Positions 1-64,000 of a stretch of DNA of 64,000 bases are shown here, one piece after another. The position numbers and the translations under genes are program-made. Each line of letters opens with the position of its first letter. Position 1 is the first letter of the stretch. The notes below the pieces were generated by a model. It saw nothing but the letters and a program-made list of their open reading frames with translations, was not told the DNA's origin and ran no database searches. Location: positions 1-64,000 of the forward strand of contig MPNO01000019.1 in the NCBI GenBank assembly GCA_002239065.1, given 5' to 3'. The stretch comes from Defluviicoccus sp. bin129. Its GTDB lineage: Bacteria > Pseudomonadota > Alphaproteobacteria > MPNO01.

Positions 1-267
1 TTCCTGTTCGTGCTTTCGCCGGAGCTGATGATGCAGGGCTCGGCGCTCGCCGTCGCCCACGCGGCGGCGGCGGCGGTGGGCGGGGTGTGGCTGGTCTCGA
101 TCGGGGGGATAGGCTACTTCACACGGAGGCTGGGCCCGCTGCGGCGGCCGGCGGCCGCTTGCGCGGGCGCCGGATGGTCGGATATCGGCGGGCTCGCGCT
201 GGCCGCGGTCCTGGTGGGGTACGAGGTCGCCGCGGTGCGCCGGGCTCGCCCCGTGGGTGCCGGCTAA
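1..267 (+). CDS. TRAP transporter fused permease (TAXI type), C-terminal fragment
   Basis: The reading frame is open from the first base of the window, so only the last 88 residues are present. They begin FLFVLSPELMMQG, which matches the end of the DctM part of TAXI-type fused TRAP permeases (a conserved PxLL/M near the last helices), followed by a hydrophobic stretch with Ala/Gly-rich segments and a short basic tail. Such permeases import organic acids with a periplasmic TAXI binding protein. The next gene, a Rieske dioxygenase, begins about 60 bases downstream on the same strand, so the transporter may feed it. The identification rests on a short tail. The full permease at the other end of this window has a comparable C-terminal layout. 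Confidence 0.6.
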   Translation, partial: FLFVLSPELMMQGSALAVAHAAAAAVGGVWLVSIGGIGYFTRRLGPLRRPAAACAGAGWSDIGGLALAAVLVGYEVAAVRRARPVGAG

Positions 268-328
268 CCCGGTTTTGACAGCGCGAGCGCGCCGTCGATA
301 CTGTCCCGCACAGCCTCCGGAGCGCGCG

Positions 329-1645
329 ATGACCGTATTCGACAGAACCGAGATCGAGAGCCTGGTCGAGCCGGACCGGGTGCATCGGCGCGTCTATACC
401 GACCCGGAGATCTTCGCGCTCGAGATGGAGCGGATCTTCGGCCGCGCCTGGATACTGGTCGGGCATGACAGCCAGATCCCGCAACCGGGCGACTGGATCC
501 GCACATCCATCGGGCTGCGCGACGTGGTGATGATCCGCGGCGCGGACGGCGCGATCCGCGTCCTCCACAACCGCTGCCCGCATCGCGGCATGACGGTGTG
601 CGTGCCGCGCGCCGGGGGTGGGCGCCGCCTGGTCTGCCCGTATCACGGCTGGGCGTTCGACACCGCCGGGAAATTGCTCGGCGTGCCCCAGCCGGGCGGC
701 TACGACGAAGGGTTCGACCCGGGCGAGGCGCGCCGTTCGATGGCCGCCGTGGCGCGGGTCGAGTCCTGTCGGGGCTTCGTCTTCGCCTCGCTCGCCGCCG
801 AGGGGCCGACGCTCGCCGAATTCCTGGGGGAAATCTCCGACACGCTCGACAATTTCTGCGACCGCGCGCCGGAAGGCGAAGTCGAGATGGTGGGCGCTCC
901 GCTGCGCCAGACCTTCGAGGGCAACTGGAAGCTCCACATGGAGAATTCGGTCGACACGGTGCATCCGGGCTTCGTGCACCGGTCCTCGGTGGAGGCGGCG
1001 CAGGGCTTCATCGCCGCGACCGGCGCGGCCGAGACCGCCGACCAGTCGATCCAGATGTTCAACGCCAACGGGTTCACGCTGAACGAGTGGGATTCGACCG
1101 CCATTCACGGCTATGACGGCGGGCATGTCTTCATGGACGGGTTCTATCGCGGCGGCATCATCGATCCCGACCGCAGGGACCCGGTCTTCGAGGACTACAA
1201 GGCGCGGATGGCGGCGGCCTATGGCGAAGAGCGCATGAAGCGGATCTTCGGCCGCGAGACGTTCAACAACCTCGTCTACCCCAACCTCTCGTTCAACACG
1301 CGGTTCCAGCAGCTGCGCGTGATCCGGCCGGTTTCGGTCGACCGCACCGACGTCCATTCCTACGTGTTCCGCCTCAGGGGCGCGCCGGAAGAGATGTTCC
1401 ACACCGCGGTCAAGTTCGTCTCGACCGCCAACTCGCCGGCCTCTCCCGTGCTCGCCGACGACCTCGCGGTGTTCGAGCAGCTGCAGCAGGGGCTCAACAG
1501 CGAGGGGGTCGAATGGATCGACCTGTCGCGCCGGTCGGGGCGCGAGGAGCCGTTCGGCAACCGCGGCGCCCGCGACCGGGCGACCAGCGAGCTTCCGATG
1601 CGCACCATGATGGGCGCCTGGCGCCGCTACATGGCCGCCGCATGA
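329..1645 (+). CDS. Rieske non-heme iron ring-hydroxylating dioxygenase, alpha subunit
   Basis: This is the large catalytic subunit of an aromatic-ring dioxygenase (438 residues, normal for the family). The Rieske 2Fe-2S ligands are C83-x-H85 and C103-x2-H106, within CPHRG and CPYHGW. The mononuclear iron site is seen as N206-x2-D209-x2-H212-x4-H217 (NSVDTVHPGFVH); D209 is the usual bridge between neighbouring subunits. The ATG was chosen because GGAG lies 6-7 bases upstream and the family N-terminus begins close to it; a GTG 24 codons earlier lies inside the previous gene. The stop overlaps the beta-subunit start as ATGA. No ferredoxin or reductase gene is in the window. The substrate is probably an aromatic acid of the benzoate/anthranilate/cumate kind, which is inference. 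Confidence 0.93.
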   Translation: MTVFDRTEIESLVEPDRVHRRVYTDPEIFALEMERIFGRAWILVGHDSQIPQPGDWIRTSIGLRDVVMIRGADGAIRVLHNRCPHRGMTVCVPRAGGGRRLVCPYHGWAFDTAGKLLGVPQPGGYDEGFDPGEARRSMAAVARVESCRGFVFASLAAEGPTLAEFLGEISDTLDNFCDRAPEGEVEMVGAPLRQTFEGNWKLHMENSVDTVHPGFVHRSSVEAAQGFIAATGAAETADQSIQMFNANGFTLNEWDSTAIHGYDGGHVFMDGFYRGGIIDPDRRDPVFEDYKARMAAAYGEERMKRIFGRETFNNLVYPNLSFNTRFQQLRVIRPVSVDRTDVHSYVFRLRGAPEEMFHTAVKFVSTANSPASPVLADDLAVFEQLQQGLNSEGVEWIDLSRRSGREEPFGNRGARDRATSELPMRTMMGAWRRYMAAA

Positions 1646-2154
1646 GCGGAGTCCTGTCGTCCGCCGGCGGCGTGGACGCGCTGCTCCGGCTCCGCCGGGT
1701 CGAGGAGTTCCTGTTTCACGAGGCGCGGCTGATCGACGAGCGGCGCTTCGAGGACTGGCGCGACCTCTACACCGAGGACGGAATCTACTGGGTGCCGTCG
1801 GAGCCGGACCAGGACAACCCGGCCGACCGGCTGTCGATCTTCTACGAGAACCGCGCGCTGATGGATGTGCGAATCCGCCAGCTCCGCCACGGCGCGTTCT
1901 GGGCCCAGATCCCGCCGGTGCGGACCCGCCACGTGATCGGCAACGTGGTGCTCGAGGAAGGCGGCGGGGACGCGGAGCTCCGCACCCGCTCGTCCTTCGT
2001 GATGCTGGAGCACCGCGACGACCACCGCCGCGTGTTCGGCGGCGAGGCGCGCCACCGCCTGCGCCCCGACGGCGACGGCTTCCGGATCGCCTGGAAACGC
2101 GTCGACCTGGTCGATTGCGAGGGCACCCACGGCTTCATGTCGGTGCCGTTCTGA
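1642..2154 (+). CDS. Ring-hydroxylating dioxygenase, beta subunit
   Basis: The 170-residue product has the NTF2-like fold signature of small dioxygenase subunits: an N-terminal VEEFLFHEARLIDERRFEDW segment, a central LYTEDGIYWVPSEPDQD stretch close to BenB-type proteins, RTRHVIGNV, and a final KRVDLVDC strand region. The small subunit is structural in the alpha3beta3 hexamer. The ATGA overlap with the alpha gene indicates translational coupling. The PSEPDQDNPADRLSIFYENRALMD region resembles benzoate and toluate dioxygenases, which supports an aromatic carboxylate as substrate but does not prove it. The gene is followed by a convergent TRAP transporter operon on the other strand. Confidence 0.9.
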   Translation: MSGVLSSAGGVDALLRLRRVEEFLFHEARLIDERRFEDWRDLYTEDGIYWVPSEPDQDNPADRLSIFYENRALMDVRIRQLRHGAFWAQIPPVRTRHVIGNVVLEEGGGDAELRTRSSFVMLEHRDDHRRVFGGEARHRLRPDGDGFRIAWKRVDLVDCEGTHGFMSVPF

Positions 2155-2156
2155 CG

Positions 2157-2180
2157 GCCGGCCATGGATGGGGCGCCGGC
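2157..2180. terminator. Hairpin between convergent genes
   Basis: Two copies of the self-complementary GCCGGC (2157-2162 and 2175-2180) can pair around a 12-base loop in the 34-base gap between the dioxygenase beta gene and dctM, which converge here. There is no T-tract on either side, so a factor-independent terminator is only a guess from position. Confidence 0.25.
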
Positions 2181-2188
2181 AGCCCGCC

Positions 2189-3505
2189 TCACATCATCCC
2201 GGGCAAATAGAGCGCCGTCGCCGGCACCAGCACGATGATGGCGAGGCGGACGACGTCGCTCACGACGAAGGGCAGCACGCCCAGGAAGGTGTGGTTCATC
2301 GGCACGTCGTCGGCCATCGCGTTGATGACGAAGATGTTCAGCCCGAAGGGCGGCGTGATCATCCCCATCTCGACCGCCATCAGCGCCAGGATGCCGAACC
2401 ACACGCCGACCTGGTCGGGGGTCAGGCCGAGATCGAGCGAGGAGACGATCGGGTAGAAGACCGGCATGGTGAGCAGCACCATCGCCAGCGCATCCATCAC
2501 GCAGCCGAGCAGGATGTAGATCAGCAGCATCGCCGCGATGATCAGCAGCGGCGGCGCGTCGAGGCCGAGAACGACCTGGCCCAGCTCCTGGGGCATCTGG
2601 GTCAAAGCGAGAAAGGCGTTGAAGATCTCGGCGCCCATCAGGATCAGGAAGATCAGCGCCGTGGTCTCCGCCGTGTCGACCAGGCACTCGCGCAAGCCCC
2701 GCCAGCGCATCCTGCCCACGGTGACGGCGAGCAGCCCGACCGCCGCCGCGCCGATCGCCGCGCCCTCGGTGGGCGAGAACCAGCCGAGATAGATGCCGCC
2801 GACGACCAGCACGAAGACCAGCGCCGTCGGCCAGATTTCCTGCAGGCTCATCAGCTTCTCGCGCCACGAGGCGCGCGGCACCGCGGGCGCGGCTTCCGGG
2901 GACAGGCGGACATAGACCGCGACCACGATCATGTAGCCGATGGTCGCGATGATCCCCGGGATCAGGGCGGCGAGGAACAGATGGCCGATCGACTGCTCGG
3001 TATAGACGGCGTAGATGACCAGGATCACCGAGGGCGGGATCAGGATGCCCAGCGTCCCGCCGGCCGCCAGCGTGCCGGTCGACAGCGCGTCCGAGTAGCG
3101 GTAGCGGCGCATTTCGGGCAGCGCCACCTGGGACATGGTCGCCGCGGTGGCGAGCGACGAGCCGCAGATCGCGCCGAACATCGCGCAGCCCCCCACCGAG
3201 GCGATCGCCAGCCCGCCCCGCATATAGCCGAACCAGGCGCTGGCGGCGCGGAACAGGGCCCGGTTGAGCCCGGCCTTGGTCGCGAACTGCCCCATCAGCA
3301 GGAACAGCGGCACCACCGACAGGGTGTAGGACGAGAACCGGCTGTAGGTCGAGTTGTTGAGGGTCTTGATCAGCGGGTCCCAGCCGACCAGGAGCACATA
3401 GCCCAGCCCGCCGATGAACAGCATGGCGAGCCCGACGGGCATGCGCAGCATGATCGCCAGAAGCGTCACCGCGAACAGCACCAGCCCCATCTCGAAGCCG
3501 CTCAT
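2189..3505 (-). CDS. dctM: TRAP transporter large permease DctM
   Basis: A 438-residue integral membrane protein with about twelve hydrophobic segments. It has DctM landmarks: an early MLRMPVGLAMLF helix, FLLMGQFATKAGL, GAICGSSLATAATM, GTLGILIPPSVILVIYA and a late EMGMITPPFGLN motif. DctM conducts Na+-coupled import of substrate delivered by the binding protein. The start chosen overlaps the dctQ stop as ATGA; the upstream extension in the same frame lies wholly inside dctQ. The gene ends the dctP-dctQ-dctM operon, downstream of the HyuA/HyuB genes. The family mostly carries C4-dicarboxylates, keto acids, sugar acids, sulfonates or aromatic acids; the substrate is unknown here. Confidence 0.93.
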   Translation of the reverse strand: MSGFEMGLVLFAVTLLAIMLRMPVGLAMLFIGGLGYVLLVGWDPLIKTLNNSTYSRFSSYTLSVVPLFLLMGQFATKAGLNRALFRAASAWFGYMRGGLAIASVGGCAMFGAICGSSLATAATMSQVALPEMRRYRYSDALSTGTLAAGGTLGILIPPSVILVIYAVYTEQSIGHLFLAALIPGIIATIGYMIVVAVYVRLSPEAAPAVPRASWREKLMSLQEIWPTALVFVLVVGGIYLGWFSPTEGAAIGAAAVGLLAVTVGRMRWRGLRECLVDTAETTALIFLILMGAEIFNAFLALTQMPQELGQVVLGLDAPPLLIIAAMLLIYILLGCVMDALAMVLLTMPVFYPIVSSLDLGLTPDQVGVWFGILALMAVEMGMITPPFGLNIFVINAMADDVPMNHTFLGVLPFVVSDVVRLAIIVLVPATALYLPGMM

Positions 3506-4068
3506 GAGGCGGCCCTGCCCCTGCCGCGGGATTCCCGCATATGCCCGATCGAGCGCAGCATCGAATAGAGGCAGGCGAGCGACCAGGCGATGCAGCCGAC
3601 GAAGGCGAGCGCGTAGCCCCACCATTGCGGGATGCGCAGGAACATCGATGCGTCGGAGGCGTGGTGGGTCGCGATCCCGCCGACCGCCAGGCGCCAGGTG
3701 ACGATCAGGATGCAGACCGAGAAGATCGCGTTCATCGTCGCGTCGAGCCCGTCGCGCGCCGCCTGGCTGAGCCGCGCGGTGAAGAAGTCGACGATCACGT
3801 TCGCCGCGCGCATCTGGCAGTAGGGCATGAAGGAGAAGATCGCGATCGCGCAGCCGAGCTCGACGATCTCCTGATCGCCCAGCACCGGCAGATCGAACCC
3901 GGTCCGCCCGACCACGCTGACCACGGTAAACGCGGTCATGACGATGAGCACGATGCCGCCGAACACGGCGAGCGTCTCGCTCAGCGCGAACAGAGCCGCC
4001 CCGAACCGGTCGTCACGGGGAGCGGCGAGACGCTGCCTCGCGCCGCCCCCCGGTTCGGTCTCCGCCAT
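3502..4068 (-). CDS. dctQ: TRAP transporter small permease DctQ
   Basis: A 188-residue protein with four predicted membrane helices (about residues 27-50, 68-88, 110-135 and 148-172), the usual DctQ topology. A cytoplasmic-looking N-terminus (residues 1-24) precedes helix 1. The motif VVGRTGFDLPVLGDQEIVEL and the later PYCQMRAANVIVDFF are typical of the family, where the segment after helix 2 is conserved. DctQ is the obligate partner of DctM. The stop overlaps dctM (ATGA), and dctP ends four bases upstream of the start, which makes a tight operon. Confidence 0.92.
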   Translation of the reverse strand: MAETEPGGGARQRLAAPRDDRFGAALFALSETLAVFGGIVLIVMTAFTVVSVVGRTGFDLPVLGDQEIVELGCAIAIFSFMPYCQMRAANVIVDFFTARLSQAARDGLDATMNAIFSVCILIVTWRLAVGGIATHHASDASMFLRIPQWWGYALAFVGCIAWSLACLYSMLRSIGHMRESRGRGRAAS

Positions 4069-4071
4069 GCG

Positions 4072-5103
4072 CTACTGGCGGTACTTCTTCGCCAGAGCGA
4101 GCAGGTCGGCGAACATCTGCTTGCCGTTCAGCCCCTTGGCGTCCATGTCCTCGATCCACGCCTGGTGGGCGCCGCGCGCGGCGGCCCGCCAGCGCGCCTC
4201 TTCCGCCGCCGGCAGGGTGATGATCTCGTTGCCCTTCTTGCGGGCGATCTCGCGGCCCGGCGCGGCGCCGCCGTCCCAGAGCGCCCCGTAGCGCCTGGCG
4301 AAGGCCTTGCCGGTGCTCATCTCGACCGCCTTCTTCTGCCTGGCGTCGAGCTTGTTCCAGCTGTCCATGTTCATCACCGTCAACAGCGTCGAATGGTAGA
4401 TCTTGATGTCGGTGTGGAACTTGGTCACCTCGGCATATTTGAACGGGATGGTGATCAGCCAGGGGATCAGCATGCCCTGGGTCTGGCCGCGCGCCAGCGA
4501 CTCGTAGACCGCGGGCAGCGGCATCTGGACCGGAACCCCGCCCAGCGCCTTGACCGCCATGCCGATATAGCGCCCGGCGACGCGGAGCTTGAGCCCCTTG
4601 ATGTCCTCGAGCTTGCGCACCGGGCGCTTGGTGGTGTGCAGGACGCCGATGTCGATGGCATTCAGCGTGATGACCTTGAGCGTCTTGAACTCCCGGTGCG
4701 CGTACTTGTCGAGCCAGTCCCACGCGACCTGGCTGAACACCTCGCCGGAATCGCCGATGAAGGGGAGTTCGAGCGCGGTCAGGATGGGGAACCGCCCGGC
4801 GTGGTACCCGGGCAGGGTATAGGACATGTCGACGACGCCGTTCTCGGCCTGGGCGATGAGGTCGCGCGGCTTGCCGCCGAGCGCCATGCCGTAATAGACC
4901 TGGATCGTCATCGTGTTGCCGGAATGCCGCTCGAAATCCTGCTTGAGCGGCTCGAAGATCCACTTGGTCTCCGGCTGCTTGGGCGAACCGAAGCTATGGA
5001 GCTTCAGCTTGAGCGCATCGGCCCCCGCCGTCCCGGCGCCGAGCGCAAGCGCCGCCGCGGCGGCAAGACCCGTCGCCCTGAGCGTCGTTCGATAACCCGT
5101 CAT
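4072..5103 (-). CDS. dctP: TRAP transporter substrate-binding protein DctP
   Basis: A 343-residue periplasmic binding protein. Residues 1-28 form a signal peptide (basic MTGYRTTLR, hydrophobic Ala/Leu core, AGA-type cleavage region). The body carries DctP-family segments: GGKPRDLIAQAENGVVDMSYTLPG, LPFIGDSGEVFS, KLEDIKGLKLRVAGRYIG (with the Arg that in this family usually clamps the substrate carboxylate) and GGVPVQMPLPAVYESLARG. It is the first gene of the dctPQM operon; about 115 bases separate it from the zinc-ribbon gene upstream, room for a promoter of its own. The PxVYESLxRG form is common in uncharacterised dicarboxylate or aromatic-acid binders. Confidence 0.92.
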   Translation of the reverse strand: MTGYRTTLRATGLAAAAALALGAGTAGADALKLKLHSFGSPKQPETKWIFEPLKQDFERHSGNTMTIQVYYGMALGGKPRDLIAQAENGVVDMSYTLPGYHAGRFPILTALELPFIGDSGEVFSQVAWDWLDKYAHREFKTLKVITLNAIDIGVLHTTKRPVRKLEDIKGLKLRVAGRYIGMAVKALGGVPVQMPLPAVYESLARGQTQGMLIPWLITIPFKYAEVTKFHTDIKIYHSTLLTVMNMDSWNKLDARQKKAVEMSTGKAFARRYGALWDGGAAPGREIARKKGNEIITLPAAEEARWRAAARGAHQAWIEDMDAKGLNGKQMFADLLALAKKYRQ

Positions 5104-5218
5104 GTCCTCTTCTCCCTCGATTCCTCTCGCATCGCCGGGCGGTGGCCGCCACGATCGATCGGGTCGATCCTAGGACATTCGGGGGCGCGGGCGAAACGGC
5201 CCGGGACGGGTTCGCGCC

Positions 5219-5488
5219 TCAGTCGAACAGCACGTCGTCGAGGAACGGGTCTTCGGGCAGCGCGGTCTCGCTGTCCAGCAGCGCGCCGCAGCCGGGGCAG
5301 GCGAAACGCCGCAGCACCACCCGCTCGCCACCGCTATAGGGAATGCCGGCCGCGCCCCGCATCGGGATCTCGGTCATCGCGGCCGCGTGCTTCCAGGGCG
5401 CCCCCTTGGGGCCGAGCGCGTGGCCGCATTTGCGGCAACGGATCTCGCCGCCGTCGATCTCCAGCGTGCTGGAGACCCGCCGGCTCAT
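5219..5488 (-). CDS. Small zinc-ribbon protein like acetone carboxylase gamma subunit
   Basis: An 89-residue protein with two Cys pairs, CRKC near residue 18 and CPGC near residue 64, which suggests a zinc ribbon. Position and pattern fit the acetone carboxylase gamma family (small Zn-binding subunit found with HyuA/HyuB-type alpha and beta subunits in acetone and acetophenone carboxylases). Its ATG overlaps the hyuB stop (ATGA), so the three proteins are probably made together and may form one complex. The family assignment is from motif and context, since the sequence is short. If right, the adjacent enzyme is more likely an ATP-dependent carboxylase than a simple hydantoinase. Confidence 0.65.
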   Translation of the reverse strand: MSRRVSSTLEIDGGEIRCRKCGHALGPKGAPWKHAAAMTEIPMRGAAGIPYSGGERVVLRRFACPGCGALLDSETALPEDPFLDDVLFD

Positions 5489-7320
5489 TCCGCCGCCTCG
5501 GCGGGGACGCGCGCGGCGGCGAGCGCCCTGCGCCTGGCCTCGGTCGCGGCGGCATCGAAGGCCGCGAGGTCCTCGTCGATCGCCACGCCGTAGACGCGCG
5601 CCGCCGTTTCCCGCGACACCACGCCGGCGCGGCAGTCCTCGAGCACCGATCCGGGTTCGCGGTCGAGCGGATCGCCGTACCCGCCGCCGCCGTTCCAGCG
5701 GAGATAGAGCACGTCGTCCCCCATCAGGGGGAACACCCCCCAGGAGATGCGCTCCTGCTCGCCGGGCAGGTCGTCGACCGACTGGCCGAAACCGGCATCC
5801 GCGTTGCGCGGGTCGGTCCCGGCCTCGTTGTTCTTGACCCAGATGTAGGAGTTCGGCGCCCCGGGATAGCCGCCCGCCAGACCCTCGCTCATCGGGAAAT
5901 CGGCGCCCTTGCCGGAGACCACGTAGTGGAGCCCGCCATCGGGCGCGTCATGCGGGGTGAGGCCGATCTCCATCCCGGCGCCGCCGCGATAGCGCCCGGG
6001 CCCGCCCGAATCCGTCATCCGGCGGCGGAACAGGTAGCGCAGGGGAAAGATCGTCTCCAGCGTCTCGACATTGGCCATGCGCGAGATCGGGTTGGGGATC
6101 TCGCCGCCGACATCGATCCCGTCGGCGAAGTTGCGCGCCCCGCCGGACCCGGCGAAGGTCTCGGTCAGGATGCCGATCGCCTCGCCGCCATGCTGGTTGC
6201 GGCCGAACATGAAGACGGCGAAGTGGTTGGCGTGCCACACCGCGGTCGCCTCGCCGGCGTATTTCTCGCTCGCGTCCAGCATCTTGCCGATCGCCGCGCA
6301 GGCCGCGTTGTTGACCGACTGGATGGCGCCCACGGTGGCGACCGAGACCGGCGCGGGCCGCGTGCAGTTCACGATCGAGCCTTCCGGGGCGATCATCTCG
6401 ATGGGCCGGACGACGCCTTCGTTCCAGGTGATGTCGTAGCAGAGCAGCGGGAAGAGCGGGGCGAACAGCCCGCCGAGCGAGGCCCATTTCGTGCAGTTGA
6501 TGGCATGGGGCGCCTGCGGGCTCGACCCCGAGAAATCGAACACCAGGCCGTCGTCCCGCTTGGTCATGGTCAGGTTGACCTTGAACACCTCGCCGTTGAC
6601 GTCGATGTACTGGCGCGATCTCCACGACCCGTCGGGCAGCTCGCGCAGCCGCTCGCGCAGCAGGGTTTCGGATTGCTCGATCAGCGTCCGGCACGCCTCG
6701 TCGACGGTCTCGTGGCCGTATTTCTCGATCAGCGCCAGCATGCGCTCGCGCGCCACGTTGTTGCAGGCGATCATCGAGGACATGTCGAGCGCCACCATCT
6801 CGGGCGAGCGCACCATGTTGAGCAGCGTGTCCATCACGTCCTGGTTCACCCGGCCGCCGCTGACCAGCCGGATGCCGGGCGACGAAAAGCCCTCGGTGAA
6901 GATGTCGGGCGCGTCGGGGCAGAACCCGCCGGGGTTGGTCGCGCCGATGTCGTAGACGTGGACGAAGCACGCGCTCCAGGCGACCAGCTCGCCGCGATAG
7001 TGGATCGGCGCCACGAGGTAGATGTCCGAGGTGTGCAGCGCCGCGGTATAGGGGTCGTTGAGCAGGAAGACGTCGCCCTCGGCGATGTCGTCGCCGAAGC
7101 GCCGGATCGTCGCCTTGCAGGCCTCGGCGGCGCTGGTCAGGTGGTGCAGGAAGCCGACGCCGCCCATCAGCAGCGAGCCGTCGGCGCGGTAGAGCGACAC
7201 CATCAGGTCGTGGCCCTCATTGGTGATCGCCGACCCGGAGACGTGCTTGAGGGTGATCACCGCCTCGTCGACGATGCGGAACAGGCGGTGGCGGATGATG
7301 GAGAAGGTGATCGGATCCAT
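5485..7320 (-). CDS. hyuB: Hydantoinase B / acetone carboxylase alpha-type subunit
   Basis: The 611-residue product begins MDPITFSIIRHRLFRIVDEA and has family segments such as SLYRADGSLLMGG, GDVFLLNDPYTAALHTSDIYLVAP, FSGSSPQAPHAINCT and a C-terminal WNGGGGYGDPLDREP. HyuB-type subunits, with HyuA, open or carboxylate cyclic amides or ketones after ATP-dependent activation. The ATG is preceded by GAGGAG and lies 11 bases after the hyuA stop; the frame stays open far upstream but only antisense to hyuA coding. The TDSGGPGRYRGGAGMEI motif is the usual C-terminal signature. Substrate is unknown. The overlapping zinc-ribbon gene and the TRAP genes just downstream suggest a single uptake-and-activation unit. 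Confidence 0.9.
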   Translation of the reverse strand: MDPITFSIIRHRLFRIVDEAVITLKHVSGSAITNEGHDLMVSLYRADGSLLMGGVGFLHHLTSAAEACKATIRRFGDDIAEGDVFLLNDPYTAALHTSDIYLVAPIHYRGELVAWSACFVHVYDIGATNPGGFCPDAPDIFTEGFSSPGIRLVSGGRVNQDVMDTLLNMVRSPEMVALDMSSMIACNNVARERMLALIEKYGHETVDEACRTLIEQSETLLRERLRELPDGSWRSRQYIDVNGEVFKVNLTMTKRDDGLVFDFSGSSPQAPHAINCTKWASLGGLFAPLFPLLCYDITWNEGVVRPIEMIAPEGSIVNCTRPAPVSVATVGAIQSVNNAACAAIGKMLDASEKYAGEATAVWHANHFAVFMFGRNQHGGEAIGILTETFAGSGGARNFADGIDVGGEIPNPISRMANVETLETIFPLRYLFRRRMTDSGGPGRYRGGAGMEIGLTPHDAPDGGLHYVVSGKGADFPMSEGLAGGYPGAPNSYIWVKNNEAGTDPRNADAGFGQSVDDLPGEQERISWGVFPLMGDDVLYLRWNGGGGYGDPLDREPGSVLEDCRAGVVSRETAARVYGVAIDEDLAAFDAAATEARRRALAAARVPAEAAE

Positions 7321-7331
7321 CGCGGATCTCC

Positions 7332-9446
7332 TCAGTCGAACGCGATGACGATATTGCGCCAGGGGTCCATCCGCGCGGTCTGCGCGGCCTGGACGACGAT
7401 GGTGGTGATCGGCGTGTGGATGACCGCCGGACCGGCCACGAGATTGCCCGGGGCGAGCGCGGCGAAGTCGTAGATGTCGGCCGGGGCGAGCCCGCCCTCG
7501 GCTTCGACGAACACGTCGCGCCGGCCGCGCCGGGCGGCGCGCGCATCCTCCCCGGCGAGCGGTTCGGCCGGGATCTCCGGGCGGGTCATGCGGCCGCGCG
7601 CCGACAGCCGGAACATGGTCATCTCGATGCCGGCCCCGCGATAGGCCGAACCCTTGCCGTATTTGCGCTCGTAAAGCGCCTCGAAGTCGCTCACCAGCGC
7701 TTCCAGACCGGCCTCGTCGAGCGGGGTGGCGGCGCGCACCGGCGTGGTCACCTCGTGCACCTGGCGGCGGTAGCGGAGATCGGCCGACCATTGCAGCGCG
7801 ATATCGTCCTCGGCGAACCCCTCTGCCCCGAGCTGGTCGCGGGCGCGCTCGACCATGGGCGCATAGAGCGCGTTGATCTCCTCCGCCGGCGTCGGCACCG
7901 GCCGCATCGTGGTGTGCGCGAACTCGTGCACCACGTCGGCGGAGACCAGGCCGAAGGCGCAGTTCACCGCGGCGGTGTAGGGCACCACGATGCGCTTGAC
8001 GCTGAGCTCCCGGCCGAAAACGCCGGCGAGCAGCGGGCAGGAGCCGCCGAAGGCGTGCAGCACGAAGTCGCGCGGATCGAGCCCGCGCTCGACGGTAATC
8101 TCGTGGATCAGGTCGGCGATCTGGGCGGCGGCGACGCGGAAGATGCCGAAGGCGGCCTCGTTGACCGCCATCCCCATCGGCCGGGCGATCTTCGCCTCGA
8201 ACGCCGCGCGCGCCGCGTCTACGTCGAGGCGCATGGCGCCGCCGAGAAAGATCTCCGGGTCCATGTAGCCGATCAGCGTCATCACGTCGGTGAGCGTCGG
8301 CTCGACGCCGCCGAGCCCGTAGCACACCGGGCCCGGCCGGGCGCCCGCGCTCTTCGGCCCGACCCGGGGCACGTTGGTCCGCGGCTCGAGCGAGACGATG
8401 GAGCCGCCGCCGGCGCCGATCGAGACGACCTCGATCTTGGGCGCGACATAGTGGTAGCGGTCGACCAGCGGCTCGCGCGCGAATTCGAGCTCGCCGCCCT
8501 GGATGACGCCCACCTTGAAGGTGGTGCCGCCCATGTCGGCCGCGATCACGTCGGGATCGCCCATCGCGCCGCCGAGGAACCGGGCGCCGATCACCCCGGC
8601 GGCGGGGCCGCATTCGATCATCCCGACCGCGCGCCGCGACGATTCCTCGGCCGGCAGCAGCCCGCCATAGCCCTGCATCACCAGGAGCGGGCCGCCATAC
8701 CCCTTCTCCGCGAGCAAGGCCTCGAGGTCGGTGATGTAGTCGTAGGCGATCCGCCCCGCATAGGCGTTGATGACGGTCGTCGAGGTGCGTTCGTACTCGC
8801 CGGGCACCGGTGCGATGTCGCTCGATATCGTGACATAGGCGCCCGGCGCCACCGCGGCCGCGATGTCCCGGACGCGGCGTTCGTGGTCCGGGTTGTAGCA
8901 GGACCAGAGAAAGCAGATCGCGATGGCCTCGACCCCCATCGCCTCCACCAGGTGACGGATCGCGGCCTCGGCCGCCTCCTCGTCGAGCTCGCGGATCACC
9001 GCGCCCTTGTAGTCGACCCTCTCCGGGATCCCGCGGATACGCTCCGCCGGCACCAGCGAGGGCGCGCGGTCGGTCTTCACCGGGTGCTTGAGCCCCTCCT
9101 CGGCCAGCCCGGCCCAGCGGCCATAGGCCCCCCGCGTGACCAGGAGCGTGTCCTCGAACCCCTCCGTGGTGATCAATCCCGTGCGCGCCCCGTCGCGCGT
9201 GAGCAGGGCATTGTCCACCACGGTCGAGCCGTGGGTGAACAGGCCGGTGCGCTTCAGCAGGTCCTCGAGCCCGAACCCCATCGAGTCCGCGGCGGATCGT
9301 ATGGAGTCGAGCACGCCGTTGGCGAAATCGGGCGGGGTGGAGAGCGCCTTGCCGATATGGACCGGCTCGCCCGCGGCGAACACGACGGTGTCGGTGCAGG
9401 TGCCCCCGACATCGGTCGCGATCACATAGGTCTTTTCGCCGTTCAT
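7332..9446 (-). CDS. hyuA: Hydantoinase A / acetone carboxylase beta-type subunit
   Basis: The 704-residue product starts with the actin-fold ATPase signature DVGGTCTDTVVF followed by KALSTPPDFANGVLDSI. Later motifs are GLLTRDGART-type loop residues, DMGGTTFKVGVIQGG (second phosphate loop, near residue 300), IGAGGGSIVSLEP and HAFGGSCPLLAG. This subunit uses ATP to activate the substrate for HyuB. The ATG was chosen because the family begins right at YVIATDVGG; an upstream in-frame extension of 137 codons overlaps sorB on the same strand in another frame. About 95 bases separate it from sorB. HyuA/B with a gamma-like protein resembles acetone or acetophenone carboxylase rather than 5-oxoprolinase, which is inference. 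Confidence 0.9.
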   Translation of the reverse strand: MNGEKTYVIATDVGGTCTDTVVFAAGEPVHIGKALSTPPDFANGVLDSIRSAADSMGFGLEDLLKRTGLFTHGSTVVDNALLTRDGARTGLITTEGFEDTLLVTRGAYGRWAGLAEEGLKHPVKTDRAPSLVPAERIRGIPERVDYKGAVIRELDEEAAEAAIRHLVEAMGVEAIAICFLWSCYNPDHERRVRDIAAAVAPGAYVTISSDIAPVPGEYERTSTTVINAYAGRIAYDYITDLEALLAEKGYGGPLLVMQGYGGLLPAEESSRRAVGMIECGPAAGVIGARFLGGAMGDPDVIAADMGGTTFKVGVIQGGELEFAREPLVDRYHYVAPKIEVVSIGAGGGSIVSLEPRTNVPRVGPKSAGARPGPVCYGLGGVEPTLTDVMTLIGYMDPEIFLGGAMRLDVDAARAAFEAKIARPMGMAVNEAAFGIFRVAAAQIADLIHEITVERGLDPRDFVLHAFGGSCPLLAGVFGRELSVKRIVVPYTAAVNCAFGLVSADVVHEFAHTTMRPVPTPAEEINALYAPMVERARDQLGAEGFAEDDIALQWSADLRYRRQVHEVTTPVRAATPLDEAGLEALVSDFEALYERKYGKGSAYRGAGIEMTMFRLSARGRMTRPEIPAEPLAGEDARAARRGRRDVFVEAEGGLAPADIYDFAALAPGNLVAGPAVIHTPITTIVVQAAQTARMDPWRNIVIAFD

Positions 9447-9541
9447 CGCCGTCCCGCCATCGGTCCCGACGGCGAAACCATGGGGACCGCCGCCCGGGCG
9501 GTCAAGCGACCCGGGCGAACCCGTCGCCGACGGCGGACGGG

Positions 9542-9898
9542 CTATCGCCGCATCCCTCTCGCCCGCCGATCCGGACCGTAGAACTTCGCCAGGTAGTCGA
9601 GGACCAGCGTTTCGTCTTCCGGTTCGAGTTCCGCCATCTCGTGTTCCTCGACCATCGATTCGAGCACCTCGTCCCAGGTCGAGCGCGACAAGCCCTGCTG
9701 GGCGACCAGCTTCATGGAATGACAGGCCCCGCAGAGGCCGAAGACTTCGTCGCGCCCGTCGCCCGGCGGCAGGCCGCCATACTCGTCTTCTTCCGCCACC
9801 GGCGCGGATTGCGGCGCTGTGTCGGCCGCGAGGGCGCCCGCCGGGGCGGAAAAACACACCGCCGCGGCGAGCGCCATGAACGCCGCCGTTCGCGGCAT
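9542..9898 (-). CDS. sorB: Sulfite dehydrogenase cytochrome c subunit (SorB-like)
   Basis: A 118-residue secreted c-type cytochrome. Residues 1-25 form a signal peptide with an ALA cleavage region. The single heme site is C56-x2-C59-H60 (CGACH); the likely axial Met lies in the ESMVEEHEMAEL region. It starts five bases after the stop of a SUOX-family molybdoenzyme, the arrangement of SorAB in which the cytochrome accepts electrons from sulfite oxidation in the periplasm. An acidic linker (residues 26-45) precedes the heme domain. It could serve another oxidoreductase, but the gene pairing makes SorB the best call. Confidence 0.8.
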   Translation of the reverse strand: MPRTAAFMALAAAVCFSAPAGALAADTAPQSAPVAEEDEYGGLPPGDGRDEVFGLCGACHSMKLVAQQGLSRSTWDEVLESMVEEHEMAELEPEDETLVLDYLAKFYGPDRRARGMRR

Positions 9899-9903
9899 CG
9901 GCG

Positions 9904-11208
9904 CTAGGCCACGCGCACCGAGATCCGGTGCATCGAGTTGTTCAGATACCCCTTCGGGTTCCAGGCGATGGCGAAGGGCTGGATGGCGCCCTTGTCGTCG
10001 GTCGCCCGCGCCCAGACCTCGTAATATCCCTTTTGCGGAAACCGCAGCTTCGCCGACCAGCGCTGCCAGGCATAGGGGTTGACCGGCGCCTTGAGCTCCG
10101 CCCGCTGCCAGGAGGCGCCGAAATCGATCGAGACATCGACCCGCGCGACCGCGTTGTCGCCGGCCCAGGCGTGGCCCGCCACCGCGAGCTCGCGGCCGTC
10201 GATCGACAGCCCCGTCTTCGGCGTGGTGATAAGCGACTTTACCGGCATCGCGTGGATGATCCGCATGGCGCTCTTCGGCACCTTTTCGCCGGGCGCGACC
10301 GGATAGTCGGGAACGCGGTAGGCCGAGCCCGTCATCTTGGGCCCGTCATGCACGACATCGCGCAGCCAGACCCGCTTCAGCCATTTCTGCGAGCACGATC
10401 CGGGCCAGCCGGGAATCACGAGCCGCAGCGGCGCCCCGTTCATCGGGTGCAGCGGACCGCCATTCATGCCGAAGGCGATCAAGTTGCTCTCGTTCATCGC
10501 CTTGGCGATGGGCACGCCGCGGGATATCGGCAGCTTCCCTTCCTTGCCCGACAGATGCGTGTCGGCGCCGACATGGGCGGTGTAGACGACGTTTTCCCTG
10601 ACCCCTGCCGCCTTGAGCACGTCGGCGAGACGCACGCCCGTCCACTCCGAACAGGCGACCGCGCCCACCGTCCATTGATTGCCGCGCGCCGGCGGATCGA
10701 AAAATGCCCGGCCGTTGCCGCCGCATTCGATGGTAAGCCGCTGCGTGACGACGTCGAAACCCTTCTTCAGATCGTCGATGCCCAGGGTCATCGGCTTGTC
10801 CACCAGACCGTCGATCCGCAACCGCCAGCCCGCGGCATCCATGGCTTCCGGGACTACGCCGTTATTCCTGATGAAATGGCGGGCGGTTGGCGTCACCTCG
10901 TCGTCCAGCAGATGCGCCGGCGTTTCGGCGTTTACCGGGCGGTCGTTGAGCACGGTCAGACCGTCCTTGCCGGCGATTGTCACCGGGTTGGCGGCCATTG
11001 CTTCCGGGATAAACCCCGACGGCATGTTCCGGTGGAACGGGATCGCGGCGCCAAGCGCCGCTCCCATCGCCGCAAGCCCGGCGCCCTTGAGAAACCCGCG
11101 CCGATCCTTGTGCGCTTCGCGTCCGAACACAATCCGGTCGGCATGCTCCGGATCCCCGGCGTAAAGCTCAAAGAGGTCGACGCGTCTTTTATCCTGACGA
11201 TGTTCCAT
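9904..11208 (-). CDS. sorA: Sulfite dehydrogenase molybdopterin subunit (SorA-like)
   Basis: A 434-residue SUOX-family enzyme. A twin-arginine signal is seen (DRRGFLK at 35-41, then a hydrophobic run), but it follows an unusually long 34-residue N-region. The molybdenum-binding Cys is C186 in GAVACSEWTGVRL; the preceding IECGGNGRAFFDPPARG and the later NGGPLHPMNGAPLRLV and PGWPGSCSQKWLKR are cofactor-binding motifs. The C-terminal third is the Mo-co dimerisation domain. It oxidises sulfite to sulfate in the periplasm with SorB. GGGGAGG-type ribosome binding sequence lies 9 bases before the ATG. SoxC was considered, but the SoxC-type N-terminus and a SoxD gene are absent. Confidence 0.85.
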   Translation of the reverse strand: MEHRQDKRRVDLFELYAGDPEHADRIVFGREAHKDRRGFLKGAGLAAMGAALGAAIPFHRNMPSGFIPEAMAANPVTIAGKDGLTVLNDRPVNAETPAHLLDDEVTPTARHFIRNNGVVPEAMDAAGWRLRIDGLVDKPMTLGIDDLKKGFDVVTQRLTIECGGNGRAFFDPPARGNQWTVGAVACSEWTGVRLADVLKAAGVRENVVYTAHVGADTHLSGKEGKLPISRGVPIAKAMNESNLIAFGMNGGPLHPMNGAPLRLVIPGWPGSCSQKWLKRVWLRDVVHDGPKMTGSAYRVPDYPVAPGEKVPKSAMRIIHAMPVKSLITTPKTGLSIDGRELAVAGHAWAGDNAVARVDVSIDFGASWQRAELKAPVNPYAWQRWSAKLRFPQKGYYEVWARATDDKGAIQPFAIAWNPKGYLNNSMHRISVRVA

Positions 11209-11426
11209 GGAACCGTACCTCCCCAGTGTCCATCGGCGTCACGCAAGCAGATTTTCCGGACACGGTCAATTCGCCAGCGCATCGAGCCCGGTCCGGCTCC
11301 CGACCCGGCCAATCCACCCGACGTCCGATCGCGGCGAGGCGAAGGGCGCTTTTCGACCGCCCGGCGAACAACGCTTCTATTTTACGGTTGCGCCGTCAAT
11401 CCCGCGCCTATATTTCTCTCCAAGTT

Positions 11427-11460
11427 GTGACGCAAAGTCACTCATATTGTCACGCAGTGA
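11427..11460. promoter_or_regulatory. Pair of palindromes in the leader of the basic DNA-binding-like gene
   Basis: GTGAC-N5-GTCAC (11427-11441) is a perfect inverted repeat, and TCAC-GCA-GTGA (11450-11460) is a second one built from the same half-site. Their centres (11434 and 11455) are 21 bases apart, two helical turns. A possible -10 element TATATT lies just upstream (11409-11414). The site is 15 bases before the ATG at 11475 and about 220 bases from the sorA start on the other strand. The spacing does not fit the 16-bp Crp site (N7 where Crp has N6). This looks like an operator for a dimeric regulator, perhaps for autoregulation. Confidence 0.5.
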
Positions 11461-11474
11461 TGGGAAGACGAACC

Positions 11475-11987
11475 ATGCCGAATGTTACGAAGAGCGGCGC
11501 GGCACAGCTCTCCGAGCTGATCGCGGAAATCGAGAATGCGGCCTATGAGCGCGGCAAGGAAGACGCCAAGAAGGAAATGCTGGATCTCCTCGGTTCGGGC
11601 GGCGCGCAGCTCACCCGGGCGCGTGCAGCGCGCGGAAGGCCGGCCAAGAAAGCGGAGCCCAAGACGCGCCGCGCCAGCGGCCGCAAACGCGCGCCGAAGG
11701 GTTCGGTCCCGCGCTTTGTCGAACAGGCCTTGCGCGACCAGCCCGGCCAGACGCCGCCGGAGATACTGGCCCGCGCCGCCACCGACATGGAGCGGCTGAT
11801 CAAGCTGCCGTCGATCCGGACCGAGCTGCGGAACGGCCGGAGACAGGGCAAGTACGCGTTGAATGACGGGCGGTGGTCGCTTGGCGGTTCCGGTTCGGGA
11901 AGCGTGGAAGCGGGCTCTTCGGCCGCAACCCCGGGCTCCCTATCGGGCGGCGGAGAAGGTGGCGGAACCGCAAGCTCGGGCTGGTGA
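11475..11987 (+). CDS. Basic protein with AT-hook-like segment and winged-helix-like domain, function unknown
   Basis: A 170-residue protein. Residues 1-40 are a predicted helix (LSELIAEIENAAYERGKEDAKKEM). Residues about 50-78 are very basic with an RGRP core as in AT-hooks, plus repeated R/K-A patterns. Residues about 79-138 (PRFVEQALRDQPGQTPPEIL to GKYALNDGRW) look like a compact helical domain ending in a beta-wing, reminiscent of small winged-helix domains. The tail is Gly/Ser-rich and probably disordered. GGGAAG 8 bases upstream supports this ATG. I do not recognise the family. DNA binding is inferred from composition and from the twin palindromes just before the gene. Confidence 0.65.
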   Translation: MPNVTKSGAAQLSELIAEIENAAYERGKEDAKKEMLDLLGSGGAQLTRARAARGRPAKKAEPKTRRASGRKRAPKGSVPRFVEQALRDQPGQTPPEILARAATDMERLIKLPSIRTELRNGRRQGKYALNDGRWSLGGSGSGSVEAGSSAATPGSLSGGGEGGGTASSGW

Positions 11988-12104
11988 CCGTCGGGCGGAA
12001 CCCCGCCCGCCGCCGCTGTGTTGTAGACCGGCGATAACCAGGCATCCGGCGTCGGGACCGAAGCGATTCGGCGCCGGATGCAAGACGGCTTTCGCGAAAC
12101 CGCG

Positions 12105-12833
<729 letters not shown>

Positions 12834-12971
12834 GCAGCGACTCCCGTGTCGCCCTTACATTTCTATACAAATTGGGGCGTCGCAGCACAAACCGGGCATA
12901 CAAACCGTCGCTAGGTTCCGAATGCCGTGCAGCGGGATGCACGGACGCTTGGACTCCGGGGAGGATGCTGT

Positions 12972-13748
12972 ATGCCGCATCTCATGGCGCTGCGCGGCGA
13001 GCCCGCAGACGCGCCGCCGATACCCCGACAGCACATTTTCGATCCGCTCTCCGCGGAGAGGACCCGGGCGGGGCGGCCAGGAGCGGCCGGACGGGAATCC
13101 CGGTTTTTCGCCCCGGGGGCCGAGCTCTTCGCGCAGGACCAGATTAACGAGGATGTTTTCACCCTGGTGGAAGGATGGGCAGCTCTTCACCACATCCTCG
13201 AGGACGGACGCCGTCAAATCCTCCAATTCCTGCTGCCCGGCGACATATGCGGTTTCGTGTCGCCGCCGGGCGGACCCGCGCCGCATGCGGCCGAGGCATT
13301 GACCGAAGTGACGGCCACGGTCCTGCCGCAGTCGCAATTCGTCTCGATGCTCGCCGCCGATGCCCGACAGGCCGCTTCCGTCATCGGCCGATTGTCCGGC
13401 TCGATCGTGGCGGCCCATGACTCGCTGGTCGATATCGGTCGACGCAACGCCCTGGAAGCCGTGGCCCATCTCCTGTTCCGGCTCGACCGGCGGATTCGCG
13501 AAGCCGGCGGCGCATCGCCGGGCGCGACGATCGACTTCCCGCCGACGCAGGAGCAGCTGGGCGACGCGCTTGGCCTCTCGGCGGCGCATGTCTGCCGCAC
13601 GCTGCGCGTGTTGAGAGAACGCGGGATACTGTCCCTCGACCGGCACGGGCTTCGAATCCACGACCCGGGCGCGCTCAACAGAATTCTGGGACAGGACGAG
13701 CGCGGCGTTTCCGGGTCCCGCCAAACGGGAGGTGAACGATGTCGCTGA
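12972..13748 (+). CDS. Crp/Fnr family transcription regulator
   Basis: A 258-residue protein with a cyclic-nucleotide-binding-like beta-roll (FAPGAELFAQDQINEDVFTLVEGWA, LEDGRRQILQFLLPGDICGF), a dimer helix and a C-terminal winged helix (PPTQEQLGDALGLSAAHVCRTLRVLRERGIL). The Cys set that binds FNR's 4Fe-4S cluster is absent, and the cAMP-contacting residues of Crp are not evident, so the group is FixK/NnrR-like. GGGGAGG 8 bases upstream supports this ATG. The stop overlaps the next gene's start by 10 bases, so it is co-translated with the Usp gene. Context with a heme-PAS kinase suggests oxygen-linked control. Confidence 0.9.
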   Translation: MPHLMALRGEPADAPPIPRQHIFDPLSAERTRAGRPGAAGRESRFFAPGAELFAQDQINEDVFTLVEGWAALHHILEDGRRQILQFLLPGDICGFVSPPGGPAPHAAEALTEVTATVLPQSQFVSMLAADARQAASVIGRLSGSIVAAHDSLVDIGRRNALEAVAHLLFRLDRRIREAGGASPGATIDFPPTQEQLGDALGLSAAHVCRTLRVLRERGILSLDRHGLRIHDPGALNRILGQDERGVSGSRQTGGERCR

Positions 13749-14569
13749 AGAGTATTCTCGTCCACGCCGCGCCCGACGACCGGTTGGGCGCCGTGCTCGA
13801 CATAGCCTTCACGCTTGCCAGGACGCACGATGCGCATCCGATCGGGCTGCACATATCCTCCGACCCGGCGGCTTCGCTGCATTCGCTGCCGGGGCCGGTT
13901 CCGGGCGAGTTGATGGCAGCGCTGGAGGACCGGATCGAGGACGAACAGGGCCGATCGAAGACGGCGTTCGACGAGGCCGCCACGCGTCACGGGATCAGCG
14001 GCGAGTGGCGCGTGGAGTCCGGCGACCCGGCCAGCCGGATCGGTATCCACGCGCGCTATGCCGATCTCGCGGTGATGGGCCAGGGGGACGAGGAGGATCC
14101 GTCGAACGATCCGGAGCTTCCCACCACGGTGGCCTCGATGACCGGCCGGCCGGTGCTGATCGTGCCCAGGGCGGGGCGCTTCGCGGATGTCGGCAAGCGC
14201 GTGCTGGTGTGCTGGAACGCAAGCCGCGAAGCCACGCGGGCGGTCACCGATGCGTTGCCGATCCTGCGGCTGGCGGACCAGGTCACCGTGCTGGCCGTCA
14301 ATCCGGACGAGGGGGAGAGTCACGGCGAGGTCCCGGGCGCCGACATGTCGCATTACCTCGCCCGGCACGGCGTCCGCGCCGAGGCGAACCGTACCTATGC
14401 CGAGAGTATCGACGTCGCCGACGCGATCCTCTCCCGGGCCGCGGATCTGAGCTGCGACCTGATCGTCATGGGCGCCTACGGCCACTCGCGCACGCGGGAA
14501 TGGATCTTCGGCGGCGTGACGCGTTCGATCATGCGCACGATGACGCGGCCGGTGCTGATCTCCCACTGA
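13739..14569 (+). CDS. Universal stress protein, two Usp domains
   Basis: A 276-residue tandem Usp protein. The N-terminal half (MSLKSILVHAAPD to RPVLIVPRAGRF) lacks a clear ATP-binding loop, whereas the C-terminal half ends GAYGHSRTREWIFGGVTRSIMRTMTRPVLISH, matching the G-x2-G-x9-G-S/T nucleotide signature. VLVCWNASREATRAV starts the second domain. Proteins of this kind are often induced under oxygen limitation in proteobacteria and are commonly FixK/Anr targets. The start overlaps the Crp/Fnr gene and has GGGAGGTGA upstream. The role in the cell is a general stress function; partner unknown. Confidence 0.9.
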   Translation: MSLKSILVHAAPDDRLGAVLDIAFTLARTHDAHPIGLHISSDPAASLHSLPGPVPGELMAALEDRIEDEQGRSKTAFDEAATRHGISGEWRVESGDPASRIGIHARYADLAVMGQGDEEDPSNDPELPTTVASMTGRPVLIVPRAGRFADVGKRVLVCWNASREATRAVTDALPILRLADQVTVLAVNPDEGESHGEVPGADMSHYLARHGVRAEANRTYAESIDVADAILSRAADLSCDLIVMGAYGHSRTREWIFGGVTRSIMRTMTRPVLISH

Positions 14570-14611
14570 GGCCGGACGCGCCCGCCGGTCGTTGCCGGGT
14601 CGGGGCGCCGC

Positions 14612-14639
14612 TGTTGCGGGACTTCGCTTTCCCGCAGCA
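14612..14639 (+). terminator. Hairpin between usp and hybrid kinase genes
   Basis: A ten-base-pair stem with one G-U pair (TGTTGCGGGA with TCCCGCAGCA) closes an eight-base loop with CTTCGCTT. It sits in the 102-base gap before the kinase's TTG start. There is no T-tract after it, so it may be a transcription terminator, an attenuator or an RNA stability element. Confidence 0.4.
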
Positions 14640-14671
14640 CACTGTCCGCGGTCCTCGCGGGGAAGCTTGCA

Positions 14672-16579
14672 TTGACGGCGAGAGAGAGATCGCTCGAAGC
14701 GGAGCTGCGCGCGCTGCGCGACACGATCGTCGACGGTCTGATCGTGATCGACGTCGACAAGCGCATCCGGTCGGTCAACCGGGCGGCGGAACGCATCTTC
14801 GGGTATCGCGCCGAGGAGGTGGTGGGCCGCAATGTCGGCATCCTGATGCCGCGCGCGGAACGCGCCGCGCATGACGCCCATGTCGAGCGCTACCTGAAGA
14901 CCGGCGAGGCGCGCATCATCGGCCGCGGGCGGGAGGTCACGGGCGAACGCAAGGACGGCACCCCGTTTCCGATGTCGATCTATGTCGGCGAGATGAGGTT
15001 CTCGGGCGAGCGCCGATTTCTGGGCGTGGTGCGCGACCTTTCGGAATCGTACCGCAAGGAGGAGGCCCTCCGCAGCCACGAGGAGATGCTGCACAGCATC
15101 GCGGCCAGCCTGCCCGGGTCGGTCTTTCGCGGCGGCTTCACTCCCGAGGGCCGGATTTCCCTCCCTTTCGTGAGCGACGGGCTCCAGCGCGTGTTCGCGC
15201 TCGATCCGGCGGCCCTGCAAGCGGAGCCCGACATGCTCCTGCGGGCGATCCACGACAGCGACCGGGCCGGTTGGCGGGCGGCGCTCCAGGCCTCGGCGCG
15301 CGACCTGGCGCCGCTCGATCACCAGATGCGGGTGCGCGGCGACGACGGGGTGGAGCGCTGGATGCATGCCATCGCCCGCCCGGTGCGCCGCGCCGACGGC
15401 GCCGTCATATGGAGCGGTCTCGCGCTCGACGTGACCGATCGGCAGACCGCCCACGCGGAGCTGCACCAGGCGCAAAAGATGGAGGCGGTCGGCCAGTTGA
15501 CCGGCGGCATCGCGCACGATTTCAACAACCTCCTTGCCGTATTGTCGATGGATCTGGAAGAGCTCGAGGCGCTGACGCCGCCACAGGACGAGCGGCGCGC
15601 GCTGATCGACGAAGCGCGGGAGACCGAGCGGCTCGCGGCCGAGCTGACCGAGCGCCTGCTGGCGTTCGCCCGCAAGCAGCCGCTCAACCCGCGCACGATC
15701 GAGCCTGCCGCCCTGCTGGTCGGGACGGCCGAGCTGCTGCACCGGACGCTCGGCGGCGCGATCCGGATCGACTATTCCGAACCCGGCGAGCGCTGGTGCG
15801 CGGCGGTCGATCCGGTGCAGCTGGAGAACGCGGTCATCAACCTCGCGATCAACGCCCGCGACGCGATGCCGGACGGCGGTACGCTGACGATCGCCGTCCG
15901 CAACACGACTCTCGACGACGTCGCCGAGATTCCACCGGGCGCGTATCTCTGCATCGAGGTGGCCGACACGGGCACCGGAATGGCGCCCGAAATCGCCGAG
16001 CGCGCCTTCGAGCCGTTCTTCACCACCAAGAAGCCGGGCCAGGGAACCGGGATGGGCCTCAGCATGGTCTACGGGTTCGTCAAGCAGTCGTCGGGGCACA
16101 TCGCGATCGACAGCCGCCCGGGTGCGGGCACGACGGTGCGGCTCCATTTTCCGCGCACCCACGCCGCGGCGGATGAACCGGGCGTCGTAACCGCCCGTTC
16201 CACGGTCGCCATCGACCGGTGCCGGGTGCTCTATGTCGAGGACCACCCGCAGCTGCGCGCCCGGATCGAAGCGAGGCTGGCCGGGATGGGCCTCGCGGTG
16301 GTCGCGGCGCCGGACGGGCAGGCCGCGCTCGACATGCTGGACCGGGGGGAGCGCTTCGACCTTCTGTTCACCGACGTGGTGATGCCGGGCGGCGTCGACG
16401 GCATCCGCCTCGCCGATGCGGCACGCCGGCGCCTGCCCGACATCCGCATCCTGTACACGACCGGCTATGCGGACGACGAACGCCTCAGGGTCGCCGCCTC
16501 GATGCCGGGCGCGACCCTGCTGCGCAAGCCGTTCACCGGATCGGCGCTCCGCGAGCGGCTTCAGCGCCTGCTCGCGTGA
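14672..16579 (+). CDS. FixL-like heme-PAS hybrid histidine kinase
   Basis: A 635-residue soluble kinase. PAS-1 (about 8-125) resembles FixL: H67 matches the FixL heme ligand, R73 and R87 match the two FixL arginines near the heme, and [21 protein letters not shown] follows the family. PAS-2 spans about 135-255. The HisKA domain has H282 ([11 protein letters not shown]), the ATPase domain has [10 protein letters not shown] (390-399), DTGTG (432-436) and GTGMGLSM, and a receiver (about 515-632) has D568 and K619. No membrane segments are seen, unlike many FixL proteins. It starts with TTG, with GGGGAAG 6-7 bases upstream; no earlier good start. Oxygen sensing is inferred from the conserved heme residues. 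Confidence 0.88.
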
Positions 16580-17190
16580 GGGCGGGGGCCGGGTTGCCCG
16601 GAATCCAGCATCACGTTCGCGCGGTCGAGAACCACCGAGCCGTCATCGGCGAGGGCGAAGACCTGAACCGCCGACCATTCGAGCTCGACCGGCGGCTTGG
16701 CGACCATGTCCCATCCGGTCGCCAGCGAGAGCAGCGCGCGGATGACCCCCTGGTGGCACACCGCGCCGGCCGGCCGGCGGTCGAGCCGGACCCGGTCGAG
16801 CCAGCCGGCGACCCGCGCGCGCAGGTCGCGCGGCGTCTCGCCCCCGTGCGGCCGCATGTCGAGGCCGCGCGCGAGCTCGCGGTCGAACGCATCGCCGTAG
16901 CGCGCGCGGAGATCGGGACCCTTCGCGCCGTCCCACTCCCCCCAGTCCATTTCGATCAGCGCGGGCTCGACGACCGGGTCGAGACCGAGCAGGGAAGCGG
17001 TCTCGCGCGCACGGGACAGCGGGCTCACATACCAGTCGAACGCGGCCAGCTCGGCCGGCAACGCCCAGCCCGACACGGTCTCGCGCCCGGCCCTGCTGAG
17101 CGGGCGGTCGGCGCGGCCCTGTATCCGCCGCTGCTCGTTCCAGTCGGTCGGACCGTGCCGGATCGCGGCGACGGGAATCGTCGTCGGCAT
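16561..17190 (-). CDS. Histidine phosphatase (phosphoglycerate mutase-like) family protein
   Basis: A 209-residue member of the branch-1 histidine phosphatase superfamily. The catalytic His is in AAIRHGPTDWNEQRRIQGRADRPL (RHG near residue 11), the proton-donor Glu region is EMDWGEWDG, and the second His is in AVCHQGVIRALL. Substrates of such short proteins include adenosylcobalamin phosphates, phosphoglycerate and others; CobC cannot be told from sequence. Its ATG shares an A with the xthA stop (TGATG), so the two are coupled. Its 3' end overlaps the kinase gene on the opposite strand by 19 bases. Confidence 0.85.
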   Translation of the reverse strand: MPTTIPVAAIRHGPTDWNEQRRIQGRADRPLSRAGRETVSGWALPAELAAFDWYVSPLSRARETASLLGLDPVVEPALIEMDWGEWDGAKGPDLRARYGDAFDRELARGLDMRPHGGETPRDLRARVAGWLDRVRLDRRPAGAVCHQGVIRALLSLATGWDMVAKPPVELEWSAVQVFALADDGSVVLDRANVMLDSGQPGPRPHASRR

Positions 17191-17975
17191 CAAAGATCGA
17201 TATCGACGGACACCGGCACGTGGTCGGACGGGTGCGGCCAGCCGCGCGCCTCGCGCAGGACATGCGCCCCTTTCAGCCTGGGCGCGAGGCGGGGCGTCAC
17301 CCAGATGTGGTCGAGCCGCCGCCCGCGGTCGCTTCCCGGCCAGCTGCGGTTGCGATAGCTCCACCAGGTATACAGGGGTTGCTCGGGCGGGATGAATTTG
17401 CGCACCGCGTCGATCCAGCCCCAGCTCTGCCGGACCCGGTCGAGCCCGTCGACCTCGACCGGGGTGTGGCTGACCACGTTCAAGAGCTGTTTGTGCGACC
17501 AGACGTCGGTCTCCAGCGGCGCGATGTTGAAGTCGCCGAGCAGGATTCGCCGCCCGGGATTGCGCGCGGCGCACCACGCGGCGAGTTCGGCGACGAAGTC
17601 GAGCTTGTGGGCGAATTTGTCGTTCTGCCGCGGATCGGGAATATCGCCGCCGGCCGGGATGTAGAGCGAATGGACCTCCGCGCCCCCGGGCAGCCGCGCG
17701 ACCGCGTGGCGGCCGTCGTCGCGCCCGCACCAACGGACGGGCCGGCCGCGTCTCAACGGCACGCGCGACAGGATCGCCGTCCCGTTATAGCCCTTGAACC
17801 CCTGTACCACCTGGTGCGGGTAACCCATCGCCGCGATCTTCTCGGCGGGGAACGCCCCGGTTTCCACCTTGATCTCCTGGAGGCAGATCAGATCGGCGTC
17901 GAGCGTGGTGAGCACGCGGTGCAGGAGTTCGAGCCTGAGCCGGACCGAGTTGATGTTCCAGGTCGCCAGCCGCAT
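17190..17975 (-). CDS. xthA: Exodeoxyribonuclease III
   Basis: A 261-residue AP endonuclease/3'-5' exonuclease for base-excision repair. Family motifs are MRLATWNINSVR, LICLQEIKVE (metal-binding Glu), YNGTAILSR, SLYIPAGG, LLGDFNIAP (catalytic Asp/Asn), RLDHIWVT and PSDHVPV (catalytic Asp-His). The ATG at the start of TWNINSVR was chosen; an upstream extension overlaps the next gene. It begins two bases after the stop of the amidotransferase-like gene and is translationally coupled to the phosphatase downstream. Length is normal. Confidence 0.95.
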   Translation of the reverse strand: MRLATWNINSVRLRLELLHRVLTTLDADLICLQEIKVETGAFPAEKIAAMGYPHQVVQGFKGYNGTAILSRVPLRRGRPVRWCGRDDGRHAVARLPGGAEVHSLYIPAGGDIPDPRQNDKFAHKLDFVAELAAWCAARNPGRRILLGDFNIAPLETDVWSHKQLLNVVSHTPVEVDGLDRVRQSWGWIDAVRKFIPPEQPLYTWWSYRNRSWPGSDRGRRLDHIWVTPRLAPRLKGAHVLREARGWPHPSDHVPVSVDIDL

Positions 17976-17977
17976 CG

Positions 17978-18772
17978 TCAGGCGACGCCTGCCCGGGGGG
18001 TGCGGGCAAGGGCGTGCGCGCGCGCCGCATCGCCGAAGGCCCTGAACAACGCGTCGGACAGCGCGTGCTCCCGGTAGCGGTGCTCGGCATGCCACTGCAC
18101 ACCCACCGCGAAGCCGTCGGTTCCGGCCAGCCGGATTCCTTCGACAAGCCCGTCGGGCGCGGTCGCCTCCACCTCCAGCCCGTCGGCCAGCCGGTCGATC
18201 CCCTGGGCATGGGCGGTGTTGACCTCGATCGTGCCGGCCCCGACCAGCCGCGAGAACAGCCCCCCGGGGGTGAGCGAAATCCCGTGCAGCTTGCCGAACC
18301 GCTTGTCGATGTCGCCCTCTCTCGGCATCCGGTGATCCTGCTTGCCCGCGACCAGATGCACCCGGTAGTGCAGCGAACCGCCGAGCGCCACGTTCATTTC
18401 CTGCAGGCCCCGGCAGACGCCGAATACCGGCACGCCCCGGTCGACGCAGGCCCGGATCAGCGGCAGGACCGTATTGTCGCGCGGCGGATCGCGGTACTCG
18501 TCCTCGGGAAAGGGCGGCCCGCCATAGTGGTGCGGCTCGATATTGGTGCGCCCGCCGGTGAGGAACAGGCCGTCGAGCCGCTGCGCCATGACGTCGAAAT
18601 CGAAATCTTCCGCCAGTGCGGGCACGAGCAGAGGATCGGCGCCCGAGCCCTCGCGAACCGCCTTGATATAGCGTTCGCCGATACCATGGGTTGGGATCGA
18701 GTGCCCCGGAAGAAAGACCAGACTGGCCGGGATACCGACCAGGGGGCGCGCGCCAGACTCTCGATCATGCAT
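17978..18772 (-). CDS. Class I glutamine amidotransferase-like hydrolase (PuuD type)
   Basis: A 264-residue Peptidase C26 protein. Seen: VGIPASLVFLPGHSIPTHGIGERYI at the start, GLFLTGGRTNIEP, the nucleophile C120 in VFGVCRGLQEMNVALGG, and the His of VQWHAEH with a late Glu. The family cleaves gamma-glutamyl amides, e.g. gamma-glutamyl-GABA in putrescine breakdown. There is no puuABC neighbour, so the substrate is open. The usual PuuD pair QWHPE is QWHAE here. The start was taken at the ATG just before the conserved P-L-V-G-I-P. It overlaps none, but xthA follows after two bases. Confidence 0.85.
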   Translation of the reverse strand: MHDRESGARPLVGIPASLVFLPGHSIPTHGIGERYIKAVREGSGADPLLVPALAEDFDFDVMAQRLDGLFLTGGRTNIEPHHYGGPPFPEDEYRDPPRDNTVLPLIRACVDRGVPVFGVCRGLQEMNVALGGSLHYRVHLVAGKQDHRMPREGDIDKRFGKLHGISLTPGGLFSRLVGAGTIEVNTAHAQGIDRLADGLEVEATAPDGLVEGIRLAGTDGFAVGVQWHAEHRYREHALSDALFRAFGDAARAHALARTPRAGVA

Positions 18773-18924
18773 CTTCCCCGTCGGATCCCGCGACGCTGGT
18801 CCCCCAGATTTCGGACGGCAAGGCTCTAGCACGCGGGCCGCGGGCCCGCAAGGCGACGCCCGCGCGACCCGCCCGTGCGCGGGGCGGCTATTGCCGCCCG
18901 CGCCGCCCGCCGGCGGGGCTTCGC

Positions 18925-20370
18925 TCACTCGGCGGCGACGGAGAACTCCGGAATCGACGCCCCGCCCGTCATCTCGGCGAGCTCATCCTCGAAGAAGAAC
19001 TTTTCCTCGCCGAAAGCGGGCCTCAGGTGATTGAGCCACGTGGCCTCGGGGTTGAAGGCGGCGAAGAACGGACGTCCCACCCATTCGGGATTGCGGCCCT
19101 GCAGGAAGCGGAGGACGAAGACCTTCTCGCCGTGGACTTCCTGGACTCCGAGGACCTCGATCTTGCCCGGAGTGGCGCTCATGCTGGGTCCCCGGACCGT
19201 GCGGGCAAGGCCCGAGACGCTGCGCATCGCCCGGTTGAAGATGCTCCACACCTTGTCCAGCGGCACTTCGAAATAGCACTTCGCGCCGGTGTCCCGCTCC
19301 ACGAACATGTAGTAGGGGATGATGCCGAGCGCGACCTGTTCCCGCCACATGCGCTCCCATATCTCGGGCGAGTCGTTGACATGGGCGAGCGCCGGGGCCT
19401 GGCTGCGGATCACCGCTCCGGTGGCGCGCAGCAGGCGGATCGCCTCGCGTCCCACATCGGTGCCGAACTCTTGCCAGTGATTGAAATGCGCCATGATGGC
19501 CACGCTCTTGCCCGAGGCGACGACGCGCTCCAGCAGCCGCAGCATGTCGGCGGCATCGCCGTCGGTGACGAAACGCCGGGGCCAGAATGTCAGCGCCTTG
19601 GTGCCGATCCGGATATTGCGGATATGGTCGAAGCGCGGATCGTCGATGAGCGGCTGCAGATAGCGCTCCATCACGCGGGTCTTCATCACCATGGGATCGC
19701 CGCCGGTGATCAGCAGGTCGCTGACATCGGGATGGCCGGCGAGGTAGTCGTGCAGCCCGCTGGCCTCGTTGGCGGCGATCTTGTAGGTCTTGTCGCCGAC
19801 GAACTGGGCCCAGCGGAAGCAGAACGAGCAATAGGCGTGGCAGGTCTGCCCCTGGCTCGGGAAGAACAGCACCGTCTCGCGGTACTTGTGCTGCAGCCCC
19901 TCCACGGTTCCCTGTTCGGTCTGCGGGATGTTCAACTCGCGCTGGCCGGCGGGATGGGGGTTCAGCCGGTCGCGGATGTCGGCGACCGCGGCGTTGACGT
20001 CCTTCGCCGGCGCGTCGCGCTTCATCAGGTCCGCGACCCGGTCGAAATCCGCGTCGTCCAGCATGCCCCTCTGCGGAAAGGTGATCTGGTAGACCGGGTC
20101 GCGGGGCACGTTGTCCCAGTCTATGAGACTGTCCATGACGTATCGGTTGGAGCGAAACGGCAGGACGCTGCTGACCACCTTCATGGCGAAGCGGTCTTCG
20201 CCGGACAGCTTCTGCAGCTGGGGTATTTCGTCGAGATGCCTGGCCGTGATCGGGCTGAACCGCTCACCCGAGAAATCGGCCGTCAAGGATGTCGCCGGGG
20301 AATGTCCGGCCGGGGAACCGCCGGCATGCGCATCGTCATGCCGCGCGCTCGCTTCATGATCTGAGGTCAA
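18925..20370 (-). CDS. kamA: Lysine 2,3-aminomutase family radical SAM enzyme
   Basis: A radical SAM enzyme of about 481 residues. The 4Fe-4S ligands are C177-x3-C181-x2-C184 (CHAYCSFC). Other landmarks are ELNIPQTE, LLITGGDPMVM, NIRIGTKAL, MAHFNHW and a C-terminal PGK that should hold PLP. The TTG start was chosen because AGGAG lies 9 bases upstream and the first 45 residues look disordered; an ATG 36 codons earlier also stays in frame. KamA interconverts L-lysine and beta-lysine; EpmB, its shorter relative, modifies EF-P. No epmA or efp is nearby and the length favours KamA. Upstream on this strand is lolA, about 150 bases away. Confidence 0.8.
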   Translation of the reverse strand: MTSDHEASARHDDAHAGGSPAGHSPATSLTADFSGERFSPITARHLDEIPQLQKLSGEDRFAMKVVSSVLPFRSNRYVMDSLIDWDNVPRDPVYQITFPQRGMLDDADFDRVADLMKRDAPAKDVNAAVADIRDRLNPHPAGQRELNIPQTEQGTVEGLQHKYRETVLFFPSQGQTCHAYCSFCFRWAQFVGDKTYKIAANEASGLHDYLAGHPDVSDLLITGGDPMVMKTRVMERYLQPLIDDPRFDHIRNIRIGTKALTFWPRRFVTDGDAADMLRLLERVVASGKSVAIMAHFNHWQEFGTDVGREAIRLLRATGAVIRSQAPALAHVNDSPEIWERMWREQVALGIIPYYMFVERDTGAKCYFEVPLDKVWSIFNRAMRSVSGLARTVRGPSMSATPGKIEVLGVQEVHGEKVFVLRFLQGRNPEWVGRPFFAAFNPEATWLNHLRPAFGEEKFFFEDELAEMTGGASIPEFSVAAE

Positions 20371-20526
20371 GGACGGTATCTCCTGAAAGACGACAGCTCC
20401 ATGCCGCGCCGTCGCTTGTGCGGCGAATTTGCTTCCTACTATGGCTTTCAGGTTAGTTCGGGGGCGGGAAAAGGTCAAATTGGGACCGCATATCGGCGCC
20501 GGACGCGTCGTCGCCTCTCTCGCGGC

Positions 20527-21162
20527 TCACTGGTCGGTCTGGGGCCTGATATAGCGGTCCGGATCGAAATCGAAGACGCTGCGGTCGATCGAACGGTTGA
20601 AGCTCGGCCGCACCAGCGCGACCCGCGTCCGCACGCCTTTGGGGTCGATCACCACCCAGTTCCTCAGGACGAGCGGGTTCCGCCCGAAGGTCAGGATCAC
20701 CGAGCCCGCCTCGGGATCCTCCGACCGCACGAGCTCGACGCGGATCGTCTCGGCATCCATGCCGATCCCGGCGACCTGCACCTCGTCCGACAGCGAGACC
20801 TTGTCGCCCACCAGAAACGCCGCCGGGGTTCGCGACAGCGGTACGTGGGTGACTTCCTCGAGTTCGGTGTCGATGTAGATCAGCCAGGAACCGTTGACGT
20901 AGATCTGCAGCGTCGAGGGCGGCTGGTAGTCGAGCCTCATGCTGTCGGGCCGCTCGACATAGAGCCTGCCGCGGGCGAAATCGCCGTTGGAAGAGGACTG
21001 AATGAAGTCCGATTCGATCGTCCGCAGGCTGCCGAGATAGTCTTCGATGCGCTCGACCGTCTCGGCGGCGTCCTGGGCGGCGGAGAACGCCGGCACGCCG
21101 GCGGCAAGCCCCGCGGCCAGGACGAGCGCGGCGCAGAGCCGGGTGGAGAACATGTGCTTCAT
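20527..21162 (-). CDS. lolA: Outer-membrane lipoprotein carrier LolA
   Basis: A 211-residue periplasmic protein. Residues 1-29 form a signal peptide (MKHMFSTRLCAALVLAAGLAAGVPAFSA). The mature part has LolA features: ETVERIEDYLGSLRTIESDFIQSS, an RGRLYVERPDSMRLDYQPP segment, YVNGSWLIYIDTELEEVTHVPL, and a final DPDRYIRPQ. LolA carries lipoproteins from LolCDE to LolB. It follows ftsK on the same strand, as in many alphaproteobacteria. A second Met (residue 4) could be the real start. Confidence 0.9.
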   Translation of the reverse strand: MKHMFSTRLCAALVLAAGLAAGVPAFSAAQDAAETVERIEDYLGSLRTIESDFIQSSSNGDFARGRLYVERPDSMRLDYQPPSTLQIYVNGSWLIYIDTELEEVTHVPLSRTPAAFLVGDKVSLSDEVQVAGIGMDAETIRVELVRSEDPEAGSVILTFGRNPLVLRNWVVIDPKGVRTRVALVRPSFNRSIDRSVFDFDPDRYIRPQTDQ

Positions 21163-21230
21163 GCGAGTGCCTTACCAATGCGCGCCGATCCACGGCCGGA
21201 CCGCAAGTCTGCGGGTTCGGGCACCCTCCT

Positions 21231-23576
21231 TCAGTCGGCTGCGGGCGCGAGCACCTGACGCTTGCCGACATGGTTGGGCGGGCTGATGACCCCGTCCGCC
21301 TCCATCCGCTCGATAATCCGGGCCGCCCTGTTGTAGCCGATCTTGAGATGCCGCTGGACGAAGCTGGTGGAGGCCTTGCCCTCCCGGCATACCAGCGCGA
21401 GCGCCTCGTCGTAAAGGGTGTCCGCGTCCCCGTCGCCACCGGGGGGATCGGCGAGCGCGGCCGGATCGTCCGCCTCGGTGACATCCTCGATGTAGTCCGG
21501 TTCGCCCTGTTCGCGCAGAAAGCCGACCACGCGTTCGACCTCCTCGTCGGTGACCAGCGGACCGTGGACGCGGCTGATCCGCCCGCCGCCGGCCATGTAC
21601 AGCATGTCGCCCTGGCCGAGGAGCTGCTCGGCGCCGCCCTCGCCCAGGATCGTCCGGCTGTCGATCTTGGAGGTGACCTGAAAGCTGACCCGGGTCGGAA
21701 AATTGGCCTTGATCGTGCCGGTGATCACGTCGACGGAAGGCCTCTGGGTCGCCATGATCAGGTGAATGCCGGCGGCGCGCGCCATCTGCGACAGGCGCTG
21801 TACGGCCCCTTCGACCTCCTTGCCCGAGACCAGCATCAGATCGGCCATCTCGTCGACGATCACCACGATGAAGGGAAGCGGCGTCAGGTCGATGGGTTCT
21901 TCTTCCTCGACCGGCCGGCCTTCGGCGTCGAACCCGGTTCGCACAGTGCGGGTGAGCACTTCGCCCTTTTTCTTCGCCTGCTCGAGCCGCGCGTTGAAAC
22001 CGGCGATGTTGCGCACCCCGAGAGTCGACATCGCGCGGTACCTGTCTTCCATCTCGCGCACCGCCCAGCGCAGCGCGACCACCGCCTTCGACGGATCGGT
22101 CACCACCGGCGTCAGCAGATGCGGAATCCCGTCATAGACGGAGAGCTCGAGCATCTTGGGGTCGATCATGATCAGCCGGCATTGTTCCGGAGAGAGCCGG
22201 TAGAGCAGCGACAGCACCATCGTGTTGATCGCGACCGACTTGCCCGACCCGGTCGTGCCGGCGATCAGGAGATGCGGCATGCGGGCGAGGTCGACCAGGA
22301 TCGGCGTGCCGCCGATATCCTTGCCGAGAACCAGGATGAGCGAACCGCTGGCCCGGTCGAGCGCGGTGGATTCGAGCAGCTCGCGGAGCGCCACGATTTC
22401 CCGCCCCCGGTTCGGCACCTCGACGCCGATCACGCTGCGTCCGGGCACCACCGCGGCACGCACCGAAACCGCGCTCATCGACCGGGCGACGTCGTCGGCG
22501 AGCCCAATGACGCGCGACGACTTGGTACCGGGCGCGGGCTCGAGCTCGTAGAGCGTCACCACCGGGCCCGGCCGCACCCGGGTGATCGTGCCCTGGACGC
22601 CGAAATCGTTGAACACCGCTTCGAGCATGCGCGCGTTTTCCTGCAACGCATCCGCGTCGACATTCGACGAGCGCGGCGGCGGCGGGGGCGGCGCCAGCAG
22701 CTCGAGCGGCGGCGCCTGGTAGATGGTGCCCGCGGCCTCGAAGTCGAGCTTGGGTTGGCGGCGCTTGCTCGCGCGTTCGGGCTGGCGCCGCTTGGGGGCA
22801 TCCATCGCGACGACCGGGGCGGTCTCCGCCCTGGTCTGGGCGGGGGCGGGACGGCCGACCTCCGGTTCCCGTTTTTCGGGTGGCGGGGTCTCCCGCGAAG
22901 CGGCGACACGGCGCAGGGCGCTCGTCAGACCGCGCCCGGCAAAACGCGCGGCGCGCCACGCGGCCCGGCCGATGGCGGACCATTCGCGCCGCTCCATGCC
23001 CGACGCGAGCAGACATGCCACAAGGCCGAGAAGACCGAAGAATACGGCGACCGCTTCGCTACCGACCGTGAGGCGCTGAAGCACCGTCTCGCTCAACGCC
23101 GCCAACGCCATTTCACCGAGCAAGCCCCCGCCACCGCCGGGCAGGGGCCAGGAGACCCGCAGGGGCAGGGCGCCGAACGCCATGGCGCCCAGGAACAGCG
23201 CGCCGGGCAGCATGGTGAATCTGAGCCACAGCGGACCCAGCCCGCGATGGGAGGCGATCCGCCAGGCCCAGGACAGGAGGACCAGCGGCAGCAGCCAGGC
23301 CGCGAAACCCGTCGTCTGGGCGAAGAAATCGGCAAACCAGGCCCCCGGAATTCCGAGCGCGTTGTGGACTCCTGCGGCTGCTTCGCCGGGGGTGAAGGAC
23401 AGGTCGTCGGGACGATAGGTGTAGAGCGCGACCGCGGCCGCCGCCGCGGCCCCGCCGACGGCCCCGCCGGAGAGCTCGACCAACCGGCGCCGCAGAAAAC
23501 GGGCGATGCGCGACGTCTGGCTGCGGCGACCGGGGACCATCACCACGGTGTCCCTCGCCTCCCGCGCCCCGGCCAT
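21231..23576 (-). CDS. ftsK: DNA translocase FtsK
   Basis: A 781-residue FtsK/SpoIIIE translocase. N-terminal hydrophobic segments (about 36-55, 82-106, 121-142 and 172-192) anchor it at the septum. A Pro/Arg/Lys-rich linker (about 220-300) precedes the alpha domain. The motor has Walker A GTTGSGKS (440-447) and Walker B VVIVDE (571-576), with MATQRPSVDVITG after it. The gamma winged helix (about 715-775) binds KOPS-type sites. It moves DNA during chromosome segregation with XerCD. The ATG shares an A with the aminotransferase stop (TGATG). The linker is short compared with E. coli FtsK. Confidence 0.96.
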   Translation of the reverse strand: MAGAREARDTVVMVPGRRSQTSRIARFLRRRLVELSGGAVGGAAAAAAVALYTYRPDDLSFTPGEAAAGVHNALGIPGAWFADFFAQTTGFAAWLLPLVLLSWAWRIASHRGLGPLWLRFTMLPGALFLGAMAFGALPLRVSWPLPGGGGGLLGEMALAALSETVLQRLTVGSEAVAVFFGLLGLVACLLASGMERREWSAIGRAAWRAARFAGRGLTSALRRVAASRETPPPEKREPEVGRPAPAQTRAETAPVVAMDAPKRRQPERASKRRQPKLDFEAAGTIYQAPPLELLAPPPPPPRSSNVDADALQENARMLEAVFNDFGVQGTITRVRPGPVVTLYELEPAPGTKSSRVIGLADDVARSMSAVSVRAAVVPGRSVIGVEVPNRGREIVALRELLESTALDRASGSLILVLGKDIGGTPILVDLARMPHLLIAGTTGSGKSVAINTMVLSLLYRLSPEQCRLIMIDPKMLELSVYDGIPHLLTPVVTDPSKAVVALRWAVREMEDRYRAMSTLGVRNIAGFNARLEQAKKKGEVLTRTVRTGFDAEGRPVEEEEPIDLTPLPFIVVIVDEMADLMLVSGKEVEGAVQRLSQMARAAGIHLIMATQRPSVDVITGTIKANFPTRVSFQVTSKIDSRTILGEGGAEQLLGQGDMLYMAGGGRISRVHGPLVTDEEVERVVGFLREQGEPDYIEDVTEADDPAALADPPGGDGDADTLYDEALALVCREGKASTSFVQRHLKIGYNRAARIIERMEADGVISPPNHVGKRQVLAPAAD

Positions 23577-24772
23577 CACAGAACCCCGGCCAGCCGGGTC
23601 AGCGCTTCGCGCGCGGTGTCGCGGTCGTGGACCAGCGCGACCCGGATATAGCGGCGACCCGGATCGTCCCCGTCCTCGCCGGGGCGCGCGACATAGCAAC
23701 CCGGGAGAACCCGCACCGCCGCCTCGGACCACAGGCGGCGCGCCGCCGCCTCCCCGTCGCCGACATCGAGCCACAAATAGAACCCGCCCGGCGGCCGGTA
23801 GAAGCCGAGCCTGCCGTCGAGCAGCTCTTCCGCGATGTCGATCTTGTCGCGATAGAGCCGGCGGCTCGCTTCGACATGCTCTTCGTCCGCGAGCAGGGCC
23901 TGGGCCGCGGCGAGCAGCGGCATCGGCGGCGCCGCGCCGCCATGGTCCCGAAGCCGGACATAGACGTCCATGAAGTCGGCGTCGCCGATCGCAAACCCGA
24001 CGCGCAGCCCGGGAACGCTCGACCGCTTGGACAACGAGTTGAAGACCACCACCTTCTCCAGCCCCCCGCCGAGATCCAGGCAGGCTTCGATCATGCCGGG
24101 CGGTGGGGAACGGCCCCGGTCGTAGATCTCGCTGTAGCATTCGTCGGAGACCAGCACGAAGTCGTGCCGACGGGCGAGTCCGACCAGCCGCGCCAGGCGA
24201 CCGAGATCGGCGATCGCACCCTGCGGGTTGGACGGGGTGCAGAAATAGGCCAGCGCGACGCGCGCGAGGATGTCGGGATCGACACCCTCGTAATCGGGCA
24301 GGAAGCCGTTTTCCGCGTCCGCGGGCACGCAGACCGGCTCCGCGCCGGCCGCGACCGCGGCGCCGAGATAGACCTGGTAGAACGGGTTGGGCATGAGCAC
24401 GACCGGCCGGCCGCCGGCCTTGCGCTCCGGCACCGCCGCCAGCGCCGCCATGAACAACGCTTCGCGGGTGCCCGAGACCGGCACCACGTTGCGCGCCGGG
24501 TCGATCGCCGTTTCCGGGCAGCGGTAGCGCCGGCAGGCCCAGGCGGCGATGGCGGTTCGCGCGCCGTCGGTTCCGCGCATCGGCGGGTAGCGGCCCCACA
24601 GCTCGTGCTCGGAGAGAATTGCGTCCCGGATCATGCGCGGCGGCTCATGCCGCGGCTCGCCGAGGGAGAGCGCGATCGGCTCGAGCCCGGGCGCCGGCTG
24701 GACCGGGCCCAGCAGCGCGCGCAGGCGATCGAAGGGGTAAGCGCCGATCTGAGAGAGACGGTCGTTCAGCAT
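23576..24772 (-). CDS. dapC: PLP aminotransferase, probably succinyldiaminopimelate transaminase DapC-like
   Basis: A 398-residue fold-type I aminotransferase. Seen: SLGEPRHEPP (substrate loop), YPPMRGTDGARTAIAAW, MPNPFYQVY, TPSNPQGA, VSDECYSEIYDRG and the PLP Lys K249 in NSLSKRSSVPGLRVG. Enzymes with this SKRSxxPGLR form upstream of ftsK in alphaproteobacteria are usually annotated as DapC for lysine and peptidoglycan precursor synthesis; the substrate is inferred from that neighbourhood. The start has no clear competitor. The stop overlaps the ftsK start, which argues for one transcript. Confidence 0.85.
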   Translation of the reverse strand: MLNDRLSQIGAYPFDRLRALLGPVQPAPGLEPIALSLGEPRHEPPRMIRDAILSEHELWGRYPPMRGTDGARTAIAAWACRRYRCPETAIDPARNVVPVSGTREALFMAALAAVPERKAGGRPVVLMPNPFYQVYLGAAVAAGAEPVCVPADAENGFLPDYEGVDPDILARVALAYFCTPSNPQGAIADLGRLARLVGLARRHDFVLVSDECYSEIYDRGRSPPPGMIEACLDLGGGLEKVVVFNSLSKRSSVPGLRVGFAIGDADFMDVYVRLRDHGGAAPPMPLLAAAQALLADEEHVEASRRLYRDKIDIAEELLDGRLGFYRPPGGFYLWLDVGDGEAAARRLWSEAAVRVLPGCYVARPGEDGDDPGRRYIRVALVHDRDTAREALTRLAGVL

Positions 24773-25007
24773 TGGCCGGCCATGGCTCCGGGCAAGCCGC
24801 GCACTCTAGCCGCAAGCGAGGTTGGCGCACAAGCACCGCTTTCTGCTGTCGACCGCAGCATATTGAGAAAACTGCCGGAATGTCTACCAGATGTTGGGGC
24901 GATTCGGATCCCACCGGCTCGCCGGCGGCAGACCCGCCCGACGCCGCCGCGCGGCTCGGACGGGGCGCGCTATAGTACGGCGAAGGTCGGGCGGTCCAGG
25001 TGCGGGA

Positions 25008-26219
25008 ATGGCGATGGACTTTCAGGTTGTCGTCGGCGGGGGCGGCATGGTGGGGCTGACCCTCGCGGCCGCGCTTGGCGGCGCCGGGCTCACGGTCGCG
25101 GTCGTCGACCGGCAACCGGCGTCGAAGATGCGCTCGACGTCCTTCGACGGCCGGGTCTCGGCGATCGCGCGCGGCTCGCGAACCGTCCTGGACGCGATCG
25201 GCGTCTGGCAGGGGCTGGCGGCGCATGCGGAACCGATCCGCGAGATTCGCGTATCCGACGACGCTTCGCCGCTCCACCTCCACTACGACAGCGCGGAAGT
25301 CGGCGCGGACGCGCTCGGCTATATCGTCGAGAACCGTCGCATCCGCCACGCCCTCCTCGAACGGATCGCGACGCTGGACGGCGTGGCCCTCCTGGACGGC
25401 AGGTCGATCGAGCGGCACGAGCGCGATCCCATCGCGGCCCGGGTCGCGCTCGACGACGGTCGCGTGGTTTCCGCCGCCCTCCTGATCGCGACGGATGGCC
25501 GGGACTCGCCGCTCCGGCAGGCGGCGGGGCTGGGCACGGTCGAATGGCGCTACGACCAGACCGGGATCGTCTGCACCGTCGCCCACGAACGGCCGCATCG
25601 CGGCATCGCCCAGGAACGGTTCCTGCCCGCCGGCCCGTTCGCGATCCTGCCGATGACCGGGAACCGCTCGTCGATCGTCTGGACCGAGAAGGCGGACATC
25701 GCCGCGCGCGTCCTCGCGCTCCCGCCGGACGGGTTTGCCGACGAACTCGCCTGGCGGTTCACCGGCTATCTCGGCGCGCTCGGTGTCGAGGGACCGGTGT
25801 TTTCCTATCCGCTGGCGCTGACGCTGGCGGAGCGCTACACGGCGAACCGGCTTGCCGTGGCGGGCGATGCGGCGCATGCGATCCATCCGATCGCCGGCCA
25901 GGGCTTCAATCTCGGCCTCCGCGATGCCGCGGCGCTCGCCGAGGTGATCGTCGATACCGCCCGGCTGGGTCTCGACATCGGCGCGGTGACGGCGCTAGCG
26001 CGCTACGCGCGCTGGCGGCGGGCCGACAACCTGGCGATGCTGGCCGCCACCGACGGGCTGAACAGGCTGTTTTCCAACGACCATGCCGCGCTGGCGCTGG
26101 GCCGCCGGCTGGGCCTCGCGGCGGTCGGCCGGATCCCGCCCCTTAAGCGCCTGTTCATGCGCCATGCGATGGGGGAGCTCGGCGAAAAGCCGCGTCTTGC
26201 CCGGGGTCACCCCCTCTGA
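25008..26219 (+). CDS. UbiH/VisC-family FAD-dependent monooxygenase
   Basis: A 403-residue flavoprotein monooxygenase. N-terminal FAD motif VVVGGGGMVGLTLAAAL, a VVDRQ acidic end of strand 2, DGRVSAIARGS, the mid-domain LLIATDGRDSPLR (DG motif) and the C-terminal GDAAHAIHPIAGQGFNLGLRDA signature. UbiH-family enzymes hydroxylate the ring of ubiquinone precursors; in alphaproteobacteria several paralogues (UbiH, UbiF, UbiL) share this signature, so I leave the exact step open. The first of two close ATGs (the other is 6 bases downstream) was chosen. A possible -10 element TATAGT lies near 24971. It is divergent from the aminotransferase and convergent with the GST gene. Confidence 0.88.
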   Translation: MAMDFQVVVGGGGMVGLTLAAALGGAGLTVAVVDRQPASKMRSTSFDGRVSAIARGSRTVLDAIGVWQGLAAHAEPIREIRVSDDASPLHLHYDSAEVGADALGYIVENRRIRHALLERIATLDGVALLDGRSIERHERDPIAARVALDDGRVVSAALLIATDGRDSPLRQAAGLGTVEWRYDQTGIVCTVAHERPHRGIAQERFLPAGPFAILPMTGNRSSIVWTEKADIAARVLALPPDGFADELAWRFTGYLGALGVEGPVFSYPLALTLAERYTANRLAVAGDAAHAIHPIAGQGFNLGLRDAAALAEVIVDTARLGLDIGAVTALARYARWRRADNLAMLAATDGLNRLFSNDHAALALGRRLGLAAVGRIPPLKRLFMRHAMGELGEKPRLARGHPL

Positions 26220-26239
26220 GGCCGGGGCGGCCGCCGGCC
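26220..26239. terminator. Short GC hairpin between convergent genes
   Basis: GGCCGG and CCGGCC pair around an eight-base loop in the 22-base gap between the converging UbiH-like and glutathione transferase genes. No T-tract is present, so a bidirectional terminator is suggested only by position. Confidence 0.25.
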
Positions 26240-26241
26240 GA

Positions 26242-27057
26242 TCACACCCGGTCGATGTCGAGAATCTCGGCCACCTCCGGCCAGCTCTTGGCGCCGTTGA
26301 CCCTGAGCTGCTCGGTCAGATCCGCGGGCATCCAGTCCCAGATCGCCGGCTGAAAGTTCGCCCGCGCCTTGATGTTGCCGAGCCAGGCCTCGACGCAAGG
26401 CAGCCTGCCGCCCGACCACATCCCCTGCATCGACAGCATGTCGAGCCGCATCACATAGGGCGTCATGGCGATATCGGCGAAGCTGAACCCGTCGCCGACC
26501 AGCCAGTCGCCCTCCTGCAGCGCCTCCTCCATCTTGTGCAGGTAGCGGTCGTAGAGCTCCACCTTGGCGCGCGCGTCCGGCGCCTCGAAGCCCAGCCGCA
26601 CATACGTCTTCTTGCGCTCGTGCCAGTCGGCGGACACCGAGAAGGGGGGCGTCGAATCGAGGAATTGCCTCATCCCTTCCTCGCCCAGCGCCCGAATCGT
26701 GTGGCGGTGGGACGACATGAAGGTCAGCGCGCCGCAGGCGGGGTGGAGCTCCTCGTCGACCGCCTTGGTCCAGTAGCGCACCTCGGCGCGCAGCACCGGG
26801 TCCTCGGGTCGTATCCGGCGGTCGGCGAACACGTCGTCGAGATACTCGCAGATCACCGACGATTCGCGGATCGTCTTCCCGTCATGCACCAGGGTCGGGA
26901 CCACCGCCTTCGGGTTGAGCTTCCGGTATTCGGGGGTGAACTGCTCGCCCTTGAGGATGTCGATGTAATGCCCCTCCCAGGCGAGGTGCTTCTCTTCGAG
27001 GAAAAGCCGCACTTTCGCGGCGCATACCGACGAGCCGTGATGGTAGAGATCGAGCAT
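26242..27057 (-). CDS. Glutathione S-transferase family protein
   Basis: A 271-residue protein with an N-terminal thioredoxin-like domain (LYHHGSSVCAAKVRLFLEEK, then PKAVVPTLVHDGKTIRESSVICEYLDD, with the cis-Pro and Glu/Ser glutathione-binding turn) and an all-helical C-terminal domain (about 85-250). SSVCAAK places Ser/Cys where GST catalytic residues lie. Family roles run from detoxification to maleylacetoacetate isomerisation and lignin-ether cleavage. The C-terminal domain is long, with an extra EGMRQFLDSTPPFSV loop. No clear operon partner; the next gene upstream is a DUF971 protein about 40 bases away. Confidence 0.88.
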   Translation of the reverse strand: MLDLYHHGSSVCAAKVRLFLEEKHLAWEGHYIDILKGEQFTPEYRKLNPKAVVPTLVHDGKTIRESSVICEYLDDVFADRRIRPEDPVLRAEVRYWTKAVDEELHPACGALTFMSSHRHTIRALGEEGMRQFLDSTPPFSVSADWHERKKTYVRLGFEAPDARAKVELYDRYLHKMEEALQEGDWLVGDGFSFADIAMTPYVMRLDMLSMQGMWSGGRLPCVEAWLGNIKARANFQPAIWDWMPADLTEQLRVNGAKSWPEVAEILDIDRV

Positions 27058-27094
27058 GTTTGTGTTTCCTGTTCTCGGTCCGCGGTCCCGCCGT

Positions 27095-27469
27095 TCAGGG
27101 ATCGCGGCTCAACCCGGCGCCTTCCAGCGCCTCCAGATACTGTCGCCACAGCCGGTCCCGGTCGCGGCCCAATTCGTACAGATAGCTCCATGAGTAGAGG
27201 CCGGTGTCGTGCAGGTCGTCGAAAACGATGCGCACGGCGTAGTTGCCGACCGGCTCCATTCTCATGATGCCGACGTGACGCCGTCCGGCGACCAGCTGCT
27301 TCTGGCCCGGCCCGTGCCCGCGGACTTCGGCGGACGGGCTCTCGACGCGCAGGTACTCGGCGGGCAGGGCGAAGCAGGCGCCGTCGTCGAACTCGATTTC
27401 GAGAATTTTCTCCGCCGATTTGAGCCGTAGCGCGGTGGGCCAGGGCGCGGGTTCCTGGGGATTTGCCAC
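27095..27469 (-). CDS. DUF971 protein (gamma-butyrobetaine hydroxylase-like N-terminal domain)
   Basis: A 124-residue protein of the family seen as the N-terminal domain of gamma-butyrobetaine hydroxylases and as stand-alone proteins. Seen: PTALRLKSAEKILEIEFDDG, LPAEYLRVESPSAEV, GHGPGQKQLVAGRRHVGIMRMEPVGNYAVRIVFDDLHDTGLYSWSYLYELG, where GxYSW is characteristic. It starts with GTG one base after the stop of the Trm112-like gene. An ATG two bases upstream is in another frame. Function is unknown; stand-alone forms are linked to iron-sulfur or metal handling only by context. Confidence 0.88.
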   Translation of the reverse strand: MANPQEPAPWPTALRLKSAEKILEIEFDDGACFALPAEYLRVESPSAEVRGHGPGQKQLVAGRRHVGIMRMEPVGNYAVRIVFDDLHDTGLYSWSYLYELGRDRDRLWRQYLEALEGAGLSRDP

Positions 27470-27470
27470 A

Positions 27471-27704
27471 TCAGTCCCCGGCGATGCGGCGCGCCTCGTC
27501 GACCAGCATGATCGGTATGCCGTCGCGGATCGGAAAGGCCAGGCCGGCGCGGTCGCTCACCAGCTCCTGAGCCGCCTCGTCATAGCGCAGCGGTCCCTTG
27601 GTGAGCGGACAGACCAGGATCTCGAGCAGCTTCGGATCGATCGGGCGGTCGCGGCCGGCGCGGGGCTCGGGATCGGCCGCCCCGGTCGCGGACTCCTCTG
27701 CCAT
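27471..27704 (-). CDS. Trm112 family protein
   Basis: A 77-residue protein with the Trm112/YcaR signature: [53 protein letters not shown]. The bacterial form keeps only some of the Cys residues (one Cys in LVCPLTKG), so zinc binding is doubtful. Yeast Trm112 activates methyltransferases; the bacterial role is unproven. A 20-residue Ala/Glu/Arg-rich N-terminus precedes the domain. It sits between the LON-domain gene and the DUF971 gene, an arrangement common in alphaproteobacteria. The ATG follows a GGGGAGGCA-type site. Confidence 0.9.
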
Positions 27705-27721
27705 GAACGTGCCTCCCCGCC

Positions 27722-28390
27722 CTATTGCCTGGTCTGCCCTTCGTCGAGCGGGCTCTCGAGAAGCGCCATTTCGAGCAGGGTCATGACGATCTCGGCCCGT
27801 TCGGCGGTGCCCGGGGCTTCCAGCAACGCCTGTTTCTCGCTGGTCCGGAAGGGACACATCATCGCCAGCGAGTCGATCAGCCGGGAGTCTTCGGTGCCTT
27901 CGATCGCCTCCCAGTTGGCGTCCACGTTCTGCTGGCGCAGATAGGCCCGGAGCGCGTTCAGCAAGCGCTCGCGGTCGACCGCGATCTTTGCCGCCGGCTC
28001 CGCCAGGTCGTCGCGGAAGGCGCCGAACCGCACCCGCACCCGGCGGTAGCCGTCGCGCGGGGCGAGCTCCCGGTCGACCGCGAAGCGGATCAACCCCTGG
28101 AGGGTGATCAGGTAGCGCCCGTCTTCGGTCTCCCCGAACGAGACGATGCGCCCGACACATCCGGTGCGGTAGATCTCGGGCTCGCCGGGGCCGGTCTGCT
28201 CCTGCTGCGGCTGGATCATGCCGATCAATCGCTGCGGCGCCGCGAGGGCAGCCGCGGTCATGTTCAGGTAGCGCGGCTCGAATATGTTGAGCGGCAGCCG
28301 GTTTCCGGGCAGCAAGAGCGCGCCACCGAGCGGGAAAATCGGAATCTCTTCCGGCAGCTCCTCGAATTCCGGGTCGAAGGGAGCGGCCAT
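27722..28390 (-). CDS. LON N-terminal (substrate-binding) domain protein
   Basis: A 222-residue protein consisting of a LON N-terminal domain without ATPase or protease parts. Seen: [64 protein letters not shown] and [19 protein letters not shown], all standard for the group (PUA-like domain). Such proteins may bind unfolded polypeptides. Its ATG shares an A with the thioredoxin stop (TGATG), which couples it to that gene; both resemble chaperone helpers, in line with a proteostasis role. Confidence 0.92.
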
Positions 28391-29304
28391 CAGGAGAACA
28401 GGATCGCGGACAGCTTGCGCCGTCCGGCGACGGTCACCGGGTCGGTCGGGCCCAGCACCTCGAACAGTTCGAGCAACTGCTTGCGCGCCGCCTGGTCGTT
28501 CCATTCCCGTGCCCGGCCGACGATGTCGACCAGCGCGTCGATCGCCTCTTCGTTGCGGCCCTCGGCATGCAGGGCGAGCGCGAGGTCGAAGCGGGCCTGG
28601 TGGTCGTCGGGATCGGACTCCAGCCGGGCCAGCAATTCGCCCCGGTCGCCGGCATCGGCGGTCTTCTCGGCCAGCGCCAGCGCCGACGCGGCGGCCTCGG
28701 CGTCCGCGCCGCCGCGCGCATCCTCGGGCAGGGTCGCGAATATCTCGCGGGCCCGGTCCAGCTCGCCCTGGCCGACCAGCGCCCGGGTCAGGCCGGCGAT
28801 CCCGGCGGCGTTGTCCGGCGCGTGCTGAACCACCTGGGCGTAGATCGACGCGGCGGCGCCGAAATCCTTGGCGGCGAGGCGCTCCGCGGCCTGGGCCAGA
28901 GCCTCGTCGAGCGGCGAGGCGACGGCCGTGCCCGCCGACTTGGCGAGCTTGTCGATGAACGACTTCACCTGGCTTTCGGGCAGCGCGCCCTGGAACGCAT
29001 CGACCGGACGCCCGCCGGAGAACGCGAACACCGCGGGGATCGACTGGACGCGGAGCTGCTGGGCGATCTCGGGGTCCTGGTCGATGTCGATCTTGACCAG
29101 CTTGACCCCTCCGTTGGCGGCGCGGACGACCTTCTCGAGGACCGGGCCGAGCTGCTTGCAGGGTCCGCACCAGGGCGCCCAGAAATCGACCACGACGGGC
29201 ACGTCCATCGAAGCCTCGACGACATCGGCCATGAATGTGGCGGTCGAGCCGTCCTTGACCACGTCGGCGGGCGTATCGCCCGGCTGTCCCAGGATCGTTT
29301 CCAT
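28390..29304 (-). CDS. Thioredoxin-TPR co-chaperone (CnoX/YbbN-like)
   Basis: A 304-residue protein: an N-terminal thioredoxin domain (about 8-125) with active site WCGPCK (C46, C49) and cis-Pro in SIPAVFAF, then a C-terminal TPR region (about 130-300) with a run of Ala-rich helices such as [17 protein letters not shown]. YbbN/CnoX proteins hold oxidised clients and hand them to GroEL or DnaK. Unlike E. coli YbbN (SxxC), this protein keeps both catalytic Cys, so reductase activity is possible. The stop overlaps the LON-domain gene. Confidence 0.92.
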
Positions 29305-29409
29305 CGTGCTGTTCCGTGTCTCGAATCCGCTGGACCGCGGCCGCCGGAGACGGCCGGGGAGAACCGCGACAAGATGGGCGAGGAGGCTTGCCGAAGCAAG
29401 CCCGGAGCA

Positions 29410-29943
29410 TCAGCCCGCCGTGGCCGCCGCGAGATCGACGACCGCCGGTTCATGGCCGAGCGCCGCGATGAAACGCAGCAGATCGGCAGGGGCGATCGCC
29501 GTCGTTGCGTCGTTCGACAGGGGGTGGAAATGGGCCCGCTCGGCAATCGTTATCCCGGCATCGATGACCACCCGAACCGCGTTCGCATCGTCGTGGATCA
29601 GGGCGAAGGGGGTGACCGCGCCGGGCACCACGCCGAGATGGGTGGCGAGCCTCTCGGGGCTGGCGAAGGAGAGCCGGGCGGCGCCGATCAGCCCGGCCAG
29701 CGCCTTCAGGTCGATGCGCCGGTCTTCCAGCGCCACGACCAGCCACAGCACGCCCTTCTTGTCCTTGAGAAAGAGCGACTTGCAGTGCGCGCCGGGCAGG
29801 TCGCCGCGCAGCTCGCGGCTTTCCTCGACGGTGAACACCGGGGCGTGGGCATGGGTCTCGGTCGCGATCCCGAGAGCCTCGAGCCGCTCGAACAGCACTT
29901 TCTGCCGGGCGGCGATCGTGTCCGGCGAAACCGTCTCGCTCAT
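29410..29943 (-). CDS. YbaK/ProX-type aminoacyl-tRNA editing protein
   Basis: A 177-residue trans-editing domain. Seen: TETHAHAPVFTVEESRELRGDLPGAHCKSLFLKDKKG, where the Lys of CKSLFLKDKK is the usual catalytic Lys, then SFASPERLATHLGVVPGAVTPFAL and ITIAERAHFHPLSNDATTAI. Proteins of this form (PrdX/ProX) clear Ala-tRNA(Pro) misacylated by ProRS. Two consecutive ATGs follow a GGGAGAG site; the second gives better spacing and was taken. Alternatives are the first ATG or a TTG 12 bases earlier. It may belong to the ProXp-ala group, but that is not certain. Confidence 0.87.
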   Translation of the reverse strand: MSETVSPDTIAARQKVLFERLEALGIATETHAHAPVFTVEESRELRGDLPGAHCKSLFLKDKKGVLWLVVALEDRRIDLKALAGLIGAARLSFASPERLATHLGVVPGAVTPFALIHDDANAVRVVIDAGITIAERAHFHPLSNDATTAIAPADLLRFIAALGHEPAVVDLAAATAG

Positions 29944-30006
29944 CATCTCTCCCAACGCGGCGCTTGAACTGGGCTGGCGCCGGAGAATATACTCCCGCGC
30001 GCCGGC

Positions 30007-30081
30007 GCGGGTGTAGCTCAGGGGTAGAGCGCAACCTTGCCAAGGTTGAAGTCGTCGGTTCGAATCCGATCACCCGCTCCA
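30007..30081 (+). tRNA. tRNA-Gly (anticodon GCC)
   Basis: A full cloverleaf is seen. The acceptor arm pairs GCGGGTG with CACCCGC, the discriminator is T, and the 3' CCA is encoded. The D-arm region is TAGCTCAGGGGTAGAGC, the anticodon arm pairs CAACC with GGTTG around TTGCCAA (anticodon GCC at 30039-30041), and the T-loop is GGTTCGAATCC. It reads the GGC/GGU glycine codons that dominate this genome. It stands alone, between the editing gene and a small membrane-protein gene. Confidence 0.97.
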
Positions 30082-30109
30082 ATCCGCACCGGGATCACGG
30101 ACTCCTCTC

Positions 30110-30289
30110 ATGAACAATGTCGGCAATTGGGTGCTCGGCGCCAGCTCCGCCGTACTGGGCGTCGGCGGCCTGTTCGTCAGCGCGAAGGCCGGGTCCGGCA
30201 GCGTCGGCTATTACGGCGGGCTCGCCATGTTCGCCATCTGCACTCTTTTCATCATGCACCTGATCCGGACCTCGGACAGCCACGGCTGA
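30110..30289 (+). CDS. Small two-helix membrane protein, function unknown
   Basis: A 59-residue frame with two strongly hydrophobic stretches: about residues 7-26 (WVLGASSAVLGVGGLFVSA) and 34-52 (YYGGLAMFAICTLFIMHLI), joined by a short loop with Lys and followed by a polar HGRTSD-like tail. The ATG is 28 bases after the tRNA-Gly CCA end and the stop is just before the convergent methyltransferase gene. No Shine-Dalgarno of strength is seen (GGGATCACGGACTCC). Support is the sharp hydrophobic pattern and clean start/stop; I do not recognise a family. Confidence 0.55.
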   Translation: MNNVGNWVLGASSAVLGVGGLFVSAKAGSGSVGYYGGLAMFAICTLFIMHLIRTSDSHG

Positions 30290-30293
30290 GCCG

Positions 30294-30920
30294 TCAGCCC
30301 TGCTTCCGGGCGACGATGTGGAAGATGTGCCAGTGCTTGGGCCGCCCGCGCGGGGTGACGCTGTCGTCCTCTTCCTCGCGCAGATACTCGACCTCGAATC
30401 CGTGGAGCAGCGCATCGACCTCCCGGGCGCTGTGGAAGGTTATCGACGGGTCGCCGAACCACTCGTCCCGGTCGCCGTAGAGCTGGCCCGCGAAGCGGCC
30501 CCCGGGTCCGAGGGAACCGGCGATCCGCGACCACAGCCCGGGAAACGCCCCGGGCGGGCAGAGCGGCAGCGCGAAGCTCGAATTCACCAGCTCGGCAGCC
30601 GGCCAGTCGAAGTCTTCGAACCGGCCGATCCTGGTCTCCAGCCCGCCAGTCGAAGGCAGGTCGTCGCGCGCGGCGAGTTGCTCGATGGCCGTCGCCTCGG
30701 CGTCGATGGCGAGCACCGTCCAGCCGCGGCGCAGCAATTCGACGGCATCGCGCCCCCCGCCGCAGCCCAGATCGACCGCGCGGCGCGGGCCGCCGGGCTC
30801 GCGCTCGAAGGCATCGAGCGCGCGGATCAGGGTCTCGCGCGGCGGGCGCCGGCCGGTCTTCTCGTAATAGGCGGACCACGCCCCGGGTCCAACCGCGGGC
30901 GTCGCCCGGGGTTCGTGCAT
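30294..30920 (-). CDS. Class I SAM-dependent methyltransferase
   Basis: A 208-residue Rossmann methyltransferase. Motif I is AVDLGCGGGRDAVELL, motif II LAIDAEATAIEQL, motif IV region DWPAAELVNSSFALPLCPP. The N-terminus AWSAYYEKTGRRPPRETL is typical of a group of small TehB-like methyltransferases of unknown substrate. The ATG chosen begins MHEPRATP, just before the conserved YYEKTG; the frame continues upstream only antisense to the next gene. It starts nine bases after the HMG-CoA lyase stop on the same strand, so the two may be one transcript. Confidence 0.85.
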   Translation of the reverse strand: MHEPRATPAVGPGAWSAYYEKTGRRPPRETLIRALDAFEREPGGPRRAVDLGCGGGRDAVELLRRGWTVLAIDAEATAIEQLAARDDLPSTGGLETRIGRFEDFDWPAAELVNSSFALPLCPPGAFPGLWSRIAGSLGPGGRFAGQLYGDRDEWFGDPSITFHSAREVDALLHGFEVEYLREEEDDSVTPRGRPKHWHIFHIVARKQG

Positions 30921-30928
30921 CGCCGGGC

Positions 30929-31843
30929 CTAGGCGCGCAGCTCGGCCGGCGGGAAGTTGCCCGCCCGGCTGACCATCGCGGGCACCGGGCGGCCGAGCTG
31001 CGTCTCGATCCAGCCGGCGGTCTCGATCAGCGCCTCGATATCGATGCCGGTCTCCACCCCGAGCCGGTGCAGCATGTAGATCAGGTCCTCGGAGGGAATA
31101 TTGCCCGTCGCCGCCGGGGCGAACGGGCAGCCGCCGATACCGCCGATGCTCGCATCGAGGGCATGCACCCCCGCCTCGAGTGCGGCGAAGGCGTTGGCGA
31201 TCCCGGTGTTGCGGGTGTTGTGGAAATGCCCGCGGAGCTGCGCTGCGGGCGCGAGCCGGGCGGCTTCGGCGAACATCTCGGCCACCTCGCCCGGCGCGGC
31301 CACTCCGATGGTGTCGGCGATTCCGATCTCGAACAGGCCGAGGCCGGCGCAGTGGGCGATCAGCCCGTGCACCCGTTCCGGCTTGACCGCGCCCTGGAAG
31401 GGGCAGCCGAAGGCGGCGCTGATCGTCGCGCTGCACCGGATGCCGGCGGCGCGGGCGGCGCCGGCGATGTCGTCCAGCACCCGCATCCCCTGCTCGATGG
31501 TGGTTCCCTGGTTGCGTTCGGAGAAGGCATCGCTGGCGACCAGGGCGTAGTTGACCTCCCGGCACCCCGCCTCCGCCGCGCGGTCGAAGCCGCGGCGGTT
31601 CAGCACCAGCCCGATATAGGTCACGCCGTCGTCCTTCGGCAGCCCGGCCATGACCGCCTCCGCGTCGGCCATCTGCGGCACGCGGCTGGGGTTGACGAAA
31701 CTCGCGGCCTCCAGCCGCCGCACCCCGGCGGCGACGGCGCGGCCGATCAGCTCCAGCTTGACCTCGGTGGACAGGATCTCGGGCTCGTTCTGCAGCCCGT
31801 CCCGGGCCGAGACTTCGACCAGTTCGATGCGGCGGACGGACAT
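30929..31843 (-). CDS. mvaB: Hydroxymethylglutaryl-CoA lyase
   Basis: A 304-residue TIM-barrel lyase. Catalytic and metal motifs: VSARDGLQNEP (Asp, Arg), HFHNTRNTG (metal His pair) and the Cys of IGGCPFAPAATGN, which matches the HMG-CoA lyase signature. It splits HMG-CoA into acetyl-CoA and acetoacetate in leucine catabolism. GAGGAG 6-7 bases upstream supports the ATG. Genes that usually accompany it (liuABD) are not in this window. A related lyase for other 3-hydroxy-3-methyl acyl-CoAs is possible. Confidence 0.92.
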   Translation of the reverse strand: MSVRRIELVEVSARDGLQNEPEILSTEVKLELIGRAVAAGVRRLEAASFVNPSRVPQMADAEAVMAGLPKDDGVTYIGLVLNRRGFDRAAEAGCREVNYALVASDAFSERNQGTTIEQGMRVLDDIAGAARAAGIRCSATISAAFGCPFQGAVKPERVHGLIAHCAGLGLFEIGIADTIGVAAPGEVAEMFAEAARLAPAAQLRGHFHNTRNTGIANAFAALEAGVHALDASIGGIGGCPFAPAATGNIPSEDLIYMLHRLGVETGIDIEALIETAGWIETQLGRPVPAMVSRAGNFPPAELRA

Positions 31844-31904
31844 GGGGGGCTCCTCGCAGGGGGTGAACCGATTTTCGGGCAAGCGCGCGGGCTTCACAAT
31901 CGAT

Positions 31905-31940
31905 TTCACGGGCGAATTCACGGGCGAATTCACGCGCGAA
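31905..31940. repeat. Three tandem 12-bp repeats in a divergent promoter region
   Basis: The unit TTCACGGGCGAA occurs twice without change (31905-31916, 31917-31928) and once with a G-to-C change (31929-31940). The array lies in the 226-base gap between the divergent HMG-CoA lyase and HNH genes, so it may be an operator or a slippage product. The period of 12 is close to one helical turn. In-frame readings on both strands are Pro/Ser/Val- or Thr/Gly/Glu/Phe-rich but precede the real starts. Confidence 0.7.
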
Positions 31941-32069
31941 GTCGCGGGGCCGGAGAAATCCCGCGGACCGGGCTTCGTTGCCGGAACCGGACGGTTTCGG
32001 CTAGACTGGCGGCGTGTCGCTCGGCGCCGCGTTGAAGCGCTGTTGGCCGGGGAACGATCGGTGGTTGCG

Positions 32070-32621
32070 ATGAACGATTGCCCGGCCCTGGTTCTGAACG
32101 CGGACTTCCGGCCGCTCAGCTATTTCCCACTGTCGCTGTGGTCCTGGCAGGAGACCGTCAAGGCGGTCTTCCTGGAGCGCGTCAACATCATCTCGGAATA
32201 CGACCGCGAGGTGCGCTCGCCGGGCTTCTCGATGCGCCTGCCGAGCGTGATCGCGCTCAAGCGCTACATCCCGATGTCGCGCCGGCCGGCCTTCACCCGC
32301 TTCAACGTGTTTCTGCGCGACCGCTTCGAGTGCCAGTATTGCGGCGGCGCGCCGGGGACGCCGGAACTCACCTTCGATCACGTCGTGCCCCGGTCGCGCG
32401 GCGGGCGGACGAGCTGGGTCAACGTGGTCAGCGCCTGCACCGCGTGCAACCTGCGCAAGGGCAACCGGCTGTCGAATGAATGCGGGCTGCGCCCCAGGCG
32501 CATGCCGGTCGAGCCCTCGAACGCGCTGTTGCAGCAGCACGGCCGCGCCTTTCCGCCCAACTACCTGCACGACAGCTGGCGCGACTTCCTGTACTGGGAT
32601 TCGGAGCTCGACGCGGGCTAG
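32070..32621 (+). CDS. HNH endonuclease
   Basis: A 183-residue protein with an HNH fold: C88-x2-C91, D103-H104 in FDHVVPRSRGG, N118 and C123-x2-C126-N127 in ACTACNLRKGN. These are the zinc ribbon and catalytic residues of the HNH family. The N-terminus (ALVLNADFRPLSYFPLSLWSWQETVKAVFLERVNII) is typical of a chromosomal HNH group of unknown biological role that is widespread in alphaproteobacteria. ATG was taken; GTG nine bases upstream is an alternative. The stop overlaps the ParB-like gene on the opposite strand at CTAG. Confidence 0.9.
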   Translation: MNDCPALVLNADFRPLSYFPLSLWSWQETVKAVFLERVNIISEYDREVRSPGFSMRLPSVIALKRYIPMSRRPAFTRFNVFLRDRFECQYCGGAPGTPELTFDHVVPRSRGGRTSWVNVVSACTACNLRKGNRLSNECGLRPRRMPVEPSNALLQQHGRAFPPNYLHDSWRDFLYWDSELDAG

Positions 32622-32866
32622 CGCCGCTTGGCGCTGACGACCAGGGCGTCGACCGTCTCCTCGCCGAGAGCGCGGACCGCCTCCAGGCGGTGCAGCCCCT
32701 CCAGCAGGACATAGCGCGCTTCGTCGCGGCGCACATGGATGGGGTTCTTGAGGCCGTTCTCCAGGATGTCGAGGGCGAGCGAGTCGACCTTGTCGTCGTC
32801 CCGGGTGCGGCGCCGCTTGGCCGGAACATAGATCTCGTCGAGCGCGATCGGGACGGCGTCGAGCAC
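32618..32866 (-). CDS. ParB/sulfiredoxin-like small protein
   Basis: An 82-residue protein that matches the N-terminal ParB/Srx fold: ALDEIYVPAKRRRTRDDDKVDSLALDILENGLKNPIHVRRDEARYVLLEGLHRLEAVRALGEETVDALVV. The LLEGLHRLEA segment stands where ParB proteins have the GxxR box. It lacks the ParB HTH domain. A GTG start was taken because AGGAG sits five bases upstream; an ATG 19 codons earlier has no such site. It converges with the HNH gene, whose stop it overlaps. Role unknown. Confidence 0.75.
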   Translation of the reverse strand: MLDAVPIALDEIYVPAKRRRTRDDDKVDSLALDILENGLKNPIHVRRDEARYVLLEGLHRLEAVRALGEETVDALVVSAKRR

Positions 32867-33016
32867 GGCGTCTCCTTTTGGCGCCCCGGCCCGGTTCGGT
32901 GTAGAGTCCCACCCGCATTGCAATGGCGGCGCTGGACTTCCGACCTCGCGCGGCCGGGCGGATCACCTTCTTCATCTTCGGCGAGAAAACGACCGAGGTC
33001 AAACGGGGTAGACGGG

Positions 33017-33649
33017 ATGGAGCCGGTCAAGGTCACACTCTATCGCTGGGCGGGCGCCTGGGGCCCGTTCAAGGTGAAAATCCCCTGCGGCGAGTGTTCG
33101 CTGACCCGGGACGTGATCGCCGATGTGGTCGAAACCGAGCTCGGCGGGGTTCCGGTCGAGGTCGACACAAGGGACTGGCTGTCGGAGTGGTGGAAACCGC
33201 TGCCCAAGGGCGGCTGGCACGCGCCGATCGTGCTGGTGGAGGGCCGCATCGTCAGCCAGGGCGCGGCGCTCAACCGGGGGGTGCTGACCCAGGCGATCAT
33301 CGAGGCCCATGCCAGGCGCGCCCCGATCTCCGGCAACCGGCTGTTCGGCAAGGCGACCTGCCCGCACTGCGTCCGCGCCAAGGGCTATCTCGACCAGGCG
33401 GGGGTCGACTACGCCTATCACGACGTGGTGCGCGAGCCGGCGGCGCTCTACGAGATGCTGGCGCGGGTGAAACCGATCGTCGGCCCCAAGACGCCGATCA
33501 CGGTGCCGCAGATCTGGATCGACGGAGACTATGTCGGCGGCGCGGACGCGCTGGCCGAGATCGTCGAGCGCGAGGTCGAGCCCAACCCGGATCGCGGCCA
33601 GTGCTCGATCTCGCCCGGCCGGCTCGGACAGGCCAGGCGCGCGGCGTAA
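33017..33649 (+). CDS. Tandem thioredoxin-fold protein with C-terminal glutaredoxin domain
   Basis: A 210-residue protein. The C-terminal half (about 105-195) is a glutaredoxin with active site C115-P-H-C118, TVPQIWIDGDYVGGADAL (cis-Pro and GSH-binding Gly-Gly). The N-terminal half (about 3-95) also looks thioredoxin-like: VTLYRW strand, C24-G-E-C27, VDTRDWLSEWWKPLPKGGWHAPIVLVEGRIVSQG, which keeps the strand/cis-Pro/VEGRI order. The end (DRGQCSISPG) has an extra Cys. It may be a dithiol oxidoreductase. The downstream gene begins 13 bases later, so they may be one operon. Confidence 0.8.
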   Translation: MEPVKVTLYRWAGAWGPFKVKIPCGECSLTRDVIADVVETELGGVPVEVDTRDWLSEWWKPLPKGGWHAPIVLVEGRIVSQGAALNRGVLTQAIIEAHARRAPISGNRLFGKATCPHCVRAKGYLDQAGVDYAYHDVVREPAALYEMLARVKPIVGPKTPITVPQIWIDGDYVGGADALAEIVEREVEPNPDRGQCSISPGRLGQARRAA

Positions 33650-33662
33650 GGCGAGCGCGCGC

Positions 33663-34256
33663 ATGCAGGAAATCCTCGTCAAGGGCGGGCATTGGGGGCG
33701 CATCGAGGTGCCGGCGGGCGGGCTTCTCGAAATCGTCAATGTCGAGGGCCGCCAGATCTGCGACTTCTTCGCCTTCCGCGCCGACGACGTGGGCGAGTTC
33801 GTGTCGCCGGCCCATACCCGCGCCGAGCTGATGCGGCTCACGCTGGGCGCCGGCGACCGGCTGGTCAGCGTCCGGCGGGCGCCGATGTTCGAGATCGTCG
33901 AGGACACGGTGGGCAGCCACGACATGATCTTCCCCGCCTGCGACCCGCCGCGCTACAGGCTGGGCTTCGGGCTCGACGATCACCGGAGCTGCCGCGCCAA
34001 CCTCGCCGAGGCGATGGCGGATCGCGGCATCGCCTACGAACACCTGCCCGATCCGATCAACTTCTTCCAGAACACGCCGGTCGGCGCCGGCGGCGCGATC
34101 GCCTATGGCGCGGCCTCGCTCGCCGGGCCGGGCGACCGGGTGGTGCTGCAAGCCCTGGTCGACGTCATTGCCGTCGCGTCGGCCTGCGCGATGGATCTGA
34201 CCGGCATCAACGGCGAGCGGCTGAGCGATATCCGCCTCGTGCTTCGCGACGGCTGA
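33663..34256 (+). CDS. DUF1989 (urea carboxylase-associated family) protein
   Basis: A 197-residue protein of the DUF1989 family. Seen: an N-terminal GRIEVPAGGLLEIVNVEGRQICDFFAFRADD, SPAHTRAELMRLTLGAGDRLVSVRRAPMFEIVEDT, HDMIFPACDPPRY and the final SACAMDLTGINGERLSDIRL. Members include the urea carboxylase-associated proteins linked to urea and guanidine degradation. No urea carboxylase or guanidine gene is nearby. The function in isolation is unknown; a cupin-like fold is expected. It is followed by cinA eleven bases later. Confidence 0.85.
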   Translation: MQEILVKGGHWGRIEVPAGGLLEIVNVEGRQICDFFAFRADDVGEFVSPAHTRAELMRLTLGAGDRLVSVRRAPMFEIVEDTVGSHDMIFPACDPPRYRLGFGLDDHRSCRANLAEAMADRGIAYEHLPDPINFFQNTPVGAGGAIAYGAASLAGPGDRVVLQALVDVIAVASACAMDLTGINGERLSDIRLVLRDG

Positions 34257-34267
34257 GGGGGTCCGGG

Positions 34268-35470
34268 TTGCGCTGCGAAGTGGTCGCCATCGGCACCGAG
34301 CTCCTTCTCGGACAGATCGTCGACACCAACTCGTCCTGGATCGGCGAAAGGCTGGCGCTGATCGGCATCGACTCCCACTTCCAGGTCAAGGTCGGCGACA
34401 ACCCCGACCGCATGGAATTCTGCATCCGCCAGGCGCTGGAGCGCAGCGACGCGGTGATCTGCTGCGGCGGGCTCGGCCCGACCCAGGACGACATCACCCG
34501 GGAGGTGATCGCCCGGGTGATGGGGGTGGCGCTCCGCCGCGATCCGGTCGTCGAGCAGCGCATCGTCGACCTGTTCAGGGCGCGCGGCCGGACGATGACC
34601 GAGAACAACCGGCGCCAGGCCGACATCCCGCTCGGCGGGCGTCCGATCGCAGAGATGCCGGGCACCGCGCCGGGGCTGGTCTGCCCGGTCGGCGGGAAGG
34701 TGATCTACGCCGTCCCCGGCGTGCCCTACGAGATGCGGGAGATGATGGAGGGAACGGTGCTGCCGGACCTCCTGAATCGCTCCGGCGGCGCGGCGGTGAT
34801 CCGCAGCCGGGTGCTGCGCACCTGGGGCCAGAGCGAGTCGGGACTCGCCGAAATCCTCGCCGGGCGGATCGACGCGCTCGACGGGATCGGCAACCCGACG
34901 CTCGCCTTCCAGGCCTCCGGCGCCGACGGCCTCAAGGTGCGGATCACCGCCAAGGCGGCCGACGAATCCGCCGCCGCCGCGATCCTGGCCGACGAGGAGG
35001 CGCTGGTGCGCGGGCTTCTGGGCGACGTGATCTTCGGCGTCGACGAGGAGACCATGGAATCGGTGGTGCTCGCGGCGCTCCGCGAATCCGGCCGGACCCT
35101 CGCGGCGGCCGAAGGTTTTACCGGCGGGCTGGTCGCCGCGCGGCTCACCCGGCTCGACCCGGAGATGGAGGTCTTCGTCGGCGGCACGCTGGGACCCCGC
35201 GGCGGGGCGGAAGACTCGGCGGCGACCGGCGAGGCGCGCGCGGCGGAGGCGGCGCTGCGGGTCCGCGCCGCTCTCGGCGCCTCGCTCGGGATCGCCGCGA
35301 TCGGTCGGGAGACGGGCGAGGACGTTCCGCCCGGCACCGCCCGCATGGCGGTCGCCAGCGGCACCGGCACGGCGACGCACAGCATCGCGCTGCCGGGCGA
35401 CCGCAACCAGGCGCGCGAATACGCGGTGATCCACCTGCTGAGCTTTCTCAGGCGCACCCTGCTCGCCTGA
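34268..35470 (+). CDS. cinA: CinA-family protein with divergent C-terminal (PncC-like) domain
   Basis: A 400-residue protein. The N-terminal molybdopterin-binding-like domain is normal (CEVVAIGTELLLGQIVDTNS, CCGGLGPTQDDITREV, ENNRRQAD, PGTAPGL and a central YAVPGVPYEMREMMEG). The C-terminal domain (about 255-400) should be the nicotinamide-nucleotide amidase, but its hallmark ESCTGG reads EGFTGG and the following segment has no Cys or usual Lys. TTG was chosen: it has GAGGGGG 6-7 bases upstream and no ATG fits. CinA hydrolyses ADP-ribose and deamidates NMN; here the second activity is doubtful. Confidence 0.88.
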   Translation: MRCEVVAIGTELLLGQIVDTNSSWIGERLALIGIDSHFQVKVGDNPDRMEFCIRQALERSDAVICCGGLGPTQDDITREVIARVMGVALRRDPVVEQRIVDLFRARGRTMTENNRRQADIPLGGRPIAEMPGTAPGLVCPVGGKVIYAVPGVPYEMREMMEGTVLPDLLNRSGGAAVIRSRVLRTWGQSESGLAEILAGRIDALDGIGNPTLAFQASGADGLKVRITAKAADESAAAAILADEEALVRGLLGDVIFGVDEETMESVVLAALRESGRTLAAAEGFTGGLVAARLTRLDPEMEVFVGGTLGPRGGAEDSAATGEARAAEAALRVRAALGASLGIAAIGRETGEDVPPGTARMAVASGTGTATHSIALPGDRNQAREYAVIHLLSFLRRTLLA

Positions 35471-35552
35471 CGGCGGTTCGCCTTGGACCGGGGAATGCGC
35501 TAACCTTGACGGCGCACCCGCCCTCTAATTCGGAACCTTCGGAGGCGGCGCG

Positions 35553-36026
35553 ATGTCGCGTCTTTCCATCGGCCATGTCGGGCTCCATGTCCGCGACCTC
35601 GAAGAGGAGATCGCCTTCCTGGAGCTGATCGGCGGCGAGCTCACCTGCATCGACCGGGCGCCGGTCGGCCGGGTCGCCTTCGTCTCGCTCGACGGCGAGC
35701 GCCATCATTCGCTCGCCTTGTTCGAGGACGGAAAGCCCCTGCCGAGCGGTAGTTCCAAGACCGAGCCCGCCGGCGTTCACCACATCGCCCTCCCGGCGGA
35801 CAGCATCGACGACGTCAAGTCCTGGGAACGCAAGCTCGCCGCCGCCGGGATCGAGATCGACGGCCCCCATGTGCAGGGCCCGGATGGCGGCGGGCTCGAC
35901 GGCGGCAGCGGCAGCTATGCGATCTTCTTCAACGACCCCAACGGCATCTGCTTCGAGATCTATGCCGGCGCGATGACCCTGCCCGAGTTCCGCCGCGCCG
36001 AAGCCGCGAAGGCGAGCGGCGCATGA
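35553..36026 (+). CDS. VOC (glyoxalase/dioxygenase-fold) metalloprotein
   Basis: A 157-residue protein built of two betaalphabetabetabeta modules. Metal-ligand candidates: H8 in SIGHVGLHVRD, the His of GVHHIALPAD and the Glu of ICFEIYAG. NDPNGICFEIY is the usual VOC end. These enzymes are glyoxalase I, methylmalonyl-CoA epimerase or extradiol dioxygenases; which one is not clear. The N-terminus LHVRDLEEEIAFLELIGGELTC resembles aromatic or antibiotic-resistance VOC proteins. A GGAGG site precedes the ATG. Its stop overlaps the methyltransferase start (ATGA). Confidence 0.85.
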   Translation: MSRLSIGHVGLHVRDLEEEIAFLELIGGELTCIDRAPVGRVAFVSLDGERHHSLALFEDGKPLPSGSSKTEPAGVHHIALPADSIDDVKSWERKLAAAGIEIDGPHVQGPDGGGLDGGSGSYAIFFNDPNGICFEIYAGAMTLPEFRRAEAAKASGA

Positions 36027-36757
36027 GCGATCCCGCGGCGGCGACGGAGGGTGCGCGGGGCCCGAGCGTCTATTCGGGACAGCGGACGGTCGAAGCGCCG
36101 CCTTTCGACCTGCCGGACCGGCTGGTACCCGACACGAGACTCAGGATGGACGGGCTCGAGTTCCTGTCCCTGCTGCCGGAGGCGGCGATCCCGGTGGCGT
36201 TCCTCGACCCGCAATATCGCGGCGTGCTGGAAAAGCTCAAATACGGCAACGAGGGCGAGCTGCGCGGCAAGCGCCGCGCCGCCCTGGTGCAGATGACCGA
36301 GGATGCGATCGCCGGTTTCATCCACGGCATCGATCGCGCGCTCCTGCCGTCCGGCCATCTCTTCCTGTGGATCGACAAGTTCCACCTCTGCCAGGATTTC
36401 CACGGCTGGTTCGACGGCACCGGGCTCGATGTCGTCGACCTGGTGACCTGGGACAAGGGCACGTTCGGCATGGGCTACCGCACGCGCCGCCGGGCGGAAT
36501 ACTGCGTCGTGCTCCAGAAGAAGCCGCGCCGGGCCAAGGGGGTGTGGAAGATCCACAACATCACCGACATCGTGCTGGAGAAGGCCGAACGGAAGGCGCA
36601 CCCGCATGCCAAGCCGGTGGGGCTTCAGGCCGCGCTGATGTCGGCGGTGAGCAACGAGGGGGATTTCGTCATCGACCCGGCGGCGGGCTCGTTCACCGTC
36701 CTCGAGGCGACCCGCCAGTGCGGCCGGACGTTCCTCGGCTGCGACATCGAAGGGTGA
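36023..36757 (+). CDS. Orphan DNA methyltransferase (N6-adenine/N4-cytosine type)
   Basis: A 244-residue N6_N4 methylase. The catalytic tetrad is at 62-65 (AFLDPQYRG), an unusual form of the DPPY motif, and the SAM-binding motif I is at 218-224 (DPAAGSF), giving the order IV then I of the beta class. Between them are GYRTRRRAEYCVVLQKK and HPHAKPVGLQAALMS. No restriction enzyme or specificity subunit is near. The ATGA overlap with the VOC gene shows it is not a new arrival at the 5' end. Modified base and site cannot be seen. Confidence 0.85.
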   Translation: MSDPAAATEGARGPSVYSGQRTVEAPPFDLPDRLVPDTRLRMDGLEFLSLLPEAAIPVAFLDPQYRGVLEKLKYGNEGELRGKRRAALVQMTEDAIAGFIHGIDRALLPSGHLFLWIDKFHLCQDFHGWFDGTGLDVVDLVTWDKGTFGMGYRTRRRAEYCVVLQKKPRRAKGVWKIHNITDIVLEKAERKAHPHAKPVGLQAALMSAVSNEGDFVIDPAAGSFTVLEATRQCGRTFLGCDIEG

Positions 36758-36764
36758 ACGCGGG

Positions 36765-38240
36765 GTGCTGAAGACCGGCGCGGAGCACCTGGAGAGCCTG
36801 CGCGACGGGCGCAGGGTCTATATCGGGGGCGAGCCGGTGGACGACGTCACCGCCCACCCCGCGTTCCGCAACGGCGCGCGGTCGTTCGCGATGCTGTATG
36901 ACCGCAAGCGCGATCCCGAGAACATCGACGCGATGTCCTTCGAGGAGGACGGCGAGCGCTACTCGAGCTGGTTCCTGATGCCGCGGACCAGGGACGACCT
37001 CCGCAAGCGGATGGACACCCACCGCCGGATCGCGTCGTGGACCCACGGCCTGCTGGGCCGCTCGCCCGACCATGTCGCGAGCTTCGTCACCGGGCTTGCC
37101 ATGCGTCCCGACCTGTTCGACGGCATCCGGCAGGGTTTCGGCGAGAACATGGTCGCCTATTACCGGCACATGCGCGAGAACGACGTGTGCGCGACCTACA
37201 CCGTGCTGCCGCCCCAGGGCGCCCGCAAGCCCGAGATGTACGAGCGCGCGGGCATGACGGTGCCGACGCTCCGGGTGACCGGCGAGGACGATGCCGGCGT
37301 CACCCTCAACGGGATGAAGATGCTCGGGACCTCGGCGATCTTCGCCAACGAGACCTGGGTCGGCAATCTGCTCCCGCTGGGCCCGGACCAGGTCAAGGAA
37401 TCGATCACCTGCGGCGTGCCCCTCAATGCCGAGGGCGTGTCGATCTGGTCGCGCAAGCCGTTCGAGCTTCATGCCGTGAGCGAGTTCGACAACCCGCTCG
37501 CCTGGCGCTTCGACGAGACCGATTCGATGGTCATCTTCAAGGACGTGAAGGTGCCCTGGGAGCGAGTCGTGGTGCACGACAACGCCGAGATGTCGCGCGA
37601 GATCTACGTGCGTTCGCCGAGCCACGTGATGGGCAACCACCAGTCCAACATCCGCTTCCTGGAAAAGCTGAAGCTGATTCTCGCGGTCGCCCGGCGGGTG
37701 ACCGACATGAACAATGTCGGCCACATCCCGGCGGTCCAGACCACGCTCGGCGATCTCGCCGCCAGGCTCAGCGGGCTGGAGGCGATGATCGAGGGCCAGA
37801 TCGAGAATCACGAGGAATACGCGCCCGGCTACGTCAACGCGAACCGGCGCTACATGTATGCCGCGCTCCACTTCTGCACCATGACCTACGGCCAGATCTG
37901 CGACGAGGTGCGCGAGCTCCTGGGCGGCGGGCCGTTCCAGATGCCGGCCGACATCTCGGTCGTCCGCGACCCGGAGATGCGCGAGACCTTCGAGACCTAC
38001 TGGTCGGTCCCCGGGCAGAGCGCGGTCGAACGGATGAAGGTGCTCAAGCTCGCCTGGGACCTGCTGGGCTCGGAATTCGCGGGCCGCCACGCGCAATACG
38101 AGAAGTTTTACGCGGGCCCCGGTTTCGTGGTCTCCGGCTACAGCTACCGCTACCTGCCGTGGGAGGAATACGAGGCGAGCCTCGACGAGACGATGAGCCG
38201 CTACGATGTGCCCGGGGGTTGGGCCGAGGACGGCGATTGA
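36765..38240 (+). CDS. HpaB-type flavin-dependent monooxygenase
   Basis: A 491-residue protein of the 4-hydroxyphenylacetate 3-monooxygenase oxygenase family, close to the usual length. Seen: AEHLESLRDGRRVYIGGEPVDDVTAHPAFRN, WTHGLLGRSPDHVASFVTG, TYTVLPPQGARKPE, a flavin-domain RVTGEDDAGVTLNGMKMLGTSAIFAN and a C-terminal FWSVPG-like YWSVPGQSAVERMKVLKLAWDLLGSEF. It uses FADH2 from a separate reductase (HpaC-type) to hydroxylate phenols or related rings; no reductase is in this window. It begins with GTG seven bases after the methyltransferase gene; the next gene overlaps the stop. Confidence 0.9.
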   Translation: MLKTGAEHLESLRDGRRVYIGGEPVDDVTAHPAFRNGARSFAMLYDRKRDPENIDAMSFEEDGERYSSWFLMPRTRDDLRKRMDTHRRIASWTHGLLGRSPDHVASFVTGLAMRPDLFDGIRQGFGENMVAYYRHMRENDVCATYTVLPPQGARKPEMYERAGMTVPTLRVTGEDDAGVTLNGMKMLGTSAIFANETWVGNLLPLGPDQVKESITCGVPLNAEGVSIWSRKPFELHAVSEFDNPLAWRFDETDSMVIFKDVKVPWERVVVHDNAEMSREIYVRSPSHVMGNHQSNIRFLEKLKLILAVARRVTDMNNVGHIPAVQTTLGDLAARLSGLEAMIEGQIENHEEYAPGYVNANRRYMYAALHFCTMTYGQICDEVRELLGGGPFQMPADISVVRDPEMRETFETYWSVPGQSAVERMKVLKLAWDLLGSEFAGRHAQYEKFYAGPGFVVSGYSYRYLPWEEYEASLDETMSRYDVPGGWAEDGD

Positions 38241-39013
38241 ACGGCCGCGCGGTCGCCATCGCGGTGGACGGGGTTCGGCTCCACGGCGAGTGGTGCGCCG
38301 AGCCGGTCGCGGGCAGGCCGGCGCTGGTCTTTCTGCATGACGGGCTCGGGTCTGTGGAGACGTGGCGCGGCCTGCCGGGGCGGCTCGGCCGCCGGCTGGG
38401 TATCGGCGCCTTCGCCTACGACCGCTGGGGTTACGGCCGGTCGGACGGGCGGGTCCCCTTCCCGGTCGATTTCATCGAGCAGGAGGCGGCGCGGCTGGCG
38501 GACATCCTCCGCGTCGCCGGGATCGGGGACCACGCCGTCGTCGGGCACAGCGACGGCGGCACCATCGCGCTGCTCCATGCGGCGCGGAACCCGGCCGGGC
38601 TCAGGGCGACGGTAAGCCTGTCCGCCCATATTCACCGCGACCCCCTCGCCGAGAAGCATCTCCACCGCTTCCGGGACCATGCGGCGAACCGGACGCTCCC
38701 CGCATGGATGGCCCGGTTTCACGGCGACAAGGCGACGGATGTCGCCGCCTGCTGGTCGGAAACCTGGCTCGAAATCTTCGCCGCCGACTGGGACATCGCG
38801 CCGGCGCTCGAGGGCATCGCCGGACCGCTGCTCGCGCTGCACGGCGAGAACGACGCCCATGGCGTCGCCGAACAGCTGGAAAACATCGCCCGCGCAGTGC
38901 CCCACGCCGCCGCGCGGCTGCTCCCCGGCATCGACCACTTCCCGCATCTCGAAGACCCGGAGGGAACCGAGGCGGCGGTCGCCGCCTTCCTCGCCGAGGC
39001 GCTGGGACTTTAG
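38237..39013 (+). CDS. Alpha/beta hydrolase
   Basis: A 258-residue hydrolase. Nucleophile elbow GHSDGG, acid Asp in GENDAHG, His in GIDHFPHLED. The oxyanion strand is LVFLHDGLGSVETWR. It may cleave C-C bonds or esters in a ring-cleavage pathway, or it may be a general esterase. The TTG start overlaps the HpaB stop (TTGA) and has GAGGA six bases upstream; a GTG 27 bases later is an alternative. It converges with the NTF2-like gene with only six bases between. Confidence 0.85.
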   Translation: MNGRAVAIAVDGVRLHGEWCAEPVAGRPALVFLHDGLGSVETWRGLPGRLGRRLGIGAFAYDRWGYGRSDGRVPFPVDFIEQEAARLADILRVAGIGDHAVVGHSDGGTIALLHAARNPAGLRATVSLSAHIHRDPLAEKHLHRFRDHAANRTLPAWMARFHGDKATDVAACWSETWLEIFAADWDIAPALEGIAGPLLALHGENDAHGVAEQLENIARAVPHAAARLLPGIDHFPHLEDPEGTEAAVAAFLAEALGL

Positions 39014-39019
39014 GGCGCC

Positions 39020-39448
39020 CTAACCCCCCTCGATCGCCTGGCGGACGGCGTCGGAGTCCTGTTTCTTGACGATCAGGGGGCGCTGGGTCTTGGCGTAGGT
39101 GTGCTTCTCGACCAGCTTTCCGTCGCTGAAATGCAACAGGTCGAGCCCGCGCCATCCGCCGCCCCGCTCGCCGCTCTCGACGGTAAGCATCCAGCTGATC
39201 ATCGCCTTGCCGGTCTCGGTATCGAGGAACATGTCCTCGGTGTGGAAGCGCATCTTGCCGTACTGGCCCTCGAATTGCGGCTCGAAGGCGGCGCGGATCG
39301 CGGCCTTGCCGACATGGCGTTCACCGTGGAACTCGTCGTAGATCGCATCGTCGGCGAAATAGGCCATCACCTCGTCGATGCTCTCGCGGTTGAAGGCCTC
39401 GGTGAAATCCTCGACCCACTCTCCCAACTCCTCGCGGCTCGGCCTCAT
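39020..39448 (-). CDS. NTF2/SnoaL-like protein
   Basis: A 142-residue small-pocket protein. Seen: ELGEWVEDFTEAFNRESIDEVMAYFADDAIYDEFHGERHVGKAAIRAAFEPQF, then SWMLTVES, WRGLDLLHFSDGKLVEKHTYAK, the typical cone fold. Members include polyketide cyclases, dehydratases and ketosteroid isomerases. Catalytic residues of known enzymes cannot be placed with confidence. It is 24 bases downstream of the quinone oxidoreductase gene on the same strand, so it likely shares a transcript. Confidence 0.85.
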   Translation of the reverse strand: MRPSREELGEWVEDFTEAFNRESIDEVMAYFADDAIYDEFHGERHVGKAAIRAAFEPQFEGQYGKMRFHTEDMFLDTETGKAMISWMLTVESGERGGGWRGLDLLHFSDGKLVEKHTYAKTQRPLIVKKQDSDAVRQAIEGG

Positions 39449-39472
39449 CTCGTCCTCCGGTTCGCGCAGGGC

Positions 39473-40471
39473 CTAGCGCCCCGTCGTCAGCACCATTTTA
39501 CCCTGCACCCGGTGCTCGTGGAACATCGGGATCACCGACTGGAAATCCTCCAGCTTATGGACGCCGGTAACCTGCGGGTTGATGTCGCCGCGTTCGCACA
39601 TCGCCATCAGCTCGGCGACCGCGCCGGCCATCAGCTCCGGCCGGTGGCGGAAGTGGAGGTCGAGCGCGACGCCCATCATGGTCAGGTTGCGCACGTTGAA
39701 ATAGCCCGCCTTGGCCTCGGGGATGCGCCCGGCGGCGAAGCCCACCGCGAGGATGCGGCCCGAGAACGCGAGCGCCCGGATCGCGGCGTCGAAGAAGTCG
39801 CCGCCGATGGGGTCGAGAACGATGTCGACGCCGCGCCGGTCGGTCACCGCATAGACCTGATCGCGCAGCGAATCGCGGACATTGTCGCCCGACAGGTCGA
39901 TCACGTGGTCGGCGCCATGCGCCTCGATCAGCGCGACCCGCTCGGGCGACATCGAGGTCGAACCGGCGATCGCGGTGGCGCCGCTGGCCTTGGCGATCTC
40001 GATCGCCGCGAGGCCTACGCCGCCCGACGCGCCGAGGACCAGAACCGCATCGCCGGCGGCGATCTGCGCCCGGACGACCAGCGCCACATAGGAAGTCAGG
40101 TAGGTGGTCATCATCCCGGCCCCGGTGACGAAATCGACCTTGTCGGGCAGCGCCCAGCAGCGCTCCTTCGGTACCGCCCGCCGCTCGGCATAGGCGCCGA
40201 AGGTATAGACCGAGGCCACCCGGTCGCCGGGCTTCAGGCCGCGCACATTGGCGCCGACGGCCGCCACCACCCCCGCCGCGTCGCGACCGGGGACGAACGG
40301 CGTCTCGGGCTTCACCTGGTAGCGGCCCTGCATCATCAGCGTGTCGGGGTAGTTGAGACCGATGGCGTGGACGTCGATCAGCACCTCGTCGGGCCCGGGC
40401 ACGGGGTCTGCGACCTCTTCCAGCCTGTGGGTGTCGAGCGGCCCGAACTCGCGGATGACCACACCACGCAT
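39473..40471 (-). CDS. NADPH:quinone oxidoreductase-type zinc-independent MDR protein
   Basis: A 332-residue medium-chain reductase. N-terminal GroES-like domain (IDVHAIGLNYPDTLMMQGRYQVKPETPFVPGRDAAGVV), then a Rossmann domain with VLVLGASGGVGLAAIEIAKASGA and the GSTSMSPERVALIEAHGADHVID NADPH region. Zinc-ligand Cys are missing, so it is a quinone reductase or enoyl reductase. GGGGAGAAGG precedes the ATG. It is divergent from the CoA ligase gene 127 bases away, which suggests a shared control region. Confidence 0.9.
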   Translation of the reverse strand: MRGVVIREFGPLDTHRLEEVADPVPGPDEVLIDVHAIGLNYPDTLMMQGRYQVKPETPFVPGRDAAGVVAAVGANVRGLKPGDRVASVYTFGAYAERRAVPKERCWALPDKVDFVTGAGMMTTYLTSYVALVVRAQIAAGDAVLVLGASGGVGLAAIEIAKASGATAIAGSTSMSPERVALIEAHGADHVIDLSGDNVRDSLRDQVYAVTDRRGVDIVLDPIGGDFFDAAIRALAFSGRILAVGFAAGRIPEAKAGYFNVRNLTMMGVALDLHFRHRPELMAGAVAELMAMCERGDINPQVTGVHKLEDFQSVIPMFHEHRVQGKMVLTTGR

Positions 40472-40598
40472 GTCCTTCTCCCCTGCGGATTGCGGCCGGG
40501 AACCTATCACCCGGCCTTCCGTGGCGGAACCCGCGGCTTGACCCCCGCTGGGCGCCCGACGACTATCGCGCCGGATTCTGGAATACGGAGTATCCGGC

Positions 40599-42191
40599 AT
40601 GAAGCGGCGCGTCGGCGGGACCGAGCCCGGTGCGGAGCACGATCTTGCGATTCCCTTCACCTCGGTGCGGGCGTTGCTCGATGCCTACAAGGCGCGCGAT
40701 GCCGACCGGGTGGCGCTGGTCGATCTCGATCAGGGGAGCTCGATCACCTGGGGCGAGCTTCATGCCGAGGCCAACCGCATCGCCAACTTTCTCGCCGGGC
40801 GCGGTATCGGGCGGGGCGACCATGTCGCGGTGCTGTCGGAGGAGCGGCTGGAGAAGCTGATCCTGTGGATGGGGATCTGGCGCGCCGGCGCGGCGATCTG
40901 CCCGATCAATGTCGAGATGAATATCGGCTATATCGCCCGCATCCTGCGCGCGATCGGCCCGAAGCTCACTCTGTGGCACGAGGCGATGGACGGGCCGCGC
41001 ATGACCGACGGCGTGGACGGCGAGATCCACCGCTTCGGGCGCTGGGACAAGGGGCCGGCGGACGGCGCGGATATGGACGAGTTCTTCGCCCGGCTCGCCT
41101 CGGTGCCGGCCGCGCCGGAGCTCGATTTCGACAACGCGCCGGCCGACATCGGCAGCATCTACTGCACCTCGGGCACCACCGACACGCCCAAGCTGTTCGT
41201 CTGCGACATGCTGGGGCACTGGCTGTTCGGGCTGTCGACCATCGACTTCCTCGGCCTGACCGAGGCGGACCGCACGCTGGAATACCGCTCCTTCGGCTGG
41301 AACTCGGCCCAGGGGGCGAGCCTGCTGCCGTGGATGCAGACCGGCTGCACGCTGCATTTCGCGCGGCGCTTCTCGCATAGCCGGTTCTTCGACTGGATCA
41401 GGGACAACCGGATCACCTTCTCGATCGGCATCCCGACGGTGATCAACATGCTGCTCGACGACCCGGTCGAGATCGCCCGCGAAGACATCGCCTCGCTGCG
41501 GTTCATGAGTTCGAGCACCGCCCCGCTCGCGCCCGAGCGCTGGCAGCAATTCGAGGACCGCTACGGCGTCAGCCTGCTCCAGTTCTACGGCTGCTCGGAG
41601 GGCGGCTGGGTGTGCGGCAACCGGCACGACTACTGCCGCAAGGGAACCGTCGGACCGCCGGCCAGGCACCAGGAGTTCCTGATCGTCGACGAGGACGGCA
41701 AGCGCTGCCCGCCGGGCGTCGAGGGCGAGGTCACGCTGGGCGGGCCGCAATGCGTGGTCGCCGCGATGTCGATCGACGGCGAGCGGGAGGATTTGAAGGG
41801 GCGGCGCATCCATCTCGGCGACCTCGCGGTGATGGACGAGGACGGCTTCATCACCGTGACCGGCCGCCTCAAGGATTTGATCATCCGCGGCGGGGTCAAT
41901 ATCGCGCCGGCGGAGATCGACAACGTGCTGCTGCGCCATCCGGGCGTCCACGAGGCCGCCGCGGTCGGCGTGCCGGACCCGATCTACGGCGAGGAGGTCG
42001 TCTGCTACGTCGTCGGGCGTTCGGGCGAGAGCCTGACGGCGGCCGCGATCGCCGCGCACTGCAAGGCCAGCCTGCCCGACTACCGGATGCCGAAGGAAAT
42101 CCACTTCATCGACGCGCTGCCCAAGAACGACCGCGGCAAGGTGCGCCGGCCCGACCTCCGCGAAATGTGGGAAGCGGCCCGGGCGGATTAG
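40599..42191 (+). CDS. AMP-binding acyl/aryl-CoA ligase
   Basis: A 530-residue ANL-superfamily ligase. The P-loop reads YCTSGTTDTPKL (188-199), where the family has TSGTTGxPKG: the Gly after TT is Asp and the final Gly is Leu. The hinge and A5 regions LQFYGCSEGG, GDLAVMDEDGFITVTGRLKDLIIRGGVNIAPAEID are normal, and catalytic Lys is K514 in NDRGKVRR. It should activate a carboxylic acid as AMP then CoA ester. The P-loop changes may lower or alter activity. It is 278 bases upstream of the UbiD gene on the same strand. Confidence 0.9.
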   Translation: MKRRVGGTEPGAEHDLAIPFTSVRALLDAYKARDADRVALVDLDQGSSITWGELHAEANRIANFLAGRGIGRGDHVAVLSEERLEKLILWMGIWRAGAAICPINVEMNIGYIARILRAIGPKLTLWHEAMDGPRMTDGVDGEIHRFGRWDKGPADGADMDEFFARLASVPAAPELDFDNAPADIGSIYCTSGTTDTPKLFVCDMLGHWLFGLSTIDFLGLTEADRTLEYRSFGWNSAQGASLLPWMQTGCTLHFARRFSHSRFFDWIRDNRITFSIGIPTVINMLLDDPVEIAREDIASLRFMSSSTAPLAPERWQQFEDRYGVSLLQFYGCSEGGWVCGNRHDYCRKGTVGPPARHQEFLIVDEDGKRCPPGVEGEVTLGGPQCVVAAMSIDGEREDLKGRRIHLGDLAVMDEDGFITVTGRLKDLIIRGGVNIAPAEIDNVLLRHPGVHEAAAVGVPDPIYGEEVVCYVVGRSGESLTAAAIAAHCKASLPDYRMPKEIHFIDALPKNDRGKVRRPDLREMWEAARAD

Positions 42192-42257
42192 ACCGGAATC
42201 GTACGGCACCGCCGGAAACGGTCTGTTTCCGCTATAGCAACCGGTGATCGATTGTTT

Positions 42258-42280
42258 CGCCGGAAATGGCGGTTTTCTTT
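42258..42280 (+). terminator. Short hairpin with T-rich tail after the CoA ligase gene
   Basis: CGCC and GGCG (loop GGAAAT) are followed by GTTTTCTTT. A second inverted repeat, GGAAAC-GGTCT-GTTTCC (42214-42230), lies just upstream, right after the ligase stop. The stem is short, so terminator strength is doubtful, but the T-rich tail is rare in this GC-rich DNA. Confidence 0.4.
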
Positions 42281-42469
42281 GCAATCCGCGCCGGGAACCG
42301 TAGATTTGGCGCCCGGCCCGGACTCCGGCCCGGGCCCGTTCTTGCATGAGAGCAAGGCGCGTGGCGGCGGGATGGTCCCGCCGCCCGTCGAAGCCGCCGA
42401 CTAACGCGGCAGCACACGGCTCCGACCGCCGACAAACGCGGTCCTGCGGAGACGCCAAGAGGAGACCCC

Positions 42470-44047
42470 ATGAGCACGGCCAAGAAGGAAGCGCTCGGCG
42501 CGCCCGCCGAGGCGATCAACGATCTGCGCAATTCGCTGGAATGGCTCCAGTCGGAAGGCGATCTGATCGAGACCGACAAGGAAGTCGATCCCGATCTCGA
42601 GCTGACCGCGATCCAGAAGCAGATGGATGGCGGCTGCCCGATCCTGTTCAACAACGTCAAGGGCAAGCCCAATCACCGCCTGCTCACCAACCTGTTCGGT
42701 GACATCGAGGTGATCAACAAGATGTTCGGCTGGAGCGACAACACCGACCGCACGCGCAAGCTCGCGCATGCGCTGTCGCACCCGGTGCCGCCGGAGATCA
42801 TTCCCCAGGACCAGGCGCCCTGCCAGCAGCACGTCATCGAGAACCCGGTCGACGTGAACGAGCACATGGTGCCGATCCGCCACACCACCTACGAGCCCGA
42901 GCTCACCGTGGGGTCGGGCAACCGGGTGGTGACCGGCGAGTATTTCGACGGCGGCTCGGACCTCGGCTACAACCGGATGAACTTCCGCTGGGGCAATGTC
43001 GGCACCTTCCAGATCTCGCCCGGCTCGCATATGTGGCAGGTCGTCTCCAAGCACTACAAGGACGACAAGCCGGTGCCGATCACCATGTGCTTCGGCGTGC
43101 CGCCGTCCTGCACGCTGCTCGCGGGCGCCGGTTTCGACTACGTGATCCTGCCGCAGGGCTGCGACGAGATCGGCATCGCCGGCGCGGTGCAGGGATCGCC
43201 CGTCCGCATGGTCAAGGCGCGCACCGTGGACGCGCTGGCGCTGGCCGATTGCGAGCTGGTGCTGGAAGGCTACGTCAACCCGCGCGACCGCCGCTACGAG
43301 ACCGCCGAGGCGGAGGAGGCGGGGGTCCAGGGACGGTTCCACTTCCACCCGGAATGGGCCGGCTACATGGGCAAGGCCTACAAGGCGCCGACCTTCCACG
43401 TCACCGGCGTAACCATGCGCGACCCGGCGACCAAGCCGATCATCTTCGCGCTCGGCGTCCACACCCTCGACGACCACAACATCGACACCACGGTGCGCGA
43501 ATCCGCGATGTTCGAGCTGTGCGAGCGCATGCAGCCCGGCATCATCCAGGACTGCGTGATCCCCTACTGCATGACCGACTGGGGCGGCGCGATCATCCAG
43601 GTCAAGAAGCGCAACCGGATCGACGAGGGCTGGCAGCGCAACTTCATGTCGGCGATCCTGTCGACCTCGCAGGGCTCCAGGCTGTGCTTCGCGGTCTCCG
43701 AGGACACCGACCCCTACGACATGGACGACGTGATGTGGTGTCTGACCACAAGGGTCAACCCGCATACCGACATCCTCAACCCGATCCCGGGCGGTCGCGG
43801 CCAGACCTTCATGCCGGCCGAGCGCATGACCGCCGGCGACCGCGAATGGACGGCGTCCAACACGCGGTTCGAGGGCGGCATGGGGATCGATGCGACGGTG
43901 CCGTTCGGCTTCGAGAGCGACTTCCTCAGGCCGATCTATCCGATCGAGAAGGTCACGCTCGACGACTTCTTCACCGACGACCAGATCGCCAACGCCAAGG
44001 GCCGCATGAAGGGCTGGGTCCACTCGCTGGCGCGGACGGGGCGCTGA
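42470..44047 (+). CDS. UbiD-family prenylated-FMN decarboxylase
   Basis: A 525-residue UbiD-family protein. Seen: LRNSLEWLQSEGDLIETDKEVDPDLELTAIQKQ, NRVVTGEYFDGG, NVGTFQISPGSHMWQV, FGVPPSCTLLAGA, VKARTVDALALADCELVLEGYVNP and the late NPIPGGRGQTFMPAERM. These match the domain order with FMN-binding and the E-R-E network region, though I cannot number the residues. UbiD enzymes decarboxylate or carboxylate aromatic and acrylic acids with prenylated FMN made by UbiX; no ubiX is here. CoA ligases on both sides fit an aromatic-acid pathway. Confidence 0.9.
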   Translation: MSTAKKEALGAPAEAINDLRNSLEWLQSEGDLIETDKEVDPDLELTAIQKQMDGGCPILFNNVKGKPNHRLLTNLFGDIEVINKMFGWSDNTDRTRKLAHALSHPVPPEIIPQDQAPCQQHVIENPVDVNEHMVPIRHTTYEPELTVGSGNRVVTGEYFDGGSDLGYNRMNFRWGNVGTFQISPGSHMWQVVSKHYKDDKPVPITMCFGVPPSCTLLAGAGFDYVILPQGCDEIGIAGAVQGSPVRMVKARTVDALALADCELVLEGYVNPRDRRYETAEAEEAGVQGRFHFHPEWAGYMGKAYKAPTFHVTGVTMRDPATKPIIFALGVHTLDDHNIDTTVRESAMFELCERMQPGIIQDCVIPYCMTDWGGAIIQVKKRNRIDEGWQRNFMSAILSTSQGSRLCFAVSEDTDPYDMDDVMWCLTTRVNPHTDILNPIPGGRGQTFMPAERMTAGDREWTASNTRFEGGMGIDATVPFGFESDFLRPIYPIEKVTLDDFFTDDQIANAKGRMKGWVHSLARTGR

Positions 44048-44357
44048 TCGGGAGTTCGGCAGCGGGCCTGGACGCCGCACCAAAGAGAAGGAACCTCGGT
44101 CCTCTCTCCGGGCGGCGTCCCCTCCCCGGGCGAGAACGGGTGCAGAACTGGTAGCGTTTCTGCGGGCGTCGCCACTCCTCGACGCCGATTTCACCGTGAC
44201 ACGCGATAGGTCTCCGGGACGGTCGGTCGATCTCGAATGACGGGTTTCCCGATTGGCGACAACCCATTCGGCGCCTCCGTCGAACCGCGGCCCGTACTTC
44301 TGTGGCGATTTGGGGTGCGATCATGGCCGGGGGAGACCGGGCCCGCCGGCGCGCATC
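44048..44357. other. Intergenic stretch between convergent ubiD and CoA ligase genes
   Basis: No gene is supported in this 310-base stretch. Its first part holds the long hairpin described separately; the rest is GC-rich with short runs of mixed composition and no clear promoter or open frame with a start signal. Frames open here run antisense to the neighbouring ligase gene. Confidence 0.6.
44070..44120. terminator. Long bipartite hairpin after ubiD
   Basis: GGACGCCGC (44070-44078) pairs perfectly with GCGGCGTCC (44112-44120). Inside, AGAG-A-AGGA (44084-44092) pairs with TCCT-CTCT (44100-44107) with one bulged A, around loop ACCTCGG. The sequence then continues CCTCCCC with no T-tract, so it may stop transcription only weakly or stabilise the ubiD transcript. 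Confidence 0.45.
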
Positions 44358-45938
44358 TCACCCCTCGCGCAGGCGGAAGCGCTGGATCTTTCCGGTCACC
44401 GTCTTGGGCAGCGTGTCGACGAAGTTGAACCAGCGCGGGTACTTGTAGCGGGCGAGCGCTTCCCGGCAATGGGTCTTGAGCTCGTCCTCGAGCGCGGCGC
44501 CGGCATCGCCCGCATCGTTGAGCACGATATTCGCCTCGGGCTTGATCAGCCCGTCGTCGTCGGCGCGCCCGACGACCGCCGCCTCCAGCACCTTGGGATG
44601 CTCGATCAGCCGGGCCTCGATCTCGAACGGCGAGCACCACAGCCCGCCGACCTTGATCATGTCGTCGCCGCGCCCGCAATTGATGAAATAGCCGTCCGCG
44701 TCCTGGTAGTACATGTCGCCGGTATTCAGCCAGTCGTCGCCGAGCATGGTCGCGGCGGTCTTCTCGGGATTGTTCCAGTAGAGCTTCGCGGCCGACTCGC
44801 CCTGCACCAGCAGCGTGCCGATCTCGCCCTCGGGCACGTCCCCGCCGGCCTCGTCGACCAGGCGCACGCCGTAGCCCGGCACCGGGCGGCCGGACGAGCC
44901 GGGTTTCCAGTCATCCTCGGTGTTGGACACGAAGATGTGCAGCATCTCGGTCGAGCCGAGCCCGTCGAGGATCAGCGTCCCGGTCTTGTCCTTCCAGCGC
45001 AGCATCACGTCGCCCGGCAGCGCCTCGCCGGCCGAGATGCAGATCCGGATGGACGTGAGGTCCGGGCTCGCCTGCTCCATCGCGTGGAGTTGCTGCGCGT
45101 ACATCGTCGGCACGCCGAAGAACACGGTGGGGCGCAGCGCCTCGATCGCCTCGAAGGTCATCTGCGGCGTCGGCCTGCGGTCGCTCAACCCGATCGTGGC
45201 GCCGACCCAGAGCGGAAACGTCATCGCGTTGCCGAAACCGTAGGAGTGGAACAGCTTGCTCACCGAGAACACGGTGTCGTCCGCGCGGAGCCCGGCGATC
45301 ATGCGGCCGTAGCGCTCGCTGGTGCAGACCATGTCGCGGTGGTGGTGGACGACGCCCTTGGGATTCCCGGTCGAGCCGGAGGAGTAGAGCCAGAAACACT
45401 CGTCCATCGCCGTCGTCGGCGCCGGGTCGAGCGCGGCGGATGCCGCCGCCGCCTTCTCCGCAAGCCCGCCGTCGCCGTCGACCCGGAGGATGGTCGGCGG
45501 CTTGTTCCCGACGGATCGGAGCCCCGCCTCGACCGCCTCGGCCCATTCGCGGCTGTAGACGATGCCGGCGCAACCCGAATCCTCGATCAGGAACGCGTAG
45601 TCCTGCGGCCGCATCATCGTGTTGACCGGGACCGGGACGATCCCCGCCTTGACGGCGCCGAAGAAGCAGAACACGAACTCGGGGCAGTCCTTGACCACCA
45701 TCAGCACGCGGTCGCCGCGGCGGATCCCCGCGCCGAGCAGCGCATTGCCGGTGCGCGCGACCTGTTCGGCAAGCACCCGGTAGCTGGTCTCGCCGTCCGC
45801 GGTGCGGATCGCGGCCTTGTCGCCGCGGCCTTCCTCGAGATGCCGGTCGATGAACGGGATGGCGGCGTTGAAGACGTCGGAAAAGACCAGCCGCGCCGGC
45901 GCCGCGGTCTCGTCGACAGATACGGTGTTGTCCCTCAC
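44358..45938 (-). CDS. Benzoate-CoA ligase family protein
   Basis: A 526-residue aryl-CoA ligase close to benzoate/4-hydroxybenzoate-CoA ligases. A3 motif LYSSGSTGNPKGVVHHH (from residue 185), A5 LDGLGSTEMLHIFVSN, hinge-like NCGRGDDMIKVGGLWCSPFEIE and the catalytic K517 in TGKIQRFRLRE. SSGSTGxPKG with a VxHHH end is the benzoate-CoA ligase form. It turns an aromatic acid into its CoA thioester at ATP cost. It is divergent from the molybdenum hydroxylase operon, with 265 bases between. Confidence 0.92.
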   Translation of the reverse strand: MRDNTVSVDETAAPARLVFSDVFNAAIPFIDRHLEEGRGDKAAIRTADGETSYRVLAEQVARTGNALLGAGIRRGDRVLMVVKDCPEFVFCFFGAVKAGIVPVPVNTMMRPQDYAFLIEDSGCAGIVYSREWAEAVEAGLRSVGNKPPTILRVDGDGGLAEKAAAASAALDPAPTTAMDECFWLYSSGSTGNPKGVVHHHRDMVCTSERYGRMIAGLRADDTVFSVSKLFHSYGFGNAMTFPLWVGATIGLSDRRPTPQMTFEAIEALRPTVFFGVPTMYAQQLHAMEQASPDLTSIRICISAGEALPGDVMLRWKDKTGTLILDGLGSTEMLHIFVSNTEDDWKPGSSGRPVPGYGVRLVDEAGGDVPEGEIGTLLVQGESAAKLYWNNPEKTAATMLGDDWLNTGDMYYQDADGYFINCGRGDDMIKVGGLWCSPFEIEARLIEHPKVLEAAVVGRADDDGLIKPEANIVLNDAGDAGAALEDELKTHCREALARYKYPRWFNFVDTLPKTVTGKIQRFRLREG

Positions 45939-46203
45939 GTTTTCCTCCAGCGGCCGCTCGCCCGGCGCGCATCTTGGGTTCTTCGGCCGCGCCGGGCAAG
46001 CCGCGGAAGCCGGGTCGCCGCGGCTTGACGCCGCAACGCAAAATCGTATTGATAGGCGTCGAATCTACACCATCTTCAGCGCTCGATTCGGGAGCACCCG
46101 GCGCGCCGGATGGGTGCCGCATTTCCCAAATTCGGGCGCCAGATCGAACCAGCGGAGCGGCGGCGGCCTGCGGCGGGACGGCCTCGACAGGAAGAAGCAA
46201 GCG

Positions 46204-49176
46204 ATGAGTCAGACCCAGGAAAAATACGTCGGCCAGTCGATCGACCGGGTCGAGGACGCGGCGCTGCTGACCGGCAGCGCGATGTTCTCGGACCACCTGC
46301 CGACCCGAAGCGGAACTCTGCACGCCGCGATCCTGCGCTCGCCCCACGCCCATGCCGAGATCGCCGCGATCGACGTCTCCCGCGCCCGGGCGATGCCGGG
46401 CGTCGCCGCCGTCCTGACCGGCGAGGACGTGAAGGATATCTCGGATCCCTTCCTGATCGTCCTGCGCCAGCCGATCCTCCAATGGGCGCTCGCCGTGGGC
46501 AAGGTCCGCTATGTGGGCGAGCCGGTCGTCGTCGCCCTCGCGACGGACCGGTACCGGGCCGAGGACGCGCTGTCCGCGGTCGAGATCGCCTACAGGACGC
46601 TCGAACCCGCCGTCGACCCCGAGGCCGCGACGGAAGAGGGCGCGCCCCTGGTCCACGAGGCGGTGGGCTCGAACATCGTCTCGGTCCGCGACTTCGCCTA
46701 CGGCGACCCGGATGCGGCGTTCGCGGAAGCGGACCGGGTGGTGAAGCTCAAGATCTCCTACCCGCGCAACTCGCACACCCCGCTCGAGGGCTTCGTCGCC
46801 TCGGTGGCCTATGACGCGGCGACCGAGTCCTACGACGTGCAGTCCAACTTCCAGGGCCCGTACTCGACGCACACGGTGATCTCGAAGGCGCTCCGCGTCT
46901 CCAGCTCCAGGCTCAGGATGCGCACCCCGGCCTTCTCCGGCGGCGGGTTCGGGGTGAAGGTCCAAGTCTTTCCCTATATCGTCCTGATGGGCGCCGCGTC
47001 GAAGATCGTCGGGCGTCCGGTCAAATGGGTCGAGGATCGGCTCGAACATCTGAGCGGGGCGGCCGCGGCGCCCAACCGGGTGATCTCGATCGAGGCCGCG
47101 GTCAAGAACGACGGCACGATCACCGGCTTCCGGTTCGACCAGCTCGACGATTACGGCGCCTTCCTGCGCGCGCCCATGCCGGGGCCGCTCTATCGCATGC
47201 ACGGCATCCTGACCGGCGCCTATGACGTGAAGAACCTGGCCGTCACCAACCGGCTGGTGCTGACCAACAAATGCCCGTCGGGGATGATCCGCGGGTTCGG
47301 CGGACCGCAGATGTACTACGCCATCGAGCGCCTGGTGCAGCGGATCGCCGTCGAGCTCGAGCTCGACCATTACGAGGTGATCCGCAAGAACCTCGTCCCG
47401 GCCGGCGTCTTTCCCTACCGCGCGGCGGCGGGCGCCTTGCTCGATTCCGGCGACTATCCGGCGGCGCTTGAGAAAGCGGAGAAGGAAGGCAAGCTGGCGG
47501 AGCTCAGGAAACGCCGCGACGAGGCCCGCGCGGAAGGCCGGCTCTACGGCATCGGCTTTGCCGCGATCGTCGAGCCGGCGCAGTCCAATATGGGCTATCT
47601 CTCGAACATCCTGCCGCTCGAGGAGCGCCGGAAGAACCCCAAGGGCGGCGCGGTCTCCAACGCCACGGTCAATATCGACCCGCTGGGGACGGTCAACGTG
47701 ACCGCCGATTCGATCCCGCAGGGCCAGGGCCACATGACGGTGCTGTCGCAGATCGTCGCCGACAATCTGGGGCTCAAGCCGGGCGACATCCACGTCAACC
47801 TGGAGCACGACACCGCGAAGGACGCCTGGTCGATCGCGACCGGCAACTATTCCTCGCGCTTCACCTCGTCGACCGCGGTCGCCGCCGACCGGGCGGCCAA
47901 GAAGGCGCGCGCCAAGCTCGCCAGGATCGCCAGCCAGACGCTCAACGTGCCGGCGGACAGGCTCGAATTCGGCAACGGCAAGATCTACGCCGCCGACAAT
48001 CCCGACAACGCCGTCAACCTCTACCGCGTGGCGGGATCGGCGCATTGGACGCCCGGCAATTTGCCGGACGACATGGAGCCCGGGATCCGCGAGATCGGCT
48101 CCTGGTCGCCGCCCGAGCTGGAGCCGCCCAACGACAAGGACCAGATCAACTCCTCGCTGACCTACGGCTTCGTGTTCGATTTTTGCGGCGTCGAGATCGA
48201 CCGCGATACCGGCGCGGTGAAGATCGACAAATACGTGACGATGCACGATTCGGGCACGTTGCTGAACCCCAGGCTCGCCGAGGGGCAGGTGCATGGCGCC
48301 TTCGCCTGGGCGGTGGGCTGCGCGCTCCATGAGGAGTTCGCCTATGGCGAAGACGGCAGCTTCCTCAACGGCACTTTCGCCGATTACCTGGTGCCGACCG
48401 CCTGGGAGGTGCCGGAACCCCAGATCGTCCACATGGAGACGCCGTCGCTGGTCACCCCGCTCGGTGCCAAGGGCGTGGGCGAGGGCAACTGCATGTCGAC
48501 GCCGGTCTGCATCGCCAACGCGGTGTGCGACGCGCTCGGGATCGAGAACGTCACCCTGCCGCTCAGCCCCAACAAGGTGTCCGCGCTGATCCACGGCGAG
48601 GAGCGGCCGCCGCCGGACGGCGCGGAGGCCCCCTCGGCCGCACGCGAGGTTGCGGGGAATGTCATCGCCGGAGCCGGCGAGGCGTTCGTGAAGTCCCCGC
48701 CCGGGGAGGTCTGGGCGGCCCTGCTCGATCCGGAAAAGCTCGCCTCGGTCATCCCCGGCTGCCACGCGCTGGAGCGGGTGGACGAGAACGACTACCGCGC
48801 CGAGGTCTCGATCGGCGCGGGCCCGGTCAAGGGCCGCTTCAAGGCGAATGTCAGGTTGAGCGACCTGGATCCGCCCAACGCGGCGACGCTCACGGGCGCG
48901 CTTACCGGGATGCTCGGACTCTCGGAAGGCAGCGGGCGGGTGACGCTCGCGCCGAAGGACGGCGGCACGGCGCTCTCCTACGATTACCGGATCGAGGTCT
49001 CGGGCACCGTGGCGGCGGTCGGCGGGCGCATGCTCGAAGGCGCCGCCCGCGCGCTGGTGCGCCAGTTCTTCGAGCGTTTCGCCACGGTGCTGGGCGGCGG
49101 CGAGGTCGCGGTGGCGGACGAGGCGGCCCCGTCGTGGTGGACACGGCTGCTGGCCGCTTTGGGGATCGGCCGATGA
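46204..49176 (+). CDS. Molybdenum hydroxylase large subunit fused to C-terminal CoxG domain
   Basis: A 990-residue protein. Residues 1-790 are a xanthine-oxidase-type Mo subunit: VGQSIDRVEDAALLTG, PVEDRLEH-like KWVEDRLEHL, M361-IRGFGGPQ and the catalytic Glu E760 in GAKGVGEGNCMSTP. The AYRCSFR motif that marks true CO dehydrogenase is absent. Residues about 815-970 are a SRPBCC/CoxG domain (AFVKSPPGEVWAALLDPEKLASVIPGCHALE and onwards), normally a separate protein that docks the cofactor-bearing subunits. The C-terminus ends in an amphipathic SWWTRLLAALGIGR tail. It is the first gene of an eight-gene operon. Substrate is unknown, likely an aromatic or N-heterocyclic acid. Confidence 0.9.
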   Translation: MSQTQEKYVGQSIDRVEDAALLTGSAMFSDHLPTRSGTLHAAILRSPHAHAEIAAIDVSRARAMPGVAAVLTGEDVKDISDPFLIVLRQPILQWALAVGKVRYVGEPVVVALATDRYRAEDALSAVEIAYRTLEPAVDPEAATEEGAPLVHEAVGSNIVSVRDFAYGDPDAAFAEADRVVKLKISYPRNSHTPLEGFVASVAYDAATESYDVQSNFQGPYSTHTVISKALRVSSSRLRMRTPAFSGGGFGVKVQVFPYIVLMGAASKIVGRPVKWVEDRLEHLSGAAAAPNRVISIEAAVKNDGTITGFRFDQLDDYGAFLRAPMPGPLYRMHGILTGAYDVKNLAVTNRLVLTNKCPSGMIRGFGGPQMYYAIERLVQRIAVELELDHYEVIRKNLVPAGVFPYRAAAGALLDSGDYPAALEKAEKEGKLAELRKRRDEARAEGRLYGIGFAAIVEPAQSNMGYLSNILPLEERRKNPKGGAVSNATVNIDPLGTVNVTADSIPQGQGHMTVLSQIVADNLGLKPGDIHVNLEHDTAKDAWSIATGNYSSRFTSSTAVAADRAAKKARAKLARIASQTLNVPADRLEFGNGKIYAADNPDNAVNLYRVAGSAHWTPGNLPDDMEPGIREIGSWSPPELEPPNDKDQINSSLTYGFVFDFCGVEIDRDTGAVKIDKYVTMHDSGTLLNPRLAEGQVHGAFAWAVGCALHEEFAYGEDGSFLNGTFADYLVPTAWEVPEPQIVHMETPSLVTPLGAKGVGEGNCMSTPVCIANAVCDALGIENVTLPLSPNKVSALIHGEERPPPDGAEAPSAAREVAGNVIAGAGEAFVKSPPGEVWAALLDPEKLASVIPGCHALERVDENDYRAEVSIGAGPVKGRFKANVRLSDLDPPNAATLTGALTGMLGLSEGSGRVTLAPKDGGTALSYDYRIEVSGTVAAVGGRMLEGAARALVRQFFERFATVLGGGEVAVADEAAPSWWTRLLAALGIGR

Positions 49177-50000
49177 AGCCGAGCCCGTTCGACTACATCC
49201 GCGCCGCCTCCGCCGAGGAGGCGCTCGACGGTCTCGCCGCCCATGGCGAGGATGCCCGCATCCTCGCCGGCGGGCTCTCGTTGGTGCCGATGCTCAACTT
49301 CCGCCTCGTCGAACCGGCGATGGTGATCGACATCTCCGGCATCGGGGCGCTCGACTACATCCGCCTCGACAACGGCGCGGTGGAGATCGGCGCGGCGACC
49401 CGCCAGAGCGCGCTCGAACGCTGGGACGGGATCGCCGACAGGCTGCCGCTGGTGCATGCGGCGTTTCCCCATATCGGGCATTACCAGACCCGCAGCCGGG
49501 GAACCGTGTGCGGCTCGGTCGCCCATTCGGATCCGAGCTCGGAGCTGCCGCTCTGCCTGGCCGTGCTGGGCGGTGAGGCGGTGCTGCGCTCGGCCGCCGG
49601 CGAGCGCCGCGTCGCCGCCAGCGACTTCCAGACCGGGATGCTGACCACGGCGAAGCGCGACGACGAGATGGTGGCGGCCGTGCGCTTTCCGGTGGCGGAG
49701 CCCGGAAGCGGCTACGCGTTCGCCGAGATGGCCCAGCGGCGCGGCGATTTCGCCATCGTGGCCCTCGCCGCTTCCGCGTCCGGCGAGCGGGTCCGGCTCG
49801 GTGTCGGCGGCGTCGCCGACCACCCGACGGTGCGCCAATGGGACGGGCTGGCGGGCGGTGCGCTCGACGACGCGCTGAACGCCTTCGCCTGGGAGCTCGG
49901 CGGCTATGACGACGTGCACGCGACCGCGCGCTATCGCCGCGAGCTGGTCCGCCGGCTGGGCAGGAAAGTCATCGAGGAGGCCAGGTCATGCCGCAGCTGA
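49173..50000 (+). CDS. Molybdenum hydroxylase FAD-binding subunit (CoxM-like)
   Basis: A 275-residue FAD subunit. Seen: FDYIRAASAEEALDGLAAHGEDARILAGGLSLVPMLNFRLV, where AGGxSLxPMxNxR binds FAD diphosphate, then GTVCGSVAHSDPSSELP (second FAD motif; usual GG is CG here), and a C-terminal FAIVALAASA region. It relays electrons from the 2Fe-2S subunit to the final acceptor. The start overlaps the large-subunit stop as ATGA, and the next gene overlaps this one by 13 bases, so the trio is coupled. Confidence 0.93.
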   Translation: MKPSPFDYIRAASAEEALDGLAAHGEDARILAGGLSLVPMLNFRLVEPAMVIDISGIGALDYIRLDNGAVEIGAATRQSALERWDGIADRLPLVHAAFPHIGHYQTRSRGTVCGSVAHSDPSSELPLCLAVLGGEAVLRSAAGERRVAASDFQTGMLTTAKRDDEMVAAVRFPVAEPGSGYAFAEMAQRRGDFAIVALAASASGERVRLGVGGVADHPTVRQWDGLAGGALDDALNAFAWELGGYDDVHATARYRRELVRRLGRKVIEEARSCRS

Positions 50001-50479
50001 ACCGGGATACGCGGCACGCCATCTCCTTCACCCTCAACGGCAAGCCGGCCCAGGGCCATGCGGAGCCGCGCATGCTGCTGTCGGACTTCCTGGTCCACGA
50101 GCTCGGCCTGACCAGCGTCCATGTCGGCTGCGAGCACGGCGTGTGCGGCGCCTGCACGGTGCGCATCGACGGGGCCGTGGGCCGGGCCTGCCTCACCTTC
50201 GCGGTGCAGGTCGACGGCAAGAAGGTGGATACGGTCGAGAGCCTGACCCCCGAAGAGGGCGGCCTCAACGAGCTCCAGAAGTCCTTCCGCAGCAACCACG
50301 GGCTGCAATGCGGGTACTGCACGCCCGGCATCCTGATGTCGCTGAGCGCCTATCTGGAAGAGAACCCGAAGCCGAGCGAGGACGAGCTGCGCGACATGCT
50401 GAGCGGCCATCTCTGCCGCTGCACCGGCTATGTCAACATAGTCCGCGCGGTGATGGAGCATGTCGGCAACGCGCCCTAG
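49988..50479 (+). CDS. Molybdenum hydroxylase 2Fe-2S subunit (CoxS-like)
   Basis: A 163-residue protein with both clusters of the family: a plant-ferredoxin-like set C48-x4-C53-x2-C56-x11-C68, and a C-terminal all-helical set C108-x2-C111 with C143-x1-C145 in HLCRCTGY. It passes electrons from molybdopterin to FAD. The N-terminus ISFTLNGKPAQGHAEPRMLLSDFLVHELGLTSVHVGCEHGVCGACT is normal. It ends nine bases before the PLP gene. Confidence 0.95.
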   Translation: MPQLNRDTRHAISFTLNGKPAQGHAEPRMLLSDFLVHELGLTSVHVGCEHGVCGACTVRIDGAVGRACLTFAVQVDGKKVDTVESLTPEEGGLNELQKSFRSNHGLQCGYCTPGILMSLSAYLEENPKPSEDELRDMLSGHLCRCTGYVNIVRAVMEHVGNAP

Positions 50480-50488
50480 CCCCCGGCG

Positions 50489-51997
50489 GTGCCGGCCGTG
50501 ACCGGCGCAGCGCTGCCGACCGCGATCGAGGACCGGGCGGCCTATGACAGCGCGGTCCGCCATCTGCGCGACGCGCGGGTGGTGCTGCCGACCTTCGCGG
50601 AGCTCGCGGACCCCGCGGCGATCCCGGCCGACATCGCGTCCCGGACCGCGCGCGTCGACCGCGACGCGGCCGATCCCTGCAACCTCTTCCGGGTGCACTG
50701 GTTCAACGACATCGAGACCGGCGGCATCCGGCCGGTGCCGCCGCATGTCGTGCTGCCCCGGTCGCTGACCGGGGTCGATGCGCCGATCGCGGTTGCGCTC
50801 GGCAACAGCTTCCCGATGATCGGCGCGCACAAGGTGCTCGCCGCCTATGCCTGCCTGGTCTGGCGGCTGGTCACCGGCCGTTTCGACCCGGCCCGCCACA
50901 AGGCGGTGTGGCCGTCGACCGGCAACTACTGCCGGGGCGGGGTCGCGATCTCGCGCATCATGGGGGTGCGCGGCGTGGCGGTGCTGCCGGAAGGGATGAG
51001 CGCCGAGCGGTTCGACTGGCTGCGGCAATGGATCGAGCACCCGGACGACATCGTCCGCACCCCGGGCTCGGAGAGCAACGTCAAGGAAATCTACGACGCC
51101 TGCGACGAGCTGGAGCGGGACCCGGCCAACGCGATCCTCAACCAGTTCTCGGAATTCGCCAACTATCTCGGCCATTACCGGTGCACGGGACCGGCGCTCG
51201 AGGCGGTCTACACGCATCTCCGCGGCGCCGAGCCCGAGCTGGCGCTCGCCGCCTTCGTCGCCGGCACCGGTTCGGGCGGCACGCTCGGCGCGGGAGACCA
51301 TCTCAAGCAAGCGCAGGGCGCGCGGATCGTCGCCGTCGAGCCGCTCGAATGCCCGACCATGCTCTATAACGGCTACGGTGCCCACAACATCCAGGGGATC
51401 GGCGACAAGCACATCCCGCTGATCCAGAACGTGATGAACACCGATGCCGTGGTCGGCGTCTCGGACCGCAATTGCGACCGGCTGAACGCGCTCTTCAACA
51501 CCGAGGTGGGACGCGCCCATCTCGCCGGAAAATGCGGCGTCGATGAGGGGATTGTCGCCGGCCTCGCGGATTTCGGCCTGTCGTCGATCGCCAACGTGCT
51601 GGCGTCGATAAAGTTCGCCAGGCACCACGGCCTCGGGCCGAACGACCTGATCGTGACGGTCGCGACCGACGGGGCCTCGATGTATGACAGCGAGCGGGCG
51701 AAGACCGTCGATGCCGAGTTCGCGGGCGCGTATGACGGGGTCGCGGCGGCGGAGACCTTCGGCCGGGATCTCGCGGCGATCGGCACCGACCATGTGCTGG
51801 AAACCGGCCGGGCGGAGCGGACGCGGATTTTCAATCTCGGCTATTTTACCTGGGTCGAGCAGCGCGGCGTGGAGCTTGCGGCGTTCGACCGACGCCGCGA
51901 CCAGGGTTTCTGGACCGGGCTCCACGATGCGCTGCCGCTGTGGGACGAGATGATCCGGGCGTTCAACGCCGAGACCGGCGTCAACCGGCCGGGCTGA
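50489..51997 (+). CDS. CysK-like fold-type II PLP enzyme
   Basis: A 502-residue PLP enzyme of the cysteine synthase/cystathionine beta-synthase family. PLP Lys is K115 in [21 protein letters not shown] phosphate and substrate loops are [14 protein letters not shown] and [12 protein letters not shown]. The C-terminal region (about 400-500) is longer than CysK and has no family I recognise. It may be a beta-eliminase or beta-replacing lyase acting on an amino acid from the pathway. It starts with GTG; another GTG lies nine bases later. It is close to both neighbours, in the same operon. Confidence 0.8.
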
Positions 51998-52009
51998 GGA
52001 GGGGACGAG

Positions 52010-52963
52010 GTGACCAAGCCCTACGCCGATCTCAGGCGCGAGACCGAGACGCGGGACCGCAGCCTGCGCGAGAAGGTGATGTCGCTGGAAGAGGCCGCGG
52101 CGCTGGTCGATGACGGCGATCACGTCGCGCTCGGCGGCTGCACGCTGTCGCGCACGCCGATGGCGATGATCTGGGCGCTGATCCGGGCGCGCAAGAAGGA
52201 CCTCGTGGTGTCGCGCAGCATCACCTCGACCGAGGGCGATCTGCTCTACGGTTCGGGCGCCAGCAGGCACGTGATGACCAGCTGGTTCTCCCAGGGCATC
52301 GTCTGGGGCGTCTCCAGGGTGATGCGCCATTACACCGAGACCGGACGGGCGATCTTCGAGGAGTGGAGCCACATGGCGATGGGCGTCCGCTACCGCGCCG
52401 GCGCGATGGGGGTGCCGTTCATCCCGGTGCGCAGCATGCTGGGCTCCGACCTGACCGGGCGGATCGACGGGCCGAAGGAGATGGCGTGCCCGTTTACCGG
52501 GGACAGGCTGCTGCTGGTGCCCGCGCTCAACCCCGATGTCGCGCTGATCCACGTGCAGCGCTGCGACGCCTACGGCAACGCGCAGATGGACGGGCTTCCC
52601 TTCATGGACGCCGATATCGCGATGGCCGCCAACCGGGTCATCCTGACCACCGAGCGCATCGTCTCCAACAGCCAGATCCGCCGCGCCCCCGACCGCACGC
52701 GGATTCCGTTCATCACCGTCGATGCGGTGGTCGAGGCGCCCTATGGCTGCGCGCCGCACGAATGCTACGGCGTGTATGAGCCGTTCCTCCCCAATCTGGA
52801 CGCCTATGCGGCGCTGATCGGCCGCGACGCCGAGGCCGGGGTGAAGGAATATCTCGAGCGCTACGTCTACCAACCCAGGGACTGGGTCGCCTATCTCGAT
52901 CTCCTCGGGATGGACAACGTGATCGACGCGGCCCGGCGCGGCAGGAGCGTCTACAATGACTGA
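52010..52963 (+). CDS. CoA-transferase subunit A (GctA/IpdA-like)
   Basis: A 317-residue family I CoA-transferase alpha subunit. Seen: SLEEAAALVDDGDHVALGGCTLSRTPMAMIWALIRARKKDL, and a later MGVPFIPVRSMLGSDL, FTGDRLLLVPALNPDVALIHVQRCDAYGNAQ. Its pair is the next gene. The family makes CoA esters with acetyl-CoA, succinyl-CoA or glutaconyl-CoA donors, but IpdAB relatives hydrolyse a ring of a CoA thioester instead. It begins with GTG twelve bases after the PLP gene and overlaps the B gene by eight bases. Confidence 0.9.
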   Translation: MTKPYADLRRETETRDRSLREKVMSLEEAAALVDDGDHVALGGCTLSRTPMAMIWALIRARKKDLVVSRSITSTEGDLLYGSGASRHVMTSWFSQGIVWGVSRVMRHYTETGRAIFEEWSHMAMGVRYRAGAMGVPFIPVRSMLGSDLTGRIDGPKEMACPFTGDRLLLVPALNPDVALIHVQRCDAYGNAQMDGLPFMDADIAMAANRVILTTERIVSNSQIRRAPDRTRIPFITVDAVVEAPYGCAPHECYGVYEPFLPNLDAYAALIGRDAEAGVKEYLERYVYQPRDWVAYLDLLGMDNVIDAARRGRSVYND

Positions 52964-53726
52964 CAACGGATCCCACAGCGCTGCCGAACTCCTCGCGGTG
53001 ATGAGCAGCCGTTCGCTGGAGGACGGGCAGACCGTCTTCGCCGGGGTCGGCATCCCCCTGCTCGCCGCGACGCTCGCCCAGCGCATCCATGCCCCGGGGC
53101 TGACAATCCTGTTCGAGGGCGGCGTGCTGGGGCCGTTCATCGTCCCGGGCGAGCTGCCGCCGTCGACCAACGAGCAGCGCTGCACGCGGCAGGCCAACAT
53201 GGTGCTGTCGAACACCGATGTTCTGCTGCTCCTGCAGCGGGGCTATGTCGATATCGGTTTCATGGGCGGCGCCCAGATCGACCGCTACGGCAACCTCAAC
53301 AGCTCGTATATCGGCGACGCGGAGAACCCGAAGATCCGCCTGCCCGGGACCGGCGGCGGCAACGACATCGCGAGCCTGACCCGGATGATCGTGTCGATGA
53401 TCCACGAGAAGCGGCGCTTCGTGGAGGCCGTCGACTTCGTGACGTCGACCGGCTACTGGCACGGCGGCACGTCGCGCAGCGATTCGGGGCTGACCACGGG
53501 CGGGCCCTACCGGGTGATCACCGATCTCGCCGTGCTCGGCTTCGACGAGGAAACCAGGCGGATGAAGGTCGAGGCCCTGCATGACGGCGTCGAGCCGGAC
53601 CAGGTGCAGGACGCGACCGGGTTCGAGCTGATGTTCGACGACGAGATCGGCCGGACCGAGCCGCCGACGGCGGACGAGCTGGCGGTGCTGCGCGAGATGG
53701 ACCCGGACCGGGTCTATATCGCCTGA
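52956..53726 (+). CDS. CoA-transferase subunit B (GctB/IpdB-like)
   Basis: A 256-residue beta subunit. The probable catalytic Glu is E54 in ILFEGGVLGPFI, equivalent to the Glu that carries CoA in family I transferases (usually ENG or EGG context). Other features: FAGVGIPLLAATLAQR at the start and FMGGAQIDRYGNLNSSYIGD in the middle, with GTGGGNDIASL. Either CoA transfer or ring hydrolysis of a CoA ester is possible. It is followed 37 bases later by the luciferase-like gene. Confidence 0.9.
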   Translation: MTDNGSHSAAELLAVMSSRSLEDGQTVFAGVGIPLLAATLAQRIHAPGLTILFEGGVLGPFIVPGELPPSTNEQRCTRQANMVLSNTDVLLLLQRGYVDIGFMGGAQIDRYGNLNSSYIGDAENPKIRLPGTGGGNDIASLTRMIVSMIHEKRRFVEAVDFVTSTGYWHGGTSRSDSGLTTGGPYRVITDLAVLGFDEETRRMKVEALHDGVEPDQVQDATGFELMFDDEIGRTEPPTADELAVLREMDPDRVYIA

Positions 53727-53763
53727 GCCGGGCGCACCGGGAACCGGAAGACTGGGGAGAGAC

Positions 53764-54708
53764 ATGGGCAGCAAGATCGTCGGCATAGCGATGCAGAATT
53801 TTACCGCCGCGCCGGAGATGCCGGATCCGCAGGGGCTGATCGACTACGCGGTGCGCATGGAGGAGCTGGGCTACGAATCGGTCTGGGTCTGGGACCATGT
53901 CCTGCTCGGCGTCGACCCCCATTTCCCGATCCTCGACTCGCTCACCGTGCTCACGGCGGTCGCGGCGCGGACCAGCGAGATCCGCATCGGCACCGGAATC
54001 CTCGTCCTCCCCTCGCGCAACCCGGTGGTGCTCGCCAAGCAGCTCTCCAGCCTCGACCAGATTTCGAACGGACGGCTCACCCTCGGCATGGCGTCCGGCT
54101 GGTACAAGCGCGAGTTCGACGCCATGGGGGTGCCGTTCAACAAGCGCGGCAACATCATGGACCAGAACCTGGAGATCCTGACCCGCCTGTTCACCGAGGA
54201 CTCGGTGACCGGCAACTACCCGCCCTACGAGCTGCGCGAGGCCGTGATGTCGCCCAAGCCGGTGCAGAAGCCGCGCCCGCCGATCCTGATCGGCGGCTAT
54301 GTCGACCGGGTGCTGAAGCGCGCCGCCCTCGCCGGCGACGGCTGGCTCACCTACTACTACACCGTCGAGGGTTTCGTGAAATCCTGGGACAAGGTGCGCC
54401 GCTTCGCCGAGGAGGGCGGCAAGGACCCCGACACACTCAAGAGCATCAACCAGCTGCCGATCATGCTGGGCTCGTCGCGCGCCGCGGTCGAGAAGCCGAT
54501 GTATGAGTGGCTGACCACCGAATGGGATTTCGCCGGCTGGAGCGATTCGACCACCGAGAGCGCGGTGCTCGGCACGGCGGAGGAGTGCATCGAGCAGCTC
54601 CGCGCCCATCTCGACGCCGGGGTGCAGCAGATCACCCTGGTGCCCTATCGCTTCGACACGGAGCAGATCGCCCGGATCGCCGAGGAAATCCTGCCGGAGA
54701 TCGGCTGA
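53764..54708 (+). CDS. LLM-class flavin-dependent oxidoreductase
   Basis: A 314-residue TIM-barrel flavoenzyme of the luciferase-like monooxygenase class. Seen: YESVWVWDHVLLG, GTGILVLPSRNPVVLAKQLSSLDQISNGRLTLGMASGWYKREFDAMG and PPILIGGYVDRVLKRAALAGDGWL. Such enzymes use FMNH2 or F420; the F420 group shares this MEELGYESVWVxDH start. Roles include oxygenation of C-H, C-S and N-containing compounds. Nothing in the sequence tells F420 from FMN. GGGGAGAG precedes the ATG. Confidence 0.9.
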   Translation: MGSKIVGIAMQNFTAAPEMPDPQGLIDYAVRMEELGYESVWVWDHVLLGVDPHFPILDSLTVLTAVAARTSEIRIGTGILVLPSRNPVVLAKQLSSLDQISNGRLTLGMASGWYKREFDAMGVPFNKRGNIMDQNLEILTRLFTEDSVTGNYPPYELREAVMSPKPVQKPRPPILIGGYVDRVLKRAALAGDGWLTYYYTVEGFVKSWDKVRRFAEEGGKDPDTLKSINQLPIMLGSSRAAVEKPMYEWLTTEWDFAGWSDSTTESAVLGTAEECIEQLRAHLDAGVQQITLVPYRFDTEQIARIAEEILPEIG

Positions 54709-54724
54709 GGCGGGGAGACGCGCC

Positions 54725-56215
54725 GTGGCGGCGGCTGGAGAATTCGCGCTCCCCGAAACCACCATCGCCGACATTCACGCGGCGTTTCGCGCGGGCGCGC
54801 TGACGGCGCGGGCTCTGGTCGAGTCCTATCTCGACCGCATCGAGGCCTATGACCGGAACGGACCGGCGATCAATTCGATCGTCTCCGTCAACCCCGCCGC
54901 TCTGGACGACGCCGCCCGGCTGGATGCGGCCTTCGAGCGGGACGGCCCGGTCGGCAAGCTGCACGGCATCCCGGTGATCGTGAAGGACCAGGCCGATGTC
55001 GCGGGCATGCCGACGACGATGGGCTCGGTGCTGTTCAGGGACCATCATCCGGGGCGCGACTGCTTCGTCGCCTCGCGGCTCAGGCAGGCGGGGGCGATCC
55101 TGATCGCCAAGTCCACGCTGGGCGAGATGGGCGCGGGCGACACCCACGGCTCGCTGTTCGGCTCGACGCGCAACGTCTACGACCTGGACCGCACCGCGGG
55201 CGGCTCGTCGGGCGGTTCGGGCGCGGCGGTGTCCGCCAATTTCGCCGCCGTCGCCATCGGCCAGGAGGGGTTCGCCTCGATCCGCCGGCCGGCGGCGTGG
55301 AACGGGGTCGTCGGCATGCGCCCGACCGCCGGTCTGGTCAGCCGGGGCGGCGTCTATGCCGGCTGGCCGATGATCAACGGCTCGCTCGGGCCGATGTGCC
55401 GTACGGTCGCCGATGCCGCGCGGCTCCTCGACGTCATGGTGGGCTACGACCCGGCCGACCCGGTCACCGCGCGCGGCGTCGGCCAGGTGCCGGAAAGCTA
55501 CGCCGCCGGGCTCGATGCGGACGGGCTGAAGGGCGCGCGCATCGGAATCCTGCGCCAGCCGATGGGTTTCGCGAGCGAACCGGAGTCCGGGGACTTCGCC
55601 AGGGTGGACGCCGTGTTCTCCCGCGCGGTTGAAGACCTCGCCGCCTGCGGCGCGGACATCGTCGACCCGGTTTCCGTTCCCGATCTCGTCGAGCTGCTCG
55701 CCACGCGGGTGAACGACCGGGCGGAGGAGGACGCGTCGTTCCGCGAATACGTCTCGGGGCTCGCCGACCCGCCGTTTTCCTCGCGTGACGAGGCGATGGC
55801 ATCGCCCCTGTTCGCCGAGACCAGCCGCGGCGTGCGCGTGCGCTGGGCCGCCGATGCGGGCGCCGAGGCGCATCGCGCCTTCCTCGCGGCGCGCGAACGG
55901 CTGATGACCAACCTGCTGGCCGTCATGGCCGACCACCGGCTCGACGCCATCGTCCACAAGGCGGTGGAGCACCAGCCGACCCTGATCGAGGACGGCGTCA
56001 ACCCGCCCTTCGTCGACCAGAAGGGCGCGCCCTGGCTCAACACCTTTGTGATCTTCGTGCCCTCGATCGTGGTGCCCGGGGGATTCACCTCGGACGGGCT
56101 GCCGGCCGGCATCACCTTTCTCGGCCGCGGCTACGACGACGCGCGGATGATCCGCTACGCCCATGCCTACGAGCAGGCGACGCGGCATCGCAGGCCGCCG
56201 GCGTCAGCTCCCTAG
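54725..56215 (+). CDS. Amidase signature enzyme
   Basis: A 496-residue amidase with the Ser-cisSer-Lys set: K87 in VIVKDQADVAG, S161 in TAGGSSGGS, and S185 in FASIRRPA. The region between them reads AAVAIGQEGFASIRRPA, while typical enzymes have GTDxGGSIRxPA, so the oxyanion hole may differ. It hydrolyses amides or C-N bonds of unknown substrate. It starts with GTG 16 bases after the luciferase-like gene and closes the operon. Its 3' end overlaps the TRAP permease gene on the other strand by 12 bases. Confidence 0.9.
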   Translation: MAAAGEFALPETTIADIHAAFRAGALTARALVESYLDRIEAYDRNGPAINSIVSVNPAALDDAARLDAAFERDGPVGKLHGIPVIVKDQADVAGMPTTMGSVLFRDHHPGRDCFVASRLRQAGAILIAKSTLGEMGAGDTHGSLFGSTRNVYDLDRTAGGSSGGSGAAVSANFAAVAIGQEGFASIRRPAAWNGVVGMRPTAGLVSRGGVYAGWPMINGSLGPMCRTVADAARLLDVMVGYDPADPVTARGVGQVPESYAAGLDADGLKGARIGILRQPMGFASEPESGDFARVDAVFSRAVEDLAACGADIVDPVSVPDLVELLATRVNDRAEEDASFREYVSGLADPPFSSRDEAMASPLFAETSRGVRVRWAADAGAEAHRAFLAARERLMTNLLAVMADHRLDAIVHKAVEHQPTLIEDGVNPPFVDQKGAPWLNTFVIFVPSIVVPGGFTSDGLPAGITFLGRGYDDARMIRYAHAYEQATRHRRPPASAP

Positions 56216-58573
56216 GGCGGTTTCGCCCGTTTCCCGCTTTCTGCGCGTGCTGAAGCCGTGCCAGGCGATCCACAGCGCCGCCACGGCGATGGCGGGTCCG
56301 TAGACCGCGCTGTCGGTGGAAATCACCAGGCCCGCGAGAACCAGCCGGAGCCCGGTTTCCCAGAGCGGCAGCCCCGCCCGGTCGAACCGCGCGAGCGCGC
56401 TGGCGAGCAGGAAGAGCGCGAACACGAGGCGCAGCAGCAGCCACAACAGCGGCCACAGCGCGACGGTGCCGTCGTAACCGGCCAGATAGGCGATTTCGCC
56501 GCCGGTCGATTTGGGGTCCACGACCGCCGGTTCGATCAGCAGCAGCTCGGGATAGACCGCGAAGACGAACGGGATGACGAAGATGACGATGCCCGAGCGC
56601 ACCGCGGAGAACCCGGTCGCCATGGGTTCCGCCTTGGTGATCGAGGCCGCCGCGAAGGCGGCGAGCGCCACCGGCGGCGTGATCGCCGAGGCCACCGCGA
56701 AGTAGAAGATGAACATGTGGGCGGTGAAGATCGAGATGCCGAGCCCGGCGAGCACCGGTCCCATCAGCAGGGCGACGTTGATATAGGCCGGCACCGCCGG
56801 CATCCCCATGCCGAGCAGCACCGCCAGCAGCATGGTCATCCCGAGCGCCATGAACTGGAAGATCACCGAGCCGCCCGCCCCCAGGTTGAGGCTCTGCAGC
56901 CACTGCAGCACGTCGAGCGAGATGAAGAAGGGAAGGCCGGTCAGCTTGAGGCAGAAATCGATGATCGAAACCGCCAGGAACATCAGATAGAGGGTGGAAA
57001 TCAGGATTCCCGCGTCCGAGAACGCATCGAGCAGCTTGCGCGGCCGCACCCGCATTTCCGGATCGAGGAAGAGGAGGACGCAGAGGAGCGCGACCGCCCA
57101 CCACCCGGCGCTTCCGGCGTCGCCCGCCGCGTTCTGCAACAGCTTGAGGAACCACGGAAGCTCGGAGACCCTGCACACCCCGTCGGCGAACACGCGCTCG
57201 GCACCGAGCAGCCCGTCGAACCAGCCGCAGCCGACATTCTCCTTGGAGGTGAGCAGCAGGAACAGGATCACCAGGATGGGCCCGAAGATCATCATCAGGT
57301 TGTAGATGTCCTGGCGCGACAGGTGCATCTCCGCGGTCATCTCGCCGAAGGCCTCGATCTTCTGCTTCCGCGACTGGAAGATCGCCGACAGGAACAGGCA
57401 CAGGAAATAGGCGATCGCCGGGATCGCGGCGGCGACGATCACGTCGCTGTAGGGCACCGCGGTAAGCGCGGCGAGCACGAAGGCCGCGACCCCCATCACC
57501 GGCGGCATGATCGAGCCGCCCGACGAGGCGGCGGCCTCCATCCCGCCGGCGAAGGTCGGAGAAAAACCGCGCCTGATCATCATCGGAATGGTGAGCACCC
57601 CGGTCGACAGCACGTTGACGATGGGCCCGCCCGAGATCGTCCCGAACATGGCGGACGAGACGATGGCGGCGTGCGCGGGCCCGCCCCGGAGACGCCGTGT
57701 CCAGCGGAAGGCGAGCTTGATCAGCGACCTGCCGCCCGCCGATGCGCCGAACAGCGAGCCCAGGATCAGATAGGGGAAGATCTCGTTGAGGATGATGTCG
57801 ATGAAACGGCCGAGCAGGCCGGACGCGTTGTTGGTCAGGATGTCATGGACCCGCGGCCGTCCGTCCCACAGCGAGCGCGGGTCGCCGCCGAGCTTGGTCA
57901 CGAGGTACTTGTCCATGCCCTCGGGACCGAAGAGATACCAGATGAGGACGGTGCCGATGGTGTAGGCCGCGATCAGGATCGCGACCAGGACCAGGGGAAA
58001 TCCCCAGACCTTGACGTTGTAGGACAGGAACACGACGATGGCGAGGCCGACAATGGCCACGATCCAGCCCTCGGTGGTGTTCAGGCATTGCGGATCCTCG
58101 ACCGTCTCGGGCTCGGGCAGGCCGAAGATCGCGGCGTTCTCCTTCTCGATCTTCATGGCCTCGGCGAACAGCCGGGCCCGGTCTCCGGTGAGCTGGTCGA
58201 TCAGGCAAACCGACTCGACCTCGACGATGTAGGTCAGCGAGATGCCGATCGCCATGGCCACCAGCGCGAGGTCCATGAACAGGCCGAAGCCGCGGCGCAG
58301 ACCGCTCTTGCCGGCCCAGCTGCGCCACATCGAGTGGTGCAGCGCGACCGTCAGCATCATCAGGGAGAAAAAGAACGGGTAGTAGTACTCGAACGGGAAC
58401 TTGCGGATGATGAAGCGGGGATCGCCGGTGACGTCCCTGACCCAGTCGTCGAGGCCGGGGATTCCCGGCATCGCGTTGACCAGGCCGATCAGGACCAGGG
58501 AGATCGACAGGAAGTAGACGACGCGTTTACCGAATCCCCGGTCGACGGCGCGCGGGATTTCGGGGTCCGTCAC
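56204..58573 (-). CDS. TRAP transporter fused permease (DctQM, TAXI type)
   Basis: A 789-residue fused small/large permease. The N-terminal part (about 18-235) has several helices (VVYFLSISLVLIGLV, YYYPFFFSLMMLTVALHH and others) and an extra loop with Cys at CLIDQLTGDRA and QCLNTTEG. The DctM part has GSLFGASAGG, SSAMFGTISGGPIVNVLSTG, EAAASSGGSIMPPVMG, VLLGMGMPAVPAYINVALL and FIFYFAVASAITPPVALAAF. TAXI systems usually carry organic acids such as glutamate. It is downstream of two TAXI binding-protein genes on the same strand. Confidence 0.93.
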   Translation of the reverse strand: MTDPEIPRAVDRGFGKRVVYFLSISLVLIGLVNAMPGIPGLDDWVRDVTGDPRFIIRKFPFEYYYPFFFSLMMLTVALHHSMWRSWAGKSGLRRGFGLFMDLALVAMAIGISLTYIVEVESVCLIDQLTGDRARLFAEAMKIEKENAAIFGLPEPETVEDPQCLNTTEGWIVAIVGLAIVVFLSYNVKVWGFPLVLVAILIAAYTIGTVLIWYLFGPEGMDKYLVTKLGGDPRSLWDGRPRVHDILTNNASGLLGRFIDIILNEIFPYLILGSLFGASAGGRSLIKLAFRWTRRLRGGPAHAAIVSSAMFGTISGGPIVNVLSTGVLTIPMMIRRGFSPTFAGGMEAAASSGGSIMPPVMGVAAFVLAALTAVPYSDVIVAAAIPAIAYFLCLFLSAIFQSRKQKIEAFGEMTAEMHLSRQDIYNLMMIFGPILVILFLLLTSKENVGCGWFDGLLGAERVFADGVCRVSELPWFLKLLQNAAGDAGSAGWWAVALLCVLLFLDPEMRVRPRKLLDAFSDAGILISTLYLMFLAVSIIDFCLKLTGLPFFISLDVLQWLQSLNLGAGGSVIFQFMALGMTMLLAVLLGMGMPAVPAYINVALLMGPVLAGLGISIFTAHMFIFYFAVASAITPPVALAAFAAASITKAEPMATGFSAVRSGIVIFVIPFVFAVYPELLLIEPAVVDPKSTGGEIAYLAGYDGTVALWPLLWLLLRLVFALFLLASALARFDRAGLPLWETGLRLVLAGLVISTDSAVYGPAIAVAALWIAWHGFSTRRKRETGETALGS

Positions 58574-58639
58574 GTCGGTCGTTTCCCGCTGCGAAGACGA
58601 AGGCCGCGGGAGACCCGCGGCCCTTCCGGTCGGTCCCGG

Positions 58640-59686
58640 CTACGGCCTGGCGCAGTCGGGGATCTTTTGGCCCGCTTCCTCCCAGGCCGCCACCGCGCCG
58701 GGGTGGTACTTCACCGGCACCGGTCCGCACAGGCCGGTCTTCGCCGGGTCGGTGGTGCCGATACCTATATTGGCCATATAGGGCGCCTTCGTCGTGAAGG
58801 CTTTCACGTTGGAAATCGCCACCTCGGTCAGCGCCTTGGCAAGCTTGAAATCCATCGACATGTGGACCATGTCGGCGCCCGCCGTCGCCGGGCTGCGCCA
58901 GACGCCGTCTTCCGAAACCACCGTCAGCCCCTTCAGCGGCTTGACGGTCTTCAGGTCGATGACCCAGGGCGCGATCCCGGGCGCCTTGAGATATTTCTGC
59001 ATGCCCTCGGAGTTCCACGCCTTCGTCGGCACCGACCATGCGGTCATGCTCCCCGAGCCCAGGGAGCGGACGATCCGGGAATCCGGGAAGGTGATCGGCA
59101 GCACCATCGCGTCGCCGGTGCCGTCGGTGATGGTCTTCACCATCTGGCCCCAGTTGGACTGCCGGCCCTTGTAGTCCTTGCCGTCCGAATAGCCGGTCAC
59201 CAGCCTGACCAGGGCACGGGCGATGCTCAGCGCGGCGCCGCGCGGCGGGCCGTTGACGATCGTCTTGCCCTCTATGTCCTTCCAGCCTTTGACGGGGGAG
59301 CTGTCATAGGCGTAGAGGGCGTAGCCGCCATAGAGATAGGTGTAGAGCACCGCCGTGTTGGCGGCGAGCTCCGCGCCCTTCTCTTTGCCCAGCTTCGCGT
59401 AAGGCCCGGCTCCCTTCGACAGCAGGAAGGGCAGAATGAGCGGGACCGCCGCCACGTCCGTCTTGCCCTGGGCCACGTTTTGCAGCGAGTTGGTCAGGGT
59501 CTGGCCCTCGGCGATCTGGAAATTGGCGACGCCCGCCCGCGCGGCGAGCTCGCCGAGGGTGGTCACCGCTCCGTGGGGTACGCCGCCCGCAGGGCCGGTT
59601 TCCGCGGTCAGGTTTACCTGGGCACTGGCCGATGCGCCGAACGCGAGGGCCGCCGCCAAGGCTGGCAAAGCGAGTTTTCCGGACAT
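58640..59686 (-). CDS. TAXI-family TRAP substrate-binding protein, copy 1
   Basis: A 348-residue periplasmic protein with a signal peptide (MSGKLALPALAAALAFGASASA, cleavage at ASA-Q). TAXI-family features: FQIAEGQTLTNSLQNVAQGKTDVAAVPLILPFLLSKG, VLYTYLYGGYALYAY, GKTIVNGPPRGAALS and a final GPVPVKYHPGAVAAWEEAG. Copy 2 immediately upstream has the same length and about three quarters identical residues by eye, so this is a recent tandem duplication. The two may differ in ligand or expression. The permease follows 66 bases downstream. Confidence 0.92.
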   Translation of the reverse strand: MSGKLALPALAAALAFGASASAQVNLTAETGPAGGVPHGAVTTLGELAARAGVANFQIAEGQTLTNSLQNVAQGKTDVAAVPLILPFLLSKGAGPYAKLGKEKGAELAANTAVLYTYLYGGYALYAYDSSPVKGWKDIEGKTIVNGPPRGAALSIARALVRLVTGYSDGKDYKGRQSNWGQMVKTITDGTGDAMVLPITFPDSRIVRSLGSGSMTAWSVPTKAWNSEGMQKYLKAPGIAPWVIDLKTVKPLKGLTVVSEDGVWRSPATAGADMVHMSMDFKLAKALTEVAISNVKAFTTKAPYMANIGIGTTDPAKTGLCGPVPVKYHPGAVAAWEEAGQKIPDCARP

Positions 59687-59743
59687 TGAACCTTCCTGTC
59701 TCGTCGTTTCGGGGTTTCGCCGCCCCAACGGGGAGCGCCGGGG

Positions 59744-60790
59744 CTAGGGCTTCGCGCAGTCGGGGAGCTTGTATCCGGCCTCTTCCCACGCCGCCACCGC
59801 GCCCGGGTGGTAGTTGGCCGGCATCGGGCCGCACATCCCGGTGAGCGCGGGGTCGGTCTCGCCGACACCGGTGAACCGCATGAAGGGCGCCTTGTTCCTG
59901 TAGACGTCGAGATTGTCGAGGAACACCTTGGTCAGCGCCTTGGCCAGCTTGAAGTCCATCGAGCTGTGCACCAGCTCGCCGCCGAGGGTGGCGGAGCTGC
60001 GCCATTTGCCGTCCTCGGAGACGATGGTCAGCCCCTTGATCGGCTTCACCGAGCTCAGCTCGACGACGAAGGGCCCGATCCCGGGCGCCTTGAGGTATTT
60101 CTGCATGCCCTTGGAGTTCCACGCCTCGATCGGCGTTGACCACAAGGTGATGCTGCCCGACCCGAGCGAGCGGATGATCCGGGCATCGGGGAAGGTGACC
60201 GGCAGGACCATCGCATCGCCGGTGCCGTCGGTGATGGTCTTCACCATCTGGCCCCAGTTGGACTGCACGCCCTTGTAGTCCTTGCCGTCGACATAGCCGG
60301 TGATGAGCCGCACCAGGGCCCGGGCGTTGGTCAGCGCGGCGCCGCGCGGCGGGCCGTTGACCACGGTCTTGCCCTTGAGGCCCATCCAGCCCTTGACGCT
60401 CGATGAGTCATAGGCGTAGAGCCCGTAGCCGCCGTAGCGGTAAGTGTAGAGCACCGCCACCTTGCCGGCGAGCTCGGCGCCTTTCTGCCTGCCGAGCTTG
60501 GCGTATGGGCCGGCCCCCTTGGACAGCAGGAAGGGCAGGATCAAGGGCACCGCCGCGAGGTCGGTCTTGCCCTGGGCCACGTTCTGCAGCGAGTTGGTGA
60601 GGGTCTGCCCCTCAGCGACCTGGAAATTGGCGATCCCCGCGCCTGCGGCGAGTTCGGCGAGGGCCGCGACGGCGGTGTGGGGCGCGGTCCCCGGGCTTGC
60701 GGTTTCCGACGTCAGGTTGCGCTGCGCGTTGGCGGACGCGGCGAATGCCGTCGCCGCGACCAGGGCGGCGAGCGCGAATTTTCCGGACAT
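59744..60790 (-). CDS. TAXI-family TRAP substrate-binding protein, copy 2
   Basis: A 348-residue protein with a signal peptide (MSGKFALAALVAATAFAASANA, then Q). Strongly similar to the downstream copy: FQVAEGQTLTNSLQNVAQGKTD and GPPRGAALTNARALVRLITGY are nearly the same, while the region around KVFLDNLDVYRNKAPFM differs more. It lies 120 bases downstream of the fused HyuA-HyuB gene on the same strand. The divergent patches would be where ligand preference could have changed. Confidence 0.92.
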   Translation of the reverse strand: MSGKFALAALVAATAFAASANAQRNLTSETASPGTAPHTAVAALAELAAGAGIANFQVAEGQTLTNSLQNVAQGKTDLAAVPLILPFLLSKGAGPYAKLGRQKGAELAGKVAVLYTYRYGGYGLYAYDSSSVKGWMGLKGKTVVNGPPRGAALTNARALVRLITGYVDGKDYKGVQSNWGQMVKTITDGTGDAMVLPVTFPDARIIRSLGSGSITLWSTPIEAWNSKGMQKYLKAPGIGPFVVELSSVKPIKGLTIVSEDGKWRSSATLGGELVHSSMDFKLAKALTKVFLDNLDVYRNKAPFMRFTGVGETDPALTGMCGPMPANYHPGAVAAWEEAGYKLPDCAKP

Positions 60791-60910
60791 GGTTCCTCCC
60801 TGTGTTTCCCTCTTGCCGGGCGACCGACCGGCGGCATTGTATCGACGAGTCTTCGGCATGGGAATTTCCCGGTTCGAGCGGGAGCGCCGCAGCGAAACCG
60901 GCGGTTGCCG

Positions 60911-63900
60911 TCAGGCCGGCCGCCCGTAGCCGCCGCCGCCCGGGGTCTCGATGACGAAGCGGTCGCCGGCGTTCATCCGGGTCATGTCGGTGCCGGTGAG
61001 CTCGTCCGTCGTGCCGTCGGCGCGCTCGACATAGTTGCGGCCCGTCTTGCCCGGCTTGCCGCCGGCCGCGCCGAAGGGCGGCACGCGGCGGTGGCTGGAG
61101 ACGATCGCCGCCGTCATCGGCGCCTGGAACAGCACCTTGCGGACGATCCCGTTGCCGCCCTTGCGGGCGCCGTCGCCGCCCGAGCCGTCGCGGATCGAGA
61201 AGGACTCCAGCACCACCGGGAAGCGCCATTCGAGGATCTCGGGATCGGTGGCGCGCGTGTTGGTCATGTGGGTGTGGACCGCGTGCGCGCCGTCGAAGTC
61301 CGGCCCGGCGCCTGCGCCGCCGCAGATGGTCTCGTAGTTCTGGTACCCGGCGTTGTCGCCGAAGGTGAAGTTGTTCATCGTCCCCTGGCCCGCCCCCATG
61401 ATGCCGAGCGCGCCGATCAGCGCGTTGGTGACGGCCTGGGAGGTCTCGACATTGCCGGCGACGACCGCGGCCGGGTAGCGCGGCGCCAGCATGCAGCCCT
61501 CGGGGATGATCACCCTGAGCGGCTTGAGGCAGCCGGCATTGAGCGGGATCTCGTCGTCCACCATCAGCCGGAACACGTAGAGCACCGCCGCCATGCAGAC
61601 CGAGGACGGCGCGTTGAAGTTGCTGTTCTGCTGCGCAGACGTGCCGGTGAAGTCGATGATCGCCTCGCGCCTCTCGCGGTCGACCTTGATGTCGACGCAG
61701 ATCCTGGCGCCCGAATCCATCTCGTACTCGTAAGCCCCGTCGGTCAGCACGCCGAGCACCCGGCGGACGCATTCCTCGGCGTTGTCCTGGACGTGCTTCA
61801 TATAGGCGTGGACCACGTCGAGCCCGAAATGGGCGACCATCTTGCGCAGCTCCTGGACGCCCTTCTCGTTGCCCGCGATATGGGCCTTGAGGTCGGCGAG
61901 GTTGTTCTTGAAGTTGCGCGTCGGATAGGGCGCGCCGGTGAACAGCGCCTCGGTCTCCCTTTCCAGCAGCCGCCCGCCCGAGACCAGCTGGAAGTTGTCG
62001 ATCAGCACGCCCTCCTCGTCGATATGGGTGGAATCGGGCGGCACCGAACCCGGCGTGGTGCCGCCGATATCGGCGTGGTGGCCGCGCGCGGCGACCCAGA
62101 ACAGGATGTCCTTGCCGGCCTCGTCGAACACCGGGGTGATCACCGTCACGTCGGGCAGGTGGGTGCCCCCGTTATAGGGCGTGTTCAGCATGAACACGTC
62201 GCCCGGGACGATGGTGCCGGCGCGCTGCTCGGCGACGGTGCGCACGCTCTCGCTCATCGAGCCCAGATGGACCGGGATGTGCGGCGCGTTGGCGACCAGG
62301 CTGCCGTCGGGTCCGAAGATCGCGCAGGAGAAGTCGAGCCGTTCCTTGATGTTGACCGAATAGGAGGTGTTCTGCAGCACCACCCCCATCTGTTCGGCGA
62401 TCGACATGAAGAGGTTGTTGAACACCTCCAGCATCACCGGATCGACCTCGGTGCCGACCGATGCCTGGCCCGGCCTGGGCACGACGCGGTTGAGGATCAT
62501 CTGGTCGTAGCGGTTGACCTCGGCAGCCCAGCCGGGCTCGACCACGGTGGTCGCGTTGGCCTCGATGATCACCGCCGGGCCGCTCACCTTGCAGCCGGGC
62601 TTCATCGCCTGGCGGTCGTAGAGCCGGGTCGCGCGGCTTTCGCCGGCCATGTAGGTGTCGACCTCGTCGACCGGCGGCGGCGCCTCGGCGGACCCCGTCT
62701 CGAGCGCCGGATCGACCACGTCGGGCGCGCCCGCGATGACCTCGACGGTCACCGCCTCGACGATGTGGTTCTTCTCCGGCGCGATGAAGCCGTATTGCAG
62801 GTGATGCGCCGCCTCGAACTCGGCGACGATGCTCTTGCGGTCGGCGAAGTCGACGATCAGCGGGGAATCCGTCCCCTCGTAGCGCAGATGCACCTTGCGC
62901 AGCGCGTAGGTGCGCGCGGGATCGCCGCCCTGGCGGGTCATCTCGGCGCGGCCCTCGCTCTCCATCCCGTCGAGCGTCCTGCCGACGTCCTCCAGCAGCG
63001 CATCGTCGAGGATCGCCTCGACGGCGCGCTCGCGCATCACGCGGAGGTCGGCGAGCCCCATCCCGTAGGCCGACAACACGCCGGCGAAGGGGTGGATGAA
63101 CACGCGGCCGATGCCGAGCGAGTCGGCGACCAGGCAGGCATGCTGCCCGCCCGCCCCGCCGAAGCAGTTGAGGGTGTAGCCGGTCACGTCGTGGCCGCGC
63201 TGGATCGAGATCTGCTTGATCGCCTTGGCCATGTTCTCGACCGCGATCATCAGGAAGCCTTCGGCGACCTCGACCGGGGAGCGCGCATCGCCGGTCTCGC
63301 GCTCGATCTCGGCGGCGAGCGCGGCGAACTTCTCGCGCACGACGTCTTCGTCGAGCGGCTCGTCGGCGTTGGGTCCGAACACCCTGGGGAAGAAGCTCGC
63401 GCGGATCTTGCCCACCATCACGTTGGCGTCGGTCACGCAGAGCGGCCCGCCCCTGCGGTAGCAGGCGGGGCCCGGGTTGGCGCCCGCCGAATCCGGGCCG
63501 ACCCGGTAGCGCGTGCCGTCGAAATGGAGGATCGAGCCGCCGCCCGCGGCGACGGTGTGGATCTGCATCATCGGCGCGCGCATGCGCACGCCCGCGACCA
63601 GGGTCTCGAAGGAGCGCTCGTACTCGCCGTCGTAATGCGCGACATCCGTCGAGGTGCCGCCCATGTCGAAGCTGACGATCTTGTCGTAGCCGGCCATCGC
63701 GGAGGTCCGCACGGCGCCGACGATGCCGCCCGCCGGACCGGAGAGGATGCTGTCCTTGCCGCGGAAGAACCGCGCATCGGCGAGCCCGCCATTCGACTGC
63801 ATGAACATCAGCCGGGTCTCGCCCAGCTCCTGGCGGATGCGGTCGACATAGCGTCTCAGGATGGGCGAGACATAGGCATCGACGACGGTGGTGTCGCCGC

Positions 63901-64000
63901 GCCCGACCAGCTTCATCAGCGGGCTCACCTCGTGCGAGACCGAGACCTGGCCGAAGCCGACCTCGCGGGCGAGCCTGGCCACCTGGATCTCGTGGTCGTG
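60911..64000 (-). CDS. Fused HyuA-HyuB (5-oxoprolinase-type) protein, N-terminus outside window
   Basis: The frame is open to the window edge; 1029 residues are present. The HyuA part (first half) has [34 protein letters not shown] and [20 protein letters not shown], with [15 protein letters not shown]. The HyuB part follows after about residue 525 with [69 protein letters not shown], and ends [13 protein letters not shown]. The fusion as one chain is the 5-oxoprolinase arrangement, ATP-dependent opening of a lactam. The TAXI duplicate genes follow 120 bases downstream, so uptake of the substrate is likely linked. Confidence 0.9.

Follow-up and report, generated by a model that had tools for sequence, protein, structure and literature searches.

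A four-gene unit linked to cofactor F420 within a predicted catabolic operon of Defluviicoccus

Comparison of sequence and gene order across genomes marks four adjacent genes in Defluviicoccus sp. bin129 as a conserved core, encoding a PLP enzyme, the two subunits of a CoA-transferase (CoaA and CoaB) and a luciferase-like (LLM-class) oxidoreductase, and a molybdenum (Mo) hydroxylase and an amidase as its exchangeable partners. This core module appears in many proteobacteria, almost only in those whose genomes indicate an ability to make F420. Somewhat better than an even chance is given here to a reading in which the whole is a catabolic operon, built on the four-gene unit working with F420 and directed at a nitrogen-bearing acid. 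The main interest lies in the F420-linked core, not in the list of eight genes.

Operon layout and the core module

The operon lies in the window, meaning the whole 64,000-nucleotide stretch analyzed (contig MPNO01000019.1, positions 1 to 64,000). The original prediction described eight plus-strand genes at 46204-56215 with short gaps and overlaps; all of these open reading frames were found at those limits, and the families assigned to them were borne out by Pfam and NCBIfam. The operon and its flanking genes are as follows.

42470..44047, plus strand: UbiD-family decarboxylase (PF01977/20695/20696), upstream of the operon
44358..45938, minus strand: benzoate-CoA-ligase-family protein (TIGR02262, 603 bits against a cut-off of 375), divergent from the operon
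46204..49176, plus strand: Mo hydroxylase large subunit, CoxL/aldehyde oxidase type, with a C-terminal CoxG domain (Pfam MoCoBD_1/2, Ald_Xan_dh_C, COXG)
49173..50000, plus strand: Mo hydroxylase FAD subunit (PF00941, PF03450)
49988..50479, plus strand: Mo hydroxylase [2Fe-2S] subunit (PF00111, PF01799; eight cysteines)
50489..51997, plus strand: fold type II PLP enzyme, a distant CysK relative with a C-terminal extension (PF00291); core gene 1
52010..52963, plus strand: class I CoA-transferase subunit A (CoaA), glutaconate CoA-transferase type (PF01144); core gene 2
52956..53726, plus strand: class I CoA-transferase subunit B (CoaB), with catalytic Glu (PF01144); core gene 3
53764..54708, plus strand: LLM-class oxidoreductase (PF00296) of the F420-dependent family TIGR03619; core gene 4
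54725..56215, plus strand: amidase-signature hydrolase (PF01425, 270 bits)
56204..60859, minus strand: TRAP permease (DctM) and two TAXI-type binding proteins (NMT1_3), convergent with the operon; candidate importer

Overlaps join the large and FAD subunits (4 bases, ATGA), the FAD and [2Fe-2S] subunits (13 bases) and CoaA and CoaB (8 bases), and the gaps are 9 bases from the [2Fe-2S] subunit to the PLP gene, 12 from there to CoaA, 37 from CoaB to the LLM gene and 16 from there to the amidase. A low-power scan inside the operon found neither promoter-like sites nor plus-strand terminator-like sites, and spacing and synteny suggest co-transcription of all eight genes. The CoxG domain of the large subunit (residues 825-963), on which the original prediction was silent, is fused elsewhere in a comparable operon: it sits on the large subunit in the window (46204-49176) and on the Fe-S subunit in L056 (L056:3755-4975).

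Three further Defluviicoccus MAGs (L016, L017 and L018, the Mo gene of L016 being truncated by the contig end) keep all eight genes in the same order at 86-97% protein identity, more than chance would give. The synteny search originally suggested was thus positive, and the view of the genes as one catabolic operon is supported. Among the loci compared, the complete set of eight was found in Defluviicoccus only.

A wider picture comes from scanning the PLP protein against one genome per species (84,980 species), which gave 254 relatives; the best 80 were taken together with as much as 10 kb of flanking sequence, and neighbors were counted from tblastn maps. CoaA stands behind the PLP gene in 23 of these 80 loci (the module loci, as opposed to the other 57 PLP loci), and the order PLP-CoaA-CoaB-LLM on one strand is kept in all 21 module loci not cut by a contig end. 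Hosts are mostly Alpha-, Beta- and Gammaproteobacteria, with one Vicinamibacteria MAG (L043), and outside Defluviicoccus the module shows about 57-87% identity. A maximum-likelihood tree of the PLP protein places the module rows almost in a single group (29 rows, 24 from modules and 5 others; support 90/86), in which the window groups with Defluviicoccus. Because an LLM orthologue was found in just 1 of 399 genomes drawn evenly from the phylum (Pseudomonadota), that of the window itself, the module is evidently rare.

The partners vary. A Mo hydroxylase lies within 10 kb of only about 9 of the 23 module loci, and the amidase accompanies the module in Defluviicoccus only; neighbors elsewhere include a different CoxL-type Mo hydroxylase, Liv/Urt-type ABC transporters, L-serine ammonia-lyase, PxpA/PxpC-type proteins and GntR regulators. 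The eight genes hence cannot be treated as one equal set, as had been proposed: genes 4-7 form the core, around which Mo hydroxylase and amidase come and go. It can also be envisioned that two or more unrelated units simply lie together here, namely a Mo hydroxylase, a PLP/CoA/F420 module and a stray amidase; in other genomes, Mo and amidase genes of the window type do not belong to the module. This appears unlikely, given the gene overlaps and the identical order in four Defluviicoccus genomes, and given that the Mo hydroxylase accompanying the module in other lineages is a different enzyme of CoxL type, giving the impression of independent recruitment.

The LLM oxidoreductase and cofactor F420

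The fourth core protein scores 201.5 bits against TIGR03619, an F420-dependent family with a cut-off of 166.9. No studied member of this family is known from Proteobacteria. Its AlphaFold2 model (AF2, pLDDT 86) is equally close in fold to FMN and F420 enzymes, and fold alone does not separate them.

Genes for F420 biosynthesis (FbiC, CofC, CofD, CofE, NpdG) lie within 10 kb of 8 of the 23 module loci, versus none of the 57 other PLP loci (Fisher p 1.7e-5). On the same contig they occur at 10 of the 23 module loci only, L049 and L076 adding cofE there; the window contig has none. At the level of whole genomes, cofE is present in 21 of the 23 module genomes, versus 57 of 385 genomes passing the cofE cut-off in an evenly drawn sample of the class Alphaproteobacteria (Fisher p about 1e-14; these are raw genome counts with kinship ignored) and 4 of 399 in the even draw of the phylum. 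The two exceptions are L091, with FbiC pieces, and L043, with weaker CofH-like matches only. Five module genomes happened to be in the class draw (G000, G007, G060, G200 and G229), all with cofE, the module of G007 being a contig-edge fragment. L087 is a particularly compact case, a MAG that may be incomplete: a single LLM gene was detected in the genome, that of the module, in one gene cluster with NpdG-CofE-CofD-CofC-FbiC, and a search of the same MAG found no FDOR-A.

The genome of the window (G000) carries a complete F420 cluster, FbiC-NpdG-CofE-CofD-CofC, on another contig (C15), together with about 49 LLM (PF00296) genes and an FDOR-A gene. It is an F420-rich alphaproteobacterium, and with so many candidate users, F420 there serves many enzymes and is not dedicated to the operon.

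The enzyme was originally taken for an oxygenase, which it probably is not. An oxygenative pathway would make the LLM an FMN-dependent two-component monooxygenase, with the F420 association a by-product of lineage, and FMN monooxygenases are indeed among its closest structures by fold, LuxA-type chains ranking high by profile. Such a pathway is nevertheless improbable, since the protein passes the cut-off of an F420-family model, F420 genes adjoin eight module loci and no comparison locus, cofE is in nearly all module genomes versus 15% of genomes in the class and 1% in the phylum, and the operon is without a flavin reductase gene. Family and genome context together point to F420 use by the LLM, and we regard a catabolic operon with an F420-using LLM as very probable.

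Partner enzymes, flanking genes and relatives of the PLP protein

The best PDB matches of CoaA and CoaB are the two chains of glutaconate CoA-transferase GctAB (1poi_A, E 5e-44; 1poi_B, E 4e-45). These are the closest solved relatives and share with CoaAB the two-subunit make-up and the catalytic Glu; CoaAB differs in sitting with an F420-LLM and a PLP enzyme. CoaB FEGG aligns with VESG of 1poi_B, and Glu54 is invariant in 21 of 21 CoaB sequences. What had been called a transferase or hydrolase can thus be narrowed to a true class I transferase, with PF01144 in both subunits. The CoA-transferase fold also occurs in IpdAB and AibAB, which lack the transferase Glu; a ring hydrolase of that kind was rejected, as CoaB keeps it.

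The Mo large subunit has the loop SGMIRGFGGPQ (RGFGGPQ at 363-369) and a conserved Glu in GAKGVGEG near 757, the glutamate typical of molybdenum hydroxylases. By these features the hydroxylase assignment stands. Aerobic CO dehydrogenase (CoxL form I) was rejected: there is no AYRCSFR-type Cys loop, and TIGR02416 gives 448 bits against a cut-off of 991. The subunit falls below all NCBIfam equivalog cut-offs. In the amidase, motifs for a candidate Ser-cisSer-Lys triad are present (VIVKD, GGSSGG, ASIRRP).

The association of the operon with UbiD and the divergent CoA ligase, suggested at the outset, holds within Defluviicoccus, where L017 and L018 keep both in place, and not beyond it; both are accordingly dispensable for the core, and a link between UbiD and the operon is possible. 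Between these genomes UbiD is 98-99% identical, versus 86-89% for the Mo, FAD, PLP and amidase genes, so UbiD is either under stronger constraint or recently moved. The adjoining stretch of the window at 36765-45938, with an HpaB-type hydroxylase, an acyl-CoA ligase (40599-42191), UbiD and the benzoate-CoA-ligase-family gene, is likely aromatic-acid catabolic. Downstream of the operon, the TRAP/TAXI order is the same in L016 and L017, and L018 has the permease too.

The known Hmf gene set for furoate and furandicarboxylate comprises UbiD, an acyl-CoA ligase and a three-subunit Mo hydroxylase, and these three families adjoin in the window too, in an order kept in L017 and L018 (a likeness at the level of gene content). 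In an Hmf-like catabolism UbiD would decarboxylate, the ligase activate and the Mo enzyme hydroxylate an acyl-CoA, the remaining genes hydrolyzing or processing the product. This is quite unlikely: the window adds a PLP enzyme, a CoA-transferase, an F420-LLM and an amidase, the PLP enzyme, amidase and F420 link are left without a use, the core module elsewhere is mostly without UbiD or CoA ligase, and the Mo subunit passes no equivalog cut-off.

The PLP enzyme (502 aa) shares with CysK and CBS its fold type II, the PLP lysine and the Asn and phosphate loops, and differs from them by N- and C-terminal additions. K115, STGN (143-146) and GSxGT (261-265), corresponding to lysine, asparagine loop and phosphate loop, are invariant in 48 of 48 sequences. 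The AF2 model (pLDDT 93) has CysK/CBS as its nearest folds, with extra segments, and the fold search gave no sharper function. Cysteine synthase A was rejected (89 bits against the cysK/cysKM cut-off of 351), as was diaminopropionate ammonia-lyase (YgeX), for want of a match to TIGR01747 or TIGR03528. In a few MAGs the PLP gene has one in-frame stop codon (L020:5766-7244, L085:10001-11470 and L006), reflecting a degraded gene or an assembly error.

More can be learned from the company that relatives of this enzyme keep. In a second group of 42 PLP loci, mostly from Acidimicrobiia, the family stands beside a threonine-synthase-like PLP protein; many of these loci also carry a Se-dependent-XDH-like enzyme, SsnA, YgfK, a carbamoyltransferase, a carbamate kinase or another LLM, a gene content that matches the reductive urate pathway. 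A third, small group (L048 and L085) has neighbor proteins matching the diaminopropionate ammonia-lyase models TIGR01747/TIGR03528. Judging by these urate-type clusters and ammonia-lyase neighbors, small diamino or ureido amino acids are the probable substrates of the PLP family.

Seventeen clusters of the reductive urate type contain the PLP family of the window (L023, L025, L029, L031, L034, L038, L045, L050, L057, L062, L068, L072, L073, L082, L083, L086 and L093). They have a Se-dependent-XDH-like enzyme and SsnA, often with YgfK, carbamoyltransferase, carbamate kinase or LLM, and in the place expected for YgeX they usually have a threonine-synthase-like PLP protein; most are from Acidimicrobiia, with Rhodoplanes, Acidobacteria and Planctomycetota also represented. 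This may represent a final step of the pathway that has not been described.

The reductive urate pathway has the set XdhD-YgfK-SsnA-HyuA-YgeW-YgeY-YgeX, and in Chloroflexota a putative F420-LLM has been proposed as its purine-ring reductase (PMC12507026). The window operon is alike in combining a Mo hydroxylase-type enzyme, a reductase (the putative F420-LLM in Chloroflexota) and a PF00291 PLP enzyme. That it is itself a variant of this urate or purine pathway is nonetheless very doubtful, even with PLP relatives in SeXDH/SsnA/YgfK clusters and an F420-LLM yanthine reductase proposed for Chloroflexota (PMC12507026): none of the 23 module loci, flanks of at most 10 kb included, contains SsnA, hydantoinase/carbamoylase or carbamoyltransferase, the Mo enzyme belongs to the CoxL and not the XdhD type, the module LLM is only 24% identical to the LLM of urate-type clusters, and CoaAB, like the amidase of the window, has no counterpart in that pathway. 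The urate pathway proper was rejected, its genes being missing (SsnA in 0 of 23 module loci); near the window operon there is no SsnA, HyuA, YgeW, YgeY or YgeX, nor another ring-opening amidohydrolase of the SsnA/HyuA type.

A possible pathway and the use of F420 in Proteobacteria

The analogy with the urate-type clusters of its PLP relatives suggests that the window operon, too, may break down a nitrogen-bearing ring or lactam acid reductively. Among nitrogen-bearing acids, a heteroaromatic acid or a lactam would be the likeliest substrate. The original prediction of a nitrogen-bearing ring or an amide-linked aromatic acid is thus plausible in its nitrogen, helped by the urate-type relatives, and more conjectural in its aromatic part. 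In the order of reactions that we infer, the TRAP/TAXI system would import the substrate, and the Mo enzyme would hydroxylate a C-H bond next to the ring nitrogen. With F420H2, the LLM would then reduce either the ring that results or a C=C or C=N bond, and the amidase would open the amide or lactam, as PxpA/PxpC-type genes might, at a guess, in relatives. The CoA-transferase would activate the freed acid, and the PLP enzyme would use beta-elimination or beta-replacement to deal with a three-carbon amino-acid unit set free in the process; in some relatives the module is followed by a gene for L-serine ammonia-lyase. Aromatic acids may enter the pathway through UbiD and the CoA ligase. Such a reductive nitrogen-ring or lactam route has, in our estimate, not quite an even chance.

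As the original prediction had it, no described pathway with this exact gene set was found in the open-access literature searched, which on F420 catabolic pathways in Proteobacteria gave only an F420 review and the urate papers. According to that 2021 review, Actinobacteria were the only bacteria in which F420-dependent enzymes had been studied, and the reason why Proteobacteria synthesize F420 was listed as unanswered (PMC8498797). Most F420 in Proteobacteria is not explained by the module, which about 5 of the 58 F420-positive genomes of the class sample carry. We put forward tentatively, at clearly less than even odds, that the module represents an undescribed F420H2-dependent degradation of N-heterocyclic or lactam acids, spread horizontally in Proteobacteria and the main or only reason for F420 in several of them. 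Cultured hosts are Azospirillum canadense DS2, Cupriavidus yeoncheonensis LMG 31506 and Rhodospirillaceae SYSU D60014. The module supplies a genetically linked candidate enzyme and pathway and, since it recurs almost only in F420-capable hosts, a testable answer to what F420 may be used for in some proteobacteria.
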